From assembly GCA_016929525.1 (NCBI GenBank), contig JAFGIP010000021.1, forward strand, positions 1 to 59,339: a stretch of DNA of 59,339 nt. The letters are read 5' to 3'. The DNA is from Bacteroidales bacterium. Its GTDB lineage: Bacteria > Bacteroidota > Bacteroidia > Bacteroidales > UBA10428. Numbering within the stretch: position 1 is the stretch's first letter; each line of letters opens with the position of its first letter. This document shows positions 1-59,339 of this stretch, piece after piece. The notes under the pieces were generated by a model. The model saw only the letters and a list, made by a program, of their open reading frames with translations. It made no database searches and had not been told where the DNA came from. Both the position numbers and the translations under genes were made by a program.

Positions 1-1
1 G

Positions 2-73
2 CTATTTGACAAACCTAATCTACAATATTTCAAAGAACAAAATTATAATCAGTTGAAAATGTTCAATTTATAA
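2..73 (+). CDS. C-terminal end of a gene cut by the window edge
   Basis: An open frame runs from the first bases to a TAA at 71-73, giving about 23 residues ending KMFNL. It stops 49 bases before the ABC ATPase start, on the same strand, so it is probably the tail of the preceding gene of the polysaccharide operon. An ABC permease would be the expected neighbour, but the visible tail is too short to assign. The call rests only on an open frame and operon context. Confidence 0.35.
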   Translation, partial: LFDKPNLQYFKEQNYNQLKMFNL

Positions 74-122
74 CGAAACGCTACTGACCTCAAATAATTA
101 TTGTATTAATTTTTGCCAGAAT

Positions 123-1394
123 ATGAAGCCTATTATTAAAATAGAAAATCTTTCAAAACAGTACCGATTAGGAACTATAGGCACAAGAACACTATCTCAT
201 GACTTAAACAGATGGTGGCACCGGATCAGAGGCAGACAAGATCCTTACTTAAAGATTGGAAGGTCAGTTAATACTGATGAAGATGATAATTCAGAGTATG
301 TATGGGCTTTAAAAAATATTAATCTTGAAATAATGCCTGGCGAAGTGTTGGGTATTATTGGGAAAAATGGTGCTGGTAAAAGTACTTTACTTAAAGTACT
401 TTCAAAAGTAACAGGACCAACTACAGGCTGTATACATTTTAATGGAAGAATTGGATCTCTTTTAGAAGTTGGTACAGGATTTCATGATGAACTTACAGGA
501 AAAGAAAATATTTTTCTGAATGGAGCTATTCTGGGGATGACAAAATCCGAAATCCGCGGTAAACTGGATGAAATTATAGATTTTTCAGGATGTGAACGCT
601 ATATAGATACTCCGGTAAAAAGATATTCATCGGGCATGAAAGTGCGTTTGGGTTTTGCGGTAGCAGCACATTTAGAGCCTGAAATTTTGGTTGTTGATGA
701 AGTTTTAGCGGTTGGAGATGCTGAATTTCAGAAAAAAGCTGTTGGTAAGATGCAGGATGTAAGTAAGAATGATGGAAGGACAGTTTTATTTGTGAGTCAT
801 AATATGGGGAGTATTGAAAAATTATGTATAAATGCCATAATACTCGATTACGGGGAAATGAAATTTCATGGTAATGTCAATAAAGCTATTGATGAATATA
901 TAAAAACTAATCAAGATTCCGGGAATAAGGATTTATCTAAATTAAAGGAGCGCAAAGGGAATGGGTCAATAAAAATTCAAAATATTGTTTTTCTTGATTC
1001 GAAAGATAATCAGATAAAAATACTAAGATCCGGCAGTAATATTAAAATTAAGATAAGCTTTATTTCAAAATTAAATCTTAAGAAAGTTGCTTTCAGAGTG
1101 CTTATTATATCAAAGGAAAATAATGTATTACTTAATTTCAATAATTATTTTACATATGAAACATTTAAAATTAATATAGGAACCGGTGATTTATATTTAA
1201 CAATACCAAAATTTCCTTTGCCTGCTGGAATTTATTTTATGCATATTACGGTTGTTGATAATAATCAGTTACTAGATGAAATTTCTTTTGCAAGACAGTT
1301 ATCAGTTGAAGATGGAGATTTTTATGGTACAGGAATGATACCACATTTGAAACAGGGAGTCTTAGTTGAACATTTCTGGGAATTATCAAAATAG
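123..1394 (+). CDS. Polysaccharide ABC transporter ATP-binding protein, Wzt-like
   Basis: This 423-residue protein is the ATPase that would power export of a lipid-linked polysaccharide across the inner membrane. The Walker A motif GKNGAGKST lies at residues 80-88, the ABC signature YSSGMKVRLG near 168-177 and Walker B (LVVDEVLAVGD) near 190-200. These are typical of the KpsT/Wzt/TagH subfamily. About 150 further residues follow the ATPase, as in Wzt proteins whose C-terminal beta-sandwich recognises the modified non-reducing end of the glycan. That would suit an operon full of methyl- and sulfotransferases. The matching permease is not in the window and is expected upstream. The subfamily is clear; the C-terminal domain role is inferred from length and context. 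Confidence 0.9.
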   Translation: MKPIIKIENLSKQYRLGTIGTRTLSHDLNRWWHRIRGRQDPYLKIGRSVNTDEDDNSEYVWALKNINLEIMPGEVLGIIGKNGAGKSTLLKVLSKVTGPTTGCIHFNGRIGSLLEVGTGFHDELTGKENIFLNGAILGMTKSEIRGKLDEIIDFSGCERYIDTPVKRYSSGMKVRLGFAVAAHLEPEILVVDEVLAVGDAEFQKKAVGKMQDVSKNDGRTVLFVSHNMGSIEKLCINAIILDYGEMKFHGNVNKAIDEYIKTNQDSGNKDLSKLKERKGNGSIKIQNIVFLDSKDNQIKILRSGSNIKIKISFISKLNLKKVAFRVLIISKENNVLLNFNNYFTYETFKINIGTGDLYLTIPKFPLPAGIYFMHITVVDNNQLLDEISFARQLSVEDGDFYGTGMIPHLKQGVLVEHFWELSK

Positions 1395-1410
1395 AAACAA
1401 ATTGATTTTT

Positions 1411-2277
1411 ATGAATAAACCTAATTTCTTTTTACTTGGAGCAGGTAGATCTGGGACAACTTCATTATATAAATATTTGTATCAACACCCCGATGTATTT
1501 CTGTCTGATATCAAAGAACCTTCCTTTTTTTGTGAATCTTTTCAGGTTATTAAAAATCCTGTAAATTATTTTGAGCTTTTTAACGGAACAGAGGATAAAA
1601 AAGCAGTTGGTGAAGCTTCACATGTTTATTTATCAAATCCAAAGACAGCTGAATTATTAAAGTTACTATTCCCCGATGCAAAATTCATTGTTATATTGAG
1701 AAATCCTGTAGAAAGGGCCTATTCATTATATAAGCATATGATTTATTATGGGTATGAAAAAGTTGGCTCCTTTCAGAAGGCATTGAATATTGAAACTGAA
1801 AGATACAACTCAAGTAAATTTAAAAATAACTGCCCACAATATTTTTATAATTATATGTACTTCAGATCTGGATTATATGGAGAACAATTATCCAGGTTCT
1901 TTAAATTTTTTGATAAGTCACAATTTCTTATTATTCCTTTTAAAAAATTACAGTACGATTCTGCATGTGTACTTAACGATATTTACTCATTTCTTGAAAT
2001 AAGTAATAAACATAATCCTGATTTTAAAATATATAATCAGGAGAAAATTATTCCTAAGTTTCCTTCATTGCATTATTTTATTGAAAGGAAGTTATATCCA
2101 TTTCTTAAAATGACTAGATTAAAATTTCTTTATAAGATAATTAAGAATGTTGAGAATAGTACTTTTATTAAGTCATCAGACTTAGACAGAAAAATTTATA
2201 ATAATCTATTAAGAAAATATAATAATGACTTGCGGTTACTTTATAATTTGACGGGAATTAAGATAGATGATTTATAG
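1411..2277 (+). CDS. Sulfotransferase (PAPS-dependent, NDST/HS type)
   Basis: This 288-residue protein is predicted to transfer sulfate from PAPS to a sugar hydroxyl or amine. The 5'-phosphosulfate loop GAGRSGTTSLYKYL is at about residues 10-23, followed by KEPSFFCE. The 3'-phosphate motif is in FIVILRNPVERAYSLYKH. These match the heparan-sulfate-type sulfotransferase family (Sulfotransfer_1/3). An earlier in-frame ATG at 1366 would overlap the ABC gene and add 16 residues before the family's usual N-terminus, so the ATG at 1411, directly before the PAPS loop, is chosen. It is the first of four sulfotransferases in the operon. The acceptor sugar cannot be told from the sequence. Confidence 0.85.
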   Translation: MNKPNFFLLGAGRSGTTSLYKYLYQHPDVFLSDIKEPSFFCESFQVIKNPVNYFELFNGTEDKKAVGEASHVYLSNPKTAELLKLLFPDAKFIVILRNPVERAYSLYKHMIYYGYEKVGSFQKALNIETERYNSSKFKNNCPQYFYNYMYFRSGLYGEQLSRFFKFFDKSQFLIIPFKKLQYDSACVLNDIYSFLEISNKHNPDFKIYNQEKIIPKFPSLHYFIERKLYPFLKMTRLKFLYKIIKNVENSTFIKSSDLDRKIYNNLLRKYNNDLRLLYNLTGIKIDDL

Positions 2278-2318
2278 AAATTATTAACAAAATAAATTTA
2301 GCTTTTAATTTTTCTTAA

Positions 2319-3149
2319 ATGGAGTTATCAAATCGTCTTTATATAGATTTACTAAAACTTACTCTTACAGATTATCATCGAATAACTTATCCAGTATTCG
2401 AACCTGTCAAAACTGGTAAAAAAAAGAGTATTAGAACTAAAATTATTTTAAGGTACTTAAAGAAAAGGAACCTGGTTATATGTAAAAGAAGGTTGCAAGA
2501 TAAAGAGCTCCGTGAAATAGGTAAAGACTATCCTTTACATGCTGACACTATGATTGGGTTACGAAGATTAAATAATATAGAAGATTGTTTTAAGGATATA
2601 CTGGAAAATAATATTGAAGGGGATTTAATAGAAACAGGAGTTTGGAGAGGTGGAGCTACAATATTTATGAAAGCTTTGCTTAAGGCAAATAATTGTAAAA
2701 ATAGAAATGTGTGGGTTGCTGATTCTTTTGAAGGACTCCCACCCCCTAATGAAGATAAATACAAGGCAGATAAGGGAGATACACATTATTTGAATGATAG
2801 CCTTGCAATTAGTATTGATACAGTAAAAGAAAATTTTAAGAAATACAATTTGTTGGACGATAAAGTAAAATTCCTTAAAGGATGGTTTAAAGATACGCTT
2901 CCAAAAGCATCAATTAAAAAACTTGCTCTAATTCGTTTGGATGGAGATATGTACGAATCAACAATGGATGGGTTAGTTAATCTATACAAGAAGTTAAGTG
3001 TTGGTGGGTTCATTATTATTGATGACTATGGTGCCGTTGAAGGTTGCAGGAAAGCTGTACAAGATTTTAGAAATGAGCATGGAATTACAGAAGAAATTAA
3101 GGAAATTGATTGGACAGCAGTTTTTTGGCAAAAGAAGAAAGAAATATAA
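2319..3149 (+). CDS. TylF/MycF-type sugar O-methyltransferase
   Basis: This 276-residue protein has the hallmarks of the macrocin O-methyltransferase (TylF) family. These are the SAM motif DLIETGVWRGGATIFMK near residues 103-120, WVADSFEGLPPPN shortly after, and the acidic metal-binding region IRLDGDMYESTMDGL followed by GGFIIIDDYG. TylF/MycF enzymes are Mg2+-dependent methyltransferases acting on deoxysugar hydroxyls, and relatives are common in O-antigen loci. It lies 41 bases after the sulfotransferase and a few bases before another methyltransferase. It is therefore likely to methylate a hydroxyl of the polysaccharide or its cap; the position is unknown. Confidence 0.85.
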   Translation: MELSNRLYIDLLKLTLTDYHRITYPVFEPVKTGKKKSIRTKIILRYLKKRNLVICKRRLQDKELREIGKDYPLHADTMIGLRRLNNIEDCFKDILENNIEGDLIETGVWRGGATIFMKALLKANNCKNRNVWVADSFEGLPPPNEDKYKADKGDTHYLNDSLAISIDTVKENFKKYNLLDDKVKFLKGWFKDTLPKASIKKLALIRLDGDMYESTMDGLVNLYKKLSVGGFIIIDDYGAVEGCRKAVQDFRNEHGITEEIKEIDWTAVFWQKKKEI

Positions 3150-3155
3150 TATAGT

Positions 3156-3827
3156 TTGAAAATTAATCCAGTTAATAAAGCGTATACGTTCCTCAGACAT
3201 GATATTCTTAAACAAGTTACAGGTATGGATTTAATAATTCTTGATGTAGGCTGTGCTACAGGAGAAAGCGGAGACTACCTTCTGAAAGCCGGTATAGCTA
3301 AATATGTAATTGGTATTGAACCAGATAATAAGATGGCATCTTTAGCAAAAAAAAAGTTGTCAGATGTTTTTAAAGGAACGGTTGAAAATTATCTTGAAAA
3401 AACAAAAGACTTTGAACGATTCGATTATATTATTCTCGGTGATATACTTGAACATTTAGTGAATCCATGGGATATTGTTGCAAAAATTAAAACCTGTTTA
3501 AAACCAGATGGGAAAATCATTATTTCTATACCAAATATCAGACGTTTCGAAACCTTTTATGAAGTATTTATTAAAGGTAAATGGCCATATAATGATAATG
3601 GTATTCATGATAGGACGCACTTACGTTTTTTTACCAGGAGTAATATTGTCGAACTGTTTGAAGATGCAGGACTACAAATAGATAATATCCATTCTAAAAG
3701 AGTTTTTCTAGAATCAAATCATAATTTTTCTTTTTGGATTCGTTTATTTCTGAAATTTGCTAAAAGACAAAAGTTCTTTCAGGAATGGATGATTTACCAA
3801 TATATTGTTGTAGCATCTATCAAATAA
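3156..3827 (+). CDS. Class I SAM-dependent methyltransferase
   Basis: This 223-residue protein carries motif I ILDVGCATGES (D30-V-G-C), the acidic loop GIEPD and the post-motif segment DYIILGDILEHLVNPWDI, as in Methyltransf_23/UbiG-like enzymes. The reading frame opens with TTG at 3156, six bases after the previous stop, and no earlier ATG is available in frame. The next gene starts one base after this stop, so translation is probably coupled. The substrate is likely a glycan or a sugar-lipid, by context only. Confidence 0.8.
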   Translation: MKINPVNKAYTFLRHDILKQVTGMDLIILDVGCATGESGDYLLKAGIAKYVIGIEPDNKMASLAKKKLSDVFKGTVENYLEKTKDFERFDYIILGDILEHLVNPWDIVAKIKTCLKPDGKIIISIPNIRRFETFYEVFIKGKWPYNDNGIHDRTHLRFFTRSNIVELFEDAGLQIDNIHSKRVFLESNHNFSFWIRLFLKFAKRQKFFQEWMIYQYIVVASIK

Positions 3828-3828
3828 T

Positions 3829-5343
3829 ATGAAAGCTGTTATTAGTATACTTGTTTGGGATTCATTCACATATATTAATAATTTACTTGAAAATCTTAAT
3901 GAGATTAATCCTTCAAAAAGGGATTATAAAGTCATTGTCCTTGATCAGGGATCTTCAGAAAGAGTGCGATCGTTATATAATTATTATGAAATTGATTTAA
4001 TTCAACTAAATAGGAATATAGGATTTGCAGCTGGTCATAACAAAGTTTATGCTTATGCAAAAAGTAAATATTCATTCAAATATTTTATAATACTTAACTC
4101 TGACTCAATATTTACCGAGAAAAAATGGTTAGATACTTTAACGGAGCCTATAAAAAATGGAGATTATGATATTACAGGAACGATTGGTTTGAAAATTACT
4201 AAATCAACCGATGGAAGACTTGCTGATGATAATAAATTTGATTTTCTAAGCGGATCTTTATTAGCAATAAAAAAAGAAGTGATCGAAGAAATTGGACTTT
4301 TTGATGAAGTGTATACTCCAGCCTATTTTGAAGATGCAGATTTTATCTTAAGAGCAAAATTGAATAAATATCGGATAGGGCATATCGAAGTTGGTTATAG
4401 ACATGCTTATATTAAAAATGAATCAAGTACTTCAGATGAAAAGAAGGGAATCCTATTTAATAAGTATGGAGATTTCTGGAAAAGAAATCAGCGAATTTTT
4501 TGTAAAAGATGGTTATGGAGAAATTTTATGAGATCTCATACTAAGTATCCTTTTAAAGATGTAATTATTTATTATAGTGGACTTAAAAAATTAATATTAA
4601 TACTGAAGAATAGAAATAATAGGTACTCAAATCAAAATATTTTTAGAAATGCTTTTATAAGTAATAAATGGGGAGATGCTGAATCTCATTCGGGACCTGG
4701 CTCAAATCTTGAACAAACTGATAATATTAGAAAAGAGATACTTGATCTCATTAAAGAGTATAATATTCATTCTATTCTGGATGCACCTTGTGGTGACTTT
4801 TTTTGGATGAAGGAAATAAAAAATGAACTATTCAAACTGATTGATAATTATGTTGGGATTGATATTGTTTCTGAGATAATAGATAAAAACAAAGAAAAAT
4901 ATGAGGATGATAAATTTAAATTTAGTAGAGCCGATATACAGTTTGATTATTTGCCAAAGAAAGATTTAGTAATATGCAGGGATTTATTTCTTCACATTTC
5001 ATTTGAAGACATTACTAAAGTACTGCAGAATTTTAAAAAATCAAGATCTAAATATCTAATTGTAAGCACAAATACTTTTGACAGAAAAAATAAAAATATT
5101 TTGAATATTTCATTAAAAGGCAGATCTGTAAATCTCAGCACCTGGCCATTCAATCTAAAAAATGAATTATTAATAATTAATGAAAATTGTTCAGAACAAA
5201 AAGGTAAGTTTAAAGATAAGAGCCTAATTCTTTATCAATTAAAGAAGATAAATATTACTAGAATTAAAAGATGTGTAACACTACACAATTGTTTTATTCA
5301 ACCAAAAATTATTCTTCTAAGAAATTATAAAAGATTTTTCTAA
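3829..5343 (+). CDS. GT2 glycosyltransferase fused to a class I SAM methyltransferase
   Basis: This 504-residue two-domain protein starts with a GT-A glycosyltransferase (about residues 1-240). It has the N-terminal VISILVWDSF strand, the GFAAGHN segment, a DxD-like NSDSIF site, and SGSLLAIKKEVIEEIGLFDE followed by FEDADF, all typical of rhamnosyl-type GT2 enzymes. After a basic linker, residues from about 280 form a methyltransferase: LDAPCGDFFWM at 317-327, GIDIV, then CRDLFLHISFEDI. One polypeptide may therefore add a sugar and methylate it or the chain end. The frame is continuous with no sign of a frameshift, so the fusion looks genuine. Substrate identity is unknown. Confidence 0.85.
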   Translation: MKAVISILVWDSFTYINNLLENLNEINPSKRDYKVIVLDQGSSERVRSLYNYYEIDLIQLNRNIGFAAGHNKVYAYAKSKYSFKYFIILNSDSIFTEKKWLDTLTEPIKNGDYDITGTIGLKITKSTDGRLADDNKFDFLSGSLLAIKKEVIEEIGLFDEVYTPAYFEDADFILRAKLNKYRIGHIEVGYRHAYIKNESSTSDEKKGILFNKYGDFWKRNQRIFCKRWLWRNFMRSHTKYPFKDVIIYYSGLKKLILILKNRNNRYSNQNIFRNAFISNKWGDAESHSGPGSNLEQTDNIRKEILDLIKEYNIHSILDAPCGDFFWMKEIKNELFKLIDNYVGIDIVSEIIDKNKEKYEDDKFKFSRADIQFDYLPKKDLVICRDLFLHISFEDITKVLQNFKKSRSKYLIVSTNTFDRKNKNILNISLKGRSVNLSTWPFNLKNELLIINENCSEQKGKFKDKSLILYQLKKINITRIKRCVTLHNCFIQPKIILLRNYKRFF

Positions 5344-5351
5344 ATTCGAAT

Positions 5352-6581
5352 ATGACAAAGAAATTGCAAATACTTGTTCTGCCTTCTTTTTTCCCTGCTG
5401 AAGATAAAAGGACAAAGGGAATTTTTATAAAGGAACAGGTTGAACTCTTAAAATCAAAGTATCAAATTATTGTTATTTATTTTGTTACAAGAAATTTATC
5501 TTTATTAGCCTTTCTTTATGAAATTTTTTTTAAGAGTAAGAAAAGGAATTATAAAAGTGTGATTAGACAATCAGGTTACAATGTTTGGAGCAGTATACTT
5601 TTAAAATTAAAAAGACCCTCATCAGTTATAAACTTCTGGAATCGTTATTTAGCAGATACTATTAATATTTATCTATTAAAAATAAAAGTTAAGGGATTAG
5701 TTCAGCATTTAAACAGAGAAAATATTAAAATAGATCTGGTACATGCTCATACTGTGTGTTTTGGTGGTATAATAGCTAATTATTATTTAAAGCAAGAAGG
5801 AACAAAATATTTAATTACTGAACACCAAGCACTTATTTTTAATCGTAGTTATCGAATTAATTTTGAAATTCAGAAAGCAATAAGAAACTGCTCTTCTTTA
5901 CTTACTGTAAGTCATTTTCAAAAAAAAATACTAATGCTTCAAGGTATATATAAAGAAAATACTGTTATTGGAAATTTTGTTGATGATCAAAAATTTATAC
6001 TGGCAAAGAAGAATTCCAGATTATTTAAGATATTATTTATTACTTATCCGGACCTGATAAAGGGTAACGAAATATTTTTCAAATCAGTTCAGTCATTAAT
6101 AAATAAAGGGCACAAGAACTTTAGAGTTAAAGTACTCGTTAATTTCGATAAACAAAAAACTCTTCAAAAGTGGGTTACAAATCATGGGATGTCAGAATTT
6201 TTCGATTTTTTTTATGACTTGGACAGAAACAGGAGTATCCAGATGATAAATAACTGTTCTGTTCTGGTATCTACAAGTTATTCGGAAACGTTTGGATTAG
6301 CAGTATGTGAAGCACTAATGTGTGGTAAACCTGTTGTTACCTCTTCCAGTGGTGGAATTGATGAAATGGTTACTCATGAAAATGGGATTAAAGTACCTAT
6401 TGGTGACACAAAAGCTGTTGCAGAAGGAATACTTAAAATAATGTCAGGAGAATTTAAATACGATCCAGTTAAAATTAGAAAAAGTGTGTTATATAAGTAT
6501 GGACGAGAAGCGTTTATGGCGAAAATGGATGCTGTATATAACAATGTTCTAAGCTCTGTTCGTACCGAACATAATTTATGA
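5352..6581 (+). CDS. GT4 family glycosyltransferase
   Basis: This 409-residue GT-B glycosyltransferase has the two-lobe pattern of family 4. The N-terminal acceptor lobe begins ILVLPSFFPAEDKRTKGIF. The C-terminal donor lobe contains STSYSETFGLAVCEAL (the E-x7-E motif) and GKPVVTSSSGGIDEMV. It starts eight bases after the fusion gene. The expected role is retaining transfer of a nucleotide sugar to a lipid-linked oligosaccharide at the cytoplasmic face. Donor and acceptor cannot be predicted. Confidence 0.88.
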   Translation: MTKKLQILVLPSFFPAEDKRTKGIFIKEQVELLKSKYQIIVIYFVTRNLSLLAFLYEIFFKSKKRNYKSVIRQSGYNVWSSILLKLKRPSSVINFWNRYLADTINIYLLKIKVKGLVQHLNRENIKIDLVHAHTVCFGGIIANYYLKQEGTKYLITEHQALIFNRSYRINFEIQKAIRNCSSLLTVSHFQKKILMLQGIYKENTVIGNFVDDQKFILAKKNSRLFKILFITYPDLIKGNEIFFKSVQSLINKGHKNFRVKVLVNFDKQKTLQKWVTNHGMSEFFDFFYDLDRNRSIQMINNCSVLVSTSYSETFGLAVCEALMCGKPVVTSSSGGIDEMVTHENGIKVPIGDTKAVAEGILKIMSGEFKYDPVKIRKSVLYKYGREAFMAKMDAVYNNVLSSVRTEHNL

Positions 6582-6588
6582 CCTTATT

Positions 6589-7518
6589 GTGCTTATTCTT
6601 AATAAACGATTAGGACGACGGAGCAATATCTTATTTCAGTTTGCTTCGGTTATTGCGAACGCCATTGAATATGACTACAAAGTAATAAATTATAATTTCC
6701 AAGAATTTTATCGTGATCATAAGGGAACTGAAAGAGGAAAAATTCCGCAGGCAGACATAACAGTACAATTCCTGAATAACAAGTTTCTTACAAAAGTATG
6801 TAGAAAGATACTTTTTTCAGTTTCGGATCTCATTAAAATATTATTTCCGAAGAACTATTACAAAAATTATACTGGAGAAAATCAGTCATTACAATTAAAT
6901 AGTAAATCATTTTTAAAAAAGGTAAAAAAATCATTCTTCCTTATTGATGGTTGGTGGTATGAAGATATTGAAAGTTTTGTCACTCATTCATCTGTGCTGA
7001 GAAAGATATTTACTCCTTCAGATTTTGTGAAAGAAAAATTAAAAGAATATTTCGACCTTTTTAGCGATAATGAATATTTGGTAGGAGTCCATATACGTTG
7101 GGGTGATTATAGAACATGGAAAAATGGCAAATTTAATTTCAGCCTGGAGACCTATAGAAAGTATATGGAAGATTTATTGAAATTAAACGAACTTAGAAAT
7201 AGGAAAATAAGATTTCTTATTTGTTCTGATGAGGAAGTCCATATAGACATTTTAAAGCCACTGCCTTGTATAAAAGGACCTGGATCGGATATTGAAGATT
7301 TATATTGTTTAAGCCAATGCAGCTTGATACTTGGTCCACCAAGCTCTTTTTCAGCTTGGGCATCTTTTTATGGGGATAAACCCTTATACCTGATTAAAAA
7401 TGTAAATGACAAAATCAGGTTAGAAGATTTTAAAATTTGTGCATATTATACACCAGATAAGTTTCACTTTTTTAAGAATTCTATAAAAGACAATATAATA
7501 ACCAGAAAATATAATTAA
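6589..7518 (+). CDS. GT11-like glycosyltransferase (alpha-1,2-fucosyltransferase family)
   Basis: This protein of about 309 residues has the GT11 signature HIRWGDY at residues 168-174, the nucleotide-sugar binding motif usually written HxRRGDY, followed by LICSDE and the SLILGPPSSFSAWASFYG segment. The N-terminus KRLGRRSNILFQFASVIA corresponds to the usual GGLGNQLFQYA strand. The start used is GTG at 6589; no ATG exists in frame nearby, and an ATT one codon earlier is possible. It follows the GT4 gene by seven bases. W replaces the second R of the motif. Fucose as donor is plausible but unproven. Confidence 0.72.
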   Translation: MLILNKRLGRRSNILFQFASVIANAIEYDYKVINYNFQEFYRDHKGTERGKIPQADITVQFLNNKFLTKVCRKILFSVSDLIKILFPKNYYKNYTGENQSLQLNSKSFLKKVKKSFFLIDGWWYEDIESFVTHSSVLRKIFTPSDFVKEKLKEYFDLFSDNEYLVGVHIRWGDYRTWKNGKFNFSLETYRKYMEDLLKLNELRNRKIRFLICSDEEVHIDILKPLPCIKGPGSDIEDLYCLSQCSLILGPPSSFSAWASFYGDKPLYLIKNVNDKIRLEDFKICAYYTPDKFHFFKNSIKDNIITRKYN

Positions 7519-7591
7519 TGGTTTTAATCCTAAGGAATTTTATTTCCGGGAAATTAAGCTGAAGAATATTCCCAATAAATTTTTTTAAATA

Positions 7592-8440
7592 GTGCATTTA
7601 AAAAAGATACCACATTATGGCAGGTATTTTATATTGATCGGATCTCAATTGTTGAAATCCTATTTAAGGAAAGAAGGTCCGATTATCGTGCATTTTGGCT
7701 ACCATAAAGCAATGACTTCTTTTTTTCATAAGGTTTTTATTGATATCGCACCTCTGTTGAGGAGAGAATATTTTCATGCATTTAACAATCTCTTTAAATT
7801 TTATGAAAAATTAGCTAGTATGGGTTCAGAAGGAATATTATGTTTAAATAATCACCCGGCTCAAACATTTTTACTGCCCAATTATGTCGGTAGTCATATT
7901 GTTAGAGATCCAAGAGATTTATTGGTATCAGGGTATAAATATCATCTCTGGTCGGAAGAAAGTTGGGTGAATATTCCTATTTCAAATGCGATGAGTAAAA
8001 AGTTAAAAATTAATAAATACGGCCTTCATTTAAAGCAAGACGAATCATACAGACAGCTATTAAACAGAGTTGACAAAGATTTGGGTTATCAGTTGGAATT
8101 CAATTGGAGACAACCACATTTCACTCAGATGCAAAACTGGGATTATGAAAATCCAAATATAATAGAGGTTAAGTATGAAGATATTTTTCAAAATGAAAAT
8201 GTCTGGTTCCAAAAGATATTTAAACATTATGGTGTACCCGATATATTATTAGATGTTTGTTTGAAAATTGTTGAAAAACATAGCTTTAAGGTTCTTCAAA
8301 AGCAGGGAAATATAGGTGATAAAAAACATGCTAGAATAGGCTCCCCTGGCCAGTGGAAAGAAGAACTTCCGGGCACAGTTGCTAAAAAGCTGTTATATAA
8401 GTATACACCGTTAATGACTAAACTGAATTACCTGGAATAA
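7592..8440 (+). CDS. Sulfotransferase domain protein
   Basis: This 282-residue protein contains the two PAPS-binding elements of sulfotransferases. HFGYHKAMTSFFHKVF begins at residue 34 (5'-phosphosulfate loop with K39), and VRDPRDLLVSGYKYH begins at 104 (3'-phosphate binding). A late GSPGQWKEEL segment resembles the C-terminal RKGxxGDWKxx region of the family. The start is GTG at 7592, with no in-frame ATG nearby, 73 bases after the previous gene. It is more divergent than the 1411 gene and is the second sulfotransferase here. It probably decorates the operon's glycan; the acceptor is unknown. Confidence 0.75.
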   Translation: MHLKKIPHYGRYFILIGSQLLKSYLRKEGPIIVHFGYHKAMTSFFHKVFIDIAPLLRREYFHAFNNLFKFYEKLASMGSEGILCLNNHPAQTFLLPNYVGSHIVRDPRDLLVSGYKYHLWSEESWVNIPISNAMSKKLKINKYGLHLKQDESYRQLLNRVDKDLGYQLEFNWRQPHFTQMQNWDYENPNIIEVKYEDIFQNENVWFQKIFKHYGVPDILLDVCLKIVEKHSFKVLQKQGNIGDKKHARIGSPGQWKEELPGTVAKKLLYKYTPLMTKLNYLE

Positions 8441-8443
8441 CTG

Positions 8444-9370
8444 ATGAAGGAATTAAGTGCATTGGATACTCCTGTTGTGCTTGTTGTTTATCGCAGGCCA
8501 AAGCAAACAATTAAAGTATTTAAACAAATTGCCAGGGTAAGACCACGTAAGTTATATCTGATAGCTGATGGTCCAAAGCCTGACAAGGGAGAAGAAGAGA
8601 AATGCAAGAAAGTAAGAGAAATAGTCTCAGTGGTTGATTGGCCATGCAATATAAAACGTATTTACGCAGAAAAGAACATGGGAAGTAAATACAGGGTTTC
8701 ATCAGGGATCGACAATGTTTTTAAGCATGAAGAAAAAGCAATAATTCTCGAAGATGACTGTCTCCCGGATATAACTTTTTTCCGGTATTGTCAGGAACTT
8801 CTTTATAAATATGAAAATGACGAGCGTATTTATATGATTAGCGGATACAATCCGCTAGGGAAATATAACCATCAAAAAACCAGTTATTTTTTTAGTGTTC
8901 AGGGTACATGGGGTTGGGCAACCTGGAGAAGAGCGTGGAAAAAGTTTGAAATTGAAATACCGAAATTCAGTCAGGTGATTTACAGAAATAAAATGGAGAA
9001 TTTCTTTAATGGGAATATAAAACTGATTAAAGACCTTGAACAGGGATGTTTGGCAGTTCTTGAAAAAGGTATTGATGCATGGGATTATCAATGGCAGTTT
9101 GCTTGCGCAGTTAACAATGGTTTAACTATTTACCCGTCAATTAATTTGATAAAAAATATTGGTTTTGGTACCGATGCAACACATACTTTCAATACAAAGA
9201 ATATTTTGTCTAAGACAGAATTGTTTAGTATGAGTTTCCCTTTGATCCACAATGAACATGTGCAGTTGGATACAAAATTTATAGATCAGTTTTATAGTCA
9301 TTTGGAGAAAAATAAAACAAAGAGATTATATGGCAGTATAGCCCGAAAATTAAAAATTATAAAGCAATAA
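8444..9370 (+). CDS. GT-A glycosyltransferase, HlpA/GNT-I-like
   Basis: This 308-residue protein belongs to the group often mislabelled 'hemolytic protein HlpA'. Features are VVLVVYRRPKQTIKVFKQI at the start, LYLIADGP, AEKNMGSKYRVSSGIDNVF, the acidic metal site IILEDDCLPD near residue 105 and the conserved GTWGWATWRRAWKKF segment. This is a GT-A fold related to GNT-I/GT2 enzymes and is frequent in LPS and capsule loci. It starts three bases after the sulfotransferase stop. The expected role is transfer of a sugar to the growing polysaccharide. Confidence 0.82.
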   Translation: MKELSALDTPVVLVVYRRPKQTIKVFKQIARVRPRKLYLIADGPKPDKGEEEKCKKVREIVSVVDWPCNIKRIYAEKNMGSKYRVSSGIDNVFKHEEKAIILEDDCLPDITFFRYCQELLYKYENDERIYMISGYNPLGKYNHQKTSYFFSVQGTWGWATWRRAWKKFEIEIPKFSQVIYRNKMENFFNGNIKLIKDLEQGCLAVLEKGIDAWDYQWQFACAVNNGLTIYPSINLIKNIGFGTDATHTFNTKNILSKTELFSMSFPLIHNEHVQLDTKFIDQFYSHLEKNKTKRLYGSIARKLKIIKQ

Positions 9371-9402
9371 TAGTTATTACTTCAGCATTAATATTTTAAT
9401 CA

Positions 9403-10509
9403 ATGAATCAAATTAATGTTACCAAACCTTCACTTCCAGATATTAAAGAAGTAAAAAAAATACTGGATGAACTTTGGCAAAGCAGGTGGTTAACAAATAA
9501 CGGCAAGTTTCATCAGGAATTTGAGAAAAAACTAGCTGATTTTTTGGGGACAGAACACCTGGCACTTTGTGCTAACGGAACACTGGCACTTGTAATTGCT
9601 TTACAAGCACTAAGAATTACCGGGGAAGTAATAACAACTCCCTATAGTTTCGTAGCTACCACTCATTCACTTCACTGGAATGGAATTAAACCAGTTTTTG
9701 TCGATACAGAAAAAAATTCTTTCAATCTTGATCCAAATAAAATAGAAGCATCCATAACTCCCAGAACTACAGCAGTACTACCAGTTCACGTTTACGGATA
9801 CCCCTGTAATGTAGATGAAATTCAGCGAATCGCAGATATTTACGGATTAAAAATCATATATGATGCAGCCCATGCTTTTAATGTTAGGTTAAATGGTATT
9901 CCCATAGTAAATTTTGGTGATATGACCATTTTAAGCTTTCACTCAACAAAAATATTCCACACTTTCGAAGGGGGCGCTATTATCTGTAAAGATGAAAAAA
10001 CAAAACAAAGGATCGATTTTCTAAAGAATTTTGGATTTGCAGATGAAGTGACTGTTGTAGGTCCGGGTATTAATGCTAAAATGAATGAATTTCAGGCAGG
10101 CTTAGGATTGCTTCAGCTGAAAGAATTCGATCAAAATAAAGAAAAACGTAGACAATTGTTTTTCAGATATTGTGATATGCTTAAGAATATTAAAGGAATA
10201 AATTTCTTCCAACCATTAGAAGGGCTGGATTATAATTATGCTTATTTCCCAATCTTAGTTAATGAAGATAAATATGGAATGTCAAGGGATGATCTTTATC
10301 AAAAGCTTAAAGATATTGGAATTTATGCACGCAGGTATTTTTATCCTCTGATAAGTAATTTTCCAACATACCGTGGACTTGAATCAACTCAAAGTTCAAA
10401 TTTGATTAATGCCACTCAGAAATCTGAACAGGTCCTTTGTATTCCTCTGTATTCTGAACTGGCATTTGATGAACAGGATAGGGTAATAAAAGTAATTACC
10501 AATAAGTAA
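9403..10509 (+). CDS. DegT/DnrJ/EryC1/StrS sugar aminotransferase
   Basis: This 368-residue PLP-dependent aminotransferase of the sugar-nucleotide type has SRWLTNNGKFHQEFE near the N-terminus, ALCANGTLAL (phosphate binding), YDAAHAF (ring-nitrogen Asp) and the Schiff-base lysine K183 in FHSTKIFHTFEGGA. Family members aminate keto-sugars on UDP or dTDP to make amino-sugars for O-antigens and glycans. No matching dehydratase or N-acyl/formyltransferase lies in the window, so its keto-sugar substrate must be made elsewhere. It follows the HlpA-like gene by 32 bases. Confidence 0.9.
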   Translation: MNQINVTKPSLPDIKEVKKILDELWQSRWLTNNGKFHQEFEKKLADFLGTEHLALCANGTLALVIALQALRITGEVITTPYSFVATTHSLHWNGIKPVFVDTEKNSFNLDPNKIEASITPRTTAVLPVHVYGYPCNVDEIQRIADIYGLKIIYDAAHAFNVRLNGIPIVNFGDMTILSFHSTKIFHTFEGGAIICKDEKTKQRIDFLKNFGFADEVTVVGPGINAKMNEFQAGLGLLQLKEFDQNKEKRRQLFFRYCDMLKNIKGINFFQPLEGLDYNYAYFPILVNEDKYGMSRDDLYQKLKDIGIYARRYFYPLISNFPTYRGLESTQSSNLINATQKSEQVLCIPLYSELAFDEQDRVIKVITNK

Positions 10510-10550
10510 TATTTACTTGTTTAAAGTATAATTATTTAAAATAAACACAA

Positions 10551-11306
10551 ATGAGCTCTGAATTACAGGCAAAAGTAAAAAAACACTGGGACAATCCTTC
10601 AGTAGAGTCAATGTATGATAAAATACTTATTCAAAAGGAAATAAATCTTATTAAATCCTTTATTCCTGAAAATACAAAAATTTTAGATGCAGGCTGTGGT
10701 GAAGGAGAAGGGACTCTACAGTATGCTTCCATTCAGGGAGTAAAAATCGATGCTGTTGACTATTCCGAAACCCGTCTTCAAAAAGCAAGGGGAAATTGCA
10801 ATAATGTTGAGAACATTGCTTTTATGAAAATTGATTTTCTGAGGGATTATGAGCTCGACTCAGACTATGATGTGATTATATCACAACGTTTTTTAATAAA
10901 TATTCTGGACTGGGAAAAACAAAAGAAAATTATTCTGGATTTGATTTCACACCTTAAGAATGACGGAATACTGATCCTCTTCGAAGGCAGCCAGGATGGC
11001 GTCAATAGGTTAAATGAATTCAGGGGATTATTTAATTTGAAGCCAATAGAAATTAAATGGCATAACAGGTTCTTTAAAGACATTGAGTTGGAAACCTTCT
11101 TAAAGGAAAATAATTTAAAGATCATTAAAAAAGACTCATTAAGTACTTTTTATTTTCTTACAAGAGGTATAAAGCCGATTTTTGAGAAGGATTTGAATTG
11201 GAATAGTCAGTTTAATTCTGTTTCTGCTACCAAACAGGTTGAGGATATTCTGGCACTCGACGATAGATTTTCAAGGACAAAATTGTGGTTGATATTAAAG
11301 AAGTAG
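10551..11306 (+). CDS. Class I SAM-dependent methyltransferase
   Basis: This 251-residue protein has motif I ILDAGCGEGEGTLQYA at about residues 44-59 and the acidic VDYSETRLQKAR that binds the SAM ribose. DYDVIISQRFLINIL then takes the place of the usual motif II region, followed by LKNDGILILFEG. The C-terminal half is not diagnostic. Its position after the aminotransferase suggests a sugar N- or O-methyltransferase, but this is context only. Confidence 0.8.
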   Translation: MSSELQAKVKKHWDNPSVESMYDKILIQKEINLIKSFIPENTKILDAGCGEGEGTLQYASIQGVKIDAVDYSETRLQKARGNCNNVENIAFMKIDFLRDYELDSDYDVIISQRFLINILDWEKQKKIILDLISHLKNDGILILFEGSQDGVNRLNEFRGLFNLKPIEIKWHNRFFKDIELETFLKENNLKIIKKDSLSTFYFLTRGIKPIFEKDLNWNSQFNSVSATKQVEDILALDDRFSRTKLWLILKK

Positions 11307-11336
11307 AGCATTAATAGTTAGTGATTGAGTGCAAAT

Positions 11337-12149
11337 ATGAAAGTTAGTGTATGTATGATTGTTTATAATCAGGAGGCCTATATTGAACAAGCGCTAAAAG
11401 GTATCCTGATGCAAAAAACAAATTTCCTTTTTGAAATTATCATTGGAGAAGATTGTTCAACCGATCATACTAAACAGATAATTGAAAAATTTGCCACACT
11501 GTATCCTGATAACATTAAACCTTTTTATCATCCTGAAAATATAGGTATGATGCGTAATTTCACACATACATTAAATCGCTGTGAAGGTGAGTATATTGCC
11601 ATTTGTGAAGGCGACGATTATTGGATAGATGAATATAAACTAGCAAAACAGATTGAAGTTTTAGATGCAAACAGAGATATCATGTTAAGCTTTCATAACA
11701 CTAAGTGTATTAATTCTCGTAAAAAAAGGATATATAATTCAAATGATGGGGAGGCAGACGGAAGCGTATTTACTATTGAAGATCTGTTAACAAGAAAATG
11801 GTTTATTATGACTGCCAGCATCGTTTTTCGAAATGTTTTCAAAGACAGTTACCCAAACTGGTTTAAGCGGATTAGAAACGGAGATATGGCACTGGAACTT
11901 ATGCTTGCTGATAAAGGTAATTTTATTTATACTGATAAAGTAATGGCAGTATACAGACAACATATACATGGAGCATCGGTGAGTAGTTTGAGAATTAAAA
12001 GAAACAGAGCCCTTGTTAAATTGCTGAAGCTTTTTAATAAGCACACCGGAGAGGAATACAATTCTTTAATATTAAAACGAATACGACAATTTAATTGGGA
12101 ATTAATTAATATGTTCAAAAGAAAAGTTAAAAACAGTATTCCGGTATGA
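11337..12149 (+). CDS. GT2 family glycosyltransferase
   Basis: This 270-residue GT-A glycosyltransferase begins VSVCMIVYNQEAYIEQALKG. It has IIIGEDCSTDHTKQII and CEGEYIAICEGDDYWID, the last carrying the metal/nucleotide-binding acidic motif of family 2. A longer frame opens with TTG at 11325, but the ATG at 11337 lies directly before the family's first strand and is preferred. The stop overlaps the start of the next gene by four bases, indicating coupled expression with the sulfotransferase at 12146. Confidence 0.88.
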   Translation: MKVSVCMIVYNQEAYIEQALKGILMQKTNFLFEIIIGEDCSTDHTKQIIEKFATLYPDNIKPFYHPENIGMMRNFTHTLNRCEGEYIAICEGDDYWIDEYKLAKQIEVLDANRDIMLSFHNTKCINSRKKRIYNSNDGEADGSVFTIEDLLTRKWFIMTASIVFRNVFKDSYPNWFKRIRNGDMALELMLADKGNFIYTDKVMAVYRQHIHGASVSSLRIKRNRALVKLLKLFNKHTGEEYNSLILKRIRQFNWELINMFKRKVKNSIPV

Positions 12150-13105
12150 TAAAAAAGGCCATTATTCAGTCTCTGGAACTGATGCCAACCTCATTAAGAT
12201 ACAGACAAGGTAAAAGAAAGAATATTTTGGTATTTGCAAATCGCAGGGGAGGATCCACCTTAATTCGACAGATGTTATCGGTAGATCATGGAATAAGGGC
12301 TATCAACGAACCCTTTGCAATGTTTGAAATAAACAATGCCTCAGGGAAAATTAAAAGAGATAAATTACCGGGATATTTTATGAGTCAGTTTATTTCCGTT
12401 ACTGAACAAGAAAAAATAAAAATATTAGGCTACATTACTGACCTCCTGCAAGGAAAGCATCTGCCTTTTAAATTTTATTGTAGGGGGGAACGTACTCTGT
12501 TGAAAATTGTAAATGCTCATCCTCTGATTGATTTGCTTACTAATAATTTTGATGTGCAAACAATGCTATTTCTCCGACACCCAATTGCCCAAGCACTTTC
12601 GGTAGTCCGTAATAACTGGGGATTTACCGCGGAAGCATATCTTAAAAATCCGGGTTTTCTTAAAAAATATTGCACGAAAAATCAAGTTGATTTTGGTAAT
12701 AAACTTTTAACGAAAGGTTCGAAATTGGGAAAAGCAGTTTTAAGTTGGGTATTTGAGAATTTGTTCCCTCTTAAGTTCAGTATGTGTGATAAATATATTC
12801 TGCATTATGAATCGATGTTAATGCAACCTGAAAAGTATATCAATATATTGGCCGATAAATTTGAAATCATCAATAAAAAGAAGATGTATGAAGTAATGCA
12901 TACACCTTCGTATTCTGTGCACAGGAGTAACAGCGATACAATTCAAAGAATAAAAGAATCAAAGAAAACGGAACTGATTAATGCTTGGTTAGAAAAACTC
13001 TCTAAGCCGGAAAAAGAAAAGGTGCAAAGGATATTGGATTATTTTGAGATTGACAATTATTCTGCATTTGATCCAATGCCTGTAATACGTGAGGATTATG
13101 ATTAA
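12146..13105 (+). CDS. Sulfotransferase-like protein, tandem paralogue A
   Basis: This 319-residue protein has NILVFANRRGGSTLIRQML near residues 25-45, fitting the 5'-phosphosulfate loop, then INEPF and a 3'-phosphate-like FLRHPIAQALSVVRNNWG at about 142-160. It is clearly related to the gene at 14334, which has NIIVFASRRGGSTLL and MIRHPISQSLSIIRNNW at matching places. The two are separated by one glycosyltransferase, so a duplication is likely. Overlap with the upstream GT2 suggests the pair acts on the same residue. The fold call is good; PAPS use is inferred. Confidence 0.72.
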   Translation: MIKKAIIQSLELMPTSLRYRQGKRKNILVFANRRGGSTLIRQMLSVDHGIRAINEPFAMFEINNASGKIKRDKLPGYFMSQFISVTEQEKIKILGYITDLLQGKHLPFKFYCRGERTLLKIVNAHPLIDLLTNNFDVQTMLFLRHPIAQALSVVRNNWGFTAEAYLKNPGFLKKYCTKNQVDFGNKLLTKGSKLGKAVLSWVFENLFPLKFSMCDKYILHYESMLMQPEKYINILADKFEIINKKKMYEVMHTPSYSVHRSNSDTIQRIKESKKTELINAWLEKLSKPEKEKVQRILDYFEIDNYSAFDPMPVIREDYD

Positions 13106-13147
13106 GTAATTGTAAAGAATTAATAAGATAATTCATAAAACAGTTTA

Positions 13148-14242
13148 ATGACAGTTTACCAAATTACTTGTTTTCAGCCTGACGAATGGGGTCATGGAGG
13201 AGAAAAAAGATCAGCTCAGGTTAGAGAAATATTTGAAAAAAGAGAGTATAAAGTTGAGACTAAATATTATAAAGATATTATTTCCAATCAGCCGTTATTT
13301 AAATCGTTGATTAAAGGAATTAAGTTCACCGTTAAGTACCAAATAAATACAAAAGGGTTTAGAAATATATCTCATCTGGGAGCCAGAATAATATCGACAC
13401 AAAATTTTTTAAGATCGATTAACCGGCCATCCATGATAATTCTGGAGAATACACATTCAGCTATGACTCACTTTACGGCTATTGCTTCTGAAATGGGAAT
13501 AAAAACAGTTGTTATTCCACATAATTTAGAATCATTGGTTCCCAGACAAGTTTCCAGGCTGACTAATAAAATTGCACCTTTCTGGTTAGATGAAGATATA
13601 TTTTTAATGAAGTATGCCAGTGAAATTTTTACTATTAGTCGCGAAGAACAATGGCTATTGAAATTATTTAGTATTGATGCTAAGTATTTGCCATATAAAT
13701 CAACTTCAAATTATGATGAATATTTAACTCAAATAAAGAAGAAGAGAGAGAAATCTCTAAAAGAGCATTTTCTAATTATGGGATCGGCAGGCAATACACC
13801 AACATTTCAGGGGATGGTTAAGCTAATAGAATATTTGAATAAATTATCTAACTCAAAATTAAAAATATATCTGATCGGTTTTGGGACGAGTTCTGTGCAA
13901 AAAATGATTCACAAAAAGTCTGGAATTATAAATTTAGGGGAAATTACAAATGATCAACTTTCCGATTTACTACAAAAATCAAAAGCAGTAATTATAAATC
14001 AGAATTGCAGTTCCGGAGCACTTACAAAAATACCGGAACTAATAAGGGCTTCAGTGCCAATAATAATAAATTCCGGAGCTGCAAGAAATTTTTACAATTT
14101 AAAAGGATTATATATTTATAATAGTCTGAAAGAATTAGGAAAAATCATTGAATCATTCGACACAATAAATGAGAGTAACGGTAATTCAGTTTATAACGAA
14201 GAATTAATTTTTGAATATTGTTCAGCCTGCGTAAATTCATGA
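13148..14242 (+). CDS. GT-B glycosyltransferase (GT4-like)
   Basis: This 364-residue protein begins YQITCFQPDEWGHGGEKRSAQ, a glycine-rich loop typical of the acceptor lobe of GT4-type enzymes. It contains TVVIPHNLESL before the donor lobe, and FLIMGSAGNTPTFQGMVKLI plus IYLIGFG as Rossmann strands. The usual E-x7-E motif is weak: near CSSGALTKIPELIRASVPII the pattern is only partly kept. The GT-B call is therefore good but the family less certain. It sits between two sulfotransferase paralogues. Confidence 0.7.
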   Translation: MTVYQITCFQPDEWGHGGEKRSAQVREIFEKREYKVETKYYKDIISNQPLFKSLIKGIKFTVKYQINTKGFRNISHLGARIISTQNFLRSINRPSMIILENTHSAMTHFTAIASEMGIKTVVIPHNLESLVPRQVSRLTNKIAPFWLDEDIFLMKYASEIFTISREEQWLLKLFSIDAKYLPYKSTSNYDEYLTQIKKKREKSLKEHFLIMGSAGNTPTFQGMVKLIEYLNKLSNSKLKIYLIGFGTSSVQKMIHKKSGIINLGEITNDQLSDLLQKSKAVIINQNCSSGALTKIPELIRASVPIIINSGAARNFYNLKGLYIYNSLKELGKIIESFDTINESNGNSVYNEELIFEYCSACVNS

Positions 14243-14333
14243 ACATTGATAATCGACAAACCAGTAAGTAAAATAAAGAAATCAAAGTAGTAAGAAAATA
14301 TATCCCGGCTAAGTTGTAGTTATATTACAATTT

Positions 14334-15335
14334 ATGAAAATACCCGTTCAAAAGTTTAAAACAATAAGCAAGAAATATTTAAGTCTTTTTCCAAAGGGAT
14401 TATTTTATAAGCAAGGGTTAAAAAAGAATATTATTGTATTTGCCTCACGTAGAGGGGGGTCAACTTTGTTATATGAGTTATTGTCTGTTGATCATAGAGT
14501 TCGAAAAATATATGAGCCCTTTGTATTACATCCGGGTCATCCGGCTACCAGAATACAACTGAAATACCTACCCCGTAAAGAACATGATATATACATTGAG
14601 GTTACACCTGATGAAAAAGAAATAATAAAGAATTATCTTGAAGGACTTCTGTCAGGAAAGTATCAGGAATTTAAATTTTATTTATCAGGCCAACGTACAG
14701 TTATAAAAATAATTAATGCTTTGGGACTTATAAATCTGATTTGTCAGACACATGATGTGTTACCCGCTTATATGATCAGACATCCAATATCGCAGTCACT
14801 TTCAATAATAAGAAATAACTGGCATCTTACAACTGATGCTTATCTCAATAGTGTAGTTTTTAGGGAAGTGTTACTAAATGAAACCCAAATGCAGGAAGCA
14901 ATATCTATTTCTCAAAAAGGGACTCATTTTCAAAAATGTATATTGAATTGGGCTCTAGATAATTATTTACCTCTCAAAAAAAGTAAAACTGCTATTGAAA
15001 ATTTGATTACATACGAAGAACTATTAATAAATAGCAGTATCATACTCGAATTTTTAGCACAAAAATACCAGATATCAAACATAGATAAAATGAAGAAGAG
15101 ACTTAATCATATTTCAAGCTCTAGTAGAAATATTTCAACAGATCAAACAAAGAAATTAATTGAACACAATAATATTAAAATGCTAATAAGCAGATGGAGA
15201 GATGAAGTTACAGAAAGGCATTGTAAGCAAACTAACCATATATTGAATCTGTTCGAAATTGATGCCTACGATGCGTTTAACCTGGTTGCAGCTAAGAAAT
15301 ATCTGATCTATCCGGAATTGATAAGAAGTTTGTAA
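14334..15335 (+). CDS. Sulfotransferase-like protein, tandem paralogue B
   Basis: This 333-residue paralogue of the 12146 product has a PAPS-loop-like NIIVFASRRGGSTLLYEL near residues 32-49, then YEPFVLHPG, and MIRHPISQSLSIIRNNW near 148-164. The shared spacing and the shared SVDH and NNW elements show common descent with the earlier copy, although the DNA has diverged widely. It follows the GT-B gene by 91 bases, and its stop overlaps the next start by one base (TAATG). It probably sulfates a second position or residue of the glycan. Confidence 0.72.
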   Translation: MKIPVQKFKTISKKYLSLFPKGLFYKQGLKKNIIVFASRRGGSTLLYELLSVDHRVRKIYEPFVLHPGHPATRIQLKYLPRKEHDIYIEVTPDEKEIIKNYLEGLLSGKYQEFKFYLSGQRTVIKIINALGLINLICQTHDVLPAYMIRHPISQSLSIIRNNWHLTTDAYLNSVVFREVLLNETQMQEAISISQKGTHFQKCILNWALDNYLPLKKSKTAIENLITYEELLINSSIILEFLAQKYQISNIDKMKKRLNHISSSSRNISTDQTKKLIEHNNIKMLISRWRDEVTERHCKQTNHILNLFEIDAYDAFNLVAAKKYLIYPELIRSL

Positions 15336-16144
15336 TGAATTCTTTATCTGATAAAAAGTCTCGGATTCTTGTTTCTGTAATTACTGTGGTCTACAATGGA
15401 GGTGTCCTGATTGAAGATACAATTAAAAGTATTATTAATCAGACTTATTCAAATATTGAATATATCATTATTGACGGGGAGTCTACTGACTGCACGTTGG
15501 AAATAATTAATAAATATAAAGATCAAATATCAAAGATCGTAAGTGAAAAAGATAACGGGCTTTATGATGCTATGAATAAAGGAATAACTCTGGCAAGAGG
15601 AGAGTTAATAGGTATTCTTAATGCGGGAGATTTTTATAAACCAAATTGTGTAGAATATGCAGTTCGGTCTTATCTTGAAAATCCGGAAGCGATAATCCAT
15701 GGAAATCATATCCGAATACATGAATTTAAGGAATTTTGTCATTTCGAAAATGTTTACAGGAAGTATCCGAACCCGACTCCCAATGAGGCGATTAAAGAAA
15801 AAATCTTTCATGTGTCCTGTTTTATTCCAAAAAAGATATATGAGAAATATGGAAGATATGATCTGCAATATAACATTGTAGCAGATATTGATTTTTTTAC
15901 TAGGACAATGTTAGAAGATGTAAATTATAAATTTATTCCCGATATCTTGGTAAGTTTTCGATCGGGAGGCTTGAGTTCTGGAATTAAAGCACAAAAGGAA
16001 GTCTTAAAAATTTGTAAGAAATATGGGCTAAAAGAAAGAAATAAAGTACAAAAAAAGATTATTAAGCTTTATTTGGTAAAAACAATTGGTCTACTGATTA
16101 ATCATAATAATAGACGAAAGAAAAAATTTCTCAAAGATGCATAA
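15335..16144 (+). CDS. GT2 family glycosyltransferase (WcaE-like)
   Basis: This 269-residue GT-A enzyme matches the WcaE-like subgroup: VSVITVVYNGGVLIEDTI, QTYSNIEYIIIDGESTDCT, DNGLYDAMNKGITLARGE and IGILNAGDFY. The subgroup contains colanic-acid and capsule glycosyltransferases. It is coupled at both ends: a one-base overlap with the sulfotransferase before it and an eight-base overlap with the methyltransferase after it. Confidence 0.88.
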   Translation: MNSLSDKKSRILVSVITVVYNGGVLIEDTIKSIINQTYSNIEYIIIDGESTDCTLEIINKYKDQISKIVSEKDNGLYDAMNKGITLARGELIGILNAGDFYKPNCVEYAVRSYLENPEAIIHGNHIRIHEFKEFCHFENVYRKYPNPTPNEAIKEKIFHVSCFIPKKIYEKYGRYDLQYNIVADIDFFTRTMLEDVNYKFIPDILVSFRSGGLSSGIKAQKEVLKICKKYGLKERNKVQKKIIKLYLVKTIGLLINHNNRRKKKFLKDA

Positions 16145-16934
16145 ACACGCTGGAGGTTATATCAAAATATCACGCAGAGGCAAACCGAAGGTTATTATTA
16201 ATAAACGACTTGGTTCTTTTATTGTCGATAATAAAATTGTGAAAGCACTTCAAATATTTCTTAATCAGTATGAATTGGATGAAAAATCTTCGATTCTTGA
16301 CGTTGGAGCCGGAACAAAACCCTATTATTCACTTTACTCTAAATATTTCAGAAATTGTTATAGTACCGATGTGGAAACATCACCGCATAGTATCGATTCA
16401 ATTGACTTTTTTTGCTCTGCACATGATATTCCGGTTAATGATAATTCAGCAGACCTGGTTTTATGTACTGAAGTGCTAGAACATGTTAAAAACCCACAGG
16501 ATGTTCTCAATGAATTCAGACGTATATTAAAGACTGGTGGAAAATTATTTTTAACTACACCCTTTGTACAGTATATCCATGAGCTTCCTAATGATTTTTT
16601 TCGGTATACTCCTTTTGCTTTAAAGGAAATGGCTGAAAAATCAGGACTTCAGATAGAATATTTTTATGACAAAGGGGGGATTTTTTCAATTGTTTTTCTG
16701 TTAAGCACAGCCTATTATCTGAAATTCTGGAACAGGATAAGCAAAATACTAAAAGTACAAATCATATATTCTGTGTTTAATCCATTTATATTCATCCCGG
16801 TTGTAATTCCCGGACTGATATATTTAAAATTATCAGGAAATCCGCATGTCCAAAATATAACTACAGGAGCTAAAAGATTTGGAATAAACAGAATAATTAC
16901 TCCAGGTTATATTACTGTAATATCAAAACCTTAA
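16137..16934 (+). CDS. Class I SAM-dependent methyltransferase (Methyltransf_11 type)
   Basis: This 265-residue protein has SSILDVGAGTKPYYSLY as motif I near residues 51-67, an acidic DVETS, and ADLVLCTEVLEHVKNPQDVLNEFRRILKTGGKLFLTTPF, a textbook Methyltransf_11 core. A hydrophobic stretch near residues 180-230 may help it sit at the membrane. Relatives occur in O-antigen and glycolipid loci. It overlaps the upstream GT2 by eight bases, so the two probably act in sequence. Confidence 0.83.
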   Translation: MHKHAGGYIKISRRGKPKVIINKRLGSFIVDNKIVKALQIFLNQYELDEKSSILDVGAGTKPYYSLYSKYFRNCYSTDVETSPHSIDSIDFFCSAHDIPVNDNSADLVLCTEVLEHVKNPQDVLNEFRRILKTGGKLFLTTPFVQYIHELPNDFFRYTPFALKEMAEKSGLQIEYFYDKGGIFSIVFLLSTAYYLKFWNRISKILKVQIIYSVFNPFIFIPVVIPGLIYLKLSGNPHVQNITTGAKRFGINRIITPGYITVISKP

Positions 16935-16935
16935 A

Positions 16936-18006
16936 ATGAACATTTGTCATTTTATCTGGAATGCTAAAACCGGAGGGATTCAAAGATTTATTGAATATCT
17001 TGGGCAGGAACAGTTAAAAGAAAATCAGGTTACACTTTTTCTGGGATGTATCACAGGTGATTTTCTTGAAAATTTTATTAATTCCGGGATATCTGTCGTT
17101 GATACAGGGATTAAAAGAGGGCTTAACCTAAATCCTTTCTTGTTACATAAACTAGTTAAAAAGTTTAATCACTTCGATATTATTCATTTTCATTCATTCA
17201 ATTACTTGGGTTTTTTTGCTGCTTTAATTTCACGTTCAAGAATTGTCTATACTTTTCATGGTACTTCATATGGAAGAAGAAGGATTGAATTATCTGACAG
17301 ACTTATTTATTTAACCATAAATTTATTCTCTGCTAGAATTAATGCAGTAACAGCAAATTCAAAATTTACATTAGAACAAAACAGCAAATATATAAAGGCT
17401 ATAAGAAGAGCAAAAGTTATTTATAATCCGATAAGAATAGATGAATTAATAAAAAAAATTAGCTTACCTAAAGAAGCAACAATTATTTCTTTCTCAAGAC
17501 TAGTTAAAAGTAAGAGGTTGGACATTTTTCTTAATGTTATATTGGGTTTACTGAAGAGAAACATAGATGTAAAAGCAAAAATTATAGGAGATGGACCCGA
17601 GAAACACTCATTAATTCAACTGACTAATAATTTAAAAATAAATGGAAATGTTGAGTTCATTCCTTTTAAAAGGAATTTAAATCCGATTATAGATAATTGT
17701 ACGTTAGCAATTTTTCCAAGTATGAACGAACCATTTGGGATTGTTGCGCTTGAATGTTTAGTGCGTGGTAAATTACCGGTTGTTTTTAAACACGGTGGAG
17801 GACTTGTTGAAGTAATGCAGGAAATACAAGATGGTATGTTTATAGCCAACAGTACGGAACATGCTATTGAAATAATTGAAAAATTAATCACTAAACAGGA
17901 TGTTTTGGAATCACTTTTTAAAAGCCTTGTGAAAAGAGCATTAGATTTTGATGTTAAGTCAGTATGTAATTCTTTCAGTGAGGTATACCATTCAACATTA
18001 ATATGA
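16936..18006 (+). CDS. GT4 family glycosyltransferase
   Basis: This 356-residue GT-B enzyme has an N-terminal lobe ICHFIWNAKTGGIQRFIEYL (glycine-rich acceptor loop), the VYTFHGTSYG hinge region, and a donor lobe with IISFSRLVKSKRLD, KIIGDGPE and MNEPFGIVALECLVRGKLPVVFKHGG, which carries the E-x7-E signature. It starts one base after the methyltransferase stop and overlaps the next glycosyltransferase by four bases (ATGA). Confidence 0.9.
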   Translation: MNICHFIWNAKTGGIQRFIEYLGQEQLKENQVTLFLGCITGDFLENFINSGISVVDTGIKRGLNLNPFLLHKLVKKFNHFDIIHFHSFNYLGFFAALISRSRIVYTFHGTSYGRRRIELSDRLIYLTINLFSARINAVTANSKFTLEQNSKYIKAIRRAKVIYNPIRIDELIKKISLPKEATIISFSRLVKSKRLDIFLNVILGLLKRNIDVKAKIIGDGPEKHSLIQLTNNLKINGNVEFIPFKRNLNPIIDNCTLAIFPSMNEPFGIVALECLVRGKLPVVFKHGGGLVEVMQEIQDGMFIANSTEHAIEIIEKLITKQDVLESLFKSLVKRALDFDVKSVCNSFSEVYHSTLI

Positions 18007-19136
18007 GGCAGGTTTTATTATTTCAAAGAATAATTCCGGCATACAGAGAGCCGATATTTAAAATTTTAAATAAGGAACTTGGCATTCGGGTTTGTTATAG
18101 TAATCATGTAAAAAAAACCTGCCTGGTAAATGTCCCTGGTATGGAGAAAAATTCTTTTTTCATCAAGATTCCGGCTTTTTATTATGGTAGGAGAAGGACT
18201 CAGGTTATACAAAATGTATATCCGGTTTTAAAAAAATTTCAACCATCAATTGTAATTACTGAAGCATCTGTTACTTATCTTTCTGCGTGGTTGTTACTGA
18301 TGTTAAGACCTATATTTAAATATAAACTGGTTGGCTGGGGACATGGGACAGGTAATAAAAAAATAGATAATCCATTTGCCGGGATAAATGGGAAATTTAG
18401 GCGCTTTTTCTACAAAAAATTAGATGCTTTTATTTTTTATTCCAATGGTCGAAAACAAGTATTTGAAAAATATCTAAATAAAATTCCGCTTATAGTAGCA
18501 CCAAATACTCTTGATACTAATTATTTAAAGAAACTCTATAACAAATTTGAACTTATCGGAACTAAAGAAATGAAAATCCGATTAAATCTTAATAAAAAGT
18601 ATAATCTTATTTTCATTGGCCGTTTATTAAAATCAAAGCGCATAGACTTGTTATTAGATACATTTCTTTTGTTAAAAAAGGACCTTCATGATATTGCACT
18701 GCATATTATTGGTGATGGTACGGAACTTGATCAAATTAAAAGATTTATGAAGCAAACCAGGGACATATACTATTATGGGAGTTCTTATGACGATAAAAAG
18801 AACGGGGAACTGTTATATTGTAGCGATATTTTTTTAATGCCGGGATATGTAGGTCTTTCTGTTATTCATGCAATGTCGTTCGGATGTCCTGTAGTGACAT
18901 GTAACCCTGGGATAAGCGGACCTTTTCATTCTCCTGAATTTGAATATATTAAACACAATCAAAACGGATGGATATTTAAATCGGATTCAAATATTCTGGC
19001 AAATGAAATCAAAGAAATACTTGTTAATAAAGAGATGTTAAAGACTGTGAAAAAAAATGCTGTTAGAGATATATATAAAAATGCTGCTGTCGGAAAATTC
19101 ATGCAGGGGTTTTCAGATGTAATAAAAATTGTATAA
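18003..19136 (+). CDS. GT4-like glycosyltransferase
   Basis: This 377-residue GT-B enzyme has FQRIIPAYREPIFKIL at the N-terminus, WGHGTGNK in the middle, and donor-lobe elements LIFIGRLLKSKRIDLLLDTF, HIIGDGTELDQI and MPGYVGLSVIHAMSFGCPVVT. In the last, E-x7-E is replaced by G-L-S-V-I-H-A, a variant seen in WbdA/WbcN-like enzymes. It overlaps the preceding GT4 by four bases and the polymerase/ligase-like gene follows by one base. Confidence 0.83.
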   Translation: MRQVLLFQRIIPAYREPIFKILNKELGIRVCYSNHVKKTCLVNVPGMEKNSFFIKIPAFYYGRRRTQVIQNVYPVLKKFQPSIVITEASVTYLSAWLLLMLRPIFKYKLVGWGHGTGNKKIDNPFAGINGKFRRFFYKKLDAFIFYSNGRKQVFEKYLNKIPLIVAPNTLDTNYLKKLYNKFELIGTKEMKIRLNLNKKYNLIFIGRLLKSKRIDLLLDTFLLLKKDLHDIALHIIGDGTELDQIKRFMKQTRDIYYYGSSYDDKKNGELLYCSDIFLMPGYVGLSVIHAMSFGCPVVTCNPGISGPFHSPEFEYIKHNQNGWIFKSDSNILANEIKEILVNKEMLKTVKKNAVRDIYKNAAVGKFMQGFSDVIKIV

Positions 19137-19137
19137 G

Positions 19138-20412
19138 ATGGGATTTAAAGCATGGTATATATGGTTTAGACAAACACCCTGGGTATTCAAATGGTTTATC
19201 ATATTTATTATATTTCGTCCTATTATCGATAACTACTACCATTTAAAATATATTTCACCTTTCCTTTCACCTTTGAATATCGTTGGAGTTTTGACCCCAG
19301 TTTTGTGTATTAATGCTATTATTCGTTTCCGTCAAGAAAAAAATATAACTGATCTGCTATTTATAGGTTGGAGTATATTAGTTCTAATCTCGTGCACATC
19401 TATTTTGTTATTTGGATACCGGAATTTATTAGAAAATCTGAGATTTGTACTGAAATTATCATTACCCATTTTTCTTTTTCCCTTCCTACGAATTTTAATT
19501 TATAATAAAACTCAGCTTGAAGGAGTACTGACAGCTTTTTTGTATAGCTGCATTATTGCAGCGAGTCTTATGTTATATGAGATATTACAAGATCCGATAG
19601 GTACACAGGTTAGTAGGGGAATAACAAGATATCAGGCAGGATATGGAGATGTCATGAATTATGCAATTTACATTACTCTTGGTATTTTAGGTACAAGCTA
19701 TTTTCATTTAAATAAAAAGAAACATATAATTACTAATGTAAAATTCCTGGTAATAATTGGTTTTTGTATATTATCTCTGGTAAATATTGGTCATGTAACA
19801 AGCTATCTTGTTTTTATAACCATTATCACTTTTTATCTTCTTTACCTGATTAAAGCTCGTATTGAGTATTTTATATTATTACTGGTTTTTGCAGCTGTTT
19901 TTTATTCTGTCTATTTTGACAGATTGTACGAAGAAAATATAGATCCGCTGATAGAATATGAACTTCAGGTAATTGAAGGTGATAGGGAATCCAGATTTCT
20001 AATGCATGGTCGTTTTGGCCGCTGGAAGAGTATGTGGAATGTTTATGCAAATCAGCCAATTGCCGGTAAAATTTTAGGAGTATTTAGTTCTTCACAAAGT
20101 TATAGTCTTGTTGGAGGCGGTGTACATAATGATTTTCTTAGGATTCTTTTTTTAACTGGAGTAATGGGTTTTCTATTTTATATAGGATTTCTAATGAATT
20201 TATTGAATCGAATTCGAATATTGAAATTACATGATAAATTTTTGTTAATAACCACACTGGTGGTACTGATACTTTTTTCTATTACCACTTTACCAACTTT
20301 ATATGCCCCATTTATGTATCCGGTCTTATCAATATTCGCTTATTTTTCTCAATCCGGCTACGAAATAATTGAAGATTACGAACTGGAAGAAAATGATAGG
20401 TCACATGAATAA
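19138..20412 (+). CDS. O-antigen ligase/polymerase-like membrane protein
   Basis: This protein of about 424 residues has some ten to twelve hydrophobic segments and a long extracytoplasmic loop near residues 260-300 (YEENIDPLIEYELQVIEGD through FGRWKSMWNVYANQP). It ends with GGGVHNDFLRILFLTGVMG, a pattern recalling the VHNxYL motif of Wzy_C/WaaL proteins. The frame opens with TTG at 19129 inside the previous gene, but the ATG at 19138 just after that stop is preferred. It would either polymerise repeat units (Wzy) or ligate the chain to its lipid anchor (WaaL). Sequence alone does not separate the two. Confidence 0.8.
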   Translation: MGFKAWYIWFRQTPWVFKWFIIFIIFRPIIDNYYHLKYISPFLSPLNIVGVLTPVLCINAIIRFRQEKNITDLLFIGWSILVLISCTSILLFGYRNLLENLRFVLKLSLPIFLFPFLRILIYNKTQLEGVLTAFLYSCIIAASLMLYEILQDPIGTQVSRGITRYQAGYGDVMNYAIYITLGILGTSYFHLNKKKHIITNVKFLVIIGFCILSLVNIGHVTSYLVFITIITFYLLYLIKARIEYFILLLVFAAVFYSVYFDRLYEENIDPLIEYELQVIEGDRESRFLMHGRFGRWKSMWNVYANQPIAGKILGVFSSSQSYSLVGGGVHNDFLRILFLTGVMGFLFYIGFLMNLLNRIRILKLHDKFLLITTLVVLILFSITTLPTLYAPFMYPVLSIFAYFSQSGYEIIEDYELEENDRSHE

Positions 20413-21511
20413 GAGTAAGTATTTAATCATCGGTAAATTACCTCCCCCTTTTTATGGGACATCAGTCTGGTTTAGTACACTATATAATAACATTAAACTG
20501 AAGAATTACGGATTCTTTTTTTACAACATCAGTATCAATAGTTCAATAAAAACATTATCAAAGTTTTCAACTTCGAAAATATTTTTAGTTCTGAAAAAAT
20601 ATATTGGGTTTAAAAAACTTCTTAGTCAAAGATGCCCAAAAGTCGTATTAATACCATTAAGCCAATCATTATTAGGAATTTTACGCGATTCTTATTTTAT
20701 TCGAACTTCGGTTAAAAAAGGTTGCTTAGTTCTACTGATACTTCATGGAAGTAACCTTTTATCCTGGTATAAAAGACAAAATACAATTATAAGGAAATAT
20801 GTTAATTTATATTTAAGCAAAGCAGAAGGAGCTTTGGTACTGGGGAATAATCTGAAATATATTTTCGAACATTTTTTACCATCCGAAAAGATTTATGTTG
20901 TTCCTAATGGGCTAAATATAGAATTCCCTGTTGTTTCAAAGAATAAAAGTGTAATGCAACTCCTATACCTGGGGAATTTACAGCACACTAAAGGAATTAC
21001 GGATATTATTGAGGCACTGACATTGATTGATAATAGATTATATAATAAATTTAGACTAGATGTTGTTGGCAGTTGGCGTGAAAAGTCAACAAAGGAATTA
21101 TGTTTTAAGATGATTAGCAGGAATAATTTGCCGGTTAAATTTCTTGGTTCTCTATATCATGGTGATAAAAATAAAGTGTTGGCAGGAAGCGATGTATTAA
21201 TATTTACTCCAAGGGCTCCGGAGGGACATCCTTTGGTTATTATAGAGGCAATGGCTGCTGGGTTACCTGTTATTAGTACAGATCAGGGAGCCATAACTGA
21301 GTTGGTTATTAACGGGGTGAATGGTTTTATCGTGGAGAAGCAAAATCCCGAATCTATTGCATCTAAAATTAAATATTTTATTGGAAATGAGACAATAAGA
21401 AAGAAGATGGGTAAAGAAAGCAGAAGAATATATGAACAAGAATTCACTGAAGATATAATGGTTGACAAACTGATTGATGTATTTGATTCAGTTTTGGAAA
21501 GCAATGAATAA
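20405..21511 (+). CDS. GT4 family glycosyltransferase, last gene of the first polysaccharide operon
   Basis: This 368-residue GT-B enzyme has LIIGKLPPPFYGTSVWF at its start, LLYLGNLQHTKGITDIIEAL and FLGSLYHGDK in the donor lobe. It also has TPRAPEGHPLVIIEAMAAGLPVIST, which carries the E-x7-E motif. The ATG at 20405 overlaps the end of the ligase-like gene by eight bases. A longer in-frame start at 20369 would lie deep in that gene and is not needed. A 258-base gap follows, ending the packed operon. Confidence 0.87.
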   Translation: MNKSKYLIIGKLPPPFYGTSVWFSTLYNNIKLKNYGFFFYNISINSSIKTLSKFSTSKIFLVLKKYIGFKKLLSQRCPKVVLIPLSQSLLGILRDSYFIRTSVKKGCLVLLILHGSNLLSWYKRQNTIIRKYVNLYLSKAEGALVLGNNLKYIFEHFLPSEKIYVVPNGLNIEFPVVSKNKSVMQLLYLGNLQHTKGITDIIEALTLIDNRLYNKFRLDVVGSWREKSTKELCFKMISRNNLPVKFLGSLYHGDKNKVLAGSDVLIFTPRAPEGHPLVIIEAMAAGLPVISTDQGAITELVINGVNGFIVEKQNPESIASKIKYFIGNETIRKKMGKESRRIYEQEFTEDIMVDKLIDVFDSVLESNE

Positions 21512-21769
21512 AGTACAGGTAAGTATAAAAGAGATTATAATCAGTTTAGTAATTAAGTATTTTATTTAAAGCAGACCCACTCAGTTATAAAAATTATTGA
21601 AATACAGAGAGTTAAATTTTTTGAACGGAGTTTTAATCGTTGCGCAAATTTTTGTAACTTTTTAGCATAAAAGAATTGTTTTTTGCCTTCCAACCTTCAG
21701 TGCCATAAATTGTTGTTATATTTAACGAATAAGTTCATTAATAAAAAGAAAGGGTTAATATTTATTACA
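21512..21769 (+). other. Intergenic region upstream of the peptide-modification cassette
   Basis: This 258-base, very AT-rich gap separates the polysaccharide operon from the small peptide gene. No credible gene is visible. A TTG at 21621 and AATTTTTG at 21647-21654 resemble a Bacteroidota promoter, but the box has one mismatch and the 23-base spacing is long. No clear terminator hairpin was found, so read-through from the upstream operon is possible. Confidence 0.4.
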
Positions 21770-21943
21770 ATGAAAAAAAAACAGAAAAAAAATAAATTAA
21801 AAGGCAAAATGTCCCGAAAAGAAGCGATAGGCAAAATGAGTCTTACAGCATTATCTGCGGCTACAATGATGCACTTATTAAACAAACCTGAAAAAGCACT
21901 GGCTCAGGGTGATTCGCCAGATACTCCGCCCGAATGGCCGTAG
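21770..21943 (+). CDS. Small peptide, candidate precursor of a modified exported peptide
   Basis: The gene encodes 57 residues from the ATG at 21770; a longer frame from 21683 has no family support. The N-terminus is very lysine-rich, followed by MSRKEAIGKMSLTALSAATM, a weak Tat-like or leader-like segment with a hydrophobic stretch. Then come LNKPEKALAQ, with an Ala-Leu-Ala signal-peptidase-like site, and the short tail GDSPDTPPEWP. The kinase gene with an N-terminal PqqD-like domain begins 16 bases downstream. PqqD-type domains bind leader peptides in RiPP pathways, so a precursor role is attractive. Seen: size, leader-plus-tail layout, adjacency. Inferred: modification and export. It could instead be a small exported protein. 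Confidence 0.6.
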   Translation: MKKKQKKNKLKGKMSRKEAIGKMSLTALSAATMMHLLNKPEKALAQGDSPDTPPEWP

Positions 21944-21959
21944 CTATGATTACCTGATT

Positions 21960-23108
21960 ATGGAGCAGATAGTTAAAAAGATTGATAATAAATATATTGT
22001 TTGGTTCAAACATTCTAATCGCTGGGTTAAGCTTGAAGAACCGGCATGGTTCATTAATAATTTATTGCAAAAGGGCCTTAATAATAAATTAACAACAAAA
22101 AAGTTTGCTGATCATTATAATCTTGAGATCAGACAGTGCTCAGAATTTGTTGAAGAGATTTGCAATAAAATAAAAGAAGCAGGTAAACCATGTAAGAATC
22201 ATAACGAAAATATAATAGCTGAAGATTATAAAGAAAATTTCAAATTCAGAAAATTCTCAGTGAGGAGATATTTAATCGGGGGGAAACAGTTTGAAATTAA
22301 GTACAGTACGCGATTATCTGAGTATTATATTCATCGTCCACTTGCTCACATGGAAGTTGAAGATTGTTCAAATGAAAAAGTTGCTGAAAAATATGAGATT
22401 ATTGATAACGCAAGCATAAAGGTTTTAAGAAATATTGGGGATGTTAGTAGTTCATGGGCATATAAAGATTTTATGTGGCTGAAAAAAAGACTGTATATAA
22501 ATATAACAAATAACATATACAATAAATCCATACACAATTGGCTGTCCTTTGTTCATGCTTCGGCCATAACAAATGGACAAAAGACTATTTTGCTTTCATC
22601 ACCAAGTGGATCAGGGAAAAGTACTATGGCTGCCCTTTTACAGATAAAAGGCTTTAAAGTAGTCTCTGACGATTTTGTTCCGATAGACGCTAAGCTTAAG
22701 CGGGCATATCCTTTCCCGGCTGCCATTTCTGTTAAAAAAGGAGCATTCTCAGTATTGAATTCATTTTATGAAATTTTAAACAATAAAAATTTCGATGAGA
22801 TTACAAAATTAACAGTTCGTTACATTCCGACTGTGGACTTATCAGTATCTGATTTGAATGCCAGACCTGTTAAAGAAATCATTTTTCTAAGGTATGACCC
22901 AAATGTTGAATGTAACTTTTTAAAGCTATCACACATTAAAGCATTGAAACTATTTCATAACCAGTCGTGGGTATCGCGTGAGACGGAACATGCAAGAAGT
23001 TTCATTAACTGGTTTGTTAAATTGCGATGTTTCAGTTTAACATATGGCGATTTAGAAAAAGGGATGGATAAAATTTCAGAACTTTTTGAAAATAGAAGAG
23101 AGAGTTAG
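21960..23108 (+). CDS. PqqD-like domain fused to HPr-kinase-like P-loop kinase, cassette copy 1
   Basis: This 382-residue protein is read from the ATG at 21960, matching the start of copy 2. Residues 1-85 (KKIDNKYIVWFKHSNRWVKL through FVEEICNKIKEAG) have the size and pattern of a PqqD-like peptide-binding domain. The C-terminal part is an HPr kinase/phosphorylase-like P-loop domain: Walker A PSGSGKST at 215-222 and the acidic pair D237-D238 in VVSDDFVPID. The HPrK tetramer signature is not evident, as in HprK-related kinases of exosortase and lasso-type loci. It probably binds a leader and phosphorylates a peptide or protein. It lies 16 bases after the peptide gene and 2 bases before the nucleotidyltransferase. 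Domain calls are good; substrate is unknown. Confidence 0.8.
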   Translation: MEQIVKKIDNKYIVWFKHSNRWVKLEEPAWFINNLLQKGLNNKLTTKKFADHYNLEIRQCSEFVEEICNKIKEAGKPCKNHNENIIAEDYKENFKFRKFSVRRYLIGGKQFEIKYSTRLSEYYIHRPLAHMEVEDCSNEKVAEKYEIIDNASIKVLRNIGDVSSSWAYKDFMWLKKRLYINITNNIYNKSIHNWLSFVHASAITNGQKTILLSSPSGSGKSTMAALLQIKGFKVVSDDFVPIDAKLKRAYPFPAAISVKKGAFSVLNSFYEILNNKNFDEITKLTVRYIPTVDLSVSDLNARPVKEIIFLRYDPNVECNFLKLSHIKALKLFHNQSWVSRETEHARSFINWFVKLRCFSLTYGDLEKGMDKISELFENRRES

Positions 23109-23110
23109 TG

Positions 23111-24220
23111 ATGAACCGGCGACAAACATATTATTTTATTGGCAATTTGCTTTCGTTTTCTGTTAGCGATGAACAAAAGAAAATGTTCATTAAGGCATTT
23201 AAATCTCCCGCTTTCAATTGGCCGGTATTTGTTGCTTTGGGGAGCAACCACCTGGTACTTCAGACAATTTATTGTAAACTATTTGATTATAAACTTACAG
23301 ATTATCTCCCGTCAGAGATAAAGTCGCATCTTAAGCGTATTTATGATCTCAATTTTGAAAGAAATACGGAAATTATTAGTCAGGTTGATTCTGTCAATCT
23401 GCTTTTAAATAAACATGGTATTGCTCCTTTGTATATGAAAGGAGCAGGTAATATCATCGATGGTTTGTATACCGATATCGGAGAAAGGATAATGCACGAT
23501 ATAGATATTTTAATCCAGGAAGAACAGTGGAACCCTGTTATCAGTGCTCTTTTACAGGATGGCTACTGTGCATTTTCAGAATCAATACCAGGAAAAACAA
23601 CTAAACACTATCCACCTTTATATAAGTCAGGGAATAAGATTACATTGGAAATTCACCGGGCCCCTGTTGATAATGAACATACGAGATTAATTAGTACTAA
23701 AGAGATTTGGGATAACAGAAAACAGATAAATGGTCATGGTGATTGTTATGTGATGAGCAATCACCATAAAATCATCCTTAATTTTATCCACTCACAGCTG
23801 ACACATCACGGGTATTCTTATGCAAGAGCTTATTTAAGAGATTTATACGATTTACAGTTGCTGTCATCGAGAGAAAATATTGAAGAGAATTTTAAAAGAT
23901 TAAAGCGTTATCGGAGTAGAGCAATTAGTTACGTGGGGTTGATGAATAAAGTTTTTCAGGGCAGGTCAACTGAAAAATTAAAATTGAATATATTAAATCA
24001 TATACACCTGTTTAGGTGCGAATTAAATCTTAAATTAAGAATTGCGGGAATGATAACTTTTCTTTTATCAGTTATGTTTCGTTCATATATATTGATCCCT
24101 TTTCGATCATTAAAGAATCAAGAATCAAGAAATTCTTTGCCTAAGAAATTGTTCGATAAAAACTGGTATATGAAACATTATAGATCATTAACTCGTATAT
24201 ATAGAATAAATACCTCCTAA
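23111..24220 (+). CDS. Nucleotidyltransferase-fold protein, cassette copy 1
   Basis: This 369-residue protein resembles the 'uncharacterised nucleotidyltransferase' family (PF14907 type). LLNKHGIAPLYMKGAGNIID at about residues 98-117 supplies the glycine loop. ERIMHDIDILI supplies the paired-Asp metal site (D-I-D), followed by HYPPLYKSGNKITLEIHRAP. The C-terminus is very basic (RSLTRIYRINTS). Family members accompany PqqD and HprK-like genes in exosortase and peptide-modification loci, but their reaction is largely unknown. The ATG at 23111 is two bases after the kinase stop; a GTG three bases earlier is less likely because copy 2 begins MNRLQTYYF. Confidence 0.78.
   Translation: MNRRQTYYFIGNLLSFSVSDEQKKMFIKAFKSPAFNWPVFVALGSNHLVLQTIYCKLFDYKLTDYLPSEIKSHLKRIYDLNFERNTEIISQVDSVNLLLNKHGIAPLYMKGAGNIIDGLYTDIGERIMHDIDILIQEEQWNPVISALLQDGYCAFSESIPGKTTKHYPPLYKSGNKITLEIHRAPVDNEHTRLISTKEIWDNRKQINGHGDCYVMSNHHKIILNFIHSQLTHHGYSYARAYLRDLYDLQLLSSRENIEENFKRLKRYRSRAISYVGLMNKVFQGRSTEKLKLNILNHIHLFRCELNLKLRIAGMITFLLSVMFRSYILIPFRSLKNQESRNSLPKKLFDKNWYMKHYRSLTRIYRINTS
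23414..23461 (+). repeat. 48-base exact match to the second nucleotidyltransferase gene (copy 1)
   Basis: These 48 bases, coding HGIAPLYMKGAGNIID, are identical to 29429-29476 in the paralogous gene, including all synonymous positions. After a single mismatch the match continues for eight more bases. The surrounding DNA of the two genes is much more diverged. The segment covers the glycine loop of the nucleotidyltransferase fold. Confidence 0.9.
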
Positions 24221-24245
24221 GATTTTGAAATTTAATAAAATAGAT

Positions 24246-27200
24246 ATGAAGAGGATGAGATTTATACAAGTAGCTTTTTTAATAACATGGATTCTGTTAT
24301 TGTCAAATATAGCAACAAGAGCTGCAGTAAGAACAGCCTCTGTATCTGGTAACTGGAGCAGTACAACTACCTGGGGTGGTTCATCCGCTCCTGGTTCAGG
24401 AGATACTGTTATTATCAATAGTGGGATAACAATAATAGTAGATGTCGCTGCTGAATGTACAACCATTGATTTCGTTCCTAATACATCACATAGTACTTTA
24501 AGAATATATGGTACCAATTCATTGATAGTAGAGGGACTTATAAATATGCCTGCGCCGAATAGAAATGCAAGAAATGTCAATGTGCAGGTGGATGCAGGAA
24601 CGTTAGTGTGTGATTCCATCACGATGAATGCAACTACCGGCGGACGAAGAAATCACCTTGAAATTACTACTGGGACAGCCACAATAAATAGTTATTTTAC
24701 CATGGGGGGCACATCATGCTATATAACTTTTACTGATACAGGAACGCTAAATATAGGTGGAACGGTTAGCGGTATACCTACTATGACAACAGTGGCCGGA
24801 AGTACGATCAATTATACCAGCTCTGGTAACCAAACTATTATTCCAGGCGATTATAAAGGTACTCTGGGATGTTCTGGAGCAGGAACAAAAACATTGATAG
24901 CTGCCACTACTGTAAACGAAACATTAAACTTAACGGAAGGACAATTAGAAAGCGATACTTATCTGACAATTGGTGATGGAGTTACAATTAACAGGTCGGA
25001 AGGATCAATAAGCGGTTCGCCTACCTTTTCAGGAACGGTGGACGTGGTATATTCAGGTGGATATCTGATAACAAGTGGTTCTGAATTGCCTACAACAGAA
25101 ACTACACTGAATGATTTGACTTTGAATACCGGAGGTGTTGTACAGGGGGGTACTCAAATTTCTCCTACAATACTTCTTTATGATGAATTTGATGACTTAA
25201 ATGAATGGACAGGTGATGTAGGCTCACAAGGGAACCTTTATAAAGCTAATTCCAGTTCAAATGCCGGTGGAACTTCAAAAGAATGCCGATATAACGGGGG
25301 AGATGACGGAGGCACAGATTATACAGCGGCTATTTATCAAATAGTCAGCACTACAGAATTTTCAGAAGTGAATATTAGCTGGAAACAATTCATAGATAAT
25401 AATGATCCTGTTACTTATCCTTTTTCATTGAAAGTACAGAGTGGGTCTTCTAATACAGGACCTTGGACAGATATATATTCGATTACACCCGGTAGTTCTG
25501 CTGATATCGGACCAGAAACGAAATCCGTTACCGGTTGGACAACCGATGTTGGAGGTGATTTCTATATCAGATTATTAGCAACAGGATATACTTATGGAGT
25601 TAACTATTGGTATGTAGATGATCTTCTAATAGAAGGACAGGGTTATGTAGATTCCTCAACAGTAACGGTAAATGGGAATTTAGATTTAACAAATGGTGAC
25701 TATTCAATAGCAACAAATAAGCTGGCAATAAACGGTACATTATCCGGGGGTAATGATATTATTGGTGGTTCGACAAGCGAATTAATCATTGGAGGTAGCG
25801 GTGCGAACTTTTCAGTTCCTGCAATTATGGATGGACTAATGGATTTTACCGTTACCAGACCAAATGGAGCTACATTTACTACAGCCCAGACTTTAACAGG
25901 AGATTTGACTGTTGCAAGCGGATCTTCTCTTACTACAGGCGCGTATAGTCATTCTGTTGGAGGAAACTTGATTAATGATGGGACATTAACAACAACGGGA
26001 AGTACAATAACTTTCGATGGAACTTCAGAACAAAAGATAAAAGTCTCAAATGCTACAACATTTAACAACGTAATCATCGATAATGCAAGCGGGGTTTCAC
26101 TGGATAACGATGCATTAGCTACTGTTTCAGGAACTCTGACTATTAATAGTGGGTGTATATTAGAAATTGATACAGCAAGTAATTTAACTATTACCGGTAC
26201 ATTAACAAATAATGCGGGTACTTCGGGTCTGGTTATTCGTTCAGATACTACAAGTTCTGGCTCATTGATCCATAACACTGCCGGCGTGAATGCCACTGTA
26301 GAAAGATACATGTTAGGTAACCGGTGGCATATTGTTTCTCCGCCATTGTCCGGGCAAGACATTAATGATTTTTTGACAGACGCAGATAATAATATTCCAA
26401 CCAGCGGGGCCAATTATGGGATGATGGAATATTCCGAGTCGGTAGATGAATGGTTATATTTTACAGCTGCTACTGCTGGTAATTTACAAGTTGGTAGTGG
26501 TTATTTATTGAGGAATACAATGGATACTACGGTATGGATGTATGGGGCATTGAATACATCACAAGTCGATGTTAGTGTTACCAGAGATGCTTATGGATGG
26601 AATGCTATCGGAAATCCTTTCCCGAGTTCTATTGGGGTCAGAGAAGATGCTTATACAGATGATGATTTTCTTACTTATAATGCTGCTGAATTTGATCCGA
26701 GTTTTGCAGTACTTTATATATGGGACGAACCTGAAGTACGTGCACCAAGCACAAGTTATTGGAAGGTGGTTGGTAATTCCGGATATTCTTCATCAAAAAC
26801 AGAACTGGATCAGGCATATCTTCAACCGGGACAAGGTTTCCTTATTAGGGCGAAAGAAGGTGGAGGTACAATGAGCTTTACAACAGATATGCGTGTACAT
26901 GAAAATACCGGAACATATTTTAAATCGACCAGAGAACCATGGCCGGGATTGAATCTGATTGTTAAAAATGAAACAGCATCAACTTCAACAGCTGTTACCT
27001 TTCATGCAAATATGACCAATGGTTTGGATGTTACATATGATGCAGGACTGTTTGGCGGAGATTCCAGATTTAGACTGTATTCACGTCTCGTGGAAGATAA
27101 TGGGATTAATTTTATGCTGCAGTGCTTACCAGATAACGGTGATTCAACTATTATTCCGATAGGTTTAGATTATAAAGAAGGCGGATTGGTAAATTTTTCG

Positions 27201-27644
27201 GCTGAAACAGTATTACTCCCTGAAGGGTTCAATGTTATACTCGAAGACAGACTCCTTAATATTTTTACAAAATTAAATGAACTATCTTCAGAATACTCGG
27301 TAGTTGTTGATGCAAACACATCAGGGATAGGAAGGTTTTATTTGCATACTTATCAGGCTCCCATGGCTCCTGAAGAACCGGAGGAGCCGGTAAATTTAAA
27401 CAGTAACAACATTTCACCACTGCTAATTTATTCGTATGGTGGGGACATTATTATTAAAGGTGAAATAACTGGCATTGCTAATGCCAAACTTTATAATCTT
27501 GCAGGGAGTTTGGTTAGAACATATGAATTAATGCCATCCGATTTGAATGTATTACCTGCTGATGATGTTCAACAGGGGATTTATATTGTAAAGATATCGG
27601 GTAAAACTGTGAACGAAAATAAGAAAATCTTATTAAATCAATAA
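24246..27644 (+). CDS. Large exported beta-repeat protein with G8-like N-terminus and T9SS-type C-terminus, copy 1
   Basis: About 1132 residues are read from the ATG at 24246, which gives a clean signal peptide (MKRMRF, a hydrophobic core, then cleavage near ATRA). A TTG seven codons earlier is also in frame. The mature N-terminus (SGNWSSTTTWGG through GDTVIINSGITI) resembles a G8 domain. A jelly-roll-like segment near residues 310-465 contains FYIRLLATGYTYG and WYVDDL. Next come short beta repeats rich in Thr, Ser and Gly, a conserved block with ERYMLGNRWHIVSPPLSGQ and AIGNPFPSSIG, and a PEEPEEP linker. The last 75 residues (KLYNLAGSLVRTYEL, GIYIVKI) look like a T9SS sorting domain, predicting secretion and surface anchoring. 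It is the third gene of cassette copy 1. Confidence 0.8.
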   Translation: MKRMRFIQVAFLITWILLLSNIATRAAVRTASVSGNWSSTTTWGGSSAPGSGDTVIINSGITIIVDVAAECTTIDFVPNTSHSTLRIYGTNSLIVEGLINMPAPNRNARNVNVQVDAGTLVCDSITMNATTGGRRNHLEITTGTATINSYFTMGGTSCYITFTDTGTLNIGGTVSGIPTMTTVAGSTINYTSSGNQTIIPGDYKGTLGCSGAGTKTLIAATTVNETLNLTEGQLESDTYLTIGDGVTINRSEGSISGSPTFSGTVDVVYSGGYLITSGSELPTTETTLNDLTLNTGGVVQGGTQISPTILLYDEFDDLNEWTGDVGSQGNLYKANSSSNAGGTSKECRYNGGDDGGTDYTAAIYQIVSTTEFSEVNISWKQFIDNNDPVTYPFSLKVQSGSSNTGPWTDIYSITPGSSADIGPETKSVTGWTTDVGGDFYIRLLATGYTYGVNYWYVDDLLIEGQGYVDSSTVTVNGNLDLTNGDYSIATNKLAINGTLSGGNDIIGGSTSELIIGGSGANFSVPAIMDGLMDFTVTRPNGATFTTAQTLTGDLTVASGSSLTTGAYSHSVGGNLINDGTLTTTGSTITFDGTSEQKIKVSNATTFNNVIIDNASGVSLDNDALATVSGTLTINSGCILEIDTASNLTITGTLTNNAGTSGLVIRSDTTSSGSLIHNTAGVNATVERYMLGNRWHIVSPPLSGQDINDFLTDADNNIPTSGANYGMMEYSESVDEWLYFTAATAGNLQVGSGYLLRNTMDTTVWMYGALNTSQVDVSVTRDAYGWNAIGNPFPSSIGVREDAYTDDDFLTYNAAEFDPSFAVLYIWDEPEVRAPSTSYWKVVGNSGYSSSKTELDQAYLQPGQGFLIRAKEGGGTMSFTTDMRVHENTGTYFKSTREPWPGLNLIVKNETASTSTAVTFHANMTNGLDVTYDAGLFGGDSRFRLYSRLVEDNGINFMLQCLPDNGDSTIIPIGLDYKEGGLVNFSAETVLLPEGFNVILEDRLLNIFTKLNELSSEYSVVVDANTSGIGRFYLHTYQAPMAPEEPEEPVNLNSNNISPLLIYSYGGDIIIKGEITGIANAKLYNLAGSLVRTYELMPSDLNVLPADDVQQGIYIVKISGKTVNENKKILLNQ

Positions 27645-27678
27645 CCAAAATAAAACCGGGTTTAGTTTAAAATACTGT

Positions 27679-27714
27679 AAAAAGCTTTGTGATTATTAGT
27701 TGCAAGGCTTTTTT
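27679..27714 (+). terminator. Rho-independent terminator of cassette copy 1
   Basis: An 11-bp stem pairs AAAAAGCTTTG (27679-27689) with CAAGGCTTTTT (27703-27713), allowing one G-T pair, around a 13-base loop, and runs into a T-rich tail. It lies 35 bases after the surface-protein stop and separates the two cassettes. Confidence 0.75.
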
Positions 27715-27816
27715 GTTACTATTATTGATAATATAAATTACCTTCCCTTCTTATAATACGGGTTTATAAACGGGTAACTATTAATTAAAGTGAAATATTT
27801 CTGCACAAATAAAGGG

Positions 27817-27848
27817 TTTGGAGGATCACTTCAATTTCGTAAATTTTG
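27817..27848 (+). promoter_or_regulatory. Candidate promoter of cassette copy 2
   Basis: TTTG at 27817-27820 is followed by 19 bases and then TAAATTTTG at 27840-27848. This resembles the Bacteroidota -33 TTTG and -7 TAnnTTTG boxes with one extra base in the -7 element. It sits just after the copy 1 terminator and about 130 bases before the kinase ATG. A GATCACTT motif lies inside the spacer (27824-27831). Confidence 0.42.
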
Positions 27849-27978
27849 CAGTTTTATCAGACAGGATATTGATAGTAATCACTTTATATATTTCTACTGA
27901 TTATAGTTTAAAAGGATAAAATAGTGATAACTTGAAAGAAAGTTTATTGATAACAATCGCATATATAACATTTTGATT

Positions 27979-29109
27979 ATGCGGCAAGTATCAAAAAAGA
28001 TTGATAACAGTTATGTAGTGTGGTTTGAAAGATCAAACCGCTGGATTCAGTTTGAAGAACCGGCATGGTATATTAATAAATTGTATCAGAAGGGGGATAG
28101 TATTGAAATTATAGAGAATAAATTCGCTGAACGATACAGCTTTGAAAAAGATGAGTGTTCGGGTATTGTTAAGGAGATCTGGAATAATATAGACGAAGCC
28201 TTTAATACGAATATTGTATTAGAAGATGATTTAAATGCTGCAGATTTTATAAATAATTCAAATATTGAAAAATTTTCTTTAAAAAGGTATTTAGTTAACG
28301 GTAAAATTATTGAAATTGAATACAGTTCACGGTTAGCTGAGTATTACATTCATCCGCCACTCGCTTATTTGGAAATCCCAAAATTTTCAGGTGTAGCAGA
28401 CAGTAGCTTTCATATAATTGATCAGGGAGAATATAAATTGATATTTCAAAAAGATAATGAAAATACAGGATGGGTTTATAACGATTTTATGAAACTGAAA
28501 AAGCGACTTTTCATAAATATGGCAAACACAATGTATAATAAAACAACGAATAACTGGTTATCCTTTGTTCATGCATCAACGCTTTCAAATGGTGAAAAAG
28601 CTGTACTTCTTTCTTCTCCAAGCGGAAAGGGTAAAAGTACTTTGGCAGCACTTATGCAGACAAGGGGCTTGAAAGTGGTCAGTGATGATTTTGTACCGAT
28701 TGATGTAAAATTAAAACGTGCATTTCCATTTCCTGCTGCAATTTCAATTAAACCTGGGGCATTTTCAATAATAAAACCATACTATAAAAATATAAGTGGT
28801 TTCTATTTTAAAGAGACTGCAGAGGGGATAGTACATTTTATTCCTCCTTCTAAGGATGAAGAATCAGATATGCGCCCCCTGCCTGTAAAAGAAATAATTT
28901 TTATTAATTATGAGCCGGGAGTTGAATGCCGTTTTAATAAACTCTCAATAACTGAATCTTTGAAATTGTTCCATAACCAGGCATGGGTATCGCATGAACC
29001 GGAACATGCGCGAAGATTTATTAACTGGTTTGTTAATTTGCAGTTTTTCAGTTTAACATACGGCAATGTGGGAAAAGGGATGAAAAAAATTTCAGAACTT
29101 TTAAACTAA
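27979..29109 (+). CDS. PqqD-like domain fused to HPr-kinase-like P-loop kinase, cassette copy 2
   Basis: This 376-residue paralogue of the 21960 product is collinear with it throughout. The PqqD-like N-terminus keeps SKKIDNSYVVWFERSNRW and FEEPAWYINKL. The kinase has Walker A PSGKGKST at residues 214-221 and the acidic pair D236-D237 in VVSDDFVPID. The C-terminal NQAWVSHEPEHARRFINWFV and SLTYGNVGKGM are also shared. The ATG at 27979 is used because it aligns with copy 1; a TTG two codons earlier exists. No precursor-like peptide gene precedes it, so it may act on the copy 1 peptide, on a distant one, or on another substrate. Confidence 0.8.
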   Translation: MRQVSKKIDNSYVVWFERSNRWIQFEEPAWYINKLYQKGDSIEIIENKFAERYSFEKDECSGIVKEIWNNIDEAFNTNIVLEDDLNAADFINNSNIEKFSLKRYLVNGKIIEIEYSSRLAEYYIHPPLAYLEIPKFSGVADSSFHIIDQGEYKLIFQKDNENTGWVYNDFMKLKKRLFINMANTMYNKTTNNWLSFVHASTLSNGEKAVLLSSPSGKGKSTLAALMQTRGLKVVSDDFVPIDVKLKRAFPFPAAISIKPGAFSIIKPYYKNISGFYFKETAEGIVHFIPPSKDEESDMRPLPVKEIIFINYEPGVECRFNKLSITESLKLFHNQAWVSHEPEHARRFINWFVNLQFFSLTYGNVGKGMKKISELLN

Positions 29110-29125
29110 GACGGATAGATAAGAA

Positions 29126-30238
29126 ATGAATCGTTTGCAGACATACTATTTTATTGGTAATTTACTATCATCGTCTTTTAACGCAAAACACAAAGAATCA
29201 TTAATTCAGGAATTTAAGTCACCAGATTTCAACTGGTCGTTATTTATAGCATTGGGAAGTAACCATCTGGTTCTGCAAATTATATATTGCAAACTTCTGG
29301 GAAATCAACTTACTGAATATCTCCCAGCGGAGGTGAATTCACATCTTAGAGAGATTTATGATCTGAATCTTGACAGGAATATGGAGATTATTAAACAGAT
29401 TAAAGCTATAAATTTATTACTGAACAGTCATGGTATTGCTCCTTTGTATATGAAAGGAGCAGGTAATATCATCGATAGTTTGTATTCTGATTTGCCAGAG
29501 AGGTTGATGCATGATATTGATATTTTGGTTCCCGGGGAACATTTGGAACCTGTCATTACAGCTCTATTGAATGACGGGTATCGTTCATTTTCGGAAATTA
29601 AACCTGAGAAATTGAAGACAGCTAAACACTATCCGCCGCTTTCTAAAACCGGAAACAAGGTAACACTGGAAGTTCATCGTTTCCCTGTAGGACATCAATA
29701 TACCAAAATTATTAACACTGATGAGATTTGGAAAGAAAGAAAACAAATTGACGACTACGGTACATGTTATGTTATGAGCGACCATCATAAGATCATCCAT
29801 AATTTTGTTCACTCACAACTTATGCACCACGGACATTCATATGCACGCGTTCATTTGCGCGATTTATATGATCTGCTAATGCTTACGTATCGGGAGGATA
29901 TCGGATTGTGTCTAAAGGGTTTAAAAGGTCAACGCAATAAAGCTTTCAGCTATCTGGGCCTGATGCAAAAGGTGTTTCAGAAAGAATCAACTGAAAGAAC
30001 CAAACGGAATTTATTTGTACGATTATATTATTTTCGGTATGAAATCAATTTACGCTCACGAATTTTCAGTTTAATAAATTTCTTAATTGCTATTATGTTT
30101 CGTTCTTACATAATAATTCCGATCCGGTCATTGAAAGATAAAGAACGAAGAAATTCTTTACCTAAAAAGTTATTTGAAAAGAACTGGTATAAAAGACATT
30201 ACAGATCGTTAACACGTATAAGTAAAAATAAAAACTAG
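29126..30238 (+). CDS. Nucleotidyltransferase-fold protein, cassette copy 2
   Basis: This 370-residue paralogue of the 23111 product shares the start MNRLQTYYFIGNLL, the glycine loop in HGIAPLYMKGAGNIID, the metal site RLMHDIDILV, AKHYPPL, VTLEVHR, SDHHKIIHNFVHSQL and the basic tail FEKNWYKRHYRSLTRI. It starts 16 bases after the kinase. Conservation of both catalytic-looking motifs in both copies argues that both enzymes are active. The reaction is unknown. Confidence 0.78.
   Translation: MNRLQTYYFIGNLLSSSFNAKHKESLIQEFKSPDFNWSLFIALGSNHLVLQIIYCKLLGNQLTEYLPAEVNSHLREIYDLNLDRNMEIIKQIKAINLLLNSHGIAPLYMKGAGNIIDSLYSDLPERLMHDIDILVPGEHLEPVITALLNDGYRSFSEIKPEKLKTAKHYPPLSKTGNKVTLEVHRFPVGHQYTKIINTDEIWKERKQIDDYGTCYVMSDHHKIIHNFVHSQLMHHGHSYARVHLRDLYDLLMLTYREDIGLCLKGLKGQRNKAFSYLGLMQKVFQKESTERTKRNLFVRLYYFRYEINLRSRIFSLINFLIAIMFRSYIIIPIRSLKDKERRNSLPKKLFEKNWYKRHYRSLTRISKNKN
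29429..29476 (+). repeat. 48-base exact match to the first nucleotidyltransferase gene (copy 2)
   Basis: Identical to 23414-23461; see that entry. The identity covers the coding sequence of HGIAPLYMKGAGNIID with no synonymous change. Confidence 0.9.
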
Positions 30239-30511
30239 CCGGAGTATACTTAAATGAAAGTAAAACAAATTACACAACATTATTAACTGATTTTTCGTGA
30301 ATATTATTTTTGGTTGATATAAGCCAAATATTCAATACCGTTAATCAATTAAATGAAACTAATACTACTATTTATACGTACGTAGTACACAGAACAGGTG
30401 AAAGATGATCCTGATCACTTAAACAAATTGATATATATCATGTTTTAAATGAAGATGATCACTTGTTTTGGAATAAAAAGGAAGAGAGGATTTGGGTTAA
30501 ATAATTAGGAG
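30239..30511 (+). promoter_or_regulatory. Intergenic region with paired GATCACTT motifs and a palindrome
   Basis: In copy 2 the surface-protein gene is separated from the nucleotidyltransferase by 273 bases, whereas in copy 1 the gap is 25. It contains GATCACTT at 30413-30420 and 30457-30464, each in a larger AAGATGATC context. Between them lies the 12-base palindrome TGATATATATCA (30429-30440). This suggests separate control of the second surface protein. No gene is visible in the gap. Confidence 0.4.
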
Positions 30512-33500
30512 ATGAGATTGAAGAAGATACGATTATTTGGAATAATAGTATTTAGTATACTGTTTTTAAGTTCAGAGTTGTATGCTGACACCAGAACGGC
30601 ATCAAACAATGGTAACTGGAACAATACAGCTACCTGGGGGGGGGAAGCACAACCGACTGCAGATGATGATGTAATCATAAATAGCGGGATTTCAGTTACA
30701 GTTAATGTTGCGAGTGCAGAATGCGCAACACTCACTTTTGCAAGTAACAGCAGTACATCAGTTCTTACAATAAATGGTACCAATTCATTAACGGTGAGCG
30801 GACTTATTTATATGCCACAGCCTACTAGTTCTAACAGGCATTGTAATGTTTGGGTAAATAGCGGTACACTTACCTGCGGGTCTGTACAAATGACCACTAC
30901 CTCTACCACTCGGAGAAATGTTTTCTACATCACAACTGGGACAATGACGATTACAGGAAGCGTAACAGTAGCCGGTACAGGCTGCAGATTTGTTTTTCAG
31001 GATGCAGGTGTACTGAACATCGGAGGAACTACCAGCGGTACTCCCCAGCTTACGAACTATTCAGGATGTGAGGTTAACTATACCGGCGATGTAAATCAGG
31101 ATATTTTTGAAGTAGATTATTATAACCTTGGTTTTTCAGGAACAGGTACAAAGACTTTAAATGATAATGTAGATGTTGATGAATCATTAACCCTGGAAGG
31201 GGGGGTATTAAACAATTCCAGTGGTAATTTAACCATGGCAGGCGGAACAACAATTTACCGTTATCAGGAAGGATCAGTGGTAACTTTCCTTGATTTTGAC
31301 GGTACTGTCGATATTGTCTATACCGGAGCATCAGCAGTAACAACAGGATATGAAATTCCGTTAGAAGATGATGTTGTGAACGACCTGACAGCGAATGCCA
31401 GCGGAGTCACGCAGGGACAACTTACGCTTACTTCGGCTTATCTGCTTACTGAGAATTTCAGCAATATGGCTGGGACATGGACTGGTGACTATGGCGGACA
31501 GATATCGAATAGTGGTCATGAAAATGATGATAATGGCTGGACTGAAGCCCCCAATACATTTATGGAGCACCATGAGGTTGATTCCTTTTCTTTCTGGATA
31601 TGGACATTTTGGTATCAAACCGGAGTTGTAGAAGGCAGATACCTGGGAGGTGATAATTCATCTACTTATTATGAAGCTTCCGTCATACAGAGTATAGATA
31701 ACTTTGGTCTGACGAATGTGGATATCAGTTGGGACCAGACTATTGATGATAAAAACGGATCGACATATCCTTATACACTTAAAGTTCAGATTGGGCCTAC
31801 TTCGGGTGGTCCCTGGACCGATCTGTATTCTGTTTCACCTACATCAGATATAAGTGGTACACAGATTTTAGAAGATTATGAACTAGACGACGGGAAAGAC
31901 TTCTATGTCAGGTTATATGCAACCGGTTATACTTACGGTTTAAATGATTGGTATATTGATAACCTTACTATTTACGGAGAGGCTGACCCTGATCCTGTTC
32001 CAACCACTGTAACCATAAATGGGGATCTGGACTTGTCAGGCGGAACTTATGACATTGCAGGGAATTCATTGGAGCTTAACGGAACTATAACAGCATCAGA
32101 TGATGATATTATCGGAAGCTCCACAAGCGATCTTACCATCGGAGGAACAGGAACTAATCTATCAATTCCGAGGATTTCCGGAGGCTTAAATGATTTGAAA
32201 ATTTCACGACCGAACGGGGCAACATTATCTGAAGGATATACAATCTCGGGAGATATTATTGTTGAAACCGGCTCTTCACTTGATGCAGACAGCTATACAC
32301 ATACAGTCGGAGGAAATATTATTAACAGCGGAACGTTTACCACATCAGGAGATATATCGGTTGGTACCGATCTGTACAGTAGCGGTTCGTTTAATGGTTC
32401 GGGAGCAACGCTTTCTGTACCGGGTGACCTGACCAATACAGGAACGTTTGATGCAACAAGTACTACAATAACGGTTGGAGGTAATTTTACAAACGATGAT
32501 ACATTTGACGCAACCAGTGGCTCAATGACATTTGATGGCTCTTCAACTCAGTCAATCCTCGGATCGGGTACATCTACTACACTAGGTGATGTAATCTTTG
32601 ATAATACCCCGGCGGTTGTTGATTCATTGGAAGGATTATTGACCGTCTCGGGTTCTTTAACTGTTAACGCCACTTCTGCTTTTGAAATATCGTCGGCCAG
32701 TGATGTTACCGTTGTTGGCACTTTCACATATAATTCCGCTACGGATCTGATATTACGTTCCGATACATTGAGTACAGCATCTCTTATTCACAGTACAGCA
32801 GGGATTAGTGGTGAAGTTGAAAGATATATGATAGGAGACCGTTGGCATGTTGTTTCCCAGGCTGTATCCGGACAAAGTATTAATAGTTTTATTACGGATG
32901 TCGATAACAATATTCCGACAAGCGGGGCTAATTACGGTATGATGGAATACTCGGAATCAGATGACGAATGGCAGTTCTTTACAGCAGCAACACCCGGAAA
33001 TCTGACTCCTGGAGAAGGATATCTCCTCAGAAACACAGCGAATGATGTTGTGACCACATATGGAACATTAAATGTTGCTAAGGTGGACATTTCTGTTTCT
33101 CAAGATATGTATGGCTGGGATGCACTTGGCAATCCTTTCCCAAGTTCCATAGGAGTTAGGGAAGATGCAACTACCAGCGATGACTTTCTTACTTATAATG
33201 CTGCTCAGTTCGATCCGAGTTTTGCAGTACTTTATGTTTGGGACGAACCTGCAGTCAGAGAACCGTATCATACATACTGGGTAGTTGTCGGTAACTCGGG
33301 ATTTTCATCGTCTAAAACGGAACTTGATCAGGCATACCTGCAACCGGGCCAGGGATTCCTTGTCAAAGCAAAAGATGGCGGAGGAACAATGACGTTTACA
33401 ACAGATATGAGATCACATGGAGACTCTGATACACATTTTAAAACATCAAGAGAGCCATGGCCGGGTATAATTCTTAAAGTCAGTAACGAAACCAAATCAG

Positions 33501-34174
33501 CATCAACTTCAATCACGTATCATGAAAATATGACGTTAGGCCTTGATATTACCTATGATGCAGGACTGTTTGGAGGAAATCCTAATTTCAGACTTTATTC
33601 ACATCTTGTTGAAGATAACGGAGTGAATTTTATGTTACAGTGCTTACCCGATGATAATGACACTATCATAATTCCTATAGGGTTTGATTATAAAGATGGC
33701 GGAATGGTTACTTTTTCATCAGAATCAATTTTACTTCCCGATAGTTTCAGGGTTATAATTGAGGACAGACTTCTTGGTGTTTTTACAAATCTTGAAGAAC
33801 CATCTTCAGCATATTCAACTACCGTAGAAGAAAATTTTTCGGGAATCGGAAGGTTTTATTTACATACTTATCTGGATTCAAAGGAAACTGAACAACCAGA
33901 GGAGCCTGAAGAACCGGAAGAGCCAGTTGCTGTGAACGATATTAATACTTCATCGATATATATCTATTCCTATGGGAGTGAAATTTTTATCAGGGGAGAA
34001 ATAAACGGTAATACACATGTAAAACTATATGATCTCGCCGGAAGCCTGATCAGAACATACGAACTGACACAAACCGACATTAATATCCTGCCTGCAACAG
34101 GTATAAGAAAAGGAATTTATCTGGTGAAAGTTGAAGGTAAAGGAATAAGCAAAACCGGGAAAATAATACTTTAA
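30512..34174 (+). CDS. Large exported beta-repeat protein with G8-like N-terminus and T9SS-type C-terminus, copy 2
   Basis: This 1220-residue paralogue of the 24246 product starts with a signal peptide (MRLKKIRLFGIIVFSILFLS, cleavage near LYA-DT). The ATG directly follows GGAG at 30508-30511; a TTG two codons on is also possible. The order is G8-like segment (NNGNWNNTATWGG), jelly-roll-like segment with FYVRLYATGYTYG, beta repeats, conserved block (VERYMIGDRWHVVSQ, ALGNPFPSSIG), PEEPEEPEEP linker and T9SS-like end (LYDLAGSLIRTYEL, GIYLVKV). It is longer than copy 1 mainly through extra repeat units (about 32330-32560) and an aromatic-rich insertion near 31570-31620. Surface exposure via T9SS is inferred. 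Confidence 0.8.
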   Translation: MRLKKIRLFGIIVFSILFLSSELYADTRTASNNGNWNNTATWGGEAQPTADDDVIINSGISVTVNVASAECATLTFASNSSTSVLTINGTNSLTVSGLIYMPQPTSSNRHCNVWVNSGTLTCGSVQMTTTSTTRRNVFYITTGTMTITGSVTVAGTGCRFVFQDAGVLNIGGTTSGTPQLTNYSGCEVNYTGDVNQDIFEVDYYNLGFSGTGTKTLNDNVDVDESLTLEGGVLNNSSGNLTMAGGTTIYRYQEGSVVTFLDFDGTVDIVYTGASAVTTGYEIPLEDDVVNDLTANASGVTQGQLTLTSAYLLTENFSNMAGTWTGDYGGQISNSGHENDDNGWTEAPNTFMEHHEVDSFSFWIWTFWYQTGVVEGRYLGGDNSSTYYEASVIQSIDNFGLTNVDISWDQTIDDKNGSTYPYTLKVQIGPTSGGPWTDLYSVSPTSDISGTQILEDYELDDGKDFYVRLYATGYTYGLNDWYIDNLTIYGEADPDPVPTTVTINGDLDLSGGTYDIAGNSLELNGTITASDDDIIGSSTSDLTIGGTGTNLSIPRISGGLNDLKISRPNGATLSEGYTISGDIIVETGSSLDADSYTHTVGGNIINSGTFTTSGDISVGTDLYSSGSFNGSGATLSVPGDLTNTGTFDATSTTITVGGNFTNDDTFDATSGSMTFDGSSTQSILGSGTSTTLGDVIFDNTPAVVDSLEGLLTVSGSLTVNATSAFEISSASDVTVVGTFTYNSATDLILRSDTLSTASLIHSTAGISGEVERYMIGDRWHVVSQAVSGQSINSFITDVDNNIPTSGANYGMMEYSESDDEWQFFTAATPGNLTPGEGYLLRNTANDVVTTYGTLNVAKVDISVSQDMYGWDALGNPFPSSIGVREDATTSDDFLTYNAAQFDPSFAVLYVWDEPAVREPYHTYWVVVGNSGFSSSKTELDQAYLQPGQGFLVKAKDGGGTMTFTTDMRSHGDSDTHFKTSREPWPGIILKVSNETKSASTSITYHENMTLGLDITYDAGLFGGNPNFRLYSHLVEDNGVNFMLQCLPDDNDTIIIPIGFDYKDGGMVTFSSESILLPDSFRVIIEDRLLGVFTNLEEPSSAYSTTVEENFSGIGRFYLHTYLDSKETEQPEEPEEPEEPVAVNDINTSSIYIYSYGSEIFIRGEINGNTHVKLYDLAGSLIRTYELTQTDINILPATGIRKGIYLVKVEGKGISKTGKIIL

Positions 34175-34201
34175 CTATCGAAATAAGAAACATTGATATG
34201 A

Positions 34202-34237
34202 CAAATACCCCGGTTGCTACCGGGGTATTTGCTTTTT
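34202..34237 (+). terminator. Strong rho-independent terminator after cassette copy 2
   Basis: A perfect 12-bp stem pairs CAAATACCCCGG (34202-34213) with CCGGGGTATTTG (34220-34231) around the loop TTGCTA, followed by CTTTTT. It lies 27 bases after the surface-protein stop and ends the cassette pair. Confidence 0.92.
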
Positions 34238-34324
34238 ACGCCGAATAATGATATTTTAGGTATATAGTATTAGCTTTACAGGTAGAAACTCTTTTAATAT
34301 CTTCAAATTTCAGTTGGTATAAAC

Positions 34325-36463
34325 ATGCATCAGCTAACCCAAAAACTTAAATCGGGCAAGATGGAAATTGTAGAAGTGCCTATCCCTCAATTGTTAAAAG
34401 GCCAGGTGCTTGTGAAAAACTATTACTCGGTAATTAGTTCCGGTACCGAGGCGAAAAGGGTTTCCGATGCTCGTAAAGGTTATATCGCCAAAGCACGAAG
34501 CAGGCAGAAGGAAGTAAAGCAAGTAATAGACCTGGTTCGTTCACAGGGAATAAAAAGTGCTTACGGAATTGTGATGAATAAGCTTGAGGCATTGTCTTCA
34601 CTGGGTTATAGTTGTTCCGGTGAAATAATAGCAGTAGCTGATGATGTGAATGAATTTAGCGTTGGAGACAGAGTTGCATGTGGCGGGAATACTGCTGTTC
34701 ATGCTGATTTTGTTGCCGTTCCAAAAAACCTTTGTGTAAAAGTTGATAAAAATATATCCTTACAGGAAGCAGCATTTACAACTATAGCAACTATTGCTCT
34801 GCAGGGGATCAGGCAGGCTGAATTGCAAGTTGGAAGCAATTGTGTTGTAATCGGACTCGGGCTTATTGGAATTATCACAATGAAATTACTGGAAGCTTCA
34901 GGGATAAGGTCTTTCGGTGTTGATATAAATGAGGATACAATTCAGCGTGCTTTTTCCGATTTTAATTTTAATGTGGCGGAAAGAAATAAAAGCGGACTTA
35001 CAGATGAAATAAAAAACTGGTCCGGAATTGATGGTGCCGATGCAATTATCATAACAGCAGCTACCAACAATAATGATCCGGTGAATTTTGCAGGAGAACT
35101 GTGCAGGAAAAAAGGGAAGGTAGTTATTGTTGGAGCAGTGCCCACCGGGTTTGAAAGGAACAATTATTACAAAAAAGAACTCGATCTGCGGATGTCCTGC
35201 TCTTATGGTCCAGGCAGGTATGACCCCGTTTATGAAGAAAAAGGAATTGATTATCCTGCCGGATATGTGCGTTGGACAGAAAAAAGGAATATGCAAACAG
35301 TAGCAGATCTTTTATCGGAAAGAAAACTGAATTTTAAAGATTTAGTTTCACACAATTTTAAACTGGAAGAAGCACCCAAAGCATACGATCTGATTATTGC
35401 CAAAAAAGAACCAGTCTGGGGGGTCACTATAGAATATGAAAAAGAAGTAAGCAGAGAGAAGACTGTTATACTTGATACAAGTTTTCGTCCGAAAACCAAA
35501 CTGAATGTCGGGCTTATCGGAGCAGGTTCATTTGCACAAAATATAATCCTTCCGGTATTGAAAAATAAAGTAAACCTGGTTGGTCTGGCAACGCTGACAG
35601 GTAACAGTGCACTTTACAATGGAAGAAAATATAAATTTTCTTATATAACCACCTCACCGGAAGAGTTATTAAATGATACAGGCATCGATACGGTTTTTAT
35701 TCTAAACAGGCATAACTTCCATGCTGAACATACAATTTCTGCCTTAAAAGCCGGGAAAAACATTTTTGTTGAAAAACCACTTGCCATTACAAGCGATGAA
35801 CTTGATGAAATTGAATTGGTATATAAAAGTATTGAAACTCATAAACCTTTGCTTCTGACAGGATTTAACAGACGTTTTGCTCCGGCGGTGATAGAATGTC
35901 TGAAAAAGTTAAATCCCTCTTTGCCAAAAGCCATCAATATCCGTATTAATGCGGGAAACCTGCCCAAAGAGCACTGGGTAAATGATAAAGAGGCTGGCGG
36001 GGGAAGAATTATAGGAGAAGCATGCCATTTTATTGATCTGGCTTGTTATCTTGCAGGATCAGAAGTAATTTCGGTAAACGCAAATGCTTTACAGGATAGT
36101 TTACACCTTGACAATACATTAAATATTTCACTGAAATTCAGGAATGGGAGCATTGCAGGTATATCGTATTTCTCTAATGGGAACAGGAGAATCCCAAAAG
36201 AAAGTATTGAAGTATTCTGCGGTGAAACAGTTACACTTATTAACGATTTTTCATCGTATGAAATTATCACTTCACGATCAAGGAAAAAATACAAACTTAA
36301 ACATTCCGATAAAGGTCATAATGAAGAAATAAATCAATTCATCGAGGCGATAAAAAAAGGGGAACAATCTCCGGTTCCTTTTAACGAGCTAATACATTCT
36401 ATGAGGATAACATTGTTGGTTTTACAGTCGCTTAAAGAAGAGAGAGTTATTAGAATTAGTTAA
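34325..36463 (+). CDS. Bi-domain oxidoreductase: alcohol-dehydrogenase-like domain plus Gfo/Idh/MocA domain
   Basis: This 712-residue protein begins with an MDR-type fold (residues 1 to about 375): the VISSGTEAKRV segment, GYSCSGEIIAVADDV, VGDRVACGG and the Rossmann loop CVVIGLGLIGIITMKLL. The GHE zinc motif of classical alcohol dehydrogenases is absent. From about residue 390 a Gfo/Idh/MocA domain follows, with LNVGLIGAGSFAQNIILPVL, the EKPL motif and GGGRIIGEACHFIDLACYL. Such two-domain proteins are common in capsule and exopolysaccharide loci beside toroid or heparinase-like genes, and probably act on a sugar or sugar nucleotide. The stop overlaps the next start by one base. Confidence 0.88.
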   Translation: MHQLTQKLKSGKMEIVEVPIPQLLKGQVLVKNYYSVISSGTEAKRVSDARKGYIAKARSRQKEVKQVIDLVRSQGIKSAYGIVMNKLEALSSLGYSCSGEIIAVADDVNEFSVGDRVACGGNTAVHADFVAVPKNLCVKVDKNISLQEAAFTTIATIALQGIRQAELQVGSNCVVIGLGLIGIITMKLLEASGIRSFGVDINEDTIQRAFSDFNFNVAERNKSGLTDEIKNWSGIDGADAIIITAATNNNDPVNFAGELCRKKGKVVIVGAVPTGFERNNYYKKELDLRMSCSYGPGRYDPVYEEKGIDYPAGYVRWTEKRNMQTVADLLSERKLNFKDLVSHNFKLEEAPKAYDLIIAKKEPVWGVTIEYEKEVSREKTVILDTSFRPKTKLNVGLIGAGSFAQNIILPVLKNKVNLVGLATLTGNSALYNGRKYKFSYITTSPEELLNDTGIDTVFILNRHNFHAEHTISALKAGKNIFVEKPLAITSDELDEIELVYKSIETHKPLLLTGFNRRFAPAVIECLKKLNPSLPKAINIRINAGNLPKEHWVNDKEAGGGRIIGEACHFIDLACYLAGSEVISVNANALQDSLHLDNTLNISLKFRNGSIAGISYFSNGNRRIPKESIEVFCGETVTLINDFSSYEIITSRSRKKYKLKHSDKGHNEEINQFIEAIKKGEQSPVPFNELIHSMRITLLVLQSLKEERVIRIS

Positions 36464-37620
36464 TGAATACAAAGAAAATATTAAGCACTATTGAGGAACT
36501 CATACTGTATCTTGAAAAAAAGAAATTTAAGGGATACGATCCTTATGATGCTTTGAATATACCTTTACCCTGGGAGAAATTGCCCCGATGGGGTCCAATT
36601 ATGTTTATTCAGTTATTTAAAAGATTTCCATTCAATCTTAGAAATGTCCTGGGTATTAAGAGAGAATATAATCCGAAAGCCATGGGGCTTTTTTTATTGG
36701 CTTTTACCAGGCTTAATATAAAGACCGGGAAGAAGGAATATCTTGATAAGGCTGATTTTTTCTTTAACTGGCTTTACAATAACAGATCTCAAACATATTC
36801 AGGAAGCAGTTGGGGGTATAATTTTTTTTGGATAAGCCCTATTAGGTTCCTGAAACCATATACGCCATCATCGGTTGTTACAGGGTTTATTTGCCGTGCT
36901 ATATTCGAATATTATAAGCTTACTGGTAATGAACTGGCCAAAAAATGTTTGCTGGGAGCTTCGGAATTTATTACGAACCATATCCCGGTTTATAAGGATC
37001 AGTCAGGCCTAAGCTATAGCTATACACCTGTTCAGGAGGAAATATGCTATAATGCCAGTTTGCTTGCTGCTGAAATACTGGCATATAGTTATATTATAGA
37101 TCCAAATGACGAGATCAGGGATAAAATATTAAAGGCATGCAATTTTGTTATCTCAAGACAAAATGAAGATGGGAGCTGGTATTATAGTGAAAAAATTAAA
37201 ACAGGGGAACGACGCAAGCAAATAGATTTTCATCAGGGATTTGTACTGGATACTTTGCTAATAATTCAGGATCTTTTAAAAATGAATAAAAAGCCGTTTG
37301 ATGATGCCATAATAAAAGGACTGGAGTTTTACAGAAATTACCAGTTTTTCGAAAACGGAAGATCAAAATTCAGGTTACCAAAAAACTATCCGGCAGATAT
37401 TCATCACCAGGCACAGGGGATTATTACTTTCTCGCGTTTTAAAGATTACGGTAAAGATAATTCGACATTCGCATTGGAAATCGCTGATTGGACTATAAAG
37501 AATATGAAGTCTGTTAAAGGTTATTTTTACTATAGAAAAGGGTCTTTAATGTCGAATAAAATTGAATATATCAGATGGGGACAAGCGTGGATGTTACTTG
37601 CATTAACTGAAGTCTTATAA
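36463..37620 (+). CDS. Alpha/alpha-toroid protein of a polysaccharide locus
   Basis: This 385-residue protein has no signal peptide and consists of repeated helical hairpins: LFLLAFTRLNIKTGKKEYLD, SSVVTGFICRAIFEYYKLTG, ASLLAAEILAYSYI, RQNEDGSWYYSE, DFHQGFVLDTLLIIQD and RWGQAWMLLALTEVL. The QNEDGSWYY element recalls QW-like repeats of squalene-cyclase/prenyltransferase toroids, and the layout also resembles N-acylglucosamine epimerase and polysaccharide-lyase toroids. It is translationally coupled to the bi-domain oxidoreductase (TAATG). A glycan-related enzyme is likely; the reaction is not predictable. Confidence 0.6.
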   Translation: MNTKKILSTIEELILYLEKKKFKGYDPYDALNIPLPWEKLPRWGPIMFIQLFKRFPFNLRNVLGIKREYNPKAMGLFLLAFTRLNIKTGKKEYLDKADFFFNWLYNNRSQTYSGSSWGYNFFWISPIRFLKPYTPSSVVTGFICRAIFEYYKLTGNELAKKCLLGASEFITNHIPVYKDQSGLSYSYTPVQEEICYNASLLAAEILAYSYIIDPNDEIRDKILKACNFVISRQNEDGSWYYSEKIKTGERRKQIDFHQGFVLDTLLIIQDLLKMNKKPFDDAIIKGLEFYRNYQFFENGRSKFRLPKNYPADIHHQAQGIITFSRFKDYGKDNSTFALEIADWTIKNMKSVKGYFYYRKGSLMSNKIEYIRWGQAWMLLALTEVL

Positions 37621-37650
37621 TATAATAAAATAATGGTGAATTTCAAAACT

Positions 37651-37690
37651 GATTTTGGCAATATATATCACCAAAATTCGGTTTCATTTT
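37651..37690 (+). terminator. Possible weak terminator after the toroid gene
   Basis: GATTTTGG (37651-37658) can pair with CCAAAATT (37671-37678) over a 12-base loop, followed by a moderately T-rich stretch. The stem is AT-rich and the tail interrupted, so function is uncertain. Confidence 0.35.
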
Positions 37691-37740
37691 CATTGAATAC
37701 CAGCATTGTAATTGGTAACTTTAATATGATGATAACAATA

Positions 37741-37765
37741 AATTAAGTATGTTGTTAACTTAATT
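37741..37765 (+). promoter_or_regulatory. Inverted repeat upstream of the DUF354 gene
   Basis: AATTAAGT (37741-37748) is an inverted copy of ACTTAATT (37758-37765) with nine bases between, 70 bases before the DUF354 start. There is no T-tail, so a protein-binding site is more likely than a terminator, but AT-rich sequence makes chance repeats common. Confidence 0.25.
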
Positions 37766-37835
37766 AATTGTGATCTGATAAAGTAATATTTGTGTTGAAA
37801 AGAACTAAACCTGGTTATAACCAAAAATCTTGTTA

Positions 37836-39002
37836 ATGAAGCTTCTTTTTTATTTAGGACATCCGGCCCATTATCATTTATTCAAGAATGCTATAAATCA
37901 TTTTAAATCGAATAATAGCCCGGTACATATACTTATAAAAAGGAAGGATGTACTGGAAGAATTACTGGATGCCGATGGACATATTTACAGCAATATCTTT
38001 CCAAATACAAGGGGAGCTTCAATAGTATCTATGACAAAAACCATATTGAAGCGAAATTACAGTCTGGCAAAATATTGTTTAAAAACAAAACCTGATCTAT
38101 TAATAGGAACCTCTGTGGAGAATTCTCATATCGGAAAACTTTTAAATATTCCGTCAATTAATGTTAATGAAGATGATCATGACGTTGTCCCGCTTTATAG
38201 TCAGCTAAGTTATCCTTTATCAAATACCATTTTATCACCAACGACTTGCAGTACCGGTAAATGGGAATTTAAAACCATACATTACAAGGGATATCACGAA
38301 CTTGCATATCTGCACCCGAACAACTTTATGCCAAGCAGTATAATTGCAAAAAAGTATGTACCTCTCGATAAACCGTTTTTTCTCATTCGGTTTGCAAAGC
38401 TCACAGCACATCATGACAGAGGTATTCGGGGTATTGATGATACAACAGCATTGCAGATTGTTGAAAAACTAATCCCTCATGGGAATGTTTTTATTACTTC
38501 TGAAAAGAAGCTTGAGAAAGAATTTGAACAATACAGAATAGATATTGAACCTCGTGATATGCATCACGTAATGACATTTGCTAAATTATATATTGGTGAC
38601 AGTCAGACTATGGCCGCGGAAGCAGGGGTACTGGGAGTTCCTTTTATCAGGTATAACGATTTTGCGGGAAGAATAGGCTATCTGAAAGAGCTCGAAGAAA
38701 CATATGGTTTAGGTTTCGGGATATCTCCTCCCAATAGCCGTAAATTACTGGGAACTATTGAATATCTTCTGAAAACAGAATTGGTGCAAGAAGTTTATCA
38801 GGAAAGAAGAATAAAAATGTTGAATGAAAAGATTGATGTAAATCAGTTTCTTATCTGGTTCATTCAAAATTTCCCAAATAGTAAACATATTATGAGAACA
38901 AATCCGGATTTTCAGTCTAAATTTATCAGCAGGTTCAGAATTGAAAAAGAAATTGAACATAGTAGAATAAAACAAAAAGAATTATCAGTAGTTATAACAT
39001 AG
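37836..39002 (+). CDS. DUF354 family GT-B-like protein
   Basis: This 388-residue protein begins KLLFYLGHPAHYHLFKNAI, the diagnostic DUF354 start, where the histidines align with the N-terminal lobe of UDP-GlcNAc 2-epimerase/GT-B proteins. Later elements are PDLLIGTSVENSHIGKLL, VNEDDHDVVPLYSQL and YIGDSQTMAAEAGVLGVPFIRYND, the last like the donor-binding loop of GT-B enzymes. A TTG two codons upstream is in frame; the ATG at 37836 fits better. Members occur in archaeal and bacterial polysaccharide loci and are thought to be glycosyltransferases. Confidence 0.82.
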   Translation: MKLLFYLGHPAHYHLFKNAINHFKSNNSPVHILIKRKDVLEELLDADGHIYSNIFPNTRGASIVSMTKTILKRNYSLAKYCLKTKPDLLIGTSVENSHIGKLLNIPSINVNEDDHDVVPLYSQLSYPLSNTILSPTTCSTGKWEFKTIHYKGYHELAYLHPNNFMPSSIIAKKYVPLDKPFFLIRFAKLTAHHDRGIRGIDDTTALQIVEKLIPHGNVFITSEKKLEKEFEQYRIDIEPRDMHHVMTFAKLYIGDSQTMAAEAGVLGVPFIRYNDFAGRIGYLKELEETYGLGFGISPPNSRKLLGTIEYLLKTELVQEVYQERRIKMLNEKIDVNQFLIWFIQNFPNSKHIMRTNPDFQSKFISRFRIEKEIEHSRIKQKELSVVIT

Positions 39003-39114
39003 TATGCTATCCTGAATCTATTATTATTTCTTGATAAATTGCAATCTGTGTTATAAATGCAGTACATTAGGTGATATAGTACTAAACAGACAGTTCATTT
39101 GAACAATTAGAGGT

Positions 39115-40650
39115 ATGAATGGGAACATGAGATCGAAAACAGCAATATATGCATTTTTTGATATTTTCTTTGTATCACTGATATTTACTTTTTTCTTATA
39201 CATAAAAGCAGAACCATTTCATAATATTCTAGGGAAGTACATTTATTCTTTCCTGTTGTTCCTTGGATTATGGCTTATAGTTTCAATAGCCAGTAATAAA
39301 TATAATTTTTATAAAGCGGAAAAGCTTCAGAGTGTAATAAGCCAGATATTACTCGGTAATATACTGGTGTTAGGTTTGGCAACCACGCTGATTTATCTTA
39401 TTCGGATAGACTACTATTCAAGAATGGTTGTTTTTGGAACAATTGCAACAGCAACCGTAGTAGAGTTATTCTGGTTTGTTCTGCTATATTATCTTCACAC
39501 CGCTACAGTTGAACCAACCGAGGTTTTGGAACCAAAAACCTCCAAACGAAGAAGTTTTTTAAAGAACGGGCTTATTGCGAGAAGGGCTGAGGCAAGGAAA
39601 CCTGGGCTTAAATCAAGGGAAGAGGCTATACTTGTTGAGATTGATCAGAAAGCATTTGAGTTTATTTTCAACTATGCAAAGATTGATTCCCCAAATACTC
39701 TTGTAGTTAGCACAACATCACGTTTCAATATAGAAACACAACTCAGAAGCAGCTTCGAATCGATAGTTAACTTAAAAAGGATAAATGATATAAGATATGT
39801 CAATAAATTCTTTGAATCGGTAAACACCAGGTTGCCAAAAGGTGGAATTTATATCGATTTCGTTGAGACTAAAAACCTGAGAAAAAGAAGAATTCTGAGG
39901 AAGTACCCTCCTTTATTGAATTATGTGGCCTATATGGTTGATTTTATTATTAAAAGACTATTTCCTAAATTCTCAGCCACAAAAGGCTTATACTTTTTTT
40001 TAACCCGAGGACAAAACAGGGTTTTTACAAAGGCAGAAGTCTATGGCAGGTTATATTCCTGTGGTTTTGAAATTGTTGAAGAAAAGTATATAAGCGGGCA
40101 CTTATTTTTTATTGCACGTAAGGCTACTGAACCTTATTACCCAAAAAATCCTACGTATGGTCCGTTTATTAAACTGGAAAGAATTGGTTACAAAGGGAAA
40201 ATTATTAAAGTATATAAGCTTCGCACAATGCACCCGTATGCCGAATATCTTCAGGAATATATTTATAAAACGCAGGGTTTACAGGAAGGCGGAAAATTTA
40301 AATCTGATTTTCGTATTTCCAATTTAGGCAGGTTTCTTCGTATTTTCTGGCTCGATGAACTTCCAATGCTTATTAATCTTATAAAAGGTGATTTAAAAAT
40401 TATAGGTGTAAGACCATTGAGCCGTCATTATTTTAGTCTGTATTCCGAAGAACTTCAGCAAAGAAGAAAGAATTATAAACCGGGATTAATACCACCATTC
40501 TATGCCGATAACCCAAAAACCCTTCAGGAAATAATGGATTCGGAACTCAGATATATGGATGCATATGATAAACATCCTTTCTTTACAGACTTTAAATATT
40601 TTTTCAGAGCTTTCTACAACATTGTATTCCGAAGATACCGCAGCAAATAG
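39115..40650 (+). CDS. Polyprenyl-phosphate sugar transferase, atypical architecture
   Basis: This 511-residue protein has four N-terminal membrane segments (about residues 8-130) as in WcaJ/WbaP-type initiating transferases. It then has a long soluble middle (140-345) and a C-terminal sugar-transferase domain: GYKGKIIKVYKLRTMHPYAE, FKSDFRISNLGRFLRIFWLDELPML and LIKGDLKIIGVRPLSRHY. The D-E pair and GxRP motif match the phosphoglycosyltransferase catalytic core. The membrane hairpin (KRLFDI-type) that normally precedes the core is missing: FIARKATEPYYPKNPTYGPF takes its place. It probably starts the polysaccharide by loading a sugar-1-phosphate on undecaprenyl phosphate, unless the altered architecture changes this. 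Confidence 0.8.
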   Translation: MNGNMRSKTAIYAFFDIFFVSLIFTFFLYIKAEPFHNILGKYIYSFLLFLGLWLIVSIASNKYNFYKAEKLQSVISQILLGNILVLGLATTLIYLIRIDYYSRMVVFGTIATATVVELFWFVLLYYLHTATVEPTEVLEPKTSKRRSFLKNGLIARRAEARKPGLKSREEAILVEIDQKAFEFIFNYAKIDSPNTLVVSTTSRFNIETQLRSSFESIVNLKRINDIRYVNKFFESVNTRLPKGGIYIDFVETKNLRKRRILRKYPPLLNYVAYMVDFIIKRLFPKFSATKGLYFFLTRGQNRVFTKAEVYGRLYSCGFEIVEEKYISGHLFFIARKATEPYYPKNPTYGPFIKLERIGYKGKIIKVYKLRTMHPYAEYLQEYIYKTQGLQEGGKFKSDFRISNLGRFLRIFWLDELPMLINLIKGDLKIIGVRPLSRHYFSLYSEELQQRRKNYKPGLIPPFYADNPKTLQEIMDSELRYMDAYDKHPFFTDFKYFFRAFYNIVFRRYRSK

Positions 40651-40662
40651 ATTTTAAAATTA

Positions 40663-41661
40663 TTATTTAATGTAATATTTAGCGGTTTCCGAGATAACCT
40701 GATCAATACTTTGAAAGGTATAGTTAAATTGTTCGATAAATTTTTTAGCACTGTATTCCTGTATGCTGTTTGCAGATTTTACGGATTGTTTTGTTAGCCG
40801 GGGTGGTTTACCGGTAATAACCGAAATTAAAAATTCAATTCGCCATAAAAGTGATAAAAAAAACGGTGTAGCAAGTTTATAAGGTGCTCGTTTGTTTAAT
40901 GCTAAGGCTATCTTCTCAAACAGCTCTTTATAGCTGATATTGGATGTATTAAGTATATATCGTTCTCCTCCTACATCACTTTCCATTAAGATTATCATAG
41001 CTTTTACTACATCCTGAACACCAACATACCCTGTTTTCCCCAGGGTATAATATCTTATTCCATTATTAACAATTTCATATATTCTGCTGCTGCTTTGTGT
41101 CCAGTCACCGGGGCCAAGTATTACTGACGGATTCACAATAATCGCGTTAAGACCTTCGGTGATTCCTCTCCATACTTCAAATTCCGCACGAGTTTTAGTA
41201 TAGCTGTATACCGTACTGTTTTTTACCGGCCAGCCATTTGATTCGGTAATCAACTTTCCATACATCGACTTGCTTAAAGCTGCTACTGAACTTACATGTA
41301 AAAACTTCAGGGGCTTTTTTTCTAAGCAAATATCAACCAGGTTTCTCGTTCCAAGGATGTTGGTGTTATGCAGCTTTTTTGTATCCCTGGTATTAAATGA
41401 AACTGCTGCTGCACAATGATATACTTTATTAGTACCAACCATTGCCTCTTCTATTGAACTTTTATCCAGTAAATCTCCCTGGTACCAGTCAATTGAATCT
41501 AAAAGTTCTTCAGGATTATCAGGGTAATACTTCCATACTGAGAACACCTTATGTTTATCTGTTTCAGGTCGTATAAGGCATCGAACTTCTTCTTTTCTCT
41601 TACGAAGTTCCAGTAGTAAATGACCTCCCAATAATCCTGTTCCTCCTGTTACAAGTATCAT
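40663..41661 (-). CDS. NAD-dependent epimerase/dehydratase (extended SDR)
   Basis: This 332-residue extended SDR has an N-terminal dinucleotide loop TGGTGLLGGHLL, the CAAAVSF segment, HVSSVAALSK and the catalytic YxxxK as Y-S-Y-T-K. The start at 41661 places the fold directly at residue 2; a longer frame to 41697 adds an unlikely tail. It is convergent with the sugar transferase (12-base gap) and divergent from ribE. The sequence resembles dihydroflavonol-reductase-like SDRs more than classical UDP-sugar epimerases, so the substrate is open. Confidence 0.83.
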   Translation of the reverse strand: MILVTGGTGLLGGHLLLELRKRKEEVRCLIRPETDKHKVFSVWKYYPDNPEELLDSIDWYQGDLLDKSSIEEAMVGTNKVYHCAAAVSFNTRDTKKLHNTNILGTRNLVDICLEKKPLKFLHVSSVAALSKSMYGKLITESNGWPVKNSTVYSYTKTRAEFEVWRGITEGLNAIIVNPSVILGPGDWTQSSSRIYEIVNNGIRYYTLGKTGYVGVQDVVKAMIILMESDVGGERYILNTSNISYKELFEKIALALNKRAPYKLATPFFLSLLWRIEFLISVITGKPPRLTKQSVKSANSIQEYSAKKFIEQFNYTFQSIDQVISETAKYYIK

Positions 41662-41764
41662 TTTCAAGCTTATTTCACAGTAAAGATATATATACATATT
41701 CTTCTTTTTAAAACGTTACTTTTTAACCATAGTTCAGAATTCATTACATTCGCAAAAAAATAAT

Positions 41765-42364
41765 ATGTTCACAGGAATTGTTGAAGAAGCTGCAACGGTT
41801 GTTGCACTTGAAAAAGAAAAAGAAAACCTGCACATAACCCTGAAATGCTCATTTGTAGACGAATTAAAAATCGATCAGAGTATTTCTCATAATGGGGTGT
41901 GTTTAACAGTGATAAAAAAAGACAGCGAAACATATACTGTTACAGCAATACAGGAAACATTACTGAAGTCAAATCTCGGTAATTTAAAATCTGGTGATAA
42001 AATTAACCTTGAACGCAGTGCAAAAATTAACGGCAGGTTAGACGGGCACATAGTCCAGGGACATGTCGATCAGACTGCTGTATGTACTGATGTAAAAGAA
42101 TCTGAAGGAAGCTGGTATTTTACATTCGAATACGAACCGCAACAAGATGATTATATTACGGTAGAAAAAGGTTCTGTATCGGTAAACGGAGTCAGCCTGA
42201 CGGTTGTGAATTCAAAAGATAATTCATTCCAGGTGGCCATAATACCTTATACATACGAAGTCACGAATTTCCATCAGATAAAACCGGGCACTGTTGTAAA
42301 TCTTGAATTTGATATCATTGGTAAGTATATTGCAAGAATTGTTAAACAACAGTTAAGGAAGTAA
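41765..42364 (+). CDS. ribE: Riboflavin synthase, alpha subunit
   Basis: This 199-residue protein has the two lumazine-binding barrels of riboflavin synthase, which converts two 6,7-dimethyl-8-ribityllumazine molecules to riboflavin. The start MFTGIVEEAATV, the ISHNGVCLTV segment of repeat one and VEKGSVSVNGVSLTVV of repeat two are diagnostic, with GRLDGHIVQGHVDQTA between them. Length is normal. TACATTCG at 41745-41752 may be a weak -7 box. No FMN riboswitch is evident in the short upstream gap. Confidence 0.95.
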   Translation: MFTGIVEEAATVVALEKEKENLHITLKCSFVDELKIDQSISHNGVCLTVIKKDSETYTVTAIQETLLKSNLGNLKSGDKINLERSAKINGRLDGHIVQGHVDQTAVCTDVKESEGSWYFTFEYEPQQDDYITVEKGSVSVNGVSLTVVNSKDNSFQVAIIPYTYEVTNFHQIKPGTVVNLEFDIIGKYIARIVKQQLRK

Positions 42365-42413
42365 ATTAAAAATTTGTTAGTAATAACTTAATAAGCATAC
42401 TATATTAGTTCGC

Positions 42414-42429
42414 AATAAGTTAACTTATT
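42414..42429 (+). promoter_or_regulatory. 16-base palindrome before the histidine kinase
   Basis: AATAAGTTAACTTATT is a perfect palindrome 18 bases upstream of the histidine-kinase start and 49 bases after ribE. It could be an operator. It is AT-rich, so chance cannot be excluded, and no downstream T-tail supports a terminator. Confidence 0.3.
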
Positions 42430-42446
42430 TTAGCATCCTTATTTTT

Positions 42447-43499
42447 ATGAATATGCGAAAATCTTCGCCGAGACAATTAGCAATAATTATAGCTTTAATT
42501 ACATCTGTTATTACAGTTGGAGGCGGGATCATTATTATTATAATTAAAGAATCTAATATTTTTGTTTCAATTCTGTTTATTGCCTTATTGGTTTTTTTTT
42601 CAGTTTTTATAATTGTATTCTATTCTCTGAATAATTTCATATTTGAAAAGATCAAACCCATTTATAAAACAATTCAACAAATTAATTATGAAGAAGATAA
42701 ATTAAGAAGTAATCTGGAAGAAGATGATATAATACAGGATGTACAAAACGATGTGATGGTCTGGGCAAAAAAGAAAACAAGGGAAATCACTCAGCTGAGA
42801 CAATTGGAAAAATATCGAAGGGAATTCCTTGGTAATGTTTCGCACGAATTAAAAACACCGATCTTCAACATCCAGGGCTATATCCTTACATTACTTGATG
42901 GCGGACTGGAAGATAAGAAAATAAACAGAAAGTATCTTGAGCGCACTGAAAAAAGTGTAAACCGATTGATTTCTATTGTTAACGATCTTGAATCAATATC
43001 ACGCATGGAATCAGGAGAACTTAAATTAGAGTACATCAATTTTAATATTGTTAAGCTTGTAGAAGAGATAATTGATGAACAGGAACAATTCGCAAAGGAT
43101 AGAAATATAAAAGTGAAGTTAGAACGAAATTTCGATAAAAGTGTTATGGTACATGCTGATAGAAAAAGGATCTATGAGGTAATTAAAAACCTTATTGTAA
43201 ATTCCATTATTTATGGTAAAGAAGGGGGACATTCTCTGATCAGTTTCATGGATATGGAAGAATATATAATGGTTGAAATATCAGATAATGGTGTTGGTAT
43301 GTCAGAGAAAGATCTGCCAAGAATATTTGAACGTTTCTTCCGGACAGATAAAAGCCGTTCGCGTGAAATGGGAGGAACAGGTTTAGGGTTATCGATCGTT
43401 AAACATATCCTTGAAGCTCATAATCAAACTATTAATGTTCAGAGCAAAATCGATCAGGGTTCTACTTTTGCTTTCACACTTGAAAAAGGTTCCAAATAA
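42447..43499 (+). CDS. Membrane sensor histidine kinase (PhoR-like)
   Basis: This 350-residue kinase has two N-terminal transmembrane segments (about residues 10-60) with almost no periplasmic loop. A short linker, the dimerisation box LGNVSHELKTPIFNIQGY with phospho-accepting H133, the N-box region LIVNSIIYGKEGG, ISDNGVGMSEKDLPRIFERF and GGTGLGLSIVKHILEAH follow. This is the PhoR/ResE type. Its response regulator is not adjacent: the nearest receiver protein is at 49393 and has no output domain. Signal unknown. Confidence 0.9.
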   Translation: MNMRKSSPRQLAIIIALITSVITVGGGIIIIIIKESNIFVSILFIALLVFFSVFIIVFYSLNNFIFEKIKPIYKTIQQINYEEDKLRSNLEEDDIIQDVQNDVMVWAKKKTREITQLRQLEKYRREFLGNVSHELKTPIFNIQGYILTLLDGGLEDKKINRKYLERTEKSVNRLISIVNDLESISRMESGELKLEYINFNIVKLVEEIIDEQEQFAKDRNIKVKLERNFDKSVMVHADRKRIYEVIKNLIVNSIIYGKEGGHSLISFMDMEEYIMVEISDNGVGMSEKDLPRIFERFFRTDKSRSREMGGTGLGLSIVKHILEAHNQTINVQSKIDQGSTFAFTLEKGSK

Positions 43500-43556
43500 A
43501 GTTGTAACGAGTATTCAACTTACTGCTATTCAAGAGGTCCGTATATTGATTATTAA

Positions 43557-43587
43557 TTGGTTTTTTTTATTCAGAAGTCTATCTTTG
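43557..43587 (+). promoter_or_regulatory. Bacteroidota-type promoter of ileS
   Basis: TTG at 43557-43559, a 20-base spacer and TATCTTTG at 43580-43587 match the -33 TTG and -7 TAnnTTTG consensus exactly. It lies about 40 bases before the ileS ATG. Confidence 0.65.
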
Positions 43588-43627
43588 TGCAATTTTCAGC
43601 ATGATGCATATATAGTATTATATCACA

Positions 43628-46600
43628 ATGAGCAACAAATTTCCAGAATACAAACAGTTTGATCTGTCCCGGATAAATAAGGAAGTATTGGCGAAATGGG
43701 ACCGGGATGATGTATTTCATAAAAGCCTTGAGAACAGGAGTAACGGGAATTCATATATTTTTTATGAAGGACCGCCCTCGGCAAATGGTATGCCCGGAAT
43801 ACACCATGTTATATCACGGGCAATAAAAGATATTGTTTGCAGGTATAAAACACTTAAAGGTTTTAAAGTTGAAAGAAAAGCCGGCTGGGACACTCATGGA
43901 CTACCGGTTGAATTAAGCGTAGAAAAATTACTCGGGATTACAAAAGAAGATATTGGCTCTAAGATTTCAGTAAAAGAATATAACGATACCTGTAAAAAGG
44001 AAGTAATGAAGTATACCCGAGAATGGGAAGACCTTACCCGTAAAATGGGTTACTGGGTTAATATGGATCATCCGTACATTACCTATGATAACAGGTATAT
44101 TGAAACTTTGTGGTATTTACTGAAAGAATTTTTCAAAAAGGATCTTTTATATAAAGGTTATACAATCCAACCTTATTCACCGGCAGCCGGAACAGGCTTA
44201 AGTTCGCATGAACTGAATCAGCCGGGATGTTATCGCGATGTGAAAGATACAACCTGTATTGCCCAGTTCAAGGTAATTCGAAATGAAAAATCACAATTCC
44301 TGTTTGAAGATACTGATACAGAAGTATTCTTCCTGGCCTGGACAACTACTCCATGGACACTTCCGTCAAATACTGCTTTGGCTGTAGGTGGTCAGATCAA
44401 CTATGTTAAAGTAAAAGCTTTTAATCCTTATACATCGAATCCGATAACGGTAATCCTGGCCAAAGACCTTATGCCGGTATATTTCGATCCTAAGAATAGT
44501 GAATTACAACTGGAAGATTATCAGGATGGAGATAAAAAAATTCCATTTAAGGTCTTAAAAGAATATAAAGGGAACCAACTGAAAGGTATTCAGTATGAAC
44601 AACTCATCGATTGGGTAGTCCCGGATGGTAAAGCATTTGAAGTGCTCATCGGTGATTTTGTAACAACAGAGGACGGTACAGGCATTGTACATATTGCACC
44701 TACATTTGGCGCCGACGACTATCGTATTACTCAGCAGTATGGTGTAGTTCCGCTTACAGTTACTGATAAGGACGGAACAAAAGCACCTCTTGTCGATCGT
44801 AAAGGACGTTTCTATCCTGTTGAGAAACTGGATATTGATTTTGTAAGAAAATCAGTGAATACTAAATCTTATGCTTCTTTTCAGGGTAGATATGTAAAAA
44901 ATGAATACGATGAGTCTTTATCTGAAAATGACCCGACAATTGATATAGATATTGCTGTTGACCTGAAAAAGGACAATAAAGCTTTTCGTATTGAAAAGCA
45001 TATTCATAATTACCCGCACTGCTGGCGAACCGATAAACCTGTTCTTTATTATCCTCTTGATTCGTGGTTTATTCGTACTACAGCTCTTAAAGAAAGGTTA
45101 ATTGAGTTAAACAATACAATAAACTGGAAACCGCCTGCAACAGGAACAGGAAGATTTGGTAAATGGCTGGAAAATTTAGTCGACTGGAATCTTTCGCGTT
45201 CACGATTCTGGGGAACACCGCTTCCTATCTGGGTGAGTGAAGATAGAACCGAAATGAAGTGTATAGGTTCTGTTGCAGAATTGAAAAAGGAAATTAAGAA
45301 ATCTGTTGAAGCAGGTTTCATGAAATCAAATCCGATTTCCGATTTCAGGGTAGGGGATTTTTCAGCTGAAAACTACAATAGGATAGACTTACATCGTCCT
45401 TTTGTAGATGAGGTAATCCTGGTTTCCGATAACGGGCAGAAGATGCTTCGTGAGCCCGATCTGATCGATGTATGGTTCGATTCAGGAGCAATGCCTTATG
45501 CACAGGTGCATTATCCTTTTGCTACAAATGGAACTGATTTCGATAATGTTTATCCGGCAGATTTTATTGCTGAGGGAGTTGATCAGACCAGAGGATGGTT
45601 TTTTACACTGCATGCGATTGCTGTTATGTTATTCGATTCTGTTGCCTTTAAGAATATTATCAGTAACGGATTGGTACTCGATAAAAATGGCAATAAGATG
45701 TCGAAGCGTCTTGGAAATGCAGTTGATCCGTTCGATACTATTGAAAAATACGGATCGGATCCACTGCGCTGGTATATGATCACAAATGCACAACCATGGG
45801 ATAATTTAAAATTTGATATTGAAGGAATAGAAGAAGTGCGCAGGAAATTCTTCGGAACATTATACAATACATATTCATTCTTTGCTCTGTATGCCAACGT
45901 TGACGGTTTCACATGTAATGAAAAGGAAGTCCCTGTTGAAGACAGGCCGGAAATTGACCGCTGGATTATTTCTTTACTGAATACGCTGGTAAAGGAAGTT
46001 GGTGAACAATATGAAAATTATGAAATTACAAGAGCAGGCAGATTAATCCAGGAATTTGTAATGGAACACCTGAGTAACTGGTACGTACGACTTAATCGTA
46101 AAAGATTTTGGGGCGGTGAATTCGATACGGATAAACTCGCTGCTTATCAGACCTTATACTCATGTTTAAAAATTGTTTCGATTCTTGCTTCACCAATTGC
46201 ACCATTCTATTCAGATAAACTATACTGCGATTTAACAAAGATCAACTCATCAGACTCGGTTCAGTCAGTTCATCTCGTCGATTTTCCAAATTTTAACCCG
46301 AAACATATTGATACCGATCTGGAAGAAAGAATGAATATTGCACAAAGCATATCCTCTCTGGTGTTAGGTTTGCGGCGTAAAGTAAATATTAAAGTTCGTC
46401 AGCCACTTAGTAAAATTATGGTACCGGTACTGAACGATCAGTTCGAAGAACAACTTAAAATGGTATCAGGTCTGATCCTTTCCGAGGTTAATATTAAAGA
46501 GATAGAGTTTTTAAAAGATACTTCAGGAATCCTCGTTAAAAAGATTAAACCAAATTTCAAAAATCTGGGGCCAAGATTTGGTAAACTCATGAAGCAGGTT

Positions 46601-47065
46601 GCATCACAAATTGGGAATCTGTCACAGGAGGATATTGCGAATTTTGAAATCGATGGAAGTTATACACTAAATATAGATAATCAGGAAGTTGTTCTTACAC
46701 CTGAAGATGTCGAAATCCTTTCTGAAGATATACCGGGATGGTTAGTTGCTAGCGAAGGAAAACTAACTGTAGCTCTGGATATAAAGGTTACCGATGATCT
46801 AAAACAAGAGGGAATTGCCCGTGAATTTATAAACCGGATTCAAAATCTAAGGAAAGAAAGCGGACTGGAAGTAACCGATAAAATAAATATCCGGATCAAG
46901 CGTCATAAAGAAATTGTAAGCGCAATTGAGAATTTTGGTGATTACATTGGTTCTCAAACACTTGCACATAAGATTGATCTAGTTGATGAACTTACTTCAG
47001 CAAGTTCAAAAGAAGTTGTGCTTGATGATAATACGATAACACAAATTCAAATAGATAAGATTTAA
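43628..47065 (+). CDS. ileS: Isoleucyl-tRNA synthetase, long type with altered HIGH motif
   Basis: This 1145-residue class Ia synthetase charges tRNA-Ile. The catalytic domain starts with EGPPSANGMPGIHHVISR; the editing domain is inserted as usual (TTPWTLPSNTALAV, HIAPTFGADDY). KMSKR is at 690-694 and the anticodon-binding region follows. Length above 1000 residues and lack of a C-terminal zinc cluster fit the eukaryote-like IleRS2 class. The signature that is usually HxGH reads G57-I-H59-H60, i.e. positions one and three are swapped. Such GxHH variants are known among IleRS2 enzymes and go with very high mupirocin tolerance. A promoter and a terminator flank the gene. Confidence 0.97.
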   Translation: MSNKFPEYKQFDLSRINKEVLAKWDRDDVFHKSLENRSNGNSYIFYEGPPSANGMPGIHHVISRAIKDIVCRYKTLKGFKVERKAGWDTHGLPVELSVEKLLGITKEDIGSKISVKEYNDTCKKEVMKYTREWEDLTRKMGYWVNMDHPYITYDNRYIETLWYLLKEFFKKDLLYKGYTIQPYSPAAGTGLSSHELNQPGCYRDVKDTTCIAQFKVIRNEKSQFLFEDTDTEVFFLAWTTTPWTLPSNTALAVGGQINYVKVKAFNPYTSNPITVILAKDLMPVYFDPKNSELQLEDYQDGDKKIPFKVLKEYKGNQLKGIQYEQLIDWVVPDGKAFEVLIGDFVTTEDGTGIVHIAPTFGADDYRITQQYGVVPLTVTDKDGTKAPLVDRKGRFYPVEKLDIDFVRKSVNTKSYASFQGRYVKNEYDESLSENDPTIDIDIAVDLKKDNKAFRIEKHIHNYPHCWRTDKPVLYYPLDSWFIRTTALKERLIELNNTINWKPPATGTGRFGKWLENLVDWNLSRSRFWGTPLPIWVSEDRTEMKCIGSVAELKKEIKKSVEAGFMKSNPISDFRVGDFSAENYNRIDLHRPFVDEVILVSDNGQKMLREPDLIDVWFDSGAMPYAQVHYPFATNGTDFDNVYPADFIAEGVDQTRGWFFTLHAIAVMLFDSVAFKNIISNGLVLDKNGNKMSKRLGNAVDPFDTIEKYGSDPLRWYMITNAQPWDNLKFDIEGIEEVRRKFFGTLYNTYSFFALYANVDGFTCNEKEVPVEDRPEIDRWIISLLNTLVKEVGEQYENYEITRAGRLIQEFVMEHLSNWYVRLNRKRFWGGEFDTDKLAAYQTLYSCLKIVSILASPIAPFYSDKLYCDLTKINSSDSVQSVHLVDFPNFNPKHIDTDLEERMNIAQSISSLVLGLRRKVNIKVRQPLSKIMVPVLNDQFEEQLKMVSGLILSEVNIKEIEFLKDTSGILVKKIKPNFKNLGPRFGKLMKQVASQIGNLSQEDIANFEIDGSYTLNIDNQEVVLTPEDVEILSEDIPGWLVASEGKLTVALDIKVTDDLKQEGIAREFINRIQNLRKESGLEVTDKINIRIKRHKEIVSAIENFGDYIGSQTLAHKIDLVDELTSASSKEVVLDDNTITQIQIDKI

Positions 47066-47095
47066 TACTTAAATAATCAGGTATTAATATTTTTT
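47062..47095 (+). terminator. Terminator of ileS
   Basis: TTAATACTT (47062-47070) pairs with AGGTATTAA (47079-47087), with one G-T pair, around an eight-base loop and is followed by TATTTTTT. The stem begins within the ileS stop codon. Confidence 0.6.
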
Positions 47096-47125
47096 ATACT
47101 TTTAGACGTTTAAAACAAAAGTAAG

Positions 47126-47503
47126 ATGGGAGAAAAGACCAGATATTCCGATGAAGAACTCGAAGAATTTAGACAGATAATTCTCGAGAAGCTTGATAAG
47201 GCTAAAAAAGATTATGAGTTGTTAAAAAGTGCCATAACTCAGAGCGAAAGTAACGATACCCAAGATACTTCACCTACATTTAAAGTTCTCGAAGAAGGAG
47301 CTTCAACACTTTCAAAAGAAGAATCAGGAAAATTGGCCCAGAGGCAGTTAAAATTTATTCAGCATTTACAGGCTGCATTAGTAAGGATAGAGAACAAGAC
47401 ATATGGCATTTGCCGGGAAACAGGTAAGCTTATTTCGAAAGAAAGATTAAGGGCCGTGCCTCATGCAACTCTTTCTATTGACGCTAAACAAAGACAAAAA
47501 TAA
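47126..47503 (+). CDS. TraR/DksA-family protein with degenerate zinc finger
   Basis: This 125-residue protein has the coiled-coil N-terminal half of DksA/TraR proteins (SDEELEEFRQIILEKLDKAK, then QLKFIQHLQAALVRIENKTYG) and the C-terminal motif GICRETGKLISKERLRAVPHA. Only one cysteine is left of the four zinc ligands, as in many Bacteroidota relatives. The protein probably binds RNA polymerase through the secondary channel, but zinc binding is unlikely. Its place between ileS and lspA is a common Bacteroidota arrangement. Confidence 0.87.
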   Translation: MGEKTRYSDEELEEFRQIILEKLDKAKKDYELLKSAITQSESNDTQDTSPTFKVLEEGASTLSKEESGKLAQRQLKFIQHLQAALVRIENKTYGICRETGKLISKERLRAVPHATLSIDAKQRQK

Positions 47504-47527
47504 AAGATTGTTAAATAATTAGTTATT

Positions 47528-47557
47528 AATGATTGGATTGCATTCCAATCATTTTTT
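47528..47557 (+). terminator. Rho-independent terminator between the DksA-like gene and lspA
   Basis: A 10-bp perfect stem pairs AATGATTGGA (47528-47537) with TCCAATCATT (47544-47553) around TTGCAT, running into a T-run. It contains the ATG at 47529, which argues against using that codon as the lspA start. Confidence 0.85.
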
Positions 47558-47594
47558 ATTGTTTATGCAATCCAAAAATGAAAAAATATTTATA

Positions 47595-48206
47595 ATGTCC
47601 CGATCAAGAACAGCCATACTTATTGTAATTAGCATACTAATTATCGATCAGATATTTAAGATAATCATTAAGACAAATATGACGCTGGGAGAAACACGCC
47701 ATGTGTTCGGTAACTGGTTTCTTATCAGATTTATTGAAAATCCAGGGATGGCATTTGGGATTGATATTCCGGGGAAACTTGGTAAACCGGCCCTTACTCT
47801 TTTCAGGGTTGTGGCTGTTGTTTTAATAGGTATTTATCTTCGATCGGTGATTAAAAAAGAAGCCCCGGTCGGATTTATAGTATGTTTGTCATTAATACTT
47901 GCCGGAGCAATAGGTAATATTATTGACAGTATGTTCTATGGACTTATATTTAGCGAAAGCTCATATTTTCATGCGGCTACTTTATTCCCTGCTGAAGGTG
48001 GATATGGATCAATACTTCACGGAAAAGTTGTTGATATGTTATATTTTCCTTTGATAGAGGGTAATTACCCTGAGTGGTTGCCTGTATGGGGCGGACAGAA
48101 ATTCATTTTTTTCAGACCAATATTTAATATTGCCGATTCATCAATATCGATTGGGGTAATATCAATTTTTATTTTTCAGCGTAAATATCTTAGAGAAAAA
48201 CGTTAA
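47595..48206 (+). CDS. lspA: Lipoprotein signal peptidase (signal peptidase II)
   Basis: This protein of about 203 residues cleaves signal peptides of lipoproteins in the inner membrane. It has four hydrophobic segments, the N-terminal IDQIFKIIIKTNM (conserved DQ..K), ENPGMAFGI, and the two catalytic-Asp regions GNIIDSMFYG and FNIADSSISIG. The frame extends up to 47529, but that codon lies in a terminator hairpin. ATGs at 47565 and 47595 remain, and 47595 (MSRSRTAILIVISI) fits the usual short N-terminus. The loop between the catalytic Asp regions is long, as in other Bacteroidota. Confidence 0.93.
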   Translation: MSRSRTAILIVISILIIDQIFKIIIKTNMTLGETRHVFGNWFLIRFIENPGMAFGIDIPGKLGKPALTLFRVVAVVLIGIYLRSVIKKEAPVGFIVCLSLILAGAIGNIIDSMFYGLIFSESSYFHAATLFPAEGGYGSILHGKVVDMLYFPLIEGNYPEWLPVWGGQKFIFFRPIFNIADSSISIGVISIFIFQRKYLREKR

Positions 48207-48364
48207 AATAACTGGTTCTCAGGAAACTGCATAATGATTTTTATCCGCATTTTTATCCCTGTCATCAATTTTACCAGTCTGTCAACAAACAAATTGAGTG
48301 TACTTTCAGCGATTATATTATTTTTGTGGCACGATAATAAAATAAATAATAAAAAAATCGGCGA

Positions 48365-49327
48365 ATGACGGAAGTTGTAATAGGTATTGACATTGGAGGG
48401 ACATTCACCAAATATGGAATTGTAGACCAACAGGGACAATGCTTAAAAGAAAATTTTATAAGTACCGATAAGTACAGCGATTTTGACGTATACCTCGAAA
48501 CACTCCATACTGAAATTGAAGAGACTATTCAGTCTGTTGATATTCCCATTACCTTAATGGGAATTGGAATTGGAGCTCCAAATGGGAATTATTACAAGGG
48601 AACCATAGAAAAAGCTACAAACCTTAACTGGAAAGGGACCATTAATTTCGTGGATAAGTTAAAAGCATATTATCCGGATATTCCTATTGTACTAACTAAC
48701 GATGCGAATGCTGCTGCACTTGGAGAAATGATATATGGCGGTGCAAAAAATATGAAAGATTTTATTCTGATAACATTAGGGACAGGTTTAGGTGGCGGCA
48801 TTGTTGTAAATGGAGATTTGGTTTACGGACATGACGGATTCGCCGGGGAATTAGGACATTTAAATGTTAAGCATCGTGGTCGTCAGTGTGGTTGCGGAAA
48901 AAGAGGTTGTCTCGAAACATATGTATCAGCTACCGGCATTAAGCGTACCGTATTAAAACTTATATCTGAAAAAATTGTACCGAGCGATTTAAGAAATATC
49001 GGATTTAATGATCTGACTGCAAAAATGATTTCAGAAGCTGCTAAGAAAGGTGATAAAATTGCTCTTGAAGCATTTGAAATTACAGGACGCATTTTAGGTG
49101 TTAAACTGGCCGATGCAGTTGCATGTACAAGCCCGGAAGCAATATTCCTGTTTGGAGGTCTGGCTAAAGCCGGTGATCTTTTATTGGAGCCAACTAAAAA
49201 ATATATGGATGAAAATTTATTTCCGATATACAGGGGGAAAGTACAACTGAAGCTTTCTGAATTGCAGGAAACAAACGCTGCTATTCTGGGTTCATCGGCT
49301 CTTGCCTGGAAGGAATTACAAAAATGA
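48365..49327 (+). CDS. ROK family sugar kinase (glucokinase-like)
   Basis: This 320-residue ROK protein has the N-terminal phosphate loop GIDIGGTFTKYG, LTNDANAAALGE with the catalytic Asp, TLGTGLGGGIVVNG, YGHDGFAGELGHLNV and the zinc cluster CGCGKRGCLETYVSATG. No helix-turn-helix precedes the kinase, so it is an enzyme and not a ROK repressor. The likely reaction is ATP-dependent phosphorylation of glucose or a related hexose. It stands alone, 158 bases after lspA. Confidence 0.9.
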   Translation: MTEVVIGIDIGGTFTKYGIVDQQGQCLKENFISTDKYSDFDVYLETLHTEIEETIQSVDIPITLMGIGIGAPNGNYYKGTIEKATNLNWKGTINFVDKLKAYYPDIPIVLTNDANAAALGEMIYGGAKNMKDFILITLGTGLGGGIVVNGDLVYGHDGFAGELGHLNVKHRGRQCGCGKRGCLETYVSATGIKRTVLKLISEKIVPSDLRNIGFNDLTAKMISEAAKKGDKIALEAFEITGRILGVKLADAVACTSPEAIFLFGGLAKAGDLLLEPTKKYMDENLFPIYRGKVQLKLSELQETNAAILGSSALAWKELQK

Positions 49328-49392
49328 TGTGTTTTTAATACTTATTTCCAAGATTCTTTATAACTTGATGGCTGACATTTTCATGTTTGGCT

Positions 49393-49776
49393 ATGTATCA
49401 AATTTTTTGTGGAAAAACAGCTTTGATTGTTGAAGATGAAGAATCAAACTGGTTTCTGATTCGTGATATTCTACAGAGTTATCAAATGAAAACCGTATGG
49501 GCAGATGTCGGGCAAAAAGCTATCGACTGGGTTGCGGAAGGTAAAAAGTTCGATATAATCCTTATGGATATTCACCTGCCCACAATGGATGGAATGGAAG
49601 TAACCAGAAGATTAAAAGAAATGGGGTCTAAAATACCTGTTGTCGCACAAACAGCTTTTGCCCTTAATGAAGAAATTGAGAAATGCTATAATGCCGGCTG
49701 TGTTGCTCATGTCTGTAAACCATTTACAGTAGCAGAAATTACCACTGTTGTGAAAAATGTCTTAGAACAACATTAA
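49393..49776 (+). CDS. Single-domain response regulator (CheY-like receiver)
   Basis: This 127-residue receiver domain has the acidic pocket ALIVEDEESNW, phospho-acceptor D59 in ILMDIHLPTMDG, the switch TAFA and K in VCKPF. There is no output domain. The N-terminus resembles receivers that partner hybrid kinases (VEDEESNWFLI). A TTG two codons upstream is in frame; the ATG at 49393 is preferred. It ends overlapping the convergent DUF2461 gene by four bases. Confidence 0.88.
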   Translation: MYQIFCGKTALIVEDEESNWFLIRDILQSYQMKTVWADVGQKAIDWVAEGKKFDIILMDIHLPTMDGMEVTRRLKEMGSKIPVVAQTAFALNEEIEKCYNAGCVAHVCKPFTVAEITTVVKNVLEQH

Positions 49777-50438
49777 TTCATTTTACTTTCTATAGCATTA
49801 TTTATAAAACAAATCATTGGTTTTATAATCTTAAAATTTTCAATAATAGTGTTCAATATTTTATCACTCGAAAGTTCACTATCGGTTATAATACGACTTA
49901 ATCCGTAACTCTTATATTTTAGAAGTTCAATGTCAGGGAAATCTCTTGGAAAACCTTTGGGAGCAGTTTTAAGTTTTTCGTCATGCAATACATTAAATTC
50001 ATTGTGTCGTTTAGCCTCACTAAGAATATTCTTAAATTCCTCGGGATGTTCATAAATTTCATTTCGAACCGCTTTTAGAATTTCAGAAGGAGGCATGTAA
50101 ATTCCGCCGGCAAGAAATGATCCCTTAATATCCAGGTGAAAATAATATCCGGCGAATCCCGAATTACGTCCTCCATGTACCAGATAAGTACCAAAATTAG
50201 TTTTATAAGGTGTTTTATCACTAGAAAACCTTATATCCCTGAATATCCTGAAAATACAATCTTTTGGTTGCAGGCCGGCGATGTCTTTATCAAACCGGCT
50301 TACTTCATGGATTAATATCTCTGTAACGAGCTCAAATTCTGCCTTTGCTTCATTGTAGATAGATTTATTTGCATGAAACCAATCACGGTTGTTATTTTGT
50401 TGTAGTAATTGGAGAAATTTTAGCGATTTGTTAAACAT
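49773..50438 (-). CDS. DUF2461 family protein
   Basis: This 221-residue protein matches DUF2461 (TIGR02453 type): KFLQLLQQNNNRDWFHANKS at the start, FRIFRDIRFSSDKTPYKTNFG in the middle, then GYYFHLDIKGSFLAGGIYMP and PKGFPRDFPDIELLKYKSYGL. The family is widespread and of unknown biochemical function. It is divergent from ispD with a 50-base shared upstream region. Confidence 0.9.
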   Translation of the reverse strand: MFNKSLKFLQLLQQNNNRDWFHANKSIYNEAKAEFELVTEILIHEVSRFDKDIAGLQPKDCIFRIFRDIRFSSDKTPYKTNFGTYLVHGGRNSGFAGYYFHLDIKGSFLAGGIYMPPSEILKAVRNEIYEHPEEFKNILSEAKRHNEFNVLHDEKLKTAPKGFPRDFPDIELLKYKSYGLSRIITDSELSSDKILNTIIENFKIIKPMICFINNAIESKMN

Positions 50439-50468
50439 TGCTTATGAGTTAAATATTAATTTCATTTG
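50438..50468 (+). promoter_or_regulatory. Candidate promoter of ispD
   Basis: TTG at 50438-50440, a 20-base spacer and TTCATTTG at 50461-50468 match the Bacteroidota promoter pattern with one mismatch in the -7 box, with the same spacing as the ileS promoter. It lies about 20 bases before the ispD ATG. Confidence 0.45.
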
Positions 50469-50488
50469 CAATATAATATATTCAATAA

Positions 50489-51163
50489 ATGAAAACAATT
50501 GCGTTAATAGTGGCTGGAGGTGCCGGAAAAAGAATGAATTCATCTACACCGAAGCAGTTTTTGTTACTTAATAATTTACCAGTCTTGATGCATACCATAA
50601 ATGCTTTTTATGGATATGATAAACAAATGGAAATAAGAATTGTTCTTCCGGAAGATGAAACTGAAACATGGGATAAGCTTTGTAAGGAATATAATTTTAA
50701 AACAGAGCATAAAATATTTAAAGGTGGTGAAACAAGATTTCATTCAGTAAAGAACGGTCTGGAAGGTATTGGTAAATCTTTATTGGTTGCAGTTCACGAC
50801 GGGGTAAGACCACTTGTAAGTAAACAAACACTTGAAAACTGTATTAAAACAGCTGAAGAATATGGCTCGGCAGTACCGGTAGTTGATCTTACAGAATCGA
50901 TCAGAAAAGTTGAAAATCACGATTCTGTTGCGCTGAATAGAAATTTTTATAAACTGGTACAAACACCCCAGGTTTTTCAGTCAGATGTTTTGCTTGATGC
51001 TTATAATATTGAATATGAGGATGACTTTACAGATGACGCAAGCGTTGTAGAAAAAGCAGGTTATAAAATTTACCTGGCAGAAGGAAACAGGGAGAATATA
51101 AAGATCACAGTACCTCAGGATATTGAAATTGCACAAGTACTGTTAAAGTATTTTAAGGACTAA
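50489..51163 (+). CDS. ispD: 2-C-methyl-D-erythritol 4-phosphate cytidylyltransferase
   Basis: This 224-residue enzyme of the MEP isoprenoid pathway couples CTP to methylerythritol phosphate. It has the nucleotide loop IVAGGAGKRMNSSTPKQFLLL, then GGETRFHSVKNGL, VAVHDGVRPLVS, LVQTPQVFQ and DDFTDDASVVEKAGYKIYLAEGNRENIKITVPQDI. All are standard IspD elements and the length is normal. It overlaps the convergent GIN-domain gene by 11 bases. Confidence 0.96.
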   Translation: MKTIALIVAGGAGKRMNSSTPKQFLLLNNLPVLMHTINAFYGYDKQMEIRIVLPEDETETWDKLCKEYNFKTEHKIFKGGETRFHSVKNGLEGIGKSLLVAVHDGVRPLVSKQTLENCIKTAEEYGSAVPVVDLTESIRKVENHDSVALNRNFYKLVQTPQVFQSDVLLDAYNIEYEDDFTDDASVVEKAGYKIYLAEGNRENIKITVPQDIEIAQVLLKYFKD

Positions 51164-51833
51164 CCTGTTCAATTTTTCCACCTGAACTTGTATCAAATAT
51201 TTTTTTTTCAGGAGAACATTTGTAGCCAATGTAACTATTGCCTATTGTCTGTGCTTCAAGGGTATTATTTACACAAACTTTGGCCATTGCACCCGATGTG
51301 CATCTAATTTTAGCATCGTTTGCCTTGAGGTCATAAGTTGATAATATAGCAGAAGTAACTAGGTTGGCTTTTATAAATTCAGTGTTGCCCCTCGCGTTTA
51401 ATATACTTCCTTCTGAAAGTTCGGCTTTTAAATAAGCAACTTCCACGTCTATATATACTTTACTTCTGTTCCTGACGTTAATATTCAGACTATCTGTTCT
51501 CAGGATTCCCTTTGAAGTAAGTTCTGATTTTCCAATGACTTCAATCGATTTTATATAAGGGCAGATAATACTTACAAATATATCCTCTGTGCAGGTCGAT
51601 TTACTTCTTTTCTTCAGCGTAAGAATGCCATTTTCAACAGTTGTGACAAGGCAGTTCTGACTTTGATTATTTGCTTTTATTTCCAGTGAATAGTCAGAGG
51701 ATGATACGATCTGGGCAAATACCCCATCTGCGATTACAATTTTTTCAAAAGCTTCTGTACTTTTCTTTTCCTGGCAGAAAACAGAACTGGTTAACGTTCC
51801 TGCAAACAGTAGCAATATAGAGAACTGTTTCAT
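51153..51833 (-). CDS. GIN-domain (DUF2807) exported protein
   Basis: This protein of about 226 residues begins with a signal peptide (MKQFSILLLFAGTLTSSVFC). It then has the GIN/DUF2807 beta-helix pattern: FEKIVIADGVFAQIVSS, NCLVTTVENGILTLKKR, and repeated short strands such as YIKSIEVIGKSELTSKG and LKAELSEGSILNARG. Bacteroidota carry many such putative surface or periplasmic adhesin-like proteins. The ATG at 51833 is used; a longer frame to 51851 adds six residues before the signal peptide. Confidence 0.82.
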   Translation of the reverse strand: MKQFSILLLFAGTLTSSVFCQEKKSTEAFEKIVIADGVFAQIVSSSDYSLEIKANNQSQNCLVTTVENGILTLKKRSKSTCTEDIFVSIICPYIKSIEVIGKSELTSKGILRTDSLNINVRNRSKVYIDVEVAYLKAELSEGSILNARGNTEFIKANLVTSAILSTYDLKANDAKIRCTSGAMAKVCVNNTLEAQTIGNSYIGYKCSPEKKIFDTSSGGKIEQVSP

Positions 51834-51959
51834 GAGTCTTAATTTCAGCATCAGTAAAAAAAGGATAATAAAATATATCTTAGACTATAACGTAATTATT
51901 TAATGACAGGTATATAACCGGTGAATTATTTATAAATGGGAGTTTATTTCAAACCTGTA

Positions 51960-52352
51960 TTACTTCACTTCTCTCATATTGAATGGAAATAGTAAAACTG
52001 AACCTAATACTTCACCGGCTTCCTGAATAACTTCGTCATCTTCTTCATAATACCAGTTGATTTCTATAAGGCCTCCTTTCTTTACTATTTCCTGTAAGTT
52101 TTTAAGAATGTGGAAAAGCCATTTTGAAGATCCTGTATTGATATACTCAAACTTAAAGTCGATAATCAATGTTTTATTAAATTGATAAAAGTAATACTGT
52201 ATTTTTTCTTCCAGAAGTTTATAAAATTCTACCGGATCAGGCATTCTGGATTGACCTGAAACTTCCATTTTTTTGAGTCTTTCTTTAATTTCGATGACAG
52301 GTATTTCCTTTGTCATCGATTTTGTTTTGTTACCTGTTTCAAACCATCCCAT
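51960..52352 (-). CDS. SiaC-family regulatory phosphoprotein (DUF1987), copy A
   Basis: This 130-residue protein has the SiaC/DUF1987 pattern: VEFYKLLEEKIQYYFYQFN, KFEYINTGSSKWLFHILKNL (the N-T-x-S-S-K segment holds the known phosphorylation site of the family) and EINWYYEEDDEVIQEAGEVL. In Pseudomonas, SiaC is switched by the SiaB kinase and SiaA phosphatase to control cyclic-di-GMP. Those partners are not in the window. It lies just downstream of a second, more divergent copy, as a two-gene minus-strand unit. Confidence 0.85.
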   Translation of the reverse strand: MGWFETGNKTKSMTKEIPVIEIKERLKKMEVSGQSRMPDPVEFYKLLEEKIQYYFYQFNKTLIIDFKFEYINTGSSKWLFHILKNLQEIVKKGGLIEINWYYEEDDEVIQEAGEVLGSVLLFPFNMREVK

Positions 52353-52382
52353 AATCTTTTCTTTTAGTTGAATTCAACAGGC

Positions 52383-52769
52383 TTAATAGTAGTTCTGTGT
52401 TTGTGATACAAAATTCACACTGAAATTTGTTTTGTCTTTAAGCATCTGCCCGGTTGCTAAAGATCTACGACTATTTTCTACAAGGTACCAATTTATTTCA
52501 CGATTGTTATCGTGCAGCACTGTGTTCAGCTTACTAAATATTACACCAATCCACTTTGATGAACTATCGTTGATCCTTTTTAATTTAATATTAAAAACAC
52601 GCGTCTTTGATGATCCTGTGTTAAATGCAATTATCCATTTCAGTAAATTGCTATAAAACCAGTTTGTGTCTCTAAGTGTCGAATTACCTGATATTTCAAC
52701 CAGACTTTTCGATTCATCTATAAAAACATTTGGAGTACAGCCTCCAGCTTCTAATGAAAATGTTTTCAT
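52383..52769 (-). CDS. SiaC-family regulatory phosphoprotein (DUF1987), copy B
   Basis: This 128-residue protein starts MKTFSLEAGGCTPNVFIDES, the usual DUF1987 N-terminus, then VEISGNSTLRDTNWFYSNLLKWI and LKRINDSSSKWIGVIFSKL and INWYLVENS. The phospho-site segment reads NDSSSK rather than NTSSSK, and the acidic EEDDE stretch after INWY is lost, so it may be regulated differently from copy A. A longer frame to 52805 has no family support. Confidence 0.83.
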   Translation of the reverse strand: MKTFSLEAGGCTPNVFIDESKSLVEISGNSTLRDTNWFYSNLLKWIIAFNTGSSKTRVFNIKLKRINDSSSKWIGVIFSKLNTVLHDNNREINWYLVENSRRSLATGQMLKDKTNFSVNFVSQTQNYY

Positions 52770-53139
52770 TAAACTAAAGTTATAAGTAAATGGCGATATA
52801 CTCAACCAAATAGATATGATATTGATTCTGATTATCGGTGATTTACATCATCTCCTGATAATTAGTATTTGGAGGAATAATTCGTTTGGTATGCTTTGTA
52901 AGGCGTTTACCGATCAATTAAATGGATTTGCCGATTTTTAATTTCATCCAATAAAATAGGTATCTATTTTTACGAACAATTCGAACCGGATCGTTCTTCT
53001 GAATGTGTGACTGAAAAAAATATTCCGGTTTGTTTTTAGAAATAAATAGTAACTATTCTGGTTTTAATTGTTACTAATATAAATATGCAGTGTTTGTTTT
53101 AAGTTAAAATATTAAGTCACTGATACAAATATCAAAATC
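52770..53139 (+). other. Intergenic region between the SiaC pair and the efflux operon
   Basis: This divergent 370-base gap serves as upstream region for both units. No gene is visible. An imperfect dyad starts with GAAC at 52974 and ends with GTTC at 52996 around a GC-richer centre, a possible operator. No exact TAnnTTTG box was found. Confidence 0.4.
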
Positions 53140-54537
53140 ATGAAAATGAGCAGATCATTATTATTGTTGACATTTATAATGTTAACCGCTGGAATGAATC
53201 TTTCGGCGCAGATCGATTCTGTTTTAAGCTTCTCTTTAAAAGAAGCTCAGGACTATGCTATCGAAAATTATTATTTAAGTGTAAATGCTGAAAAAGATAT
53301 TGAATCAGCAGAAAAAAGAATGTGGGAATATACATCCGTTGGATTACCACAGGTTAGTGCGGGTATTGACTATACTTATATCCCGGAGGTCCCCGAAGCA
53401 GTATTTGGTGGAGATATGTTTTTATACAGTAATATGGAACCGGATGAAACAGTAACAGGAGCCGATTTGAATGATCCGGACAGAGCAGGTATTGGTTTCG
53501 AACCCGGAGAACCGATTAAACTTGGAGTTGAAAACGATGTGTCATATAACCTTCTGGTTACACAACTTATTTTTAGCGGCGAATACATTGTAGGATTAAA
53601 AGCTACTAAAACATACAAACAGTTCTCGGAAGAAGCGTACGAAAAAACTACAATAACTTTAAAAGAATTAGTGGCAAGTACCTATTTCACAATTCTGATC
53701 CTTGAAAGAAATGCCTTATTACTGAATGAGACTGTTGAAAATTTATCGAAAATATATGATGAGACAAAAAAAGCAAGTGAAGTTGGTCTTGTTGAATCAA
53801 CAGAGGCAGATCAGATTGGTATAAATGTAACAAGGACCCTGAATCAGCTAAAGTCGATAGAAAGACAGACTGAGCTTATGTATAAAGTGATAAAATATCA
53901 ACTGGGTTTGGAGATTGATAATGAAATTCAACTTACTGAAAGTATTGAAGATCTAATAGAAGCCAACCTTGTTGAGTTATCTGGTTACTATGATTTTAAC
54001 CTGGATGCCAATATTGATTATCGTTTGTTGTCAACCCAGGAGAAGCTTAATCAGTTAAGCATGATGAGAGAAAAATCAAGATACATGCCGCAGGTATCAG
54101 CCTTCTATCAATATACTGACAGACTAGAAAAAGCCGATTTCGATTTTACCATGAAACATATGGTAGGTGTGGGAGTTGATATTCCGATATTCAACAGCGG
54201 AATGAAAAATGCCAAAGTCAGCCAGGCAAGAATTGAACTGGAGAAAGTACAGCTGCAAAAGGAACAGGAATCGCAAGCCTTAATTATGACTGCTGAACAG
54301 ACAAAATATGATTATATGAGTGCATTTGAAACTTATGAAAATGAAAGAAAGAACTTCGATCTTTCAAAAAAAATCCTTGACAATACAACTGCAAAATACC
54401 AGGAGGGGATGGTTTCAAGTATGGATCTCACACTTGCCAACAATCAGTATCTTGAAGCACAGTTAACATTGTCAACAGCTGTTCTTAGCCTGCTAAATGC
54501 CAAAGTGGCACTCGATAAAGCATATAGTAAATTATAA
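53140..54537 (+). CDS. TolC-family outer-membrane efflux protein
   Basis: This 465-residue protein begins with a signal peptide ending NLSA-Q. It has the two OEP repeats of TolC-type channels: long amphipathic helices such as LKEAQDYAIENYYLSVNAEKD and FDLSKKILDNTTAKYQEGMVSSMDLTLANN. The ending EGMVSSMDLTLANNQYL is the classic second repeat. It forms the outer-membrane duct of the tripartite pump encoded by the next two genes. Confidence 0.92.
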   Translation: MKMSRSLLLLTFIMLTAGMNLSAQIDSVLSFSLKEAQDYAIENYYLSVNAEKDIESAEKRMWEYTSVGLPQVSAGIDYTYIPEVPEAVFGGDMFLYSNMEPDETVTGADLNDPDRAGIGFEPGEPIKLGVENDVSYNLLVTQLIFSGEYIVGLKATKTYKQFSEEAYEKTTITLKELVASTYFTILILERNALLLNETVENLSKIYDETKKASEVGLVESTEADQIGINVTRTLNQLKSIERQTELMYKVIKYQLGLEIDNEIQLTESIEDLIEANLVELSGYYDFNLDANIDYRLLSTQEKLNQLSMMREKSRYMPQVSAFYQYTDRLEKADFDFTMKHMVGVGVDIPIFNSGMKNAKVSQARIELEKVQLQKEQESQALIMTAEQTKYDYMSAFETYENERKNFDLSKKILDNTTAKYQEGMVSSMDLTLANNQYLEAQLTLSTAVLSLLNAKVALDKAYSKL

Positions 54538-54565
54538 TAAACTGAAATCAAGAAAACATACAGAT

Positions 54566-55681
54566 ATGAAAAATATTCTTAAAACACTGCCACTGGTTTT
54601 TCTGTTAGCATGTGGCTCTAATGATGAGGTAATTAAAAAACAGATCATTCAGAAAAAACAACAAATTGTTAAACTGGAGCAGCAGATTATTAAGCTTGAA
54701 AAACAACTTTCCGATACAGCAGAAACAGACAAACGTATACCTGTGGAGGTAAAAGAAATAAAACCCGAAGAATTCAATCATTATTTTATTGCTTACGGAA
54801 ATGTCGAAGCAAAAGAATATGCACTGATAAGTCCTGAGGGAGCCGGCGGGCAAATTAAAAAAATACATATGGATGAAGGTGATTTTGCGAAGAAAGGACA
54901 GCTGCTGATATCATTAAATAAAGAAGTAATTGCAAAACAAATCGATGCAGTGAAATCGAACCTGGAGCTTGTTACAAGTACTTATGAAAAACAAAAGACG
55001 CTTTGGGACCAGGGAATTGGTTCCGAAATTCAATATCTGCAGGCTAAAACGAATAAAGAATCGCTTGAAGCTCAGCTTGAATCACTGGAAGCTCAGGAAC
55101 GTATGTCTACCATCAGGGCACCATTCGACGGATACGTCGATAAAATATTCCAGAAAGAAGGAGAACTGGCATCAGCTATGTTTCCTGTTGTTGAATTCGT
55201 GAATTATTCTGAACTGATAATTATCGCTGATATTTCAGAAAACTATGTTGGTAAAATAAAGGAAGGAGACTATGTCGACCTGACATTTGCATCATTACCG
55301 GATTATCAGAAAAGAACCAGAATTAAAAGGGTATCCAATGTACTGAATAAGGATAGCAGAACATTCGAGATAGAGCTTAACATTGATAATATTAATAAGC
55401 AGATTAAACCAAATATGGTTTCAACAATTCGGATTAATGATTTTTCAAGCAGCGATGCATTTGTTATTCCAACGCTGGTTATTCGTAAAGATATTACCGG
55501 GAATTACGTTTATGTTGCCAAAGAAAAAGAAGGACAAATGACTGTCGGAAAAAAATATATAACCCCGGATCTTTCATACAATGATCAGACAATGATCGCA
55601 AAAGGACTTAGCTTGGGTGATAAGGTTATTGTCAAGGGATATAACCTTGTAAGCTCAGGAGTTCCGGTTAATGTAAAATAA
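54566..55681 (+). CDS. RND efflux periplasmic adaptor (HlyD/AcrA type), lipoprotein
   Basis: This 371-residue adaptor starts at 54566, where the signal peptide ends in a lipobox (VFLLAC), so it is probably lipid-anchored. A coiled-coil segment (IIQKKQQIVKLEQQIIKLEK) comes unusually early. The barrel-sandwich and hairpin follow: ALISPEGAGGQIKKIHMDEG, KKGQLLISL and STIRAPFDGYVDKIFQKEGE. A longer frame reaching into the tolC gene is rejected because it would bury the signal peptide. It links the TolC channel to the RND pump. Confidence 0.92.
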   Translation: MKNILKTLPLVFLLACGSNDEVIKKQIIQKKQQIVKLEQQIIKLEKQLSDTAETDKRIPVEVKEIKPEEFNHYFIAYGNVEAKEYALISPEGAGGQIKKIHMDEGDFAKKGQLLISLNKEVIAKQIDAVKSNLELVTSTYEKQKTLWDQGIGSEIQYLQAKTNKESLEAQLESLEAQERMSTIRAPFDGYVDKIFQKEGELASAMFPVVEFVNYSELIIIADISENYVGKIKEGDYVDLTFASLPDYQKRTRIKRVSNVLNKDSRTFEIELNIDNINKQIKPNMVSTIRINDFSSSDAFVIPTLVIRKDITGNYVYVAKEKEGQMTVGKKYITPDLSYNDQTMIAKGLSLGDKVIVKGYNLVSSGVPVNVK

Positions 55682-55700
55682 ATCTGAAAATAAGTTTGTA

Positions 55701-58700
55701 ATGACAGCGAAAGAATTATCAGAAAAAGTGGTCAGAGAATTCAAATTAACGAATCTGGCACTTCGAAATAAAAACACAGTTTACCTGTTAACAATAATTC
55801 TTATATTCTTTGGAATATATTCCTATCGAAATTTACCAAAAGAGCTATTCCCGGAAATTACCTGGCCACAGATCATGGTGCAAACCATCTATTTTGGTAA
55901 CTCACCAGAGGATATTGAAAATCTGATTACCCGTCCGTTGGAGAAGGAAATTGAAAATGTCCGCGGTATGAAGGAGATAACCTCAATTTCGGCACCGGAT
56001 GTTTCAATGATATTTGTTGAGTTTAATACCGATGTCGACCTTGAAGATGCGCTGAGAAGAGTTAAAGATGCGGTAGATATTGCAGAAAGTGAATTACCCC
56101 CGGTTAGTAATGAACGGCAGAGTGCTCTTGTATTCGATATTGACCTTTCTGAAATACCTATTTTAAATATCAATCTCTCCGGTGAATATAGTGTGGAAGA
56201 GCTTAAAGGTTATGCCGAATACCTTCAGGATGAACTGGAAAGAATAGGAGAGGTTTCAAAAGTATATATTGAAGGAGTGAATGAAAGGGAGATTAAGGTA
56301 AATGTCGACCTTGTAAAAATGATGGCCCAGAATCTTACTTTTTATGATATAAGCAGTGCTATCAGAGCTGAAAATATTTCAATTTCAGGAGGTGATATAT
56401 TACTGGGGAAAACTCGCAGAAGTATCCGAACCGTAGGGGAATTTGAAGATCCAAAGGAGATGGAGGATATTATTATCAAAAAAGAGGAAGATAAAGTAGT
56501 GTATTTGAAAGATGTGGCTGAAATTGTTGACGATTTTGCTGAACCTTCTACATATGCACGTTTGGATAGAAATCCTGTTGTATCGGTGCAGATTGTAAAG
56601 AAAAGCGGAGAAAACCTGCTGGAAGCAACAAAAAAGATTTATAACGTTCTTGATGAAGCAAAAGCAGATAATATGCTTCCTGAAGATTTAGGAATTGCCA
56701 TAACCGACGACCAAAGTGAAATGGTTAAGGCACAGCTTTTAAATCTTGAGAATACCATGATAATGGGTGTAATTCTCGTAATTACCGTACTGTTTTTCTT
56801 TCTGGGCACCAGAAATGCTCTCTTTGTCGGTCTTGCCATTCCAATGTCGATGATGATATCATTTGTTGTAATCGGAATTATCGATTACCGGATCAATATG
56901 ATGGTATTATTTGGGTTGATACTGGCTTTGGGTATGCTGGTAGATAATGCCATTGTTGTAGTGGAAAACATTTACAGGTTCGTCGATAATGGATATGAAC
57001 CCTGGGAGGCTGCACGAAAAGCTGTTGGTGAGATTGCCGTACCAATTATTGCTTCAACAGCAACAACATTGGCTGCGTTCTTCCCGATCGCAATGTGGCA
57101 GGGAATTATGGGTGAATTCATGAAGATATTACCCGTGACACTTATTATTGTCCTTACATCTTCTTTATTTGTGGCTCTTGTTATTATACCGGTTGTAGCA
57201 GCAACTTTTATAAAAATTAATAACGGTAACGGCCTGAGCCGAAGAAGAGGAGTTAGAGTGGCAACGGTTATGGTTGCAGTTGGGTTATTATTCTTATTGG
57301 CAAAATGGATGGTTTTAGGTAATCTGCTGATAATTTTTGGTCTGATCGGATTTCTGAATTTACTTATTCTTAGGAAAATGGAATCCTGGTTCCAGAAAAT
57401 TTTTCTGCAGCGTCTTGAAAGGGCTTATGAAAAAACATTACGATTTGCACTTAAAGGCAAAAGGTTGATCCTGTTTTTCGGAGGCACCATTGTGCTTCTG
57501 ATATTTACAATTGTGTTCTATGGAGCAAGGGGTACCGATGTACTTCTGTTCCCGGAAAATGATCCGAATACTGTTTTTGTGATATGTGAGCTGCCTATTG
57601 GTACGGATATTACAGCAACAAATGAATATGTAAAAGTACTTGAAGATGATATTTTCGACTTCATGCAACCTTATACTAAGGTTGTTGAGTCTGTTCTGGC
57701 TACTGTCGGGCGCGGTGACCCTAATAATTTTACGGAAGGGCCTGTGGCTGAAAAGGCGAGGATCACAATTAATTTTGTCGATTATGAGTTTAGAGGCGAT
57801 ATTAACACATCGGAAATAATGCGCAAACTTAGTAAGCACCTGATAGGTAAGTACCCGGGCGTAGAAATAGAACTTCTTAAAGATGATATGGGACCGCCTA
57901 CCGGTAAACCAATCAATGTTGAGATTATCGGTGCTGAATTCGACCAGCTTGTACACCTCGCCGATACTATTAAGACCTTCATAAACCTTGCAGGTATTGA
58001 AGGGATGGGAGGCCTTAAAATGGATATCAGTACCCAGAAACCTGAATTAATGGTAGTTCTTGATCGTGATAAAGTAAGACGTTTGGGACTAAGTACGCAA
58101 GATGTTGCTTTCACATTAAGAACAGCACTTTACGGCGAGCAGGTTTCTGAATTTAAAGTTGGGGAAGATGAATACCCGATTCAGCTTCGTCTTAAAGATG
58201 AATACAGGTATGATCTTGCAGCATTGCAGAATTTAAGGATAATCTACTTTTCAGATAACGGACCTATACAGATACCACTTTCTTCTGTTGCTGAATTTAA
58301 ATACACAACATCATTCAGCTCTGTCAGAAGAAAAGACCTTGACAGGGTTATAACCCTTTACTCTAATGTTATTGAAGGATATAATCCGACCAGGATCAAC
58401 GAGCAGATAAAAGCACGCATGGAGAGTTTTAAGATGCCGCAGGGCTATCGCTATGCTTTTACCGGTGAACAGGAAGAACAGGCAGAATCTTCTGAATTTC
58501 TGAAGAATGCTTTACTCATTGCTATGGCCCTGATTATGATTATTCTTGTTACACAGTTCAATTCAGTAATTCGGACTTTCATCATTCTTATATCGATATT
58601 GTTCAGCACAATTGGCGTATTTGGTGGTCTGGCAACGTTTAGAATGGATTTTATCATTATAATGACGGGTATCGGTATAATATCACTGGCAGGAATTGTA

Positions 58701-59159
58701 GTAAATAACGCTATTGTGCTGGTTGATTATATAGAATTATTGAAGGCCCGTAAAAGGAAAGAACTTGGGCTGGAAGAAGGAGCATTTCTGCCTGTCGATG
58801 TTGCTACTGAATGCATTGTCCTGGGAGGTAAGACAAGACTTCGTCCGGTATTGCTTACTGCCATAACCACAATCCTCGGACTGATTCCAATGGCAATTGG
58901 ACTGAACATCCATTTTGAAGGACTTCTGACTGAATATAGTCCGGAAATATATTTCGGTGGTGATATGGCAAAATTTTGGGCACCACTTTCATGGACAGTA
59001 ATATTTGGACTGACATTCTCAACATTCCTTACGCTGGTTATTGTGCCGGTAATGTACAGGATGACAACCCTTGCCCAGAAACGTTGGAGACATTTCCTCG
59101 AATATTTAAGAGCGAGGAAAAATAACAATAATGGATTGGCAGCACAAACAGATAAATAA
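55701..59159 (+). CDS. RND-family efflux transporter permease
   Basis: This 1152-residue proton-driven pump has the AcrB/CzcA fold: an N-terminal membrane helix with KELFPEITWPQIMVQT, porter domains, TM4 with LGMLVDNAIVVVENIYR, and a second half ending VVNNAIVLVDYIELLKARK and RPVLLTAITTILGLIPMAIG. TM4 reads V-D-N instead of the AcrB D-D pair. An additional hydrophobic hairpin between the halves (about residues 515-560) is typical of Bacteroidota RND proteins. It is the last gene of the operon. Substrates cannot be predicted; the HAE-1 drug/lipophile class is likelier than metal. Confidence 0.93.
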   Translation: MTAKELSEKVVREFKLTNLALRNKNTVYLLTIILIFFGIYSYRNLPKELFPEITWPQIMVQTIYFGNSPEDIENLITRPLEKEIENVRGMKEITSISAPDVSMIFVEFNTDVDLEDALRRVKDAVDIAESELPPVSNERQSALVFDIDLSEIPILNINLSGEYSVEELKGYAEYLQDELERIGEVSKVYIEGVNEREIKVNVDLVKMMAQNLTFYDISSAIRAENISISGGDILLGKTRRSIRTVGEFEDPKEMEDIIIKKEEDKVVYLKDVAEIVDDFAEPSTYARLDRNPVVSVQIVKKSGENLLEATKKIYNVLDEAKADNMLPEDLGIAITDDQSEMVKAQLLNLENTMIMGVILVITVLFFFLGTRNALFVGLAIPMSMMISFVVIGIIDYRINMMVLFGLILALGMLVDNAIVVVENIYRFVDNGYEPWEAARKAVGEIAVPIIASTATTLAAFFPIAMWQGIMGEFMKILPVTLIIVLTSSLFVALVIIPVVAATFIKINNGNGLSRRRGVRVATVMVAVGLLFLLAKWMVLGNLLIIFGLIGFLNLLILRKMESWFQKIFLQRLERAYEKTLRFALKGKRLILFFGGTIVLLIFTIVFYGARGTDVLLFPENDPNTVFVICELPIGTDITATNEYVKVLEDDIFDFMQPYTKVVESVLATVGRGDPNNFTEGPVAEKARITINFVDYEFRGDINTSEIMRKLSKHLIGKYPGVEIELLKDDMGPPTGKPINVEIIGAEFDQLVHLADTIKTFINLAGIEGMGGLKMDISTQKPELMVVLDRDKVRRLGLSTQDVAFTLRTALYGEQVSEFKVGEDEYPIQLRLKDEYRYDLAALQNLRIIYFSDNGPIQIPLSSVAEFKYTTSFSSVRRKDLDRVITLYSNVIEGYNPTRINEQIKARMESFKMPQGYRYAFTGEQEEQAESSEFLKNALLIAMALIMIILVTQFNSVIRTFIILISILFSTIGVFGGLATFRMDFIIIMTGIGIISLAGIVVNNAIVLVDYIELLKARKRKELGLEEGAFLPVDVATECIVLGGKTRLRPVLLTAITTILGLIPMAIGLNIHFEGLLTEYSPEIYFGGDMAKFWAPLSWTVIFGLTFSTFLTLVIVPVMYRMTTLAQKRWRHFLEYLRARKNNNNGLAAQTDK

Positions 59160-59182
59160 TAGCTGAAAGCTGTCTCAAAAAT

Positions 59183-59323
59183 CTCTGTGTAACCCTTTTT
59201 CTTCTTTGTGAAACCCTGCATGACTGCCTATAACGGCAGTTAAACCGGTAGGCAGGTCTGTAGTAAATTCTTAATATCTTAAACCACAGAGCAATAAGAG
59301 AAATAAACAGAGAACCACAGAGT
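59183..59323. repeat. Intergenic repeat-like element with CACAGAG motifs
   Basis: After the efflux operon, CTCTGTGT (59183-59190) faces two copies of ACCACAGAG (59283-59291 and 59313-59321) in inverted orientation. Between them is a small hairpin, CTGCC (59224-59228) with GGCAG (59235-59239) around TATAAC, plus a second GGCAG at 59251-59255. CACAGAG-rich intergenic elements recur in many Bacteroidota genomes. No coding sequence is seen in this end segment. Confidence 0.45.
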
Positions 59324-59339
59324 TGAAAAACGTTATCAA

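Follow-up and report, generated by a model that had tools for sequence, protein, structure and literature searches.

A tiny precursor-like peptide, a kinase, a nucleotidyltransferase-fold protein and a giant adhesin-like surface protein are encoded side by side in the 59,339-nucleotide stretch of Bacteroidales DNA analysed here (the window). The same components, with a peptide that is probably exported, recur together in some other Bacteroidota, and this combination suggests an undescribed route to a modified peptide that acts with surface proteins or anchors them. The best explanation, which we regard as probable, is a system that tailors a small peptide in the service of RemA-like T9SS surface proteins. 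Such a system would join two fields that are unconnected in the literature searched, namely peptide tailoring by lasso-type HprK-like kinases and nucleotidyltransferase homologues, and T9SS surface display. It could also assign a function to the peptide family, to a branch of PF14907 and to the pre-CTD module of RemA-like proteins. Searches of the open-licence literature, including the available parts of PMC7470986, PMC10352776 and PMC12710340, turned up no such system.

Organization and duplication of the cassette

The sequence-only reading of the window had described two collinear sets of a kinase, a nucleotidyltransferase and a T9SS protein, and both are indeed present at 21960-34174 on the + strand, with all frames open (Table 1). 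It had also placed a terminator behind each set; a terminator-like hairpin does follow each, weak after copy 1 and strong after copy 2, in a scan that found 13 such sites where 6.8 were expected. In phylogenetic trees, the two window kinases are sisters (support 100/98), as are the two window transferases (98/99), which is the pattern expected from an old tandem duplication. Copy 2 lacks a recognizable peptide gene, the peptide profile giving one match in the whole window, and the organism's own genome has no second strong match. The enzymes and surface protein of copy 2, having probably arisen by tandem duplication, would share the single peptide gene.

Table 1 Features of the cassette region in the window
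Feature	Position	Strand	Basis
Precursor-like peptide, 57 residues	21770..21943	+	Open frame 16 nt upstream of kinase
Kinase copy 1, PqqD-like + HprK-like	21960..23108	+	TIGR04352 E 8e-20; alignment; AlphaFold; fold match
PF14907 nucleotidyltransferase-fold protein copy 1	23111..24220	+	PF14907 E 7.5e-33
Giant surface protein copy 1	about 24246..27644	+	TIGR04183 26.1 bits; module profile
Terminator-like hairpin after copy 1, weak	27679..27713	+	Hairpin scan
Kinase copy 2, PqqD-like/HprK-like	27979..29109	+	54% identity to kinase copy 1
PF14907 transferase copy 2	29126..30238	+	PF14907 E 5.3e-31; 64% identity to copy 1
Giant surface protein copy 2	30512..34174	+	TIGR04183 30.6 bits; 51% identity; architecture as copy 1
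Terminator-like hairpin after copy 2, strong	34202..34231	+	Hairpin scan

Both surface proteins carry a TIGR04183 tail at the C terminus, as is characteristic of type A T9SS cargo. The T9SS-like end proposed earlier is borne out by this NCBIfam model (cut-off 23; scores in Table 1) but not by the Pfam one (18.6 and 22.3 bits against 27), and the proposed G8-like start stays below the Pfam cut-off in both proteins (15.8 and 15.3 bits against 22.9). Ahead of the tail of copy 1 lies a module (26442-27416), and a profile that includes it matched RemZ (E 3.5e-24) and RemA (E 1.5e-22). Judged by these profile matches, the pre-CTD module is homologous to that of RemA and RemZ, two Flavobacterium johnsoniae proteins secreted as type A T9SS substrates, with the module likewise before the tail; the available parts of PMC10994853 and PMC12618676 mention no kinase or peptide partner for them.

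Features of the two enzymes

The kinase model (copy 1; AlphaFold pLDDT 90.1) matched the PEPCK/HprK fold in a structure search, with PEPCK scoring best (E 3e-6) and HprK at E 0.005 to 0.02. H199, K220, D237 and D238 are invariant in an alignment of 32 family members, from which the cut kinases of L050, L053 and L058 were omitted (L052, with a run of N, was left out of the kinase tree), so that the protein combines an HprK/PEPCK-type fold and P-loop with the H, K, D and D residues. All 32 aligned kinases match TIGR04352 (HprK_rel_A) at E<=0.01, the best at 5.8e-24, whereas the window kinases lie outside this equivalog because they score 71.1 and 71.5 bits against a cut-off of 200.

The N-terminal domain of the kinase (about residues 1-75) is predicted to adopt an EEE-HHH arrangement. 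Its earlier designation as PqqD-like did not hold for the window proteins taken alone, PF05402 matching neither the N-terminal part of kinase 1 nor anything else in its own genome, but it gained some support at the family level: PF05402 matched 13 of 30 family N-terminal domains at E<=1 (best E 1.6e-4), and a profile of the domain family reached the lasso protein TfuB1 (E 0.0067), which ranked below an unrelated-looking surface antigen (E 0.0015). We use the label PqqD-like tentatively, on the strength of the family.

The two transferases exceed the gathering score of PF14907 (NTP_transf_5; 114.6 and 108.5 bits, cut-off 31.2). K110, G111, D130, D132, E180 and H182 are invariant in an alignment of 25, and the model of copy 1 (pLDDT 89.5) had JHP933, TM1012 and ANT(2'') as its best structural matches, none of them below E 0.001. 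With invariant catalytic-type residues, confident models and matching folds, both enzymes look competent. Searching the genome contigs with the transferase alone as protein query gave no matches; the kinase alignment did work as a query.

The available parts of PMC9266682 and PMC8498205 describe lasso-peptide kinases with an H-K-D-D motif and, for pseudomycoidin, phosphorylation by PsmK and hexosylation by PsmN. The present pair resembles such clusters in the H-K-D-D residues and in combining a kinase with a nucleotidyltransferase homologue, which there act on a ribosomal peptide (PMC9266682, PMC8498205). It differs from them in that the putative leader-binding domain is fused to the kinase, the precursor is unrelated and there is a tie to T9SS proteins. 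Neither a lasso cyclase (asparagine-synthetase-like) nor a B2 protease was found among the 7 cassette proteins, 8 flanking window proteins and 20 neighbours elsewhere.

The peptide family and its association with surface-protein genes

The window peptide consists of a Tat-signal-like leader (SRKEAIGKMSLTALSAATMMHLLNKPEKALA) and a short tail (QGDSPDTPPEWP). A three-sequence profile revealed homologues adjoining kinases in other genomes, the first three aligned peptides sharing 24 invariant columns, and 34 genes of the family were found; their products have a leader that resembles a Tat signal and a tail rich in Ser/Pro or Gly. A ribosomal precursor with a conserved leader lies next to a putative modifying enzyme, as in RiPP loci. 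The leader motif in most aligned members is (S/T)R(K/R)-x-A, mostly with R-K and not R-R, and its Tat-likeness is to be read as resemblance; TatC occurs in all seven carrier genomes (see below), and 11 of 14 control genomes have it too. The peptide seems to be under constraint: over five in-register pairs, codon differences summed to 46 synonymous and 16 non-synonymous (19:3, 16:5, 5:6, 1:2 and 5:0 by pair), of which the last three pairs are too close or have too few differences to show constraint; dN is 0.044 and dS 1.17 for the pair that diverges most, and the out-of-register pair L080/L085 was left out. Weak profile matches elsewhere are N-terminal signals, one of them preceding a Rieske-like sequence by eye. 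Eight such matches were noted, and the seven that were inspected (all except that in G043) proved to be N-terminal, signal-like beginnings of frames that are larger or rich in Tyr/Ser.

We surveyed 454 genomes with thresholds of E<=1e-50 for the kinase (profile and single protein), E<1e-10 for the peptide and >200 bits for the module, scoring the best 4 kinase and best 5 module candidates per genome. The sequence-only reading had proposed co-occurrence as a check, and the outcome at genome level is in its favour: strong matches to all three coincided in the same seven genomes from four genera (G000, G006, G024, G088, G147, G285 and G371), a clean separation that is partly built in because the profiles contain carrier-genome rows (from 5 of the 7 carriers for the peptide and 4 of the 7 for the module). 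Many genomes that have neither this kinase nor this peptide encode related modules scoring 75-131 bits. Of 60 relatives, 13 gave weak partial kinase matches (E 2.5e-6 to 6.8e-4), which were set aside.

Kinase loci were then compared individually. The set of 34 excludes the split kinase of G029 (L005, L019 and L022), a partial match in G313 (L028) and the duplicate of L021 (L054), and it includes two pairs from the same assemblies (L043/L044 and L045/L053). A transferase lies directly downstream of the kinase in 25 loci, and 4 more end at a contig edge; it is absent from L030, L032, L045, L052 and L055, where there is downstream room. By hand count, 20 loci have a peptide in the examined stretch (21 with one degenerate peptide), and 12 have a module protein. 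Kinase, transferase and peptide occur together in two culturable species, Maribellus maritimus and Sunxiuqinia elliptica (L046 and L047). Locally, the enzymes do in part stand apart from the small peptide or T9SS protein that the sequence-only reading expected beside them: 13 of the 34 stretches show no peptide, either by simple motif search or by profile on stop-to-stop frames, and 22 show no module protein. The genomes of two peptide-less loci (L088 and L089) hold six peptides each elsewhere.

Two genomes, G147 and G371, separate the components. Each has a single enzyme pair remote from the surface-protein genes, and the peptide genes adjoin the latter: all 12 detected peptide genes follow a module/T9SS gene of the same strand, 11 of them immediately and the remaining one as the second of a pair. 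Their tails are almost invariant (SPExPGxGF type), though the surface proteins upstream differ. The pairing is not universal among module proteins, as G285 has nine module matches above 200 bits, yet one detected peptide, and no family peptide was found behind 10 unpaired module genes (8 in G285, 1 in G147 and 1 in G371). We consider the link of the enzymes to T9SS surface proteins real, and the presence of many peptide/surface-protein pairs alongside one enzyme pair per genome makes it directly testable.

Candidate mechanism and alternative explanations

PqqD-like domains have the leaders of peptides as their ligands. We infer that the kinase uses its PqqD-like domain to bind the Tat-like leader of the 57-residue peptide, and that the HprK-like domain would phosphorylate a Ser/Thr of the tail, as its fold, its invariant H-K-D-D residues and the lasso-peptide kinases suggest. 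By analogy with PsmN of pseudomycoidin, the PF14907 protein may cap the phosphate with a nucleotidyl or sugar group. The finished peptide would be exported, then cleaved after an A-x-A-like site, and could act together with a T9SS protein bearing the RemA-like module, a partnership to which the genomic associations point.

The small peptide is most likely the substrate of both enzymes. The sequence-only reading had left the choice between a peptide and the surface protein; nothing supports the latter. Modification of the T9SS protein before export, with the peptide as an accessory, would agree with the position of the window enzymes directly upstream of a surface-protein gene, but in G147 and G371 the enzymes are remote and the peptides adjacent, which, with the leader-binding role of PqqD-like domains, makes it very unlikely. 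The surroundings raise another alternative: the cassette might belong to an exopolysaccharide locus and tailor a sugar- or lipid-linked step, its T9SS link being coincidental. On either side of it, a Pfam scan of the window recognized three group 1 glycosyltransferases, a Wzy-like protein below threshold and a sugar transferase, and sugar transferase and epimerase genes adjoin L032 and L055, two loci that show no peptide and no transferase in the examined stretch. However, the neighbour is a class II tRNA synthetase gene in six Prolixibacteraceae-type loci (L034, L035, L037, L039, L040 and L041), and L090 adjoins TrkA/TrkH and Mur-ligase genes; we hold such a role to be highly improbable.

A peptide substrate could have fates other than the one we favour. 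The pair might yield a free secreted peptide, such as a signal, an antimicrobial or a metal ligand, with the RemA-like protein as its receptor, delivery partner or mere operon neighbour. Across lineages the tails vary widely, some having Cys, His or Gly/Asn runs, and ribosomal peptide natural products likewise have a precursor with a leader; yet the near-constant tails behind different surface proteins in G147 and G371 are unlike a diversifying product, and a Pfam scan of 28 neighbours, drawn from a minority of the loci, recognized neither a dedicated exporter nor an immunity gene, leaving this fate rather unlikely. Alternatively, the T9SS sortase might use the exported, modified peptide as its acceptor. 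The free N terminus of the peptide would then stand in for the seryl amine found in the linking sugar of Porphyromonas, and the module protein would be anchored through the phospho-glycan-bearing peptide to which it is joined. The available parts of PMC7468200 describe an amide bond between that linking sugar (2-N-seryl or 2-N-glycyl) and the C terminus of the cargo, and implicate PorU as the sortase; the peptide genes lie immediately behind type A cargo genes, and the module is placed ahead of the sorted tail, the same order as in RemA/RemZ. Against this, module proteins without a peptide exist and the acceptor in Porphyromonas is lipopolysaccharide, and we judge the idea distinctly unlikely. 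We would put at a similarly low level the boldest form of our proposal: a new ribosomal-peptide class in which the export signal doubles as leader, a leader-binding domain is fused to the kinase, a transferase caps the phosphate, and the peptide, instead of the linking sugar of lipopolysaccharide, anchors RemA-like T9SS proteins to the surface, covalently or by tight binding.

The tailoring system that we favour has partial counterparts among other secreted products. In bufferins, the leader is a signal peptide. For type B T9SS substrates, as described in the available parts of PMC12618676, the gene immediately following that of the cargo encodes a dedicated SprF-like shuttle; here a partner gene likewise follows the cargo, but it encodes a tiny peptide and the cargo has a type A tail. 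According to the available parts of PMC12636315, DAG-RiPPs have a signal-peptide-like leader on a modified short peptide, as proposed here. Both DAG-RiPPs and bufferins (PMC12452194) employ MNIO enzymes, whereas the present loci pair a kinase and a transferase with a Tat-like signal.

Two collinear gene sets and their surroundings

The window is one entire contig of an assembly of 4.06 Mb in 122 contigs. The two collinear sets described in the sequence-only reading are indeed present, each with open genes for the PqqD-like/HprK-like kinase, the PF14907 transferase and the surface protein. Within copy 1, neighbouring genes lie 2 to about 25 nt apart; in copy 2 the kinase is followed by the transferase and, after a 273-nt gap, by the surface protein. 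The kinases of the two copies are 54% identical, the transferases 64% and the surface proteins 51%, and in trees the two window kinases are sisters, as are the two transferases. The rest of this genome (G000) yielded no further kinase match, no further module match at E<=1e-8 and no further strong peptide match (one weak, E 0.008).

Features of copy 1 and of the regions flanking both sets
Feature	Position in window (nt)	Basis
Peptide, copy 1	21770-21943	
Kinase, copy 1	21960-23108	
PF14907 transferase, copy 1	23111-24220	
Surface protein, copy 1	about 24246-27644	
Exopolysaccharide-type flanks	16936-21511 and 34325-40650	Pfam scan

On one side the two sets are bordered by a series of glycosyltransferase genes, on the other by an oxidoreductase gene. 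By Pfam scan, the flanks encode three group 1 glycosyltransferases, a bacterial sugar transferase, a DUF354 protein and a fused zinc-dehydrogenase/Gfo-Idh-MocA oxidoreductase; a Wzy-like protein scores just under its cut-off. Sugar transferase and epimerase genes also adjoin kinase loci L032 and L055. At six other loci the neighbour is a class II tRNA synthetase gene, and at L090 the neighbours are TrkA/TrkH and a Mur-ligase gene (Pfam scan), so the polysaccharide setting is not general. No lasso cyclase or B2 protease was found in any of the 28 neighbours scanned with Pfam. Farther along the window (53140-59159) lie three genes of 465, 394 and 1152 residues, whose succession of sizes could correspond to an outer-membrane factor, an adaptor and an RND pump, a guess from sizes alone.

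Co-occurrence of kinase, peptide and surface module

The survey covered 454 genomes, made up of 395 from the phylum and 60 relatives, with G000 common to both sets. The check proposed in the sequence-only reading, whether the parts keep company in other genomes, came out in favour at the genome level: the top matches of the kinase, the peptide and the module, a RemA/RemZ-like region of the surface proteins, fall in the same seven genomes. The kinase is found at E<=1e-50 in G000, G088, G147, G285, G371, G006 and G024, followed by G029 (two fragments, 2.3e-19), G313 (1.5e-12) and 13 weak partial matches. These seven also hold every peptide match at E<1e-10, all others being 6.5e-6 or weaker, and every module match above 200 bits, the best other being G038 at 131 bits. 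Some of these scans scored no more than the top 4 (kinase) or top 5 (module) candidates of each genome. Some module at E<=1e-20 occurs in 45/395 and 19/60 genomes. The module profile includes rows from G000, G088, G147 and G285 and none from G006, G024 or G371, and the survey peptide profile includes rows from G000, G006, G024, G088 and G285 and none from G371. Since the seven carriers represent four genera, the pattern reflects few independent events. In G029, the kinase homologue (L022:9260-10089, contig C55) is broken over two frames, has no transferase or peptide match close by and looks decayed.

Gene neighbourhoods were counted at 34 kinase loci, with the window entered once. The transferase follows the kinase at 25 of them, is lost at a contig end at four and is absent from five. 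Peptide genes occur in 20 stretches (22 genes), with a degenerate copy in one and none in 13, and a module protein is encoded at 12 loci, in nine of which it lies directly upstream of a same-strand peptide gene; absence is weak evidence here, because many stretches are short. The kinase-transferase pairs of G147 and G371 have neither peptide nor module within 13 kb, and these genomes carry 12 peptide genes behind module genes at sites away from the enzyme pair, such that 6/7 module proteins in G147 and 5/6 in G371 are paired with a peptide. G285 is the exception, with nine module matches above 200 bits versus one peptide.

The module spans roughly 300 residues ahead of the type A T9SS tail, which closes both window surface proteins as the T9SS-like ends had indicated. 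Against solved structures, its profile matched RemZ (E 3.5e-24) and RemA (E 1.5e-22). The portions consulted of PMC10994853 and PMC12618676 describe RemA as a gliding adhesin, RemZ as its homologue and both as type A substrates.

Enzymes and a proposed working

The kinase model (pLDDT 90.1) has a predicted EEE-HHH N-terminal domain and a C-terminal domain that in structure search resembles PEPCK and, less strongly, HprK. The PqqD likeness of the N-terminal domain shows at the family level and no further. Nine residues are invariant across 32 aligned kinases, including H199, G219, K220, D237, D238 and K259. The transferase model (pLDDT 89.5) matched nucleotidyltransferase structures, none under E 0.001; 13 residues are invariant across 25 aligned transferases, including K110, G111, D130, D132, E180 and H182.

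Starting from what is observed (the genes, their domain makeup and intact residues, their co-occurrence and adjacency), we propose that the PqqD-like domain would bind the peptide leader, the kinase would phosphorylate the peptide and the transferase might cap the phosphate with a nucleotide or sugar; the modified peptide would then be exported and cleaved, and the finished peptide may act with the module protein. The model for this chemistry comes from lasso clusters, in which, according to sections of PMC9266682 and PMC8498205, the C-terminal Ser is phosphorylated by a kinase whose H-K-D-D motif is conserved, and PsmN is required for the phosphate to receive one or two hexoses, possibly via a nucleotidylation step. 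Each enzyme type is already known and the two-step chemistry has precedent; in the open-licence literature searched, we found no system that joins kinase and transferase to this peptide family and to RemA-like T9SS proteins. The tails of the peptides in G147 and G371 are near-constant behind different surface proteins, which speaks for a structural or anchoring function more than for a product that diversifies. That the peptide might serve as a sortase acceptor, by analogy with the seryl linking sugar of Porphyromonas (as described in part of PMC7468200), seems to us improbable.

The peptide family

The coordinates in the sequence-only reading start at the peptide gene, although its text attached no weight to it. 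A profile was built from three peptides (window, G006 and G024) and applied to the frames of every locus collected up to that point, most of which had been gathered after the three, by the kinase alone. It detects peptide genes down to an accepted E of 4e-7; the degenerate peptide, at L044, gave E 0.0068. The genes total 34, comprising 22 aligned and the 12 in G147 and G371. The aligned peptides share a leader, SR(K/R)xAIxK..G, followed by a hydrophobic stretch and a tail that is either short or long and Gly-, His- or Asn-rich. All 22 tails contain Ser or Thr, which is little informative where tails are long, and 19/22 peptides have an aromatic residue within the last six. Pfam and NCBIfam scans of the 22 gave scattered weak matches alone, some to Tat-associated models. 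TatC was found in 7/7 carriers and also in 11/14 control genomes, so its presence merely permits a Tat reading. Of eight weak profile matches elsewhere, seven were inspected, and all seven are N-terminal signal-like stretches, one of them preceding a Rieske-like sequence. In two diverged gene pairs, codon differences were mostly synonymous (19:3 and 16:5, synonymous to non-synonymous); three close pairs (5:6, 1:2 and 5:0) were uninformative.

Loci L035 and L037 each hold two peptide genes. One is divergent from the kinase, and its long tail is Gly/His/Asn-rich; the other follows a module/T9SS gene, and its tail contains Pro and Cys. Two further stretches, L079 (G000:C51, near 15033-15113) and L102 (G012:C88, near 35971), contain frames that open with a comparable RREA(I/L)-type leader and continue into Tyr/Ser-rich repeats. 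Close to each lies a frame whose start appears, by eye, CxxxCxxC-like and radical-SAM-like; the leader-bearing frames are possibly a separate ribosomal peptide family with the same leader type.
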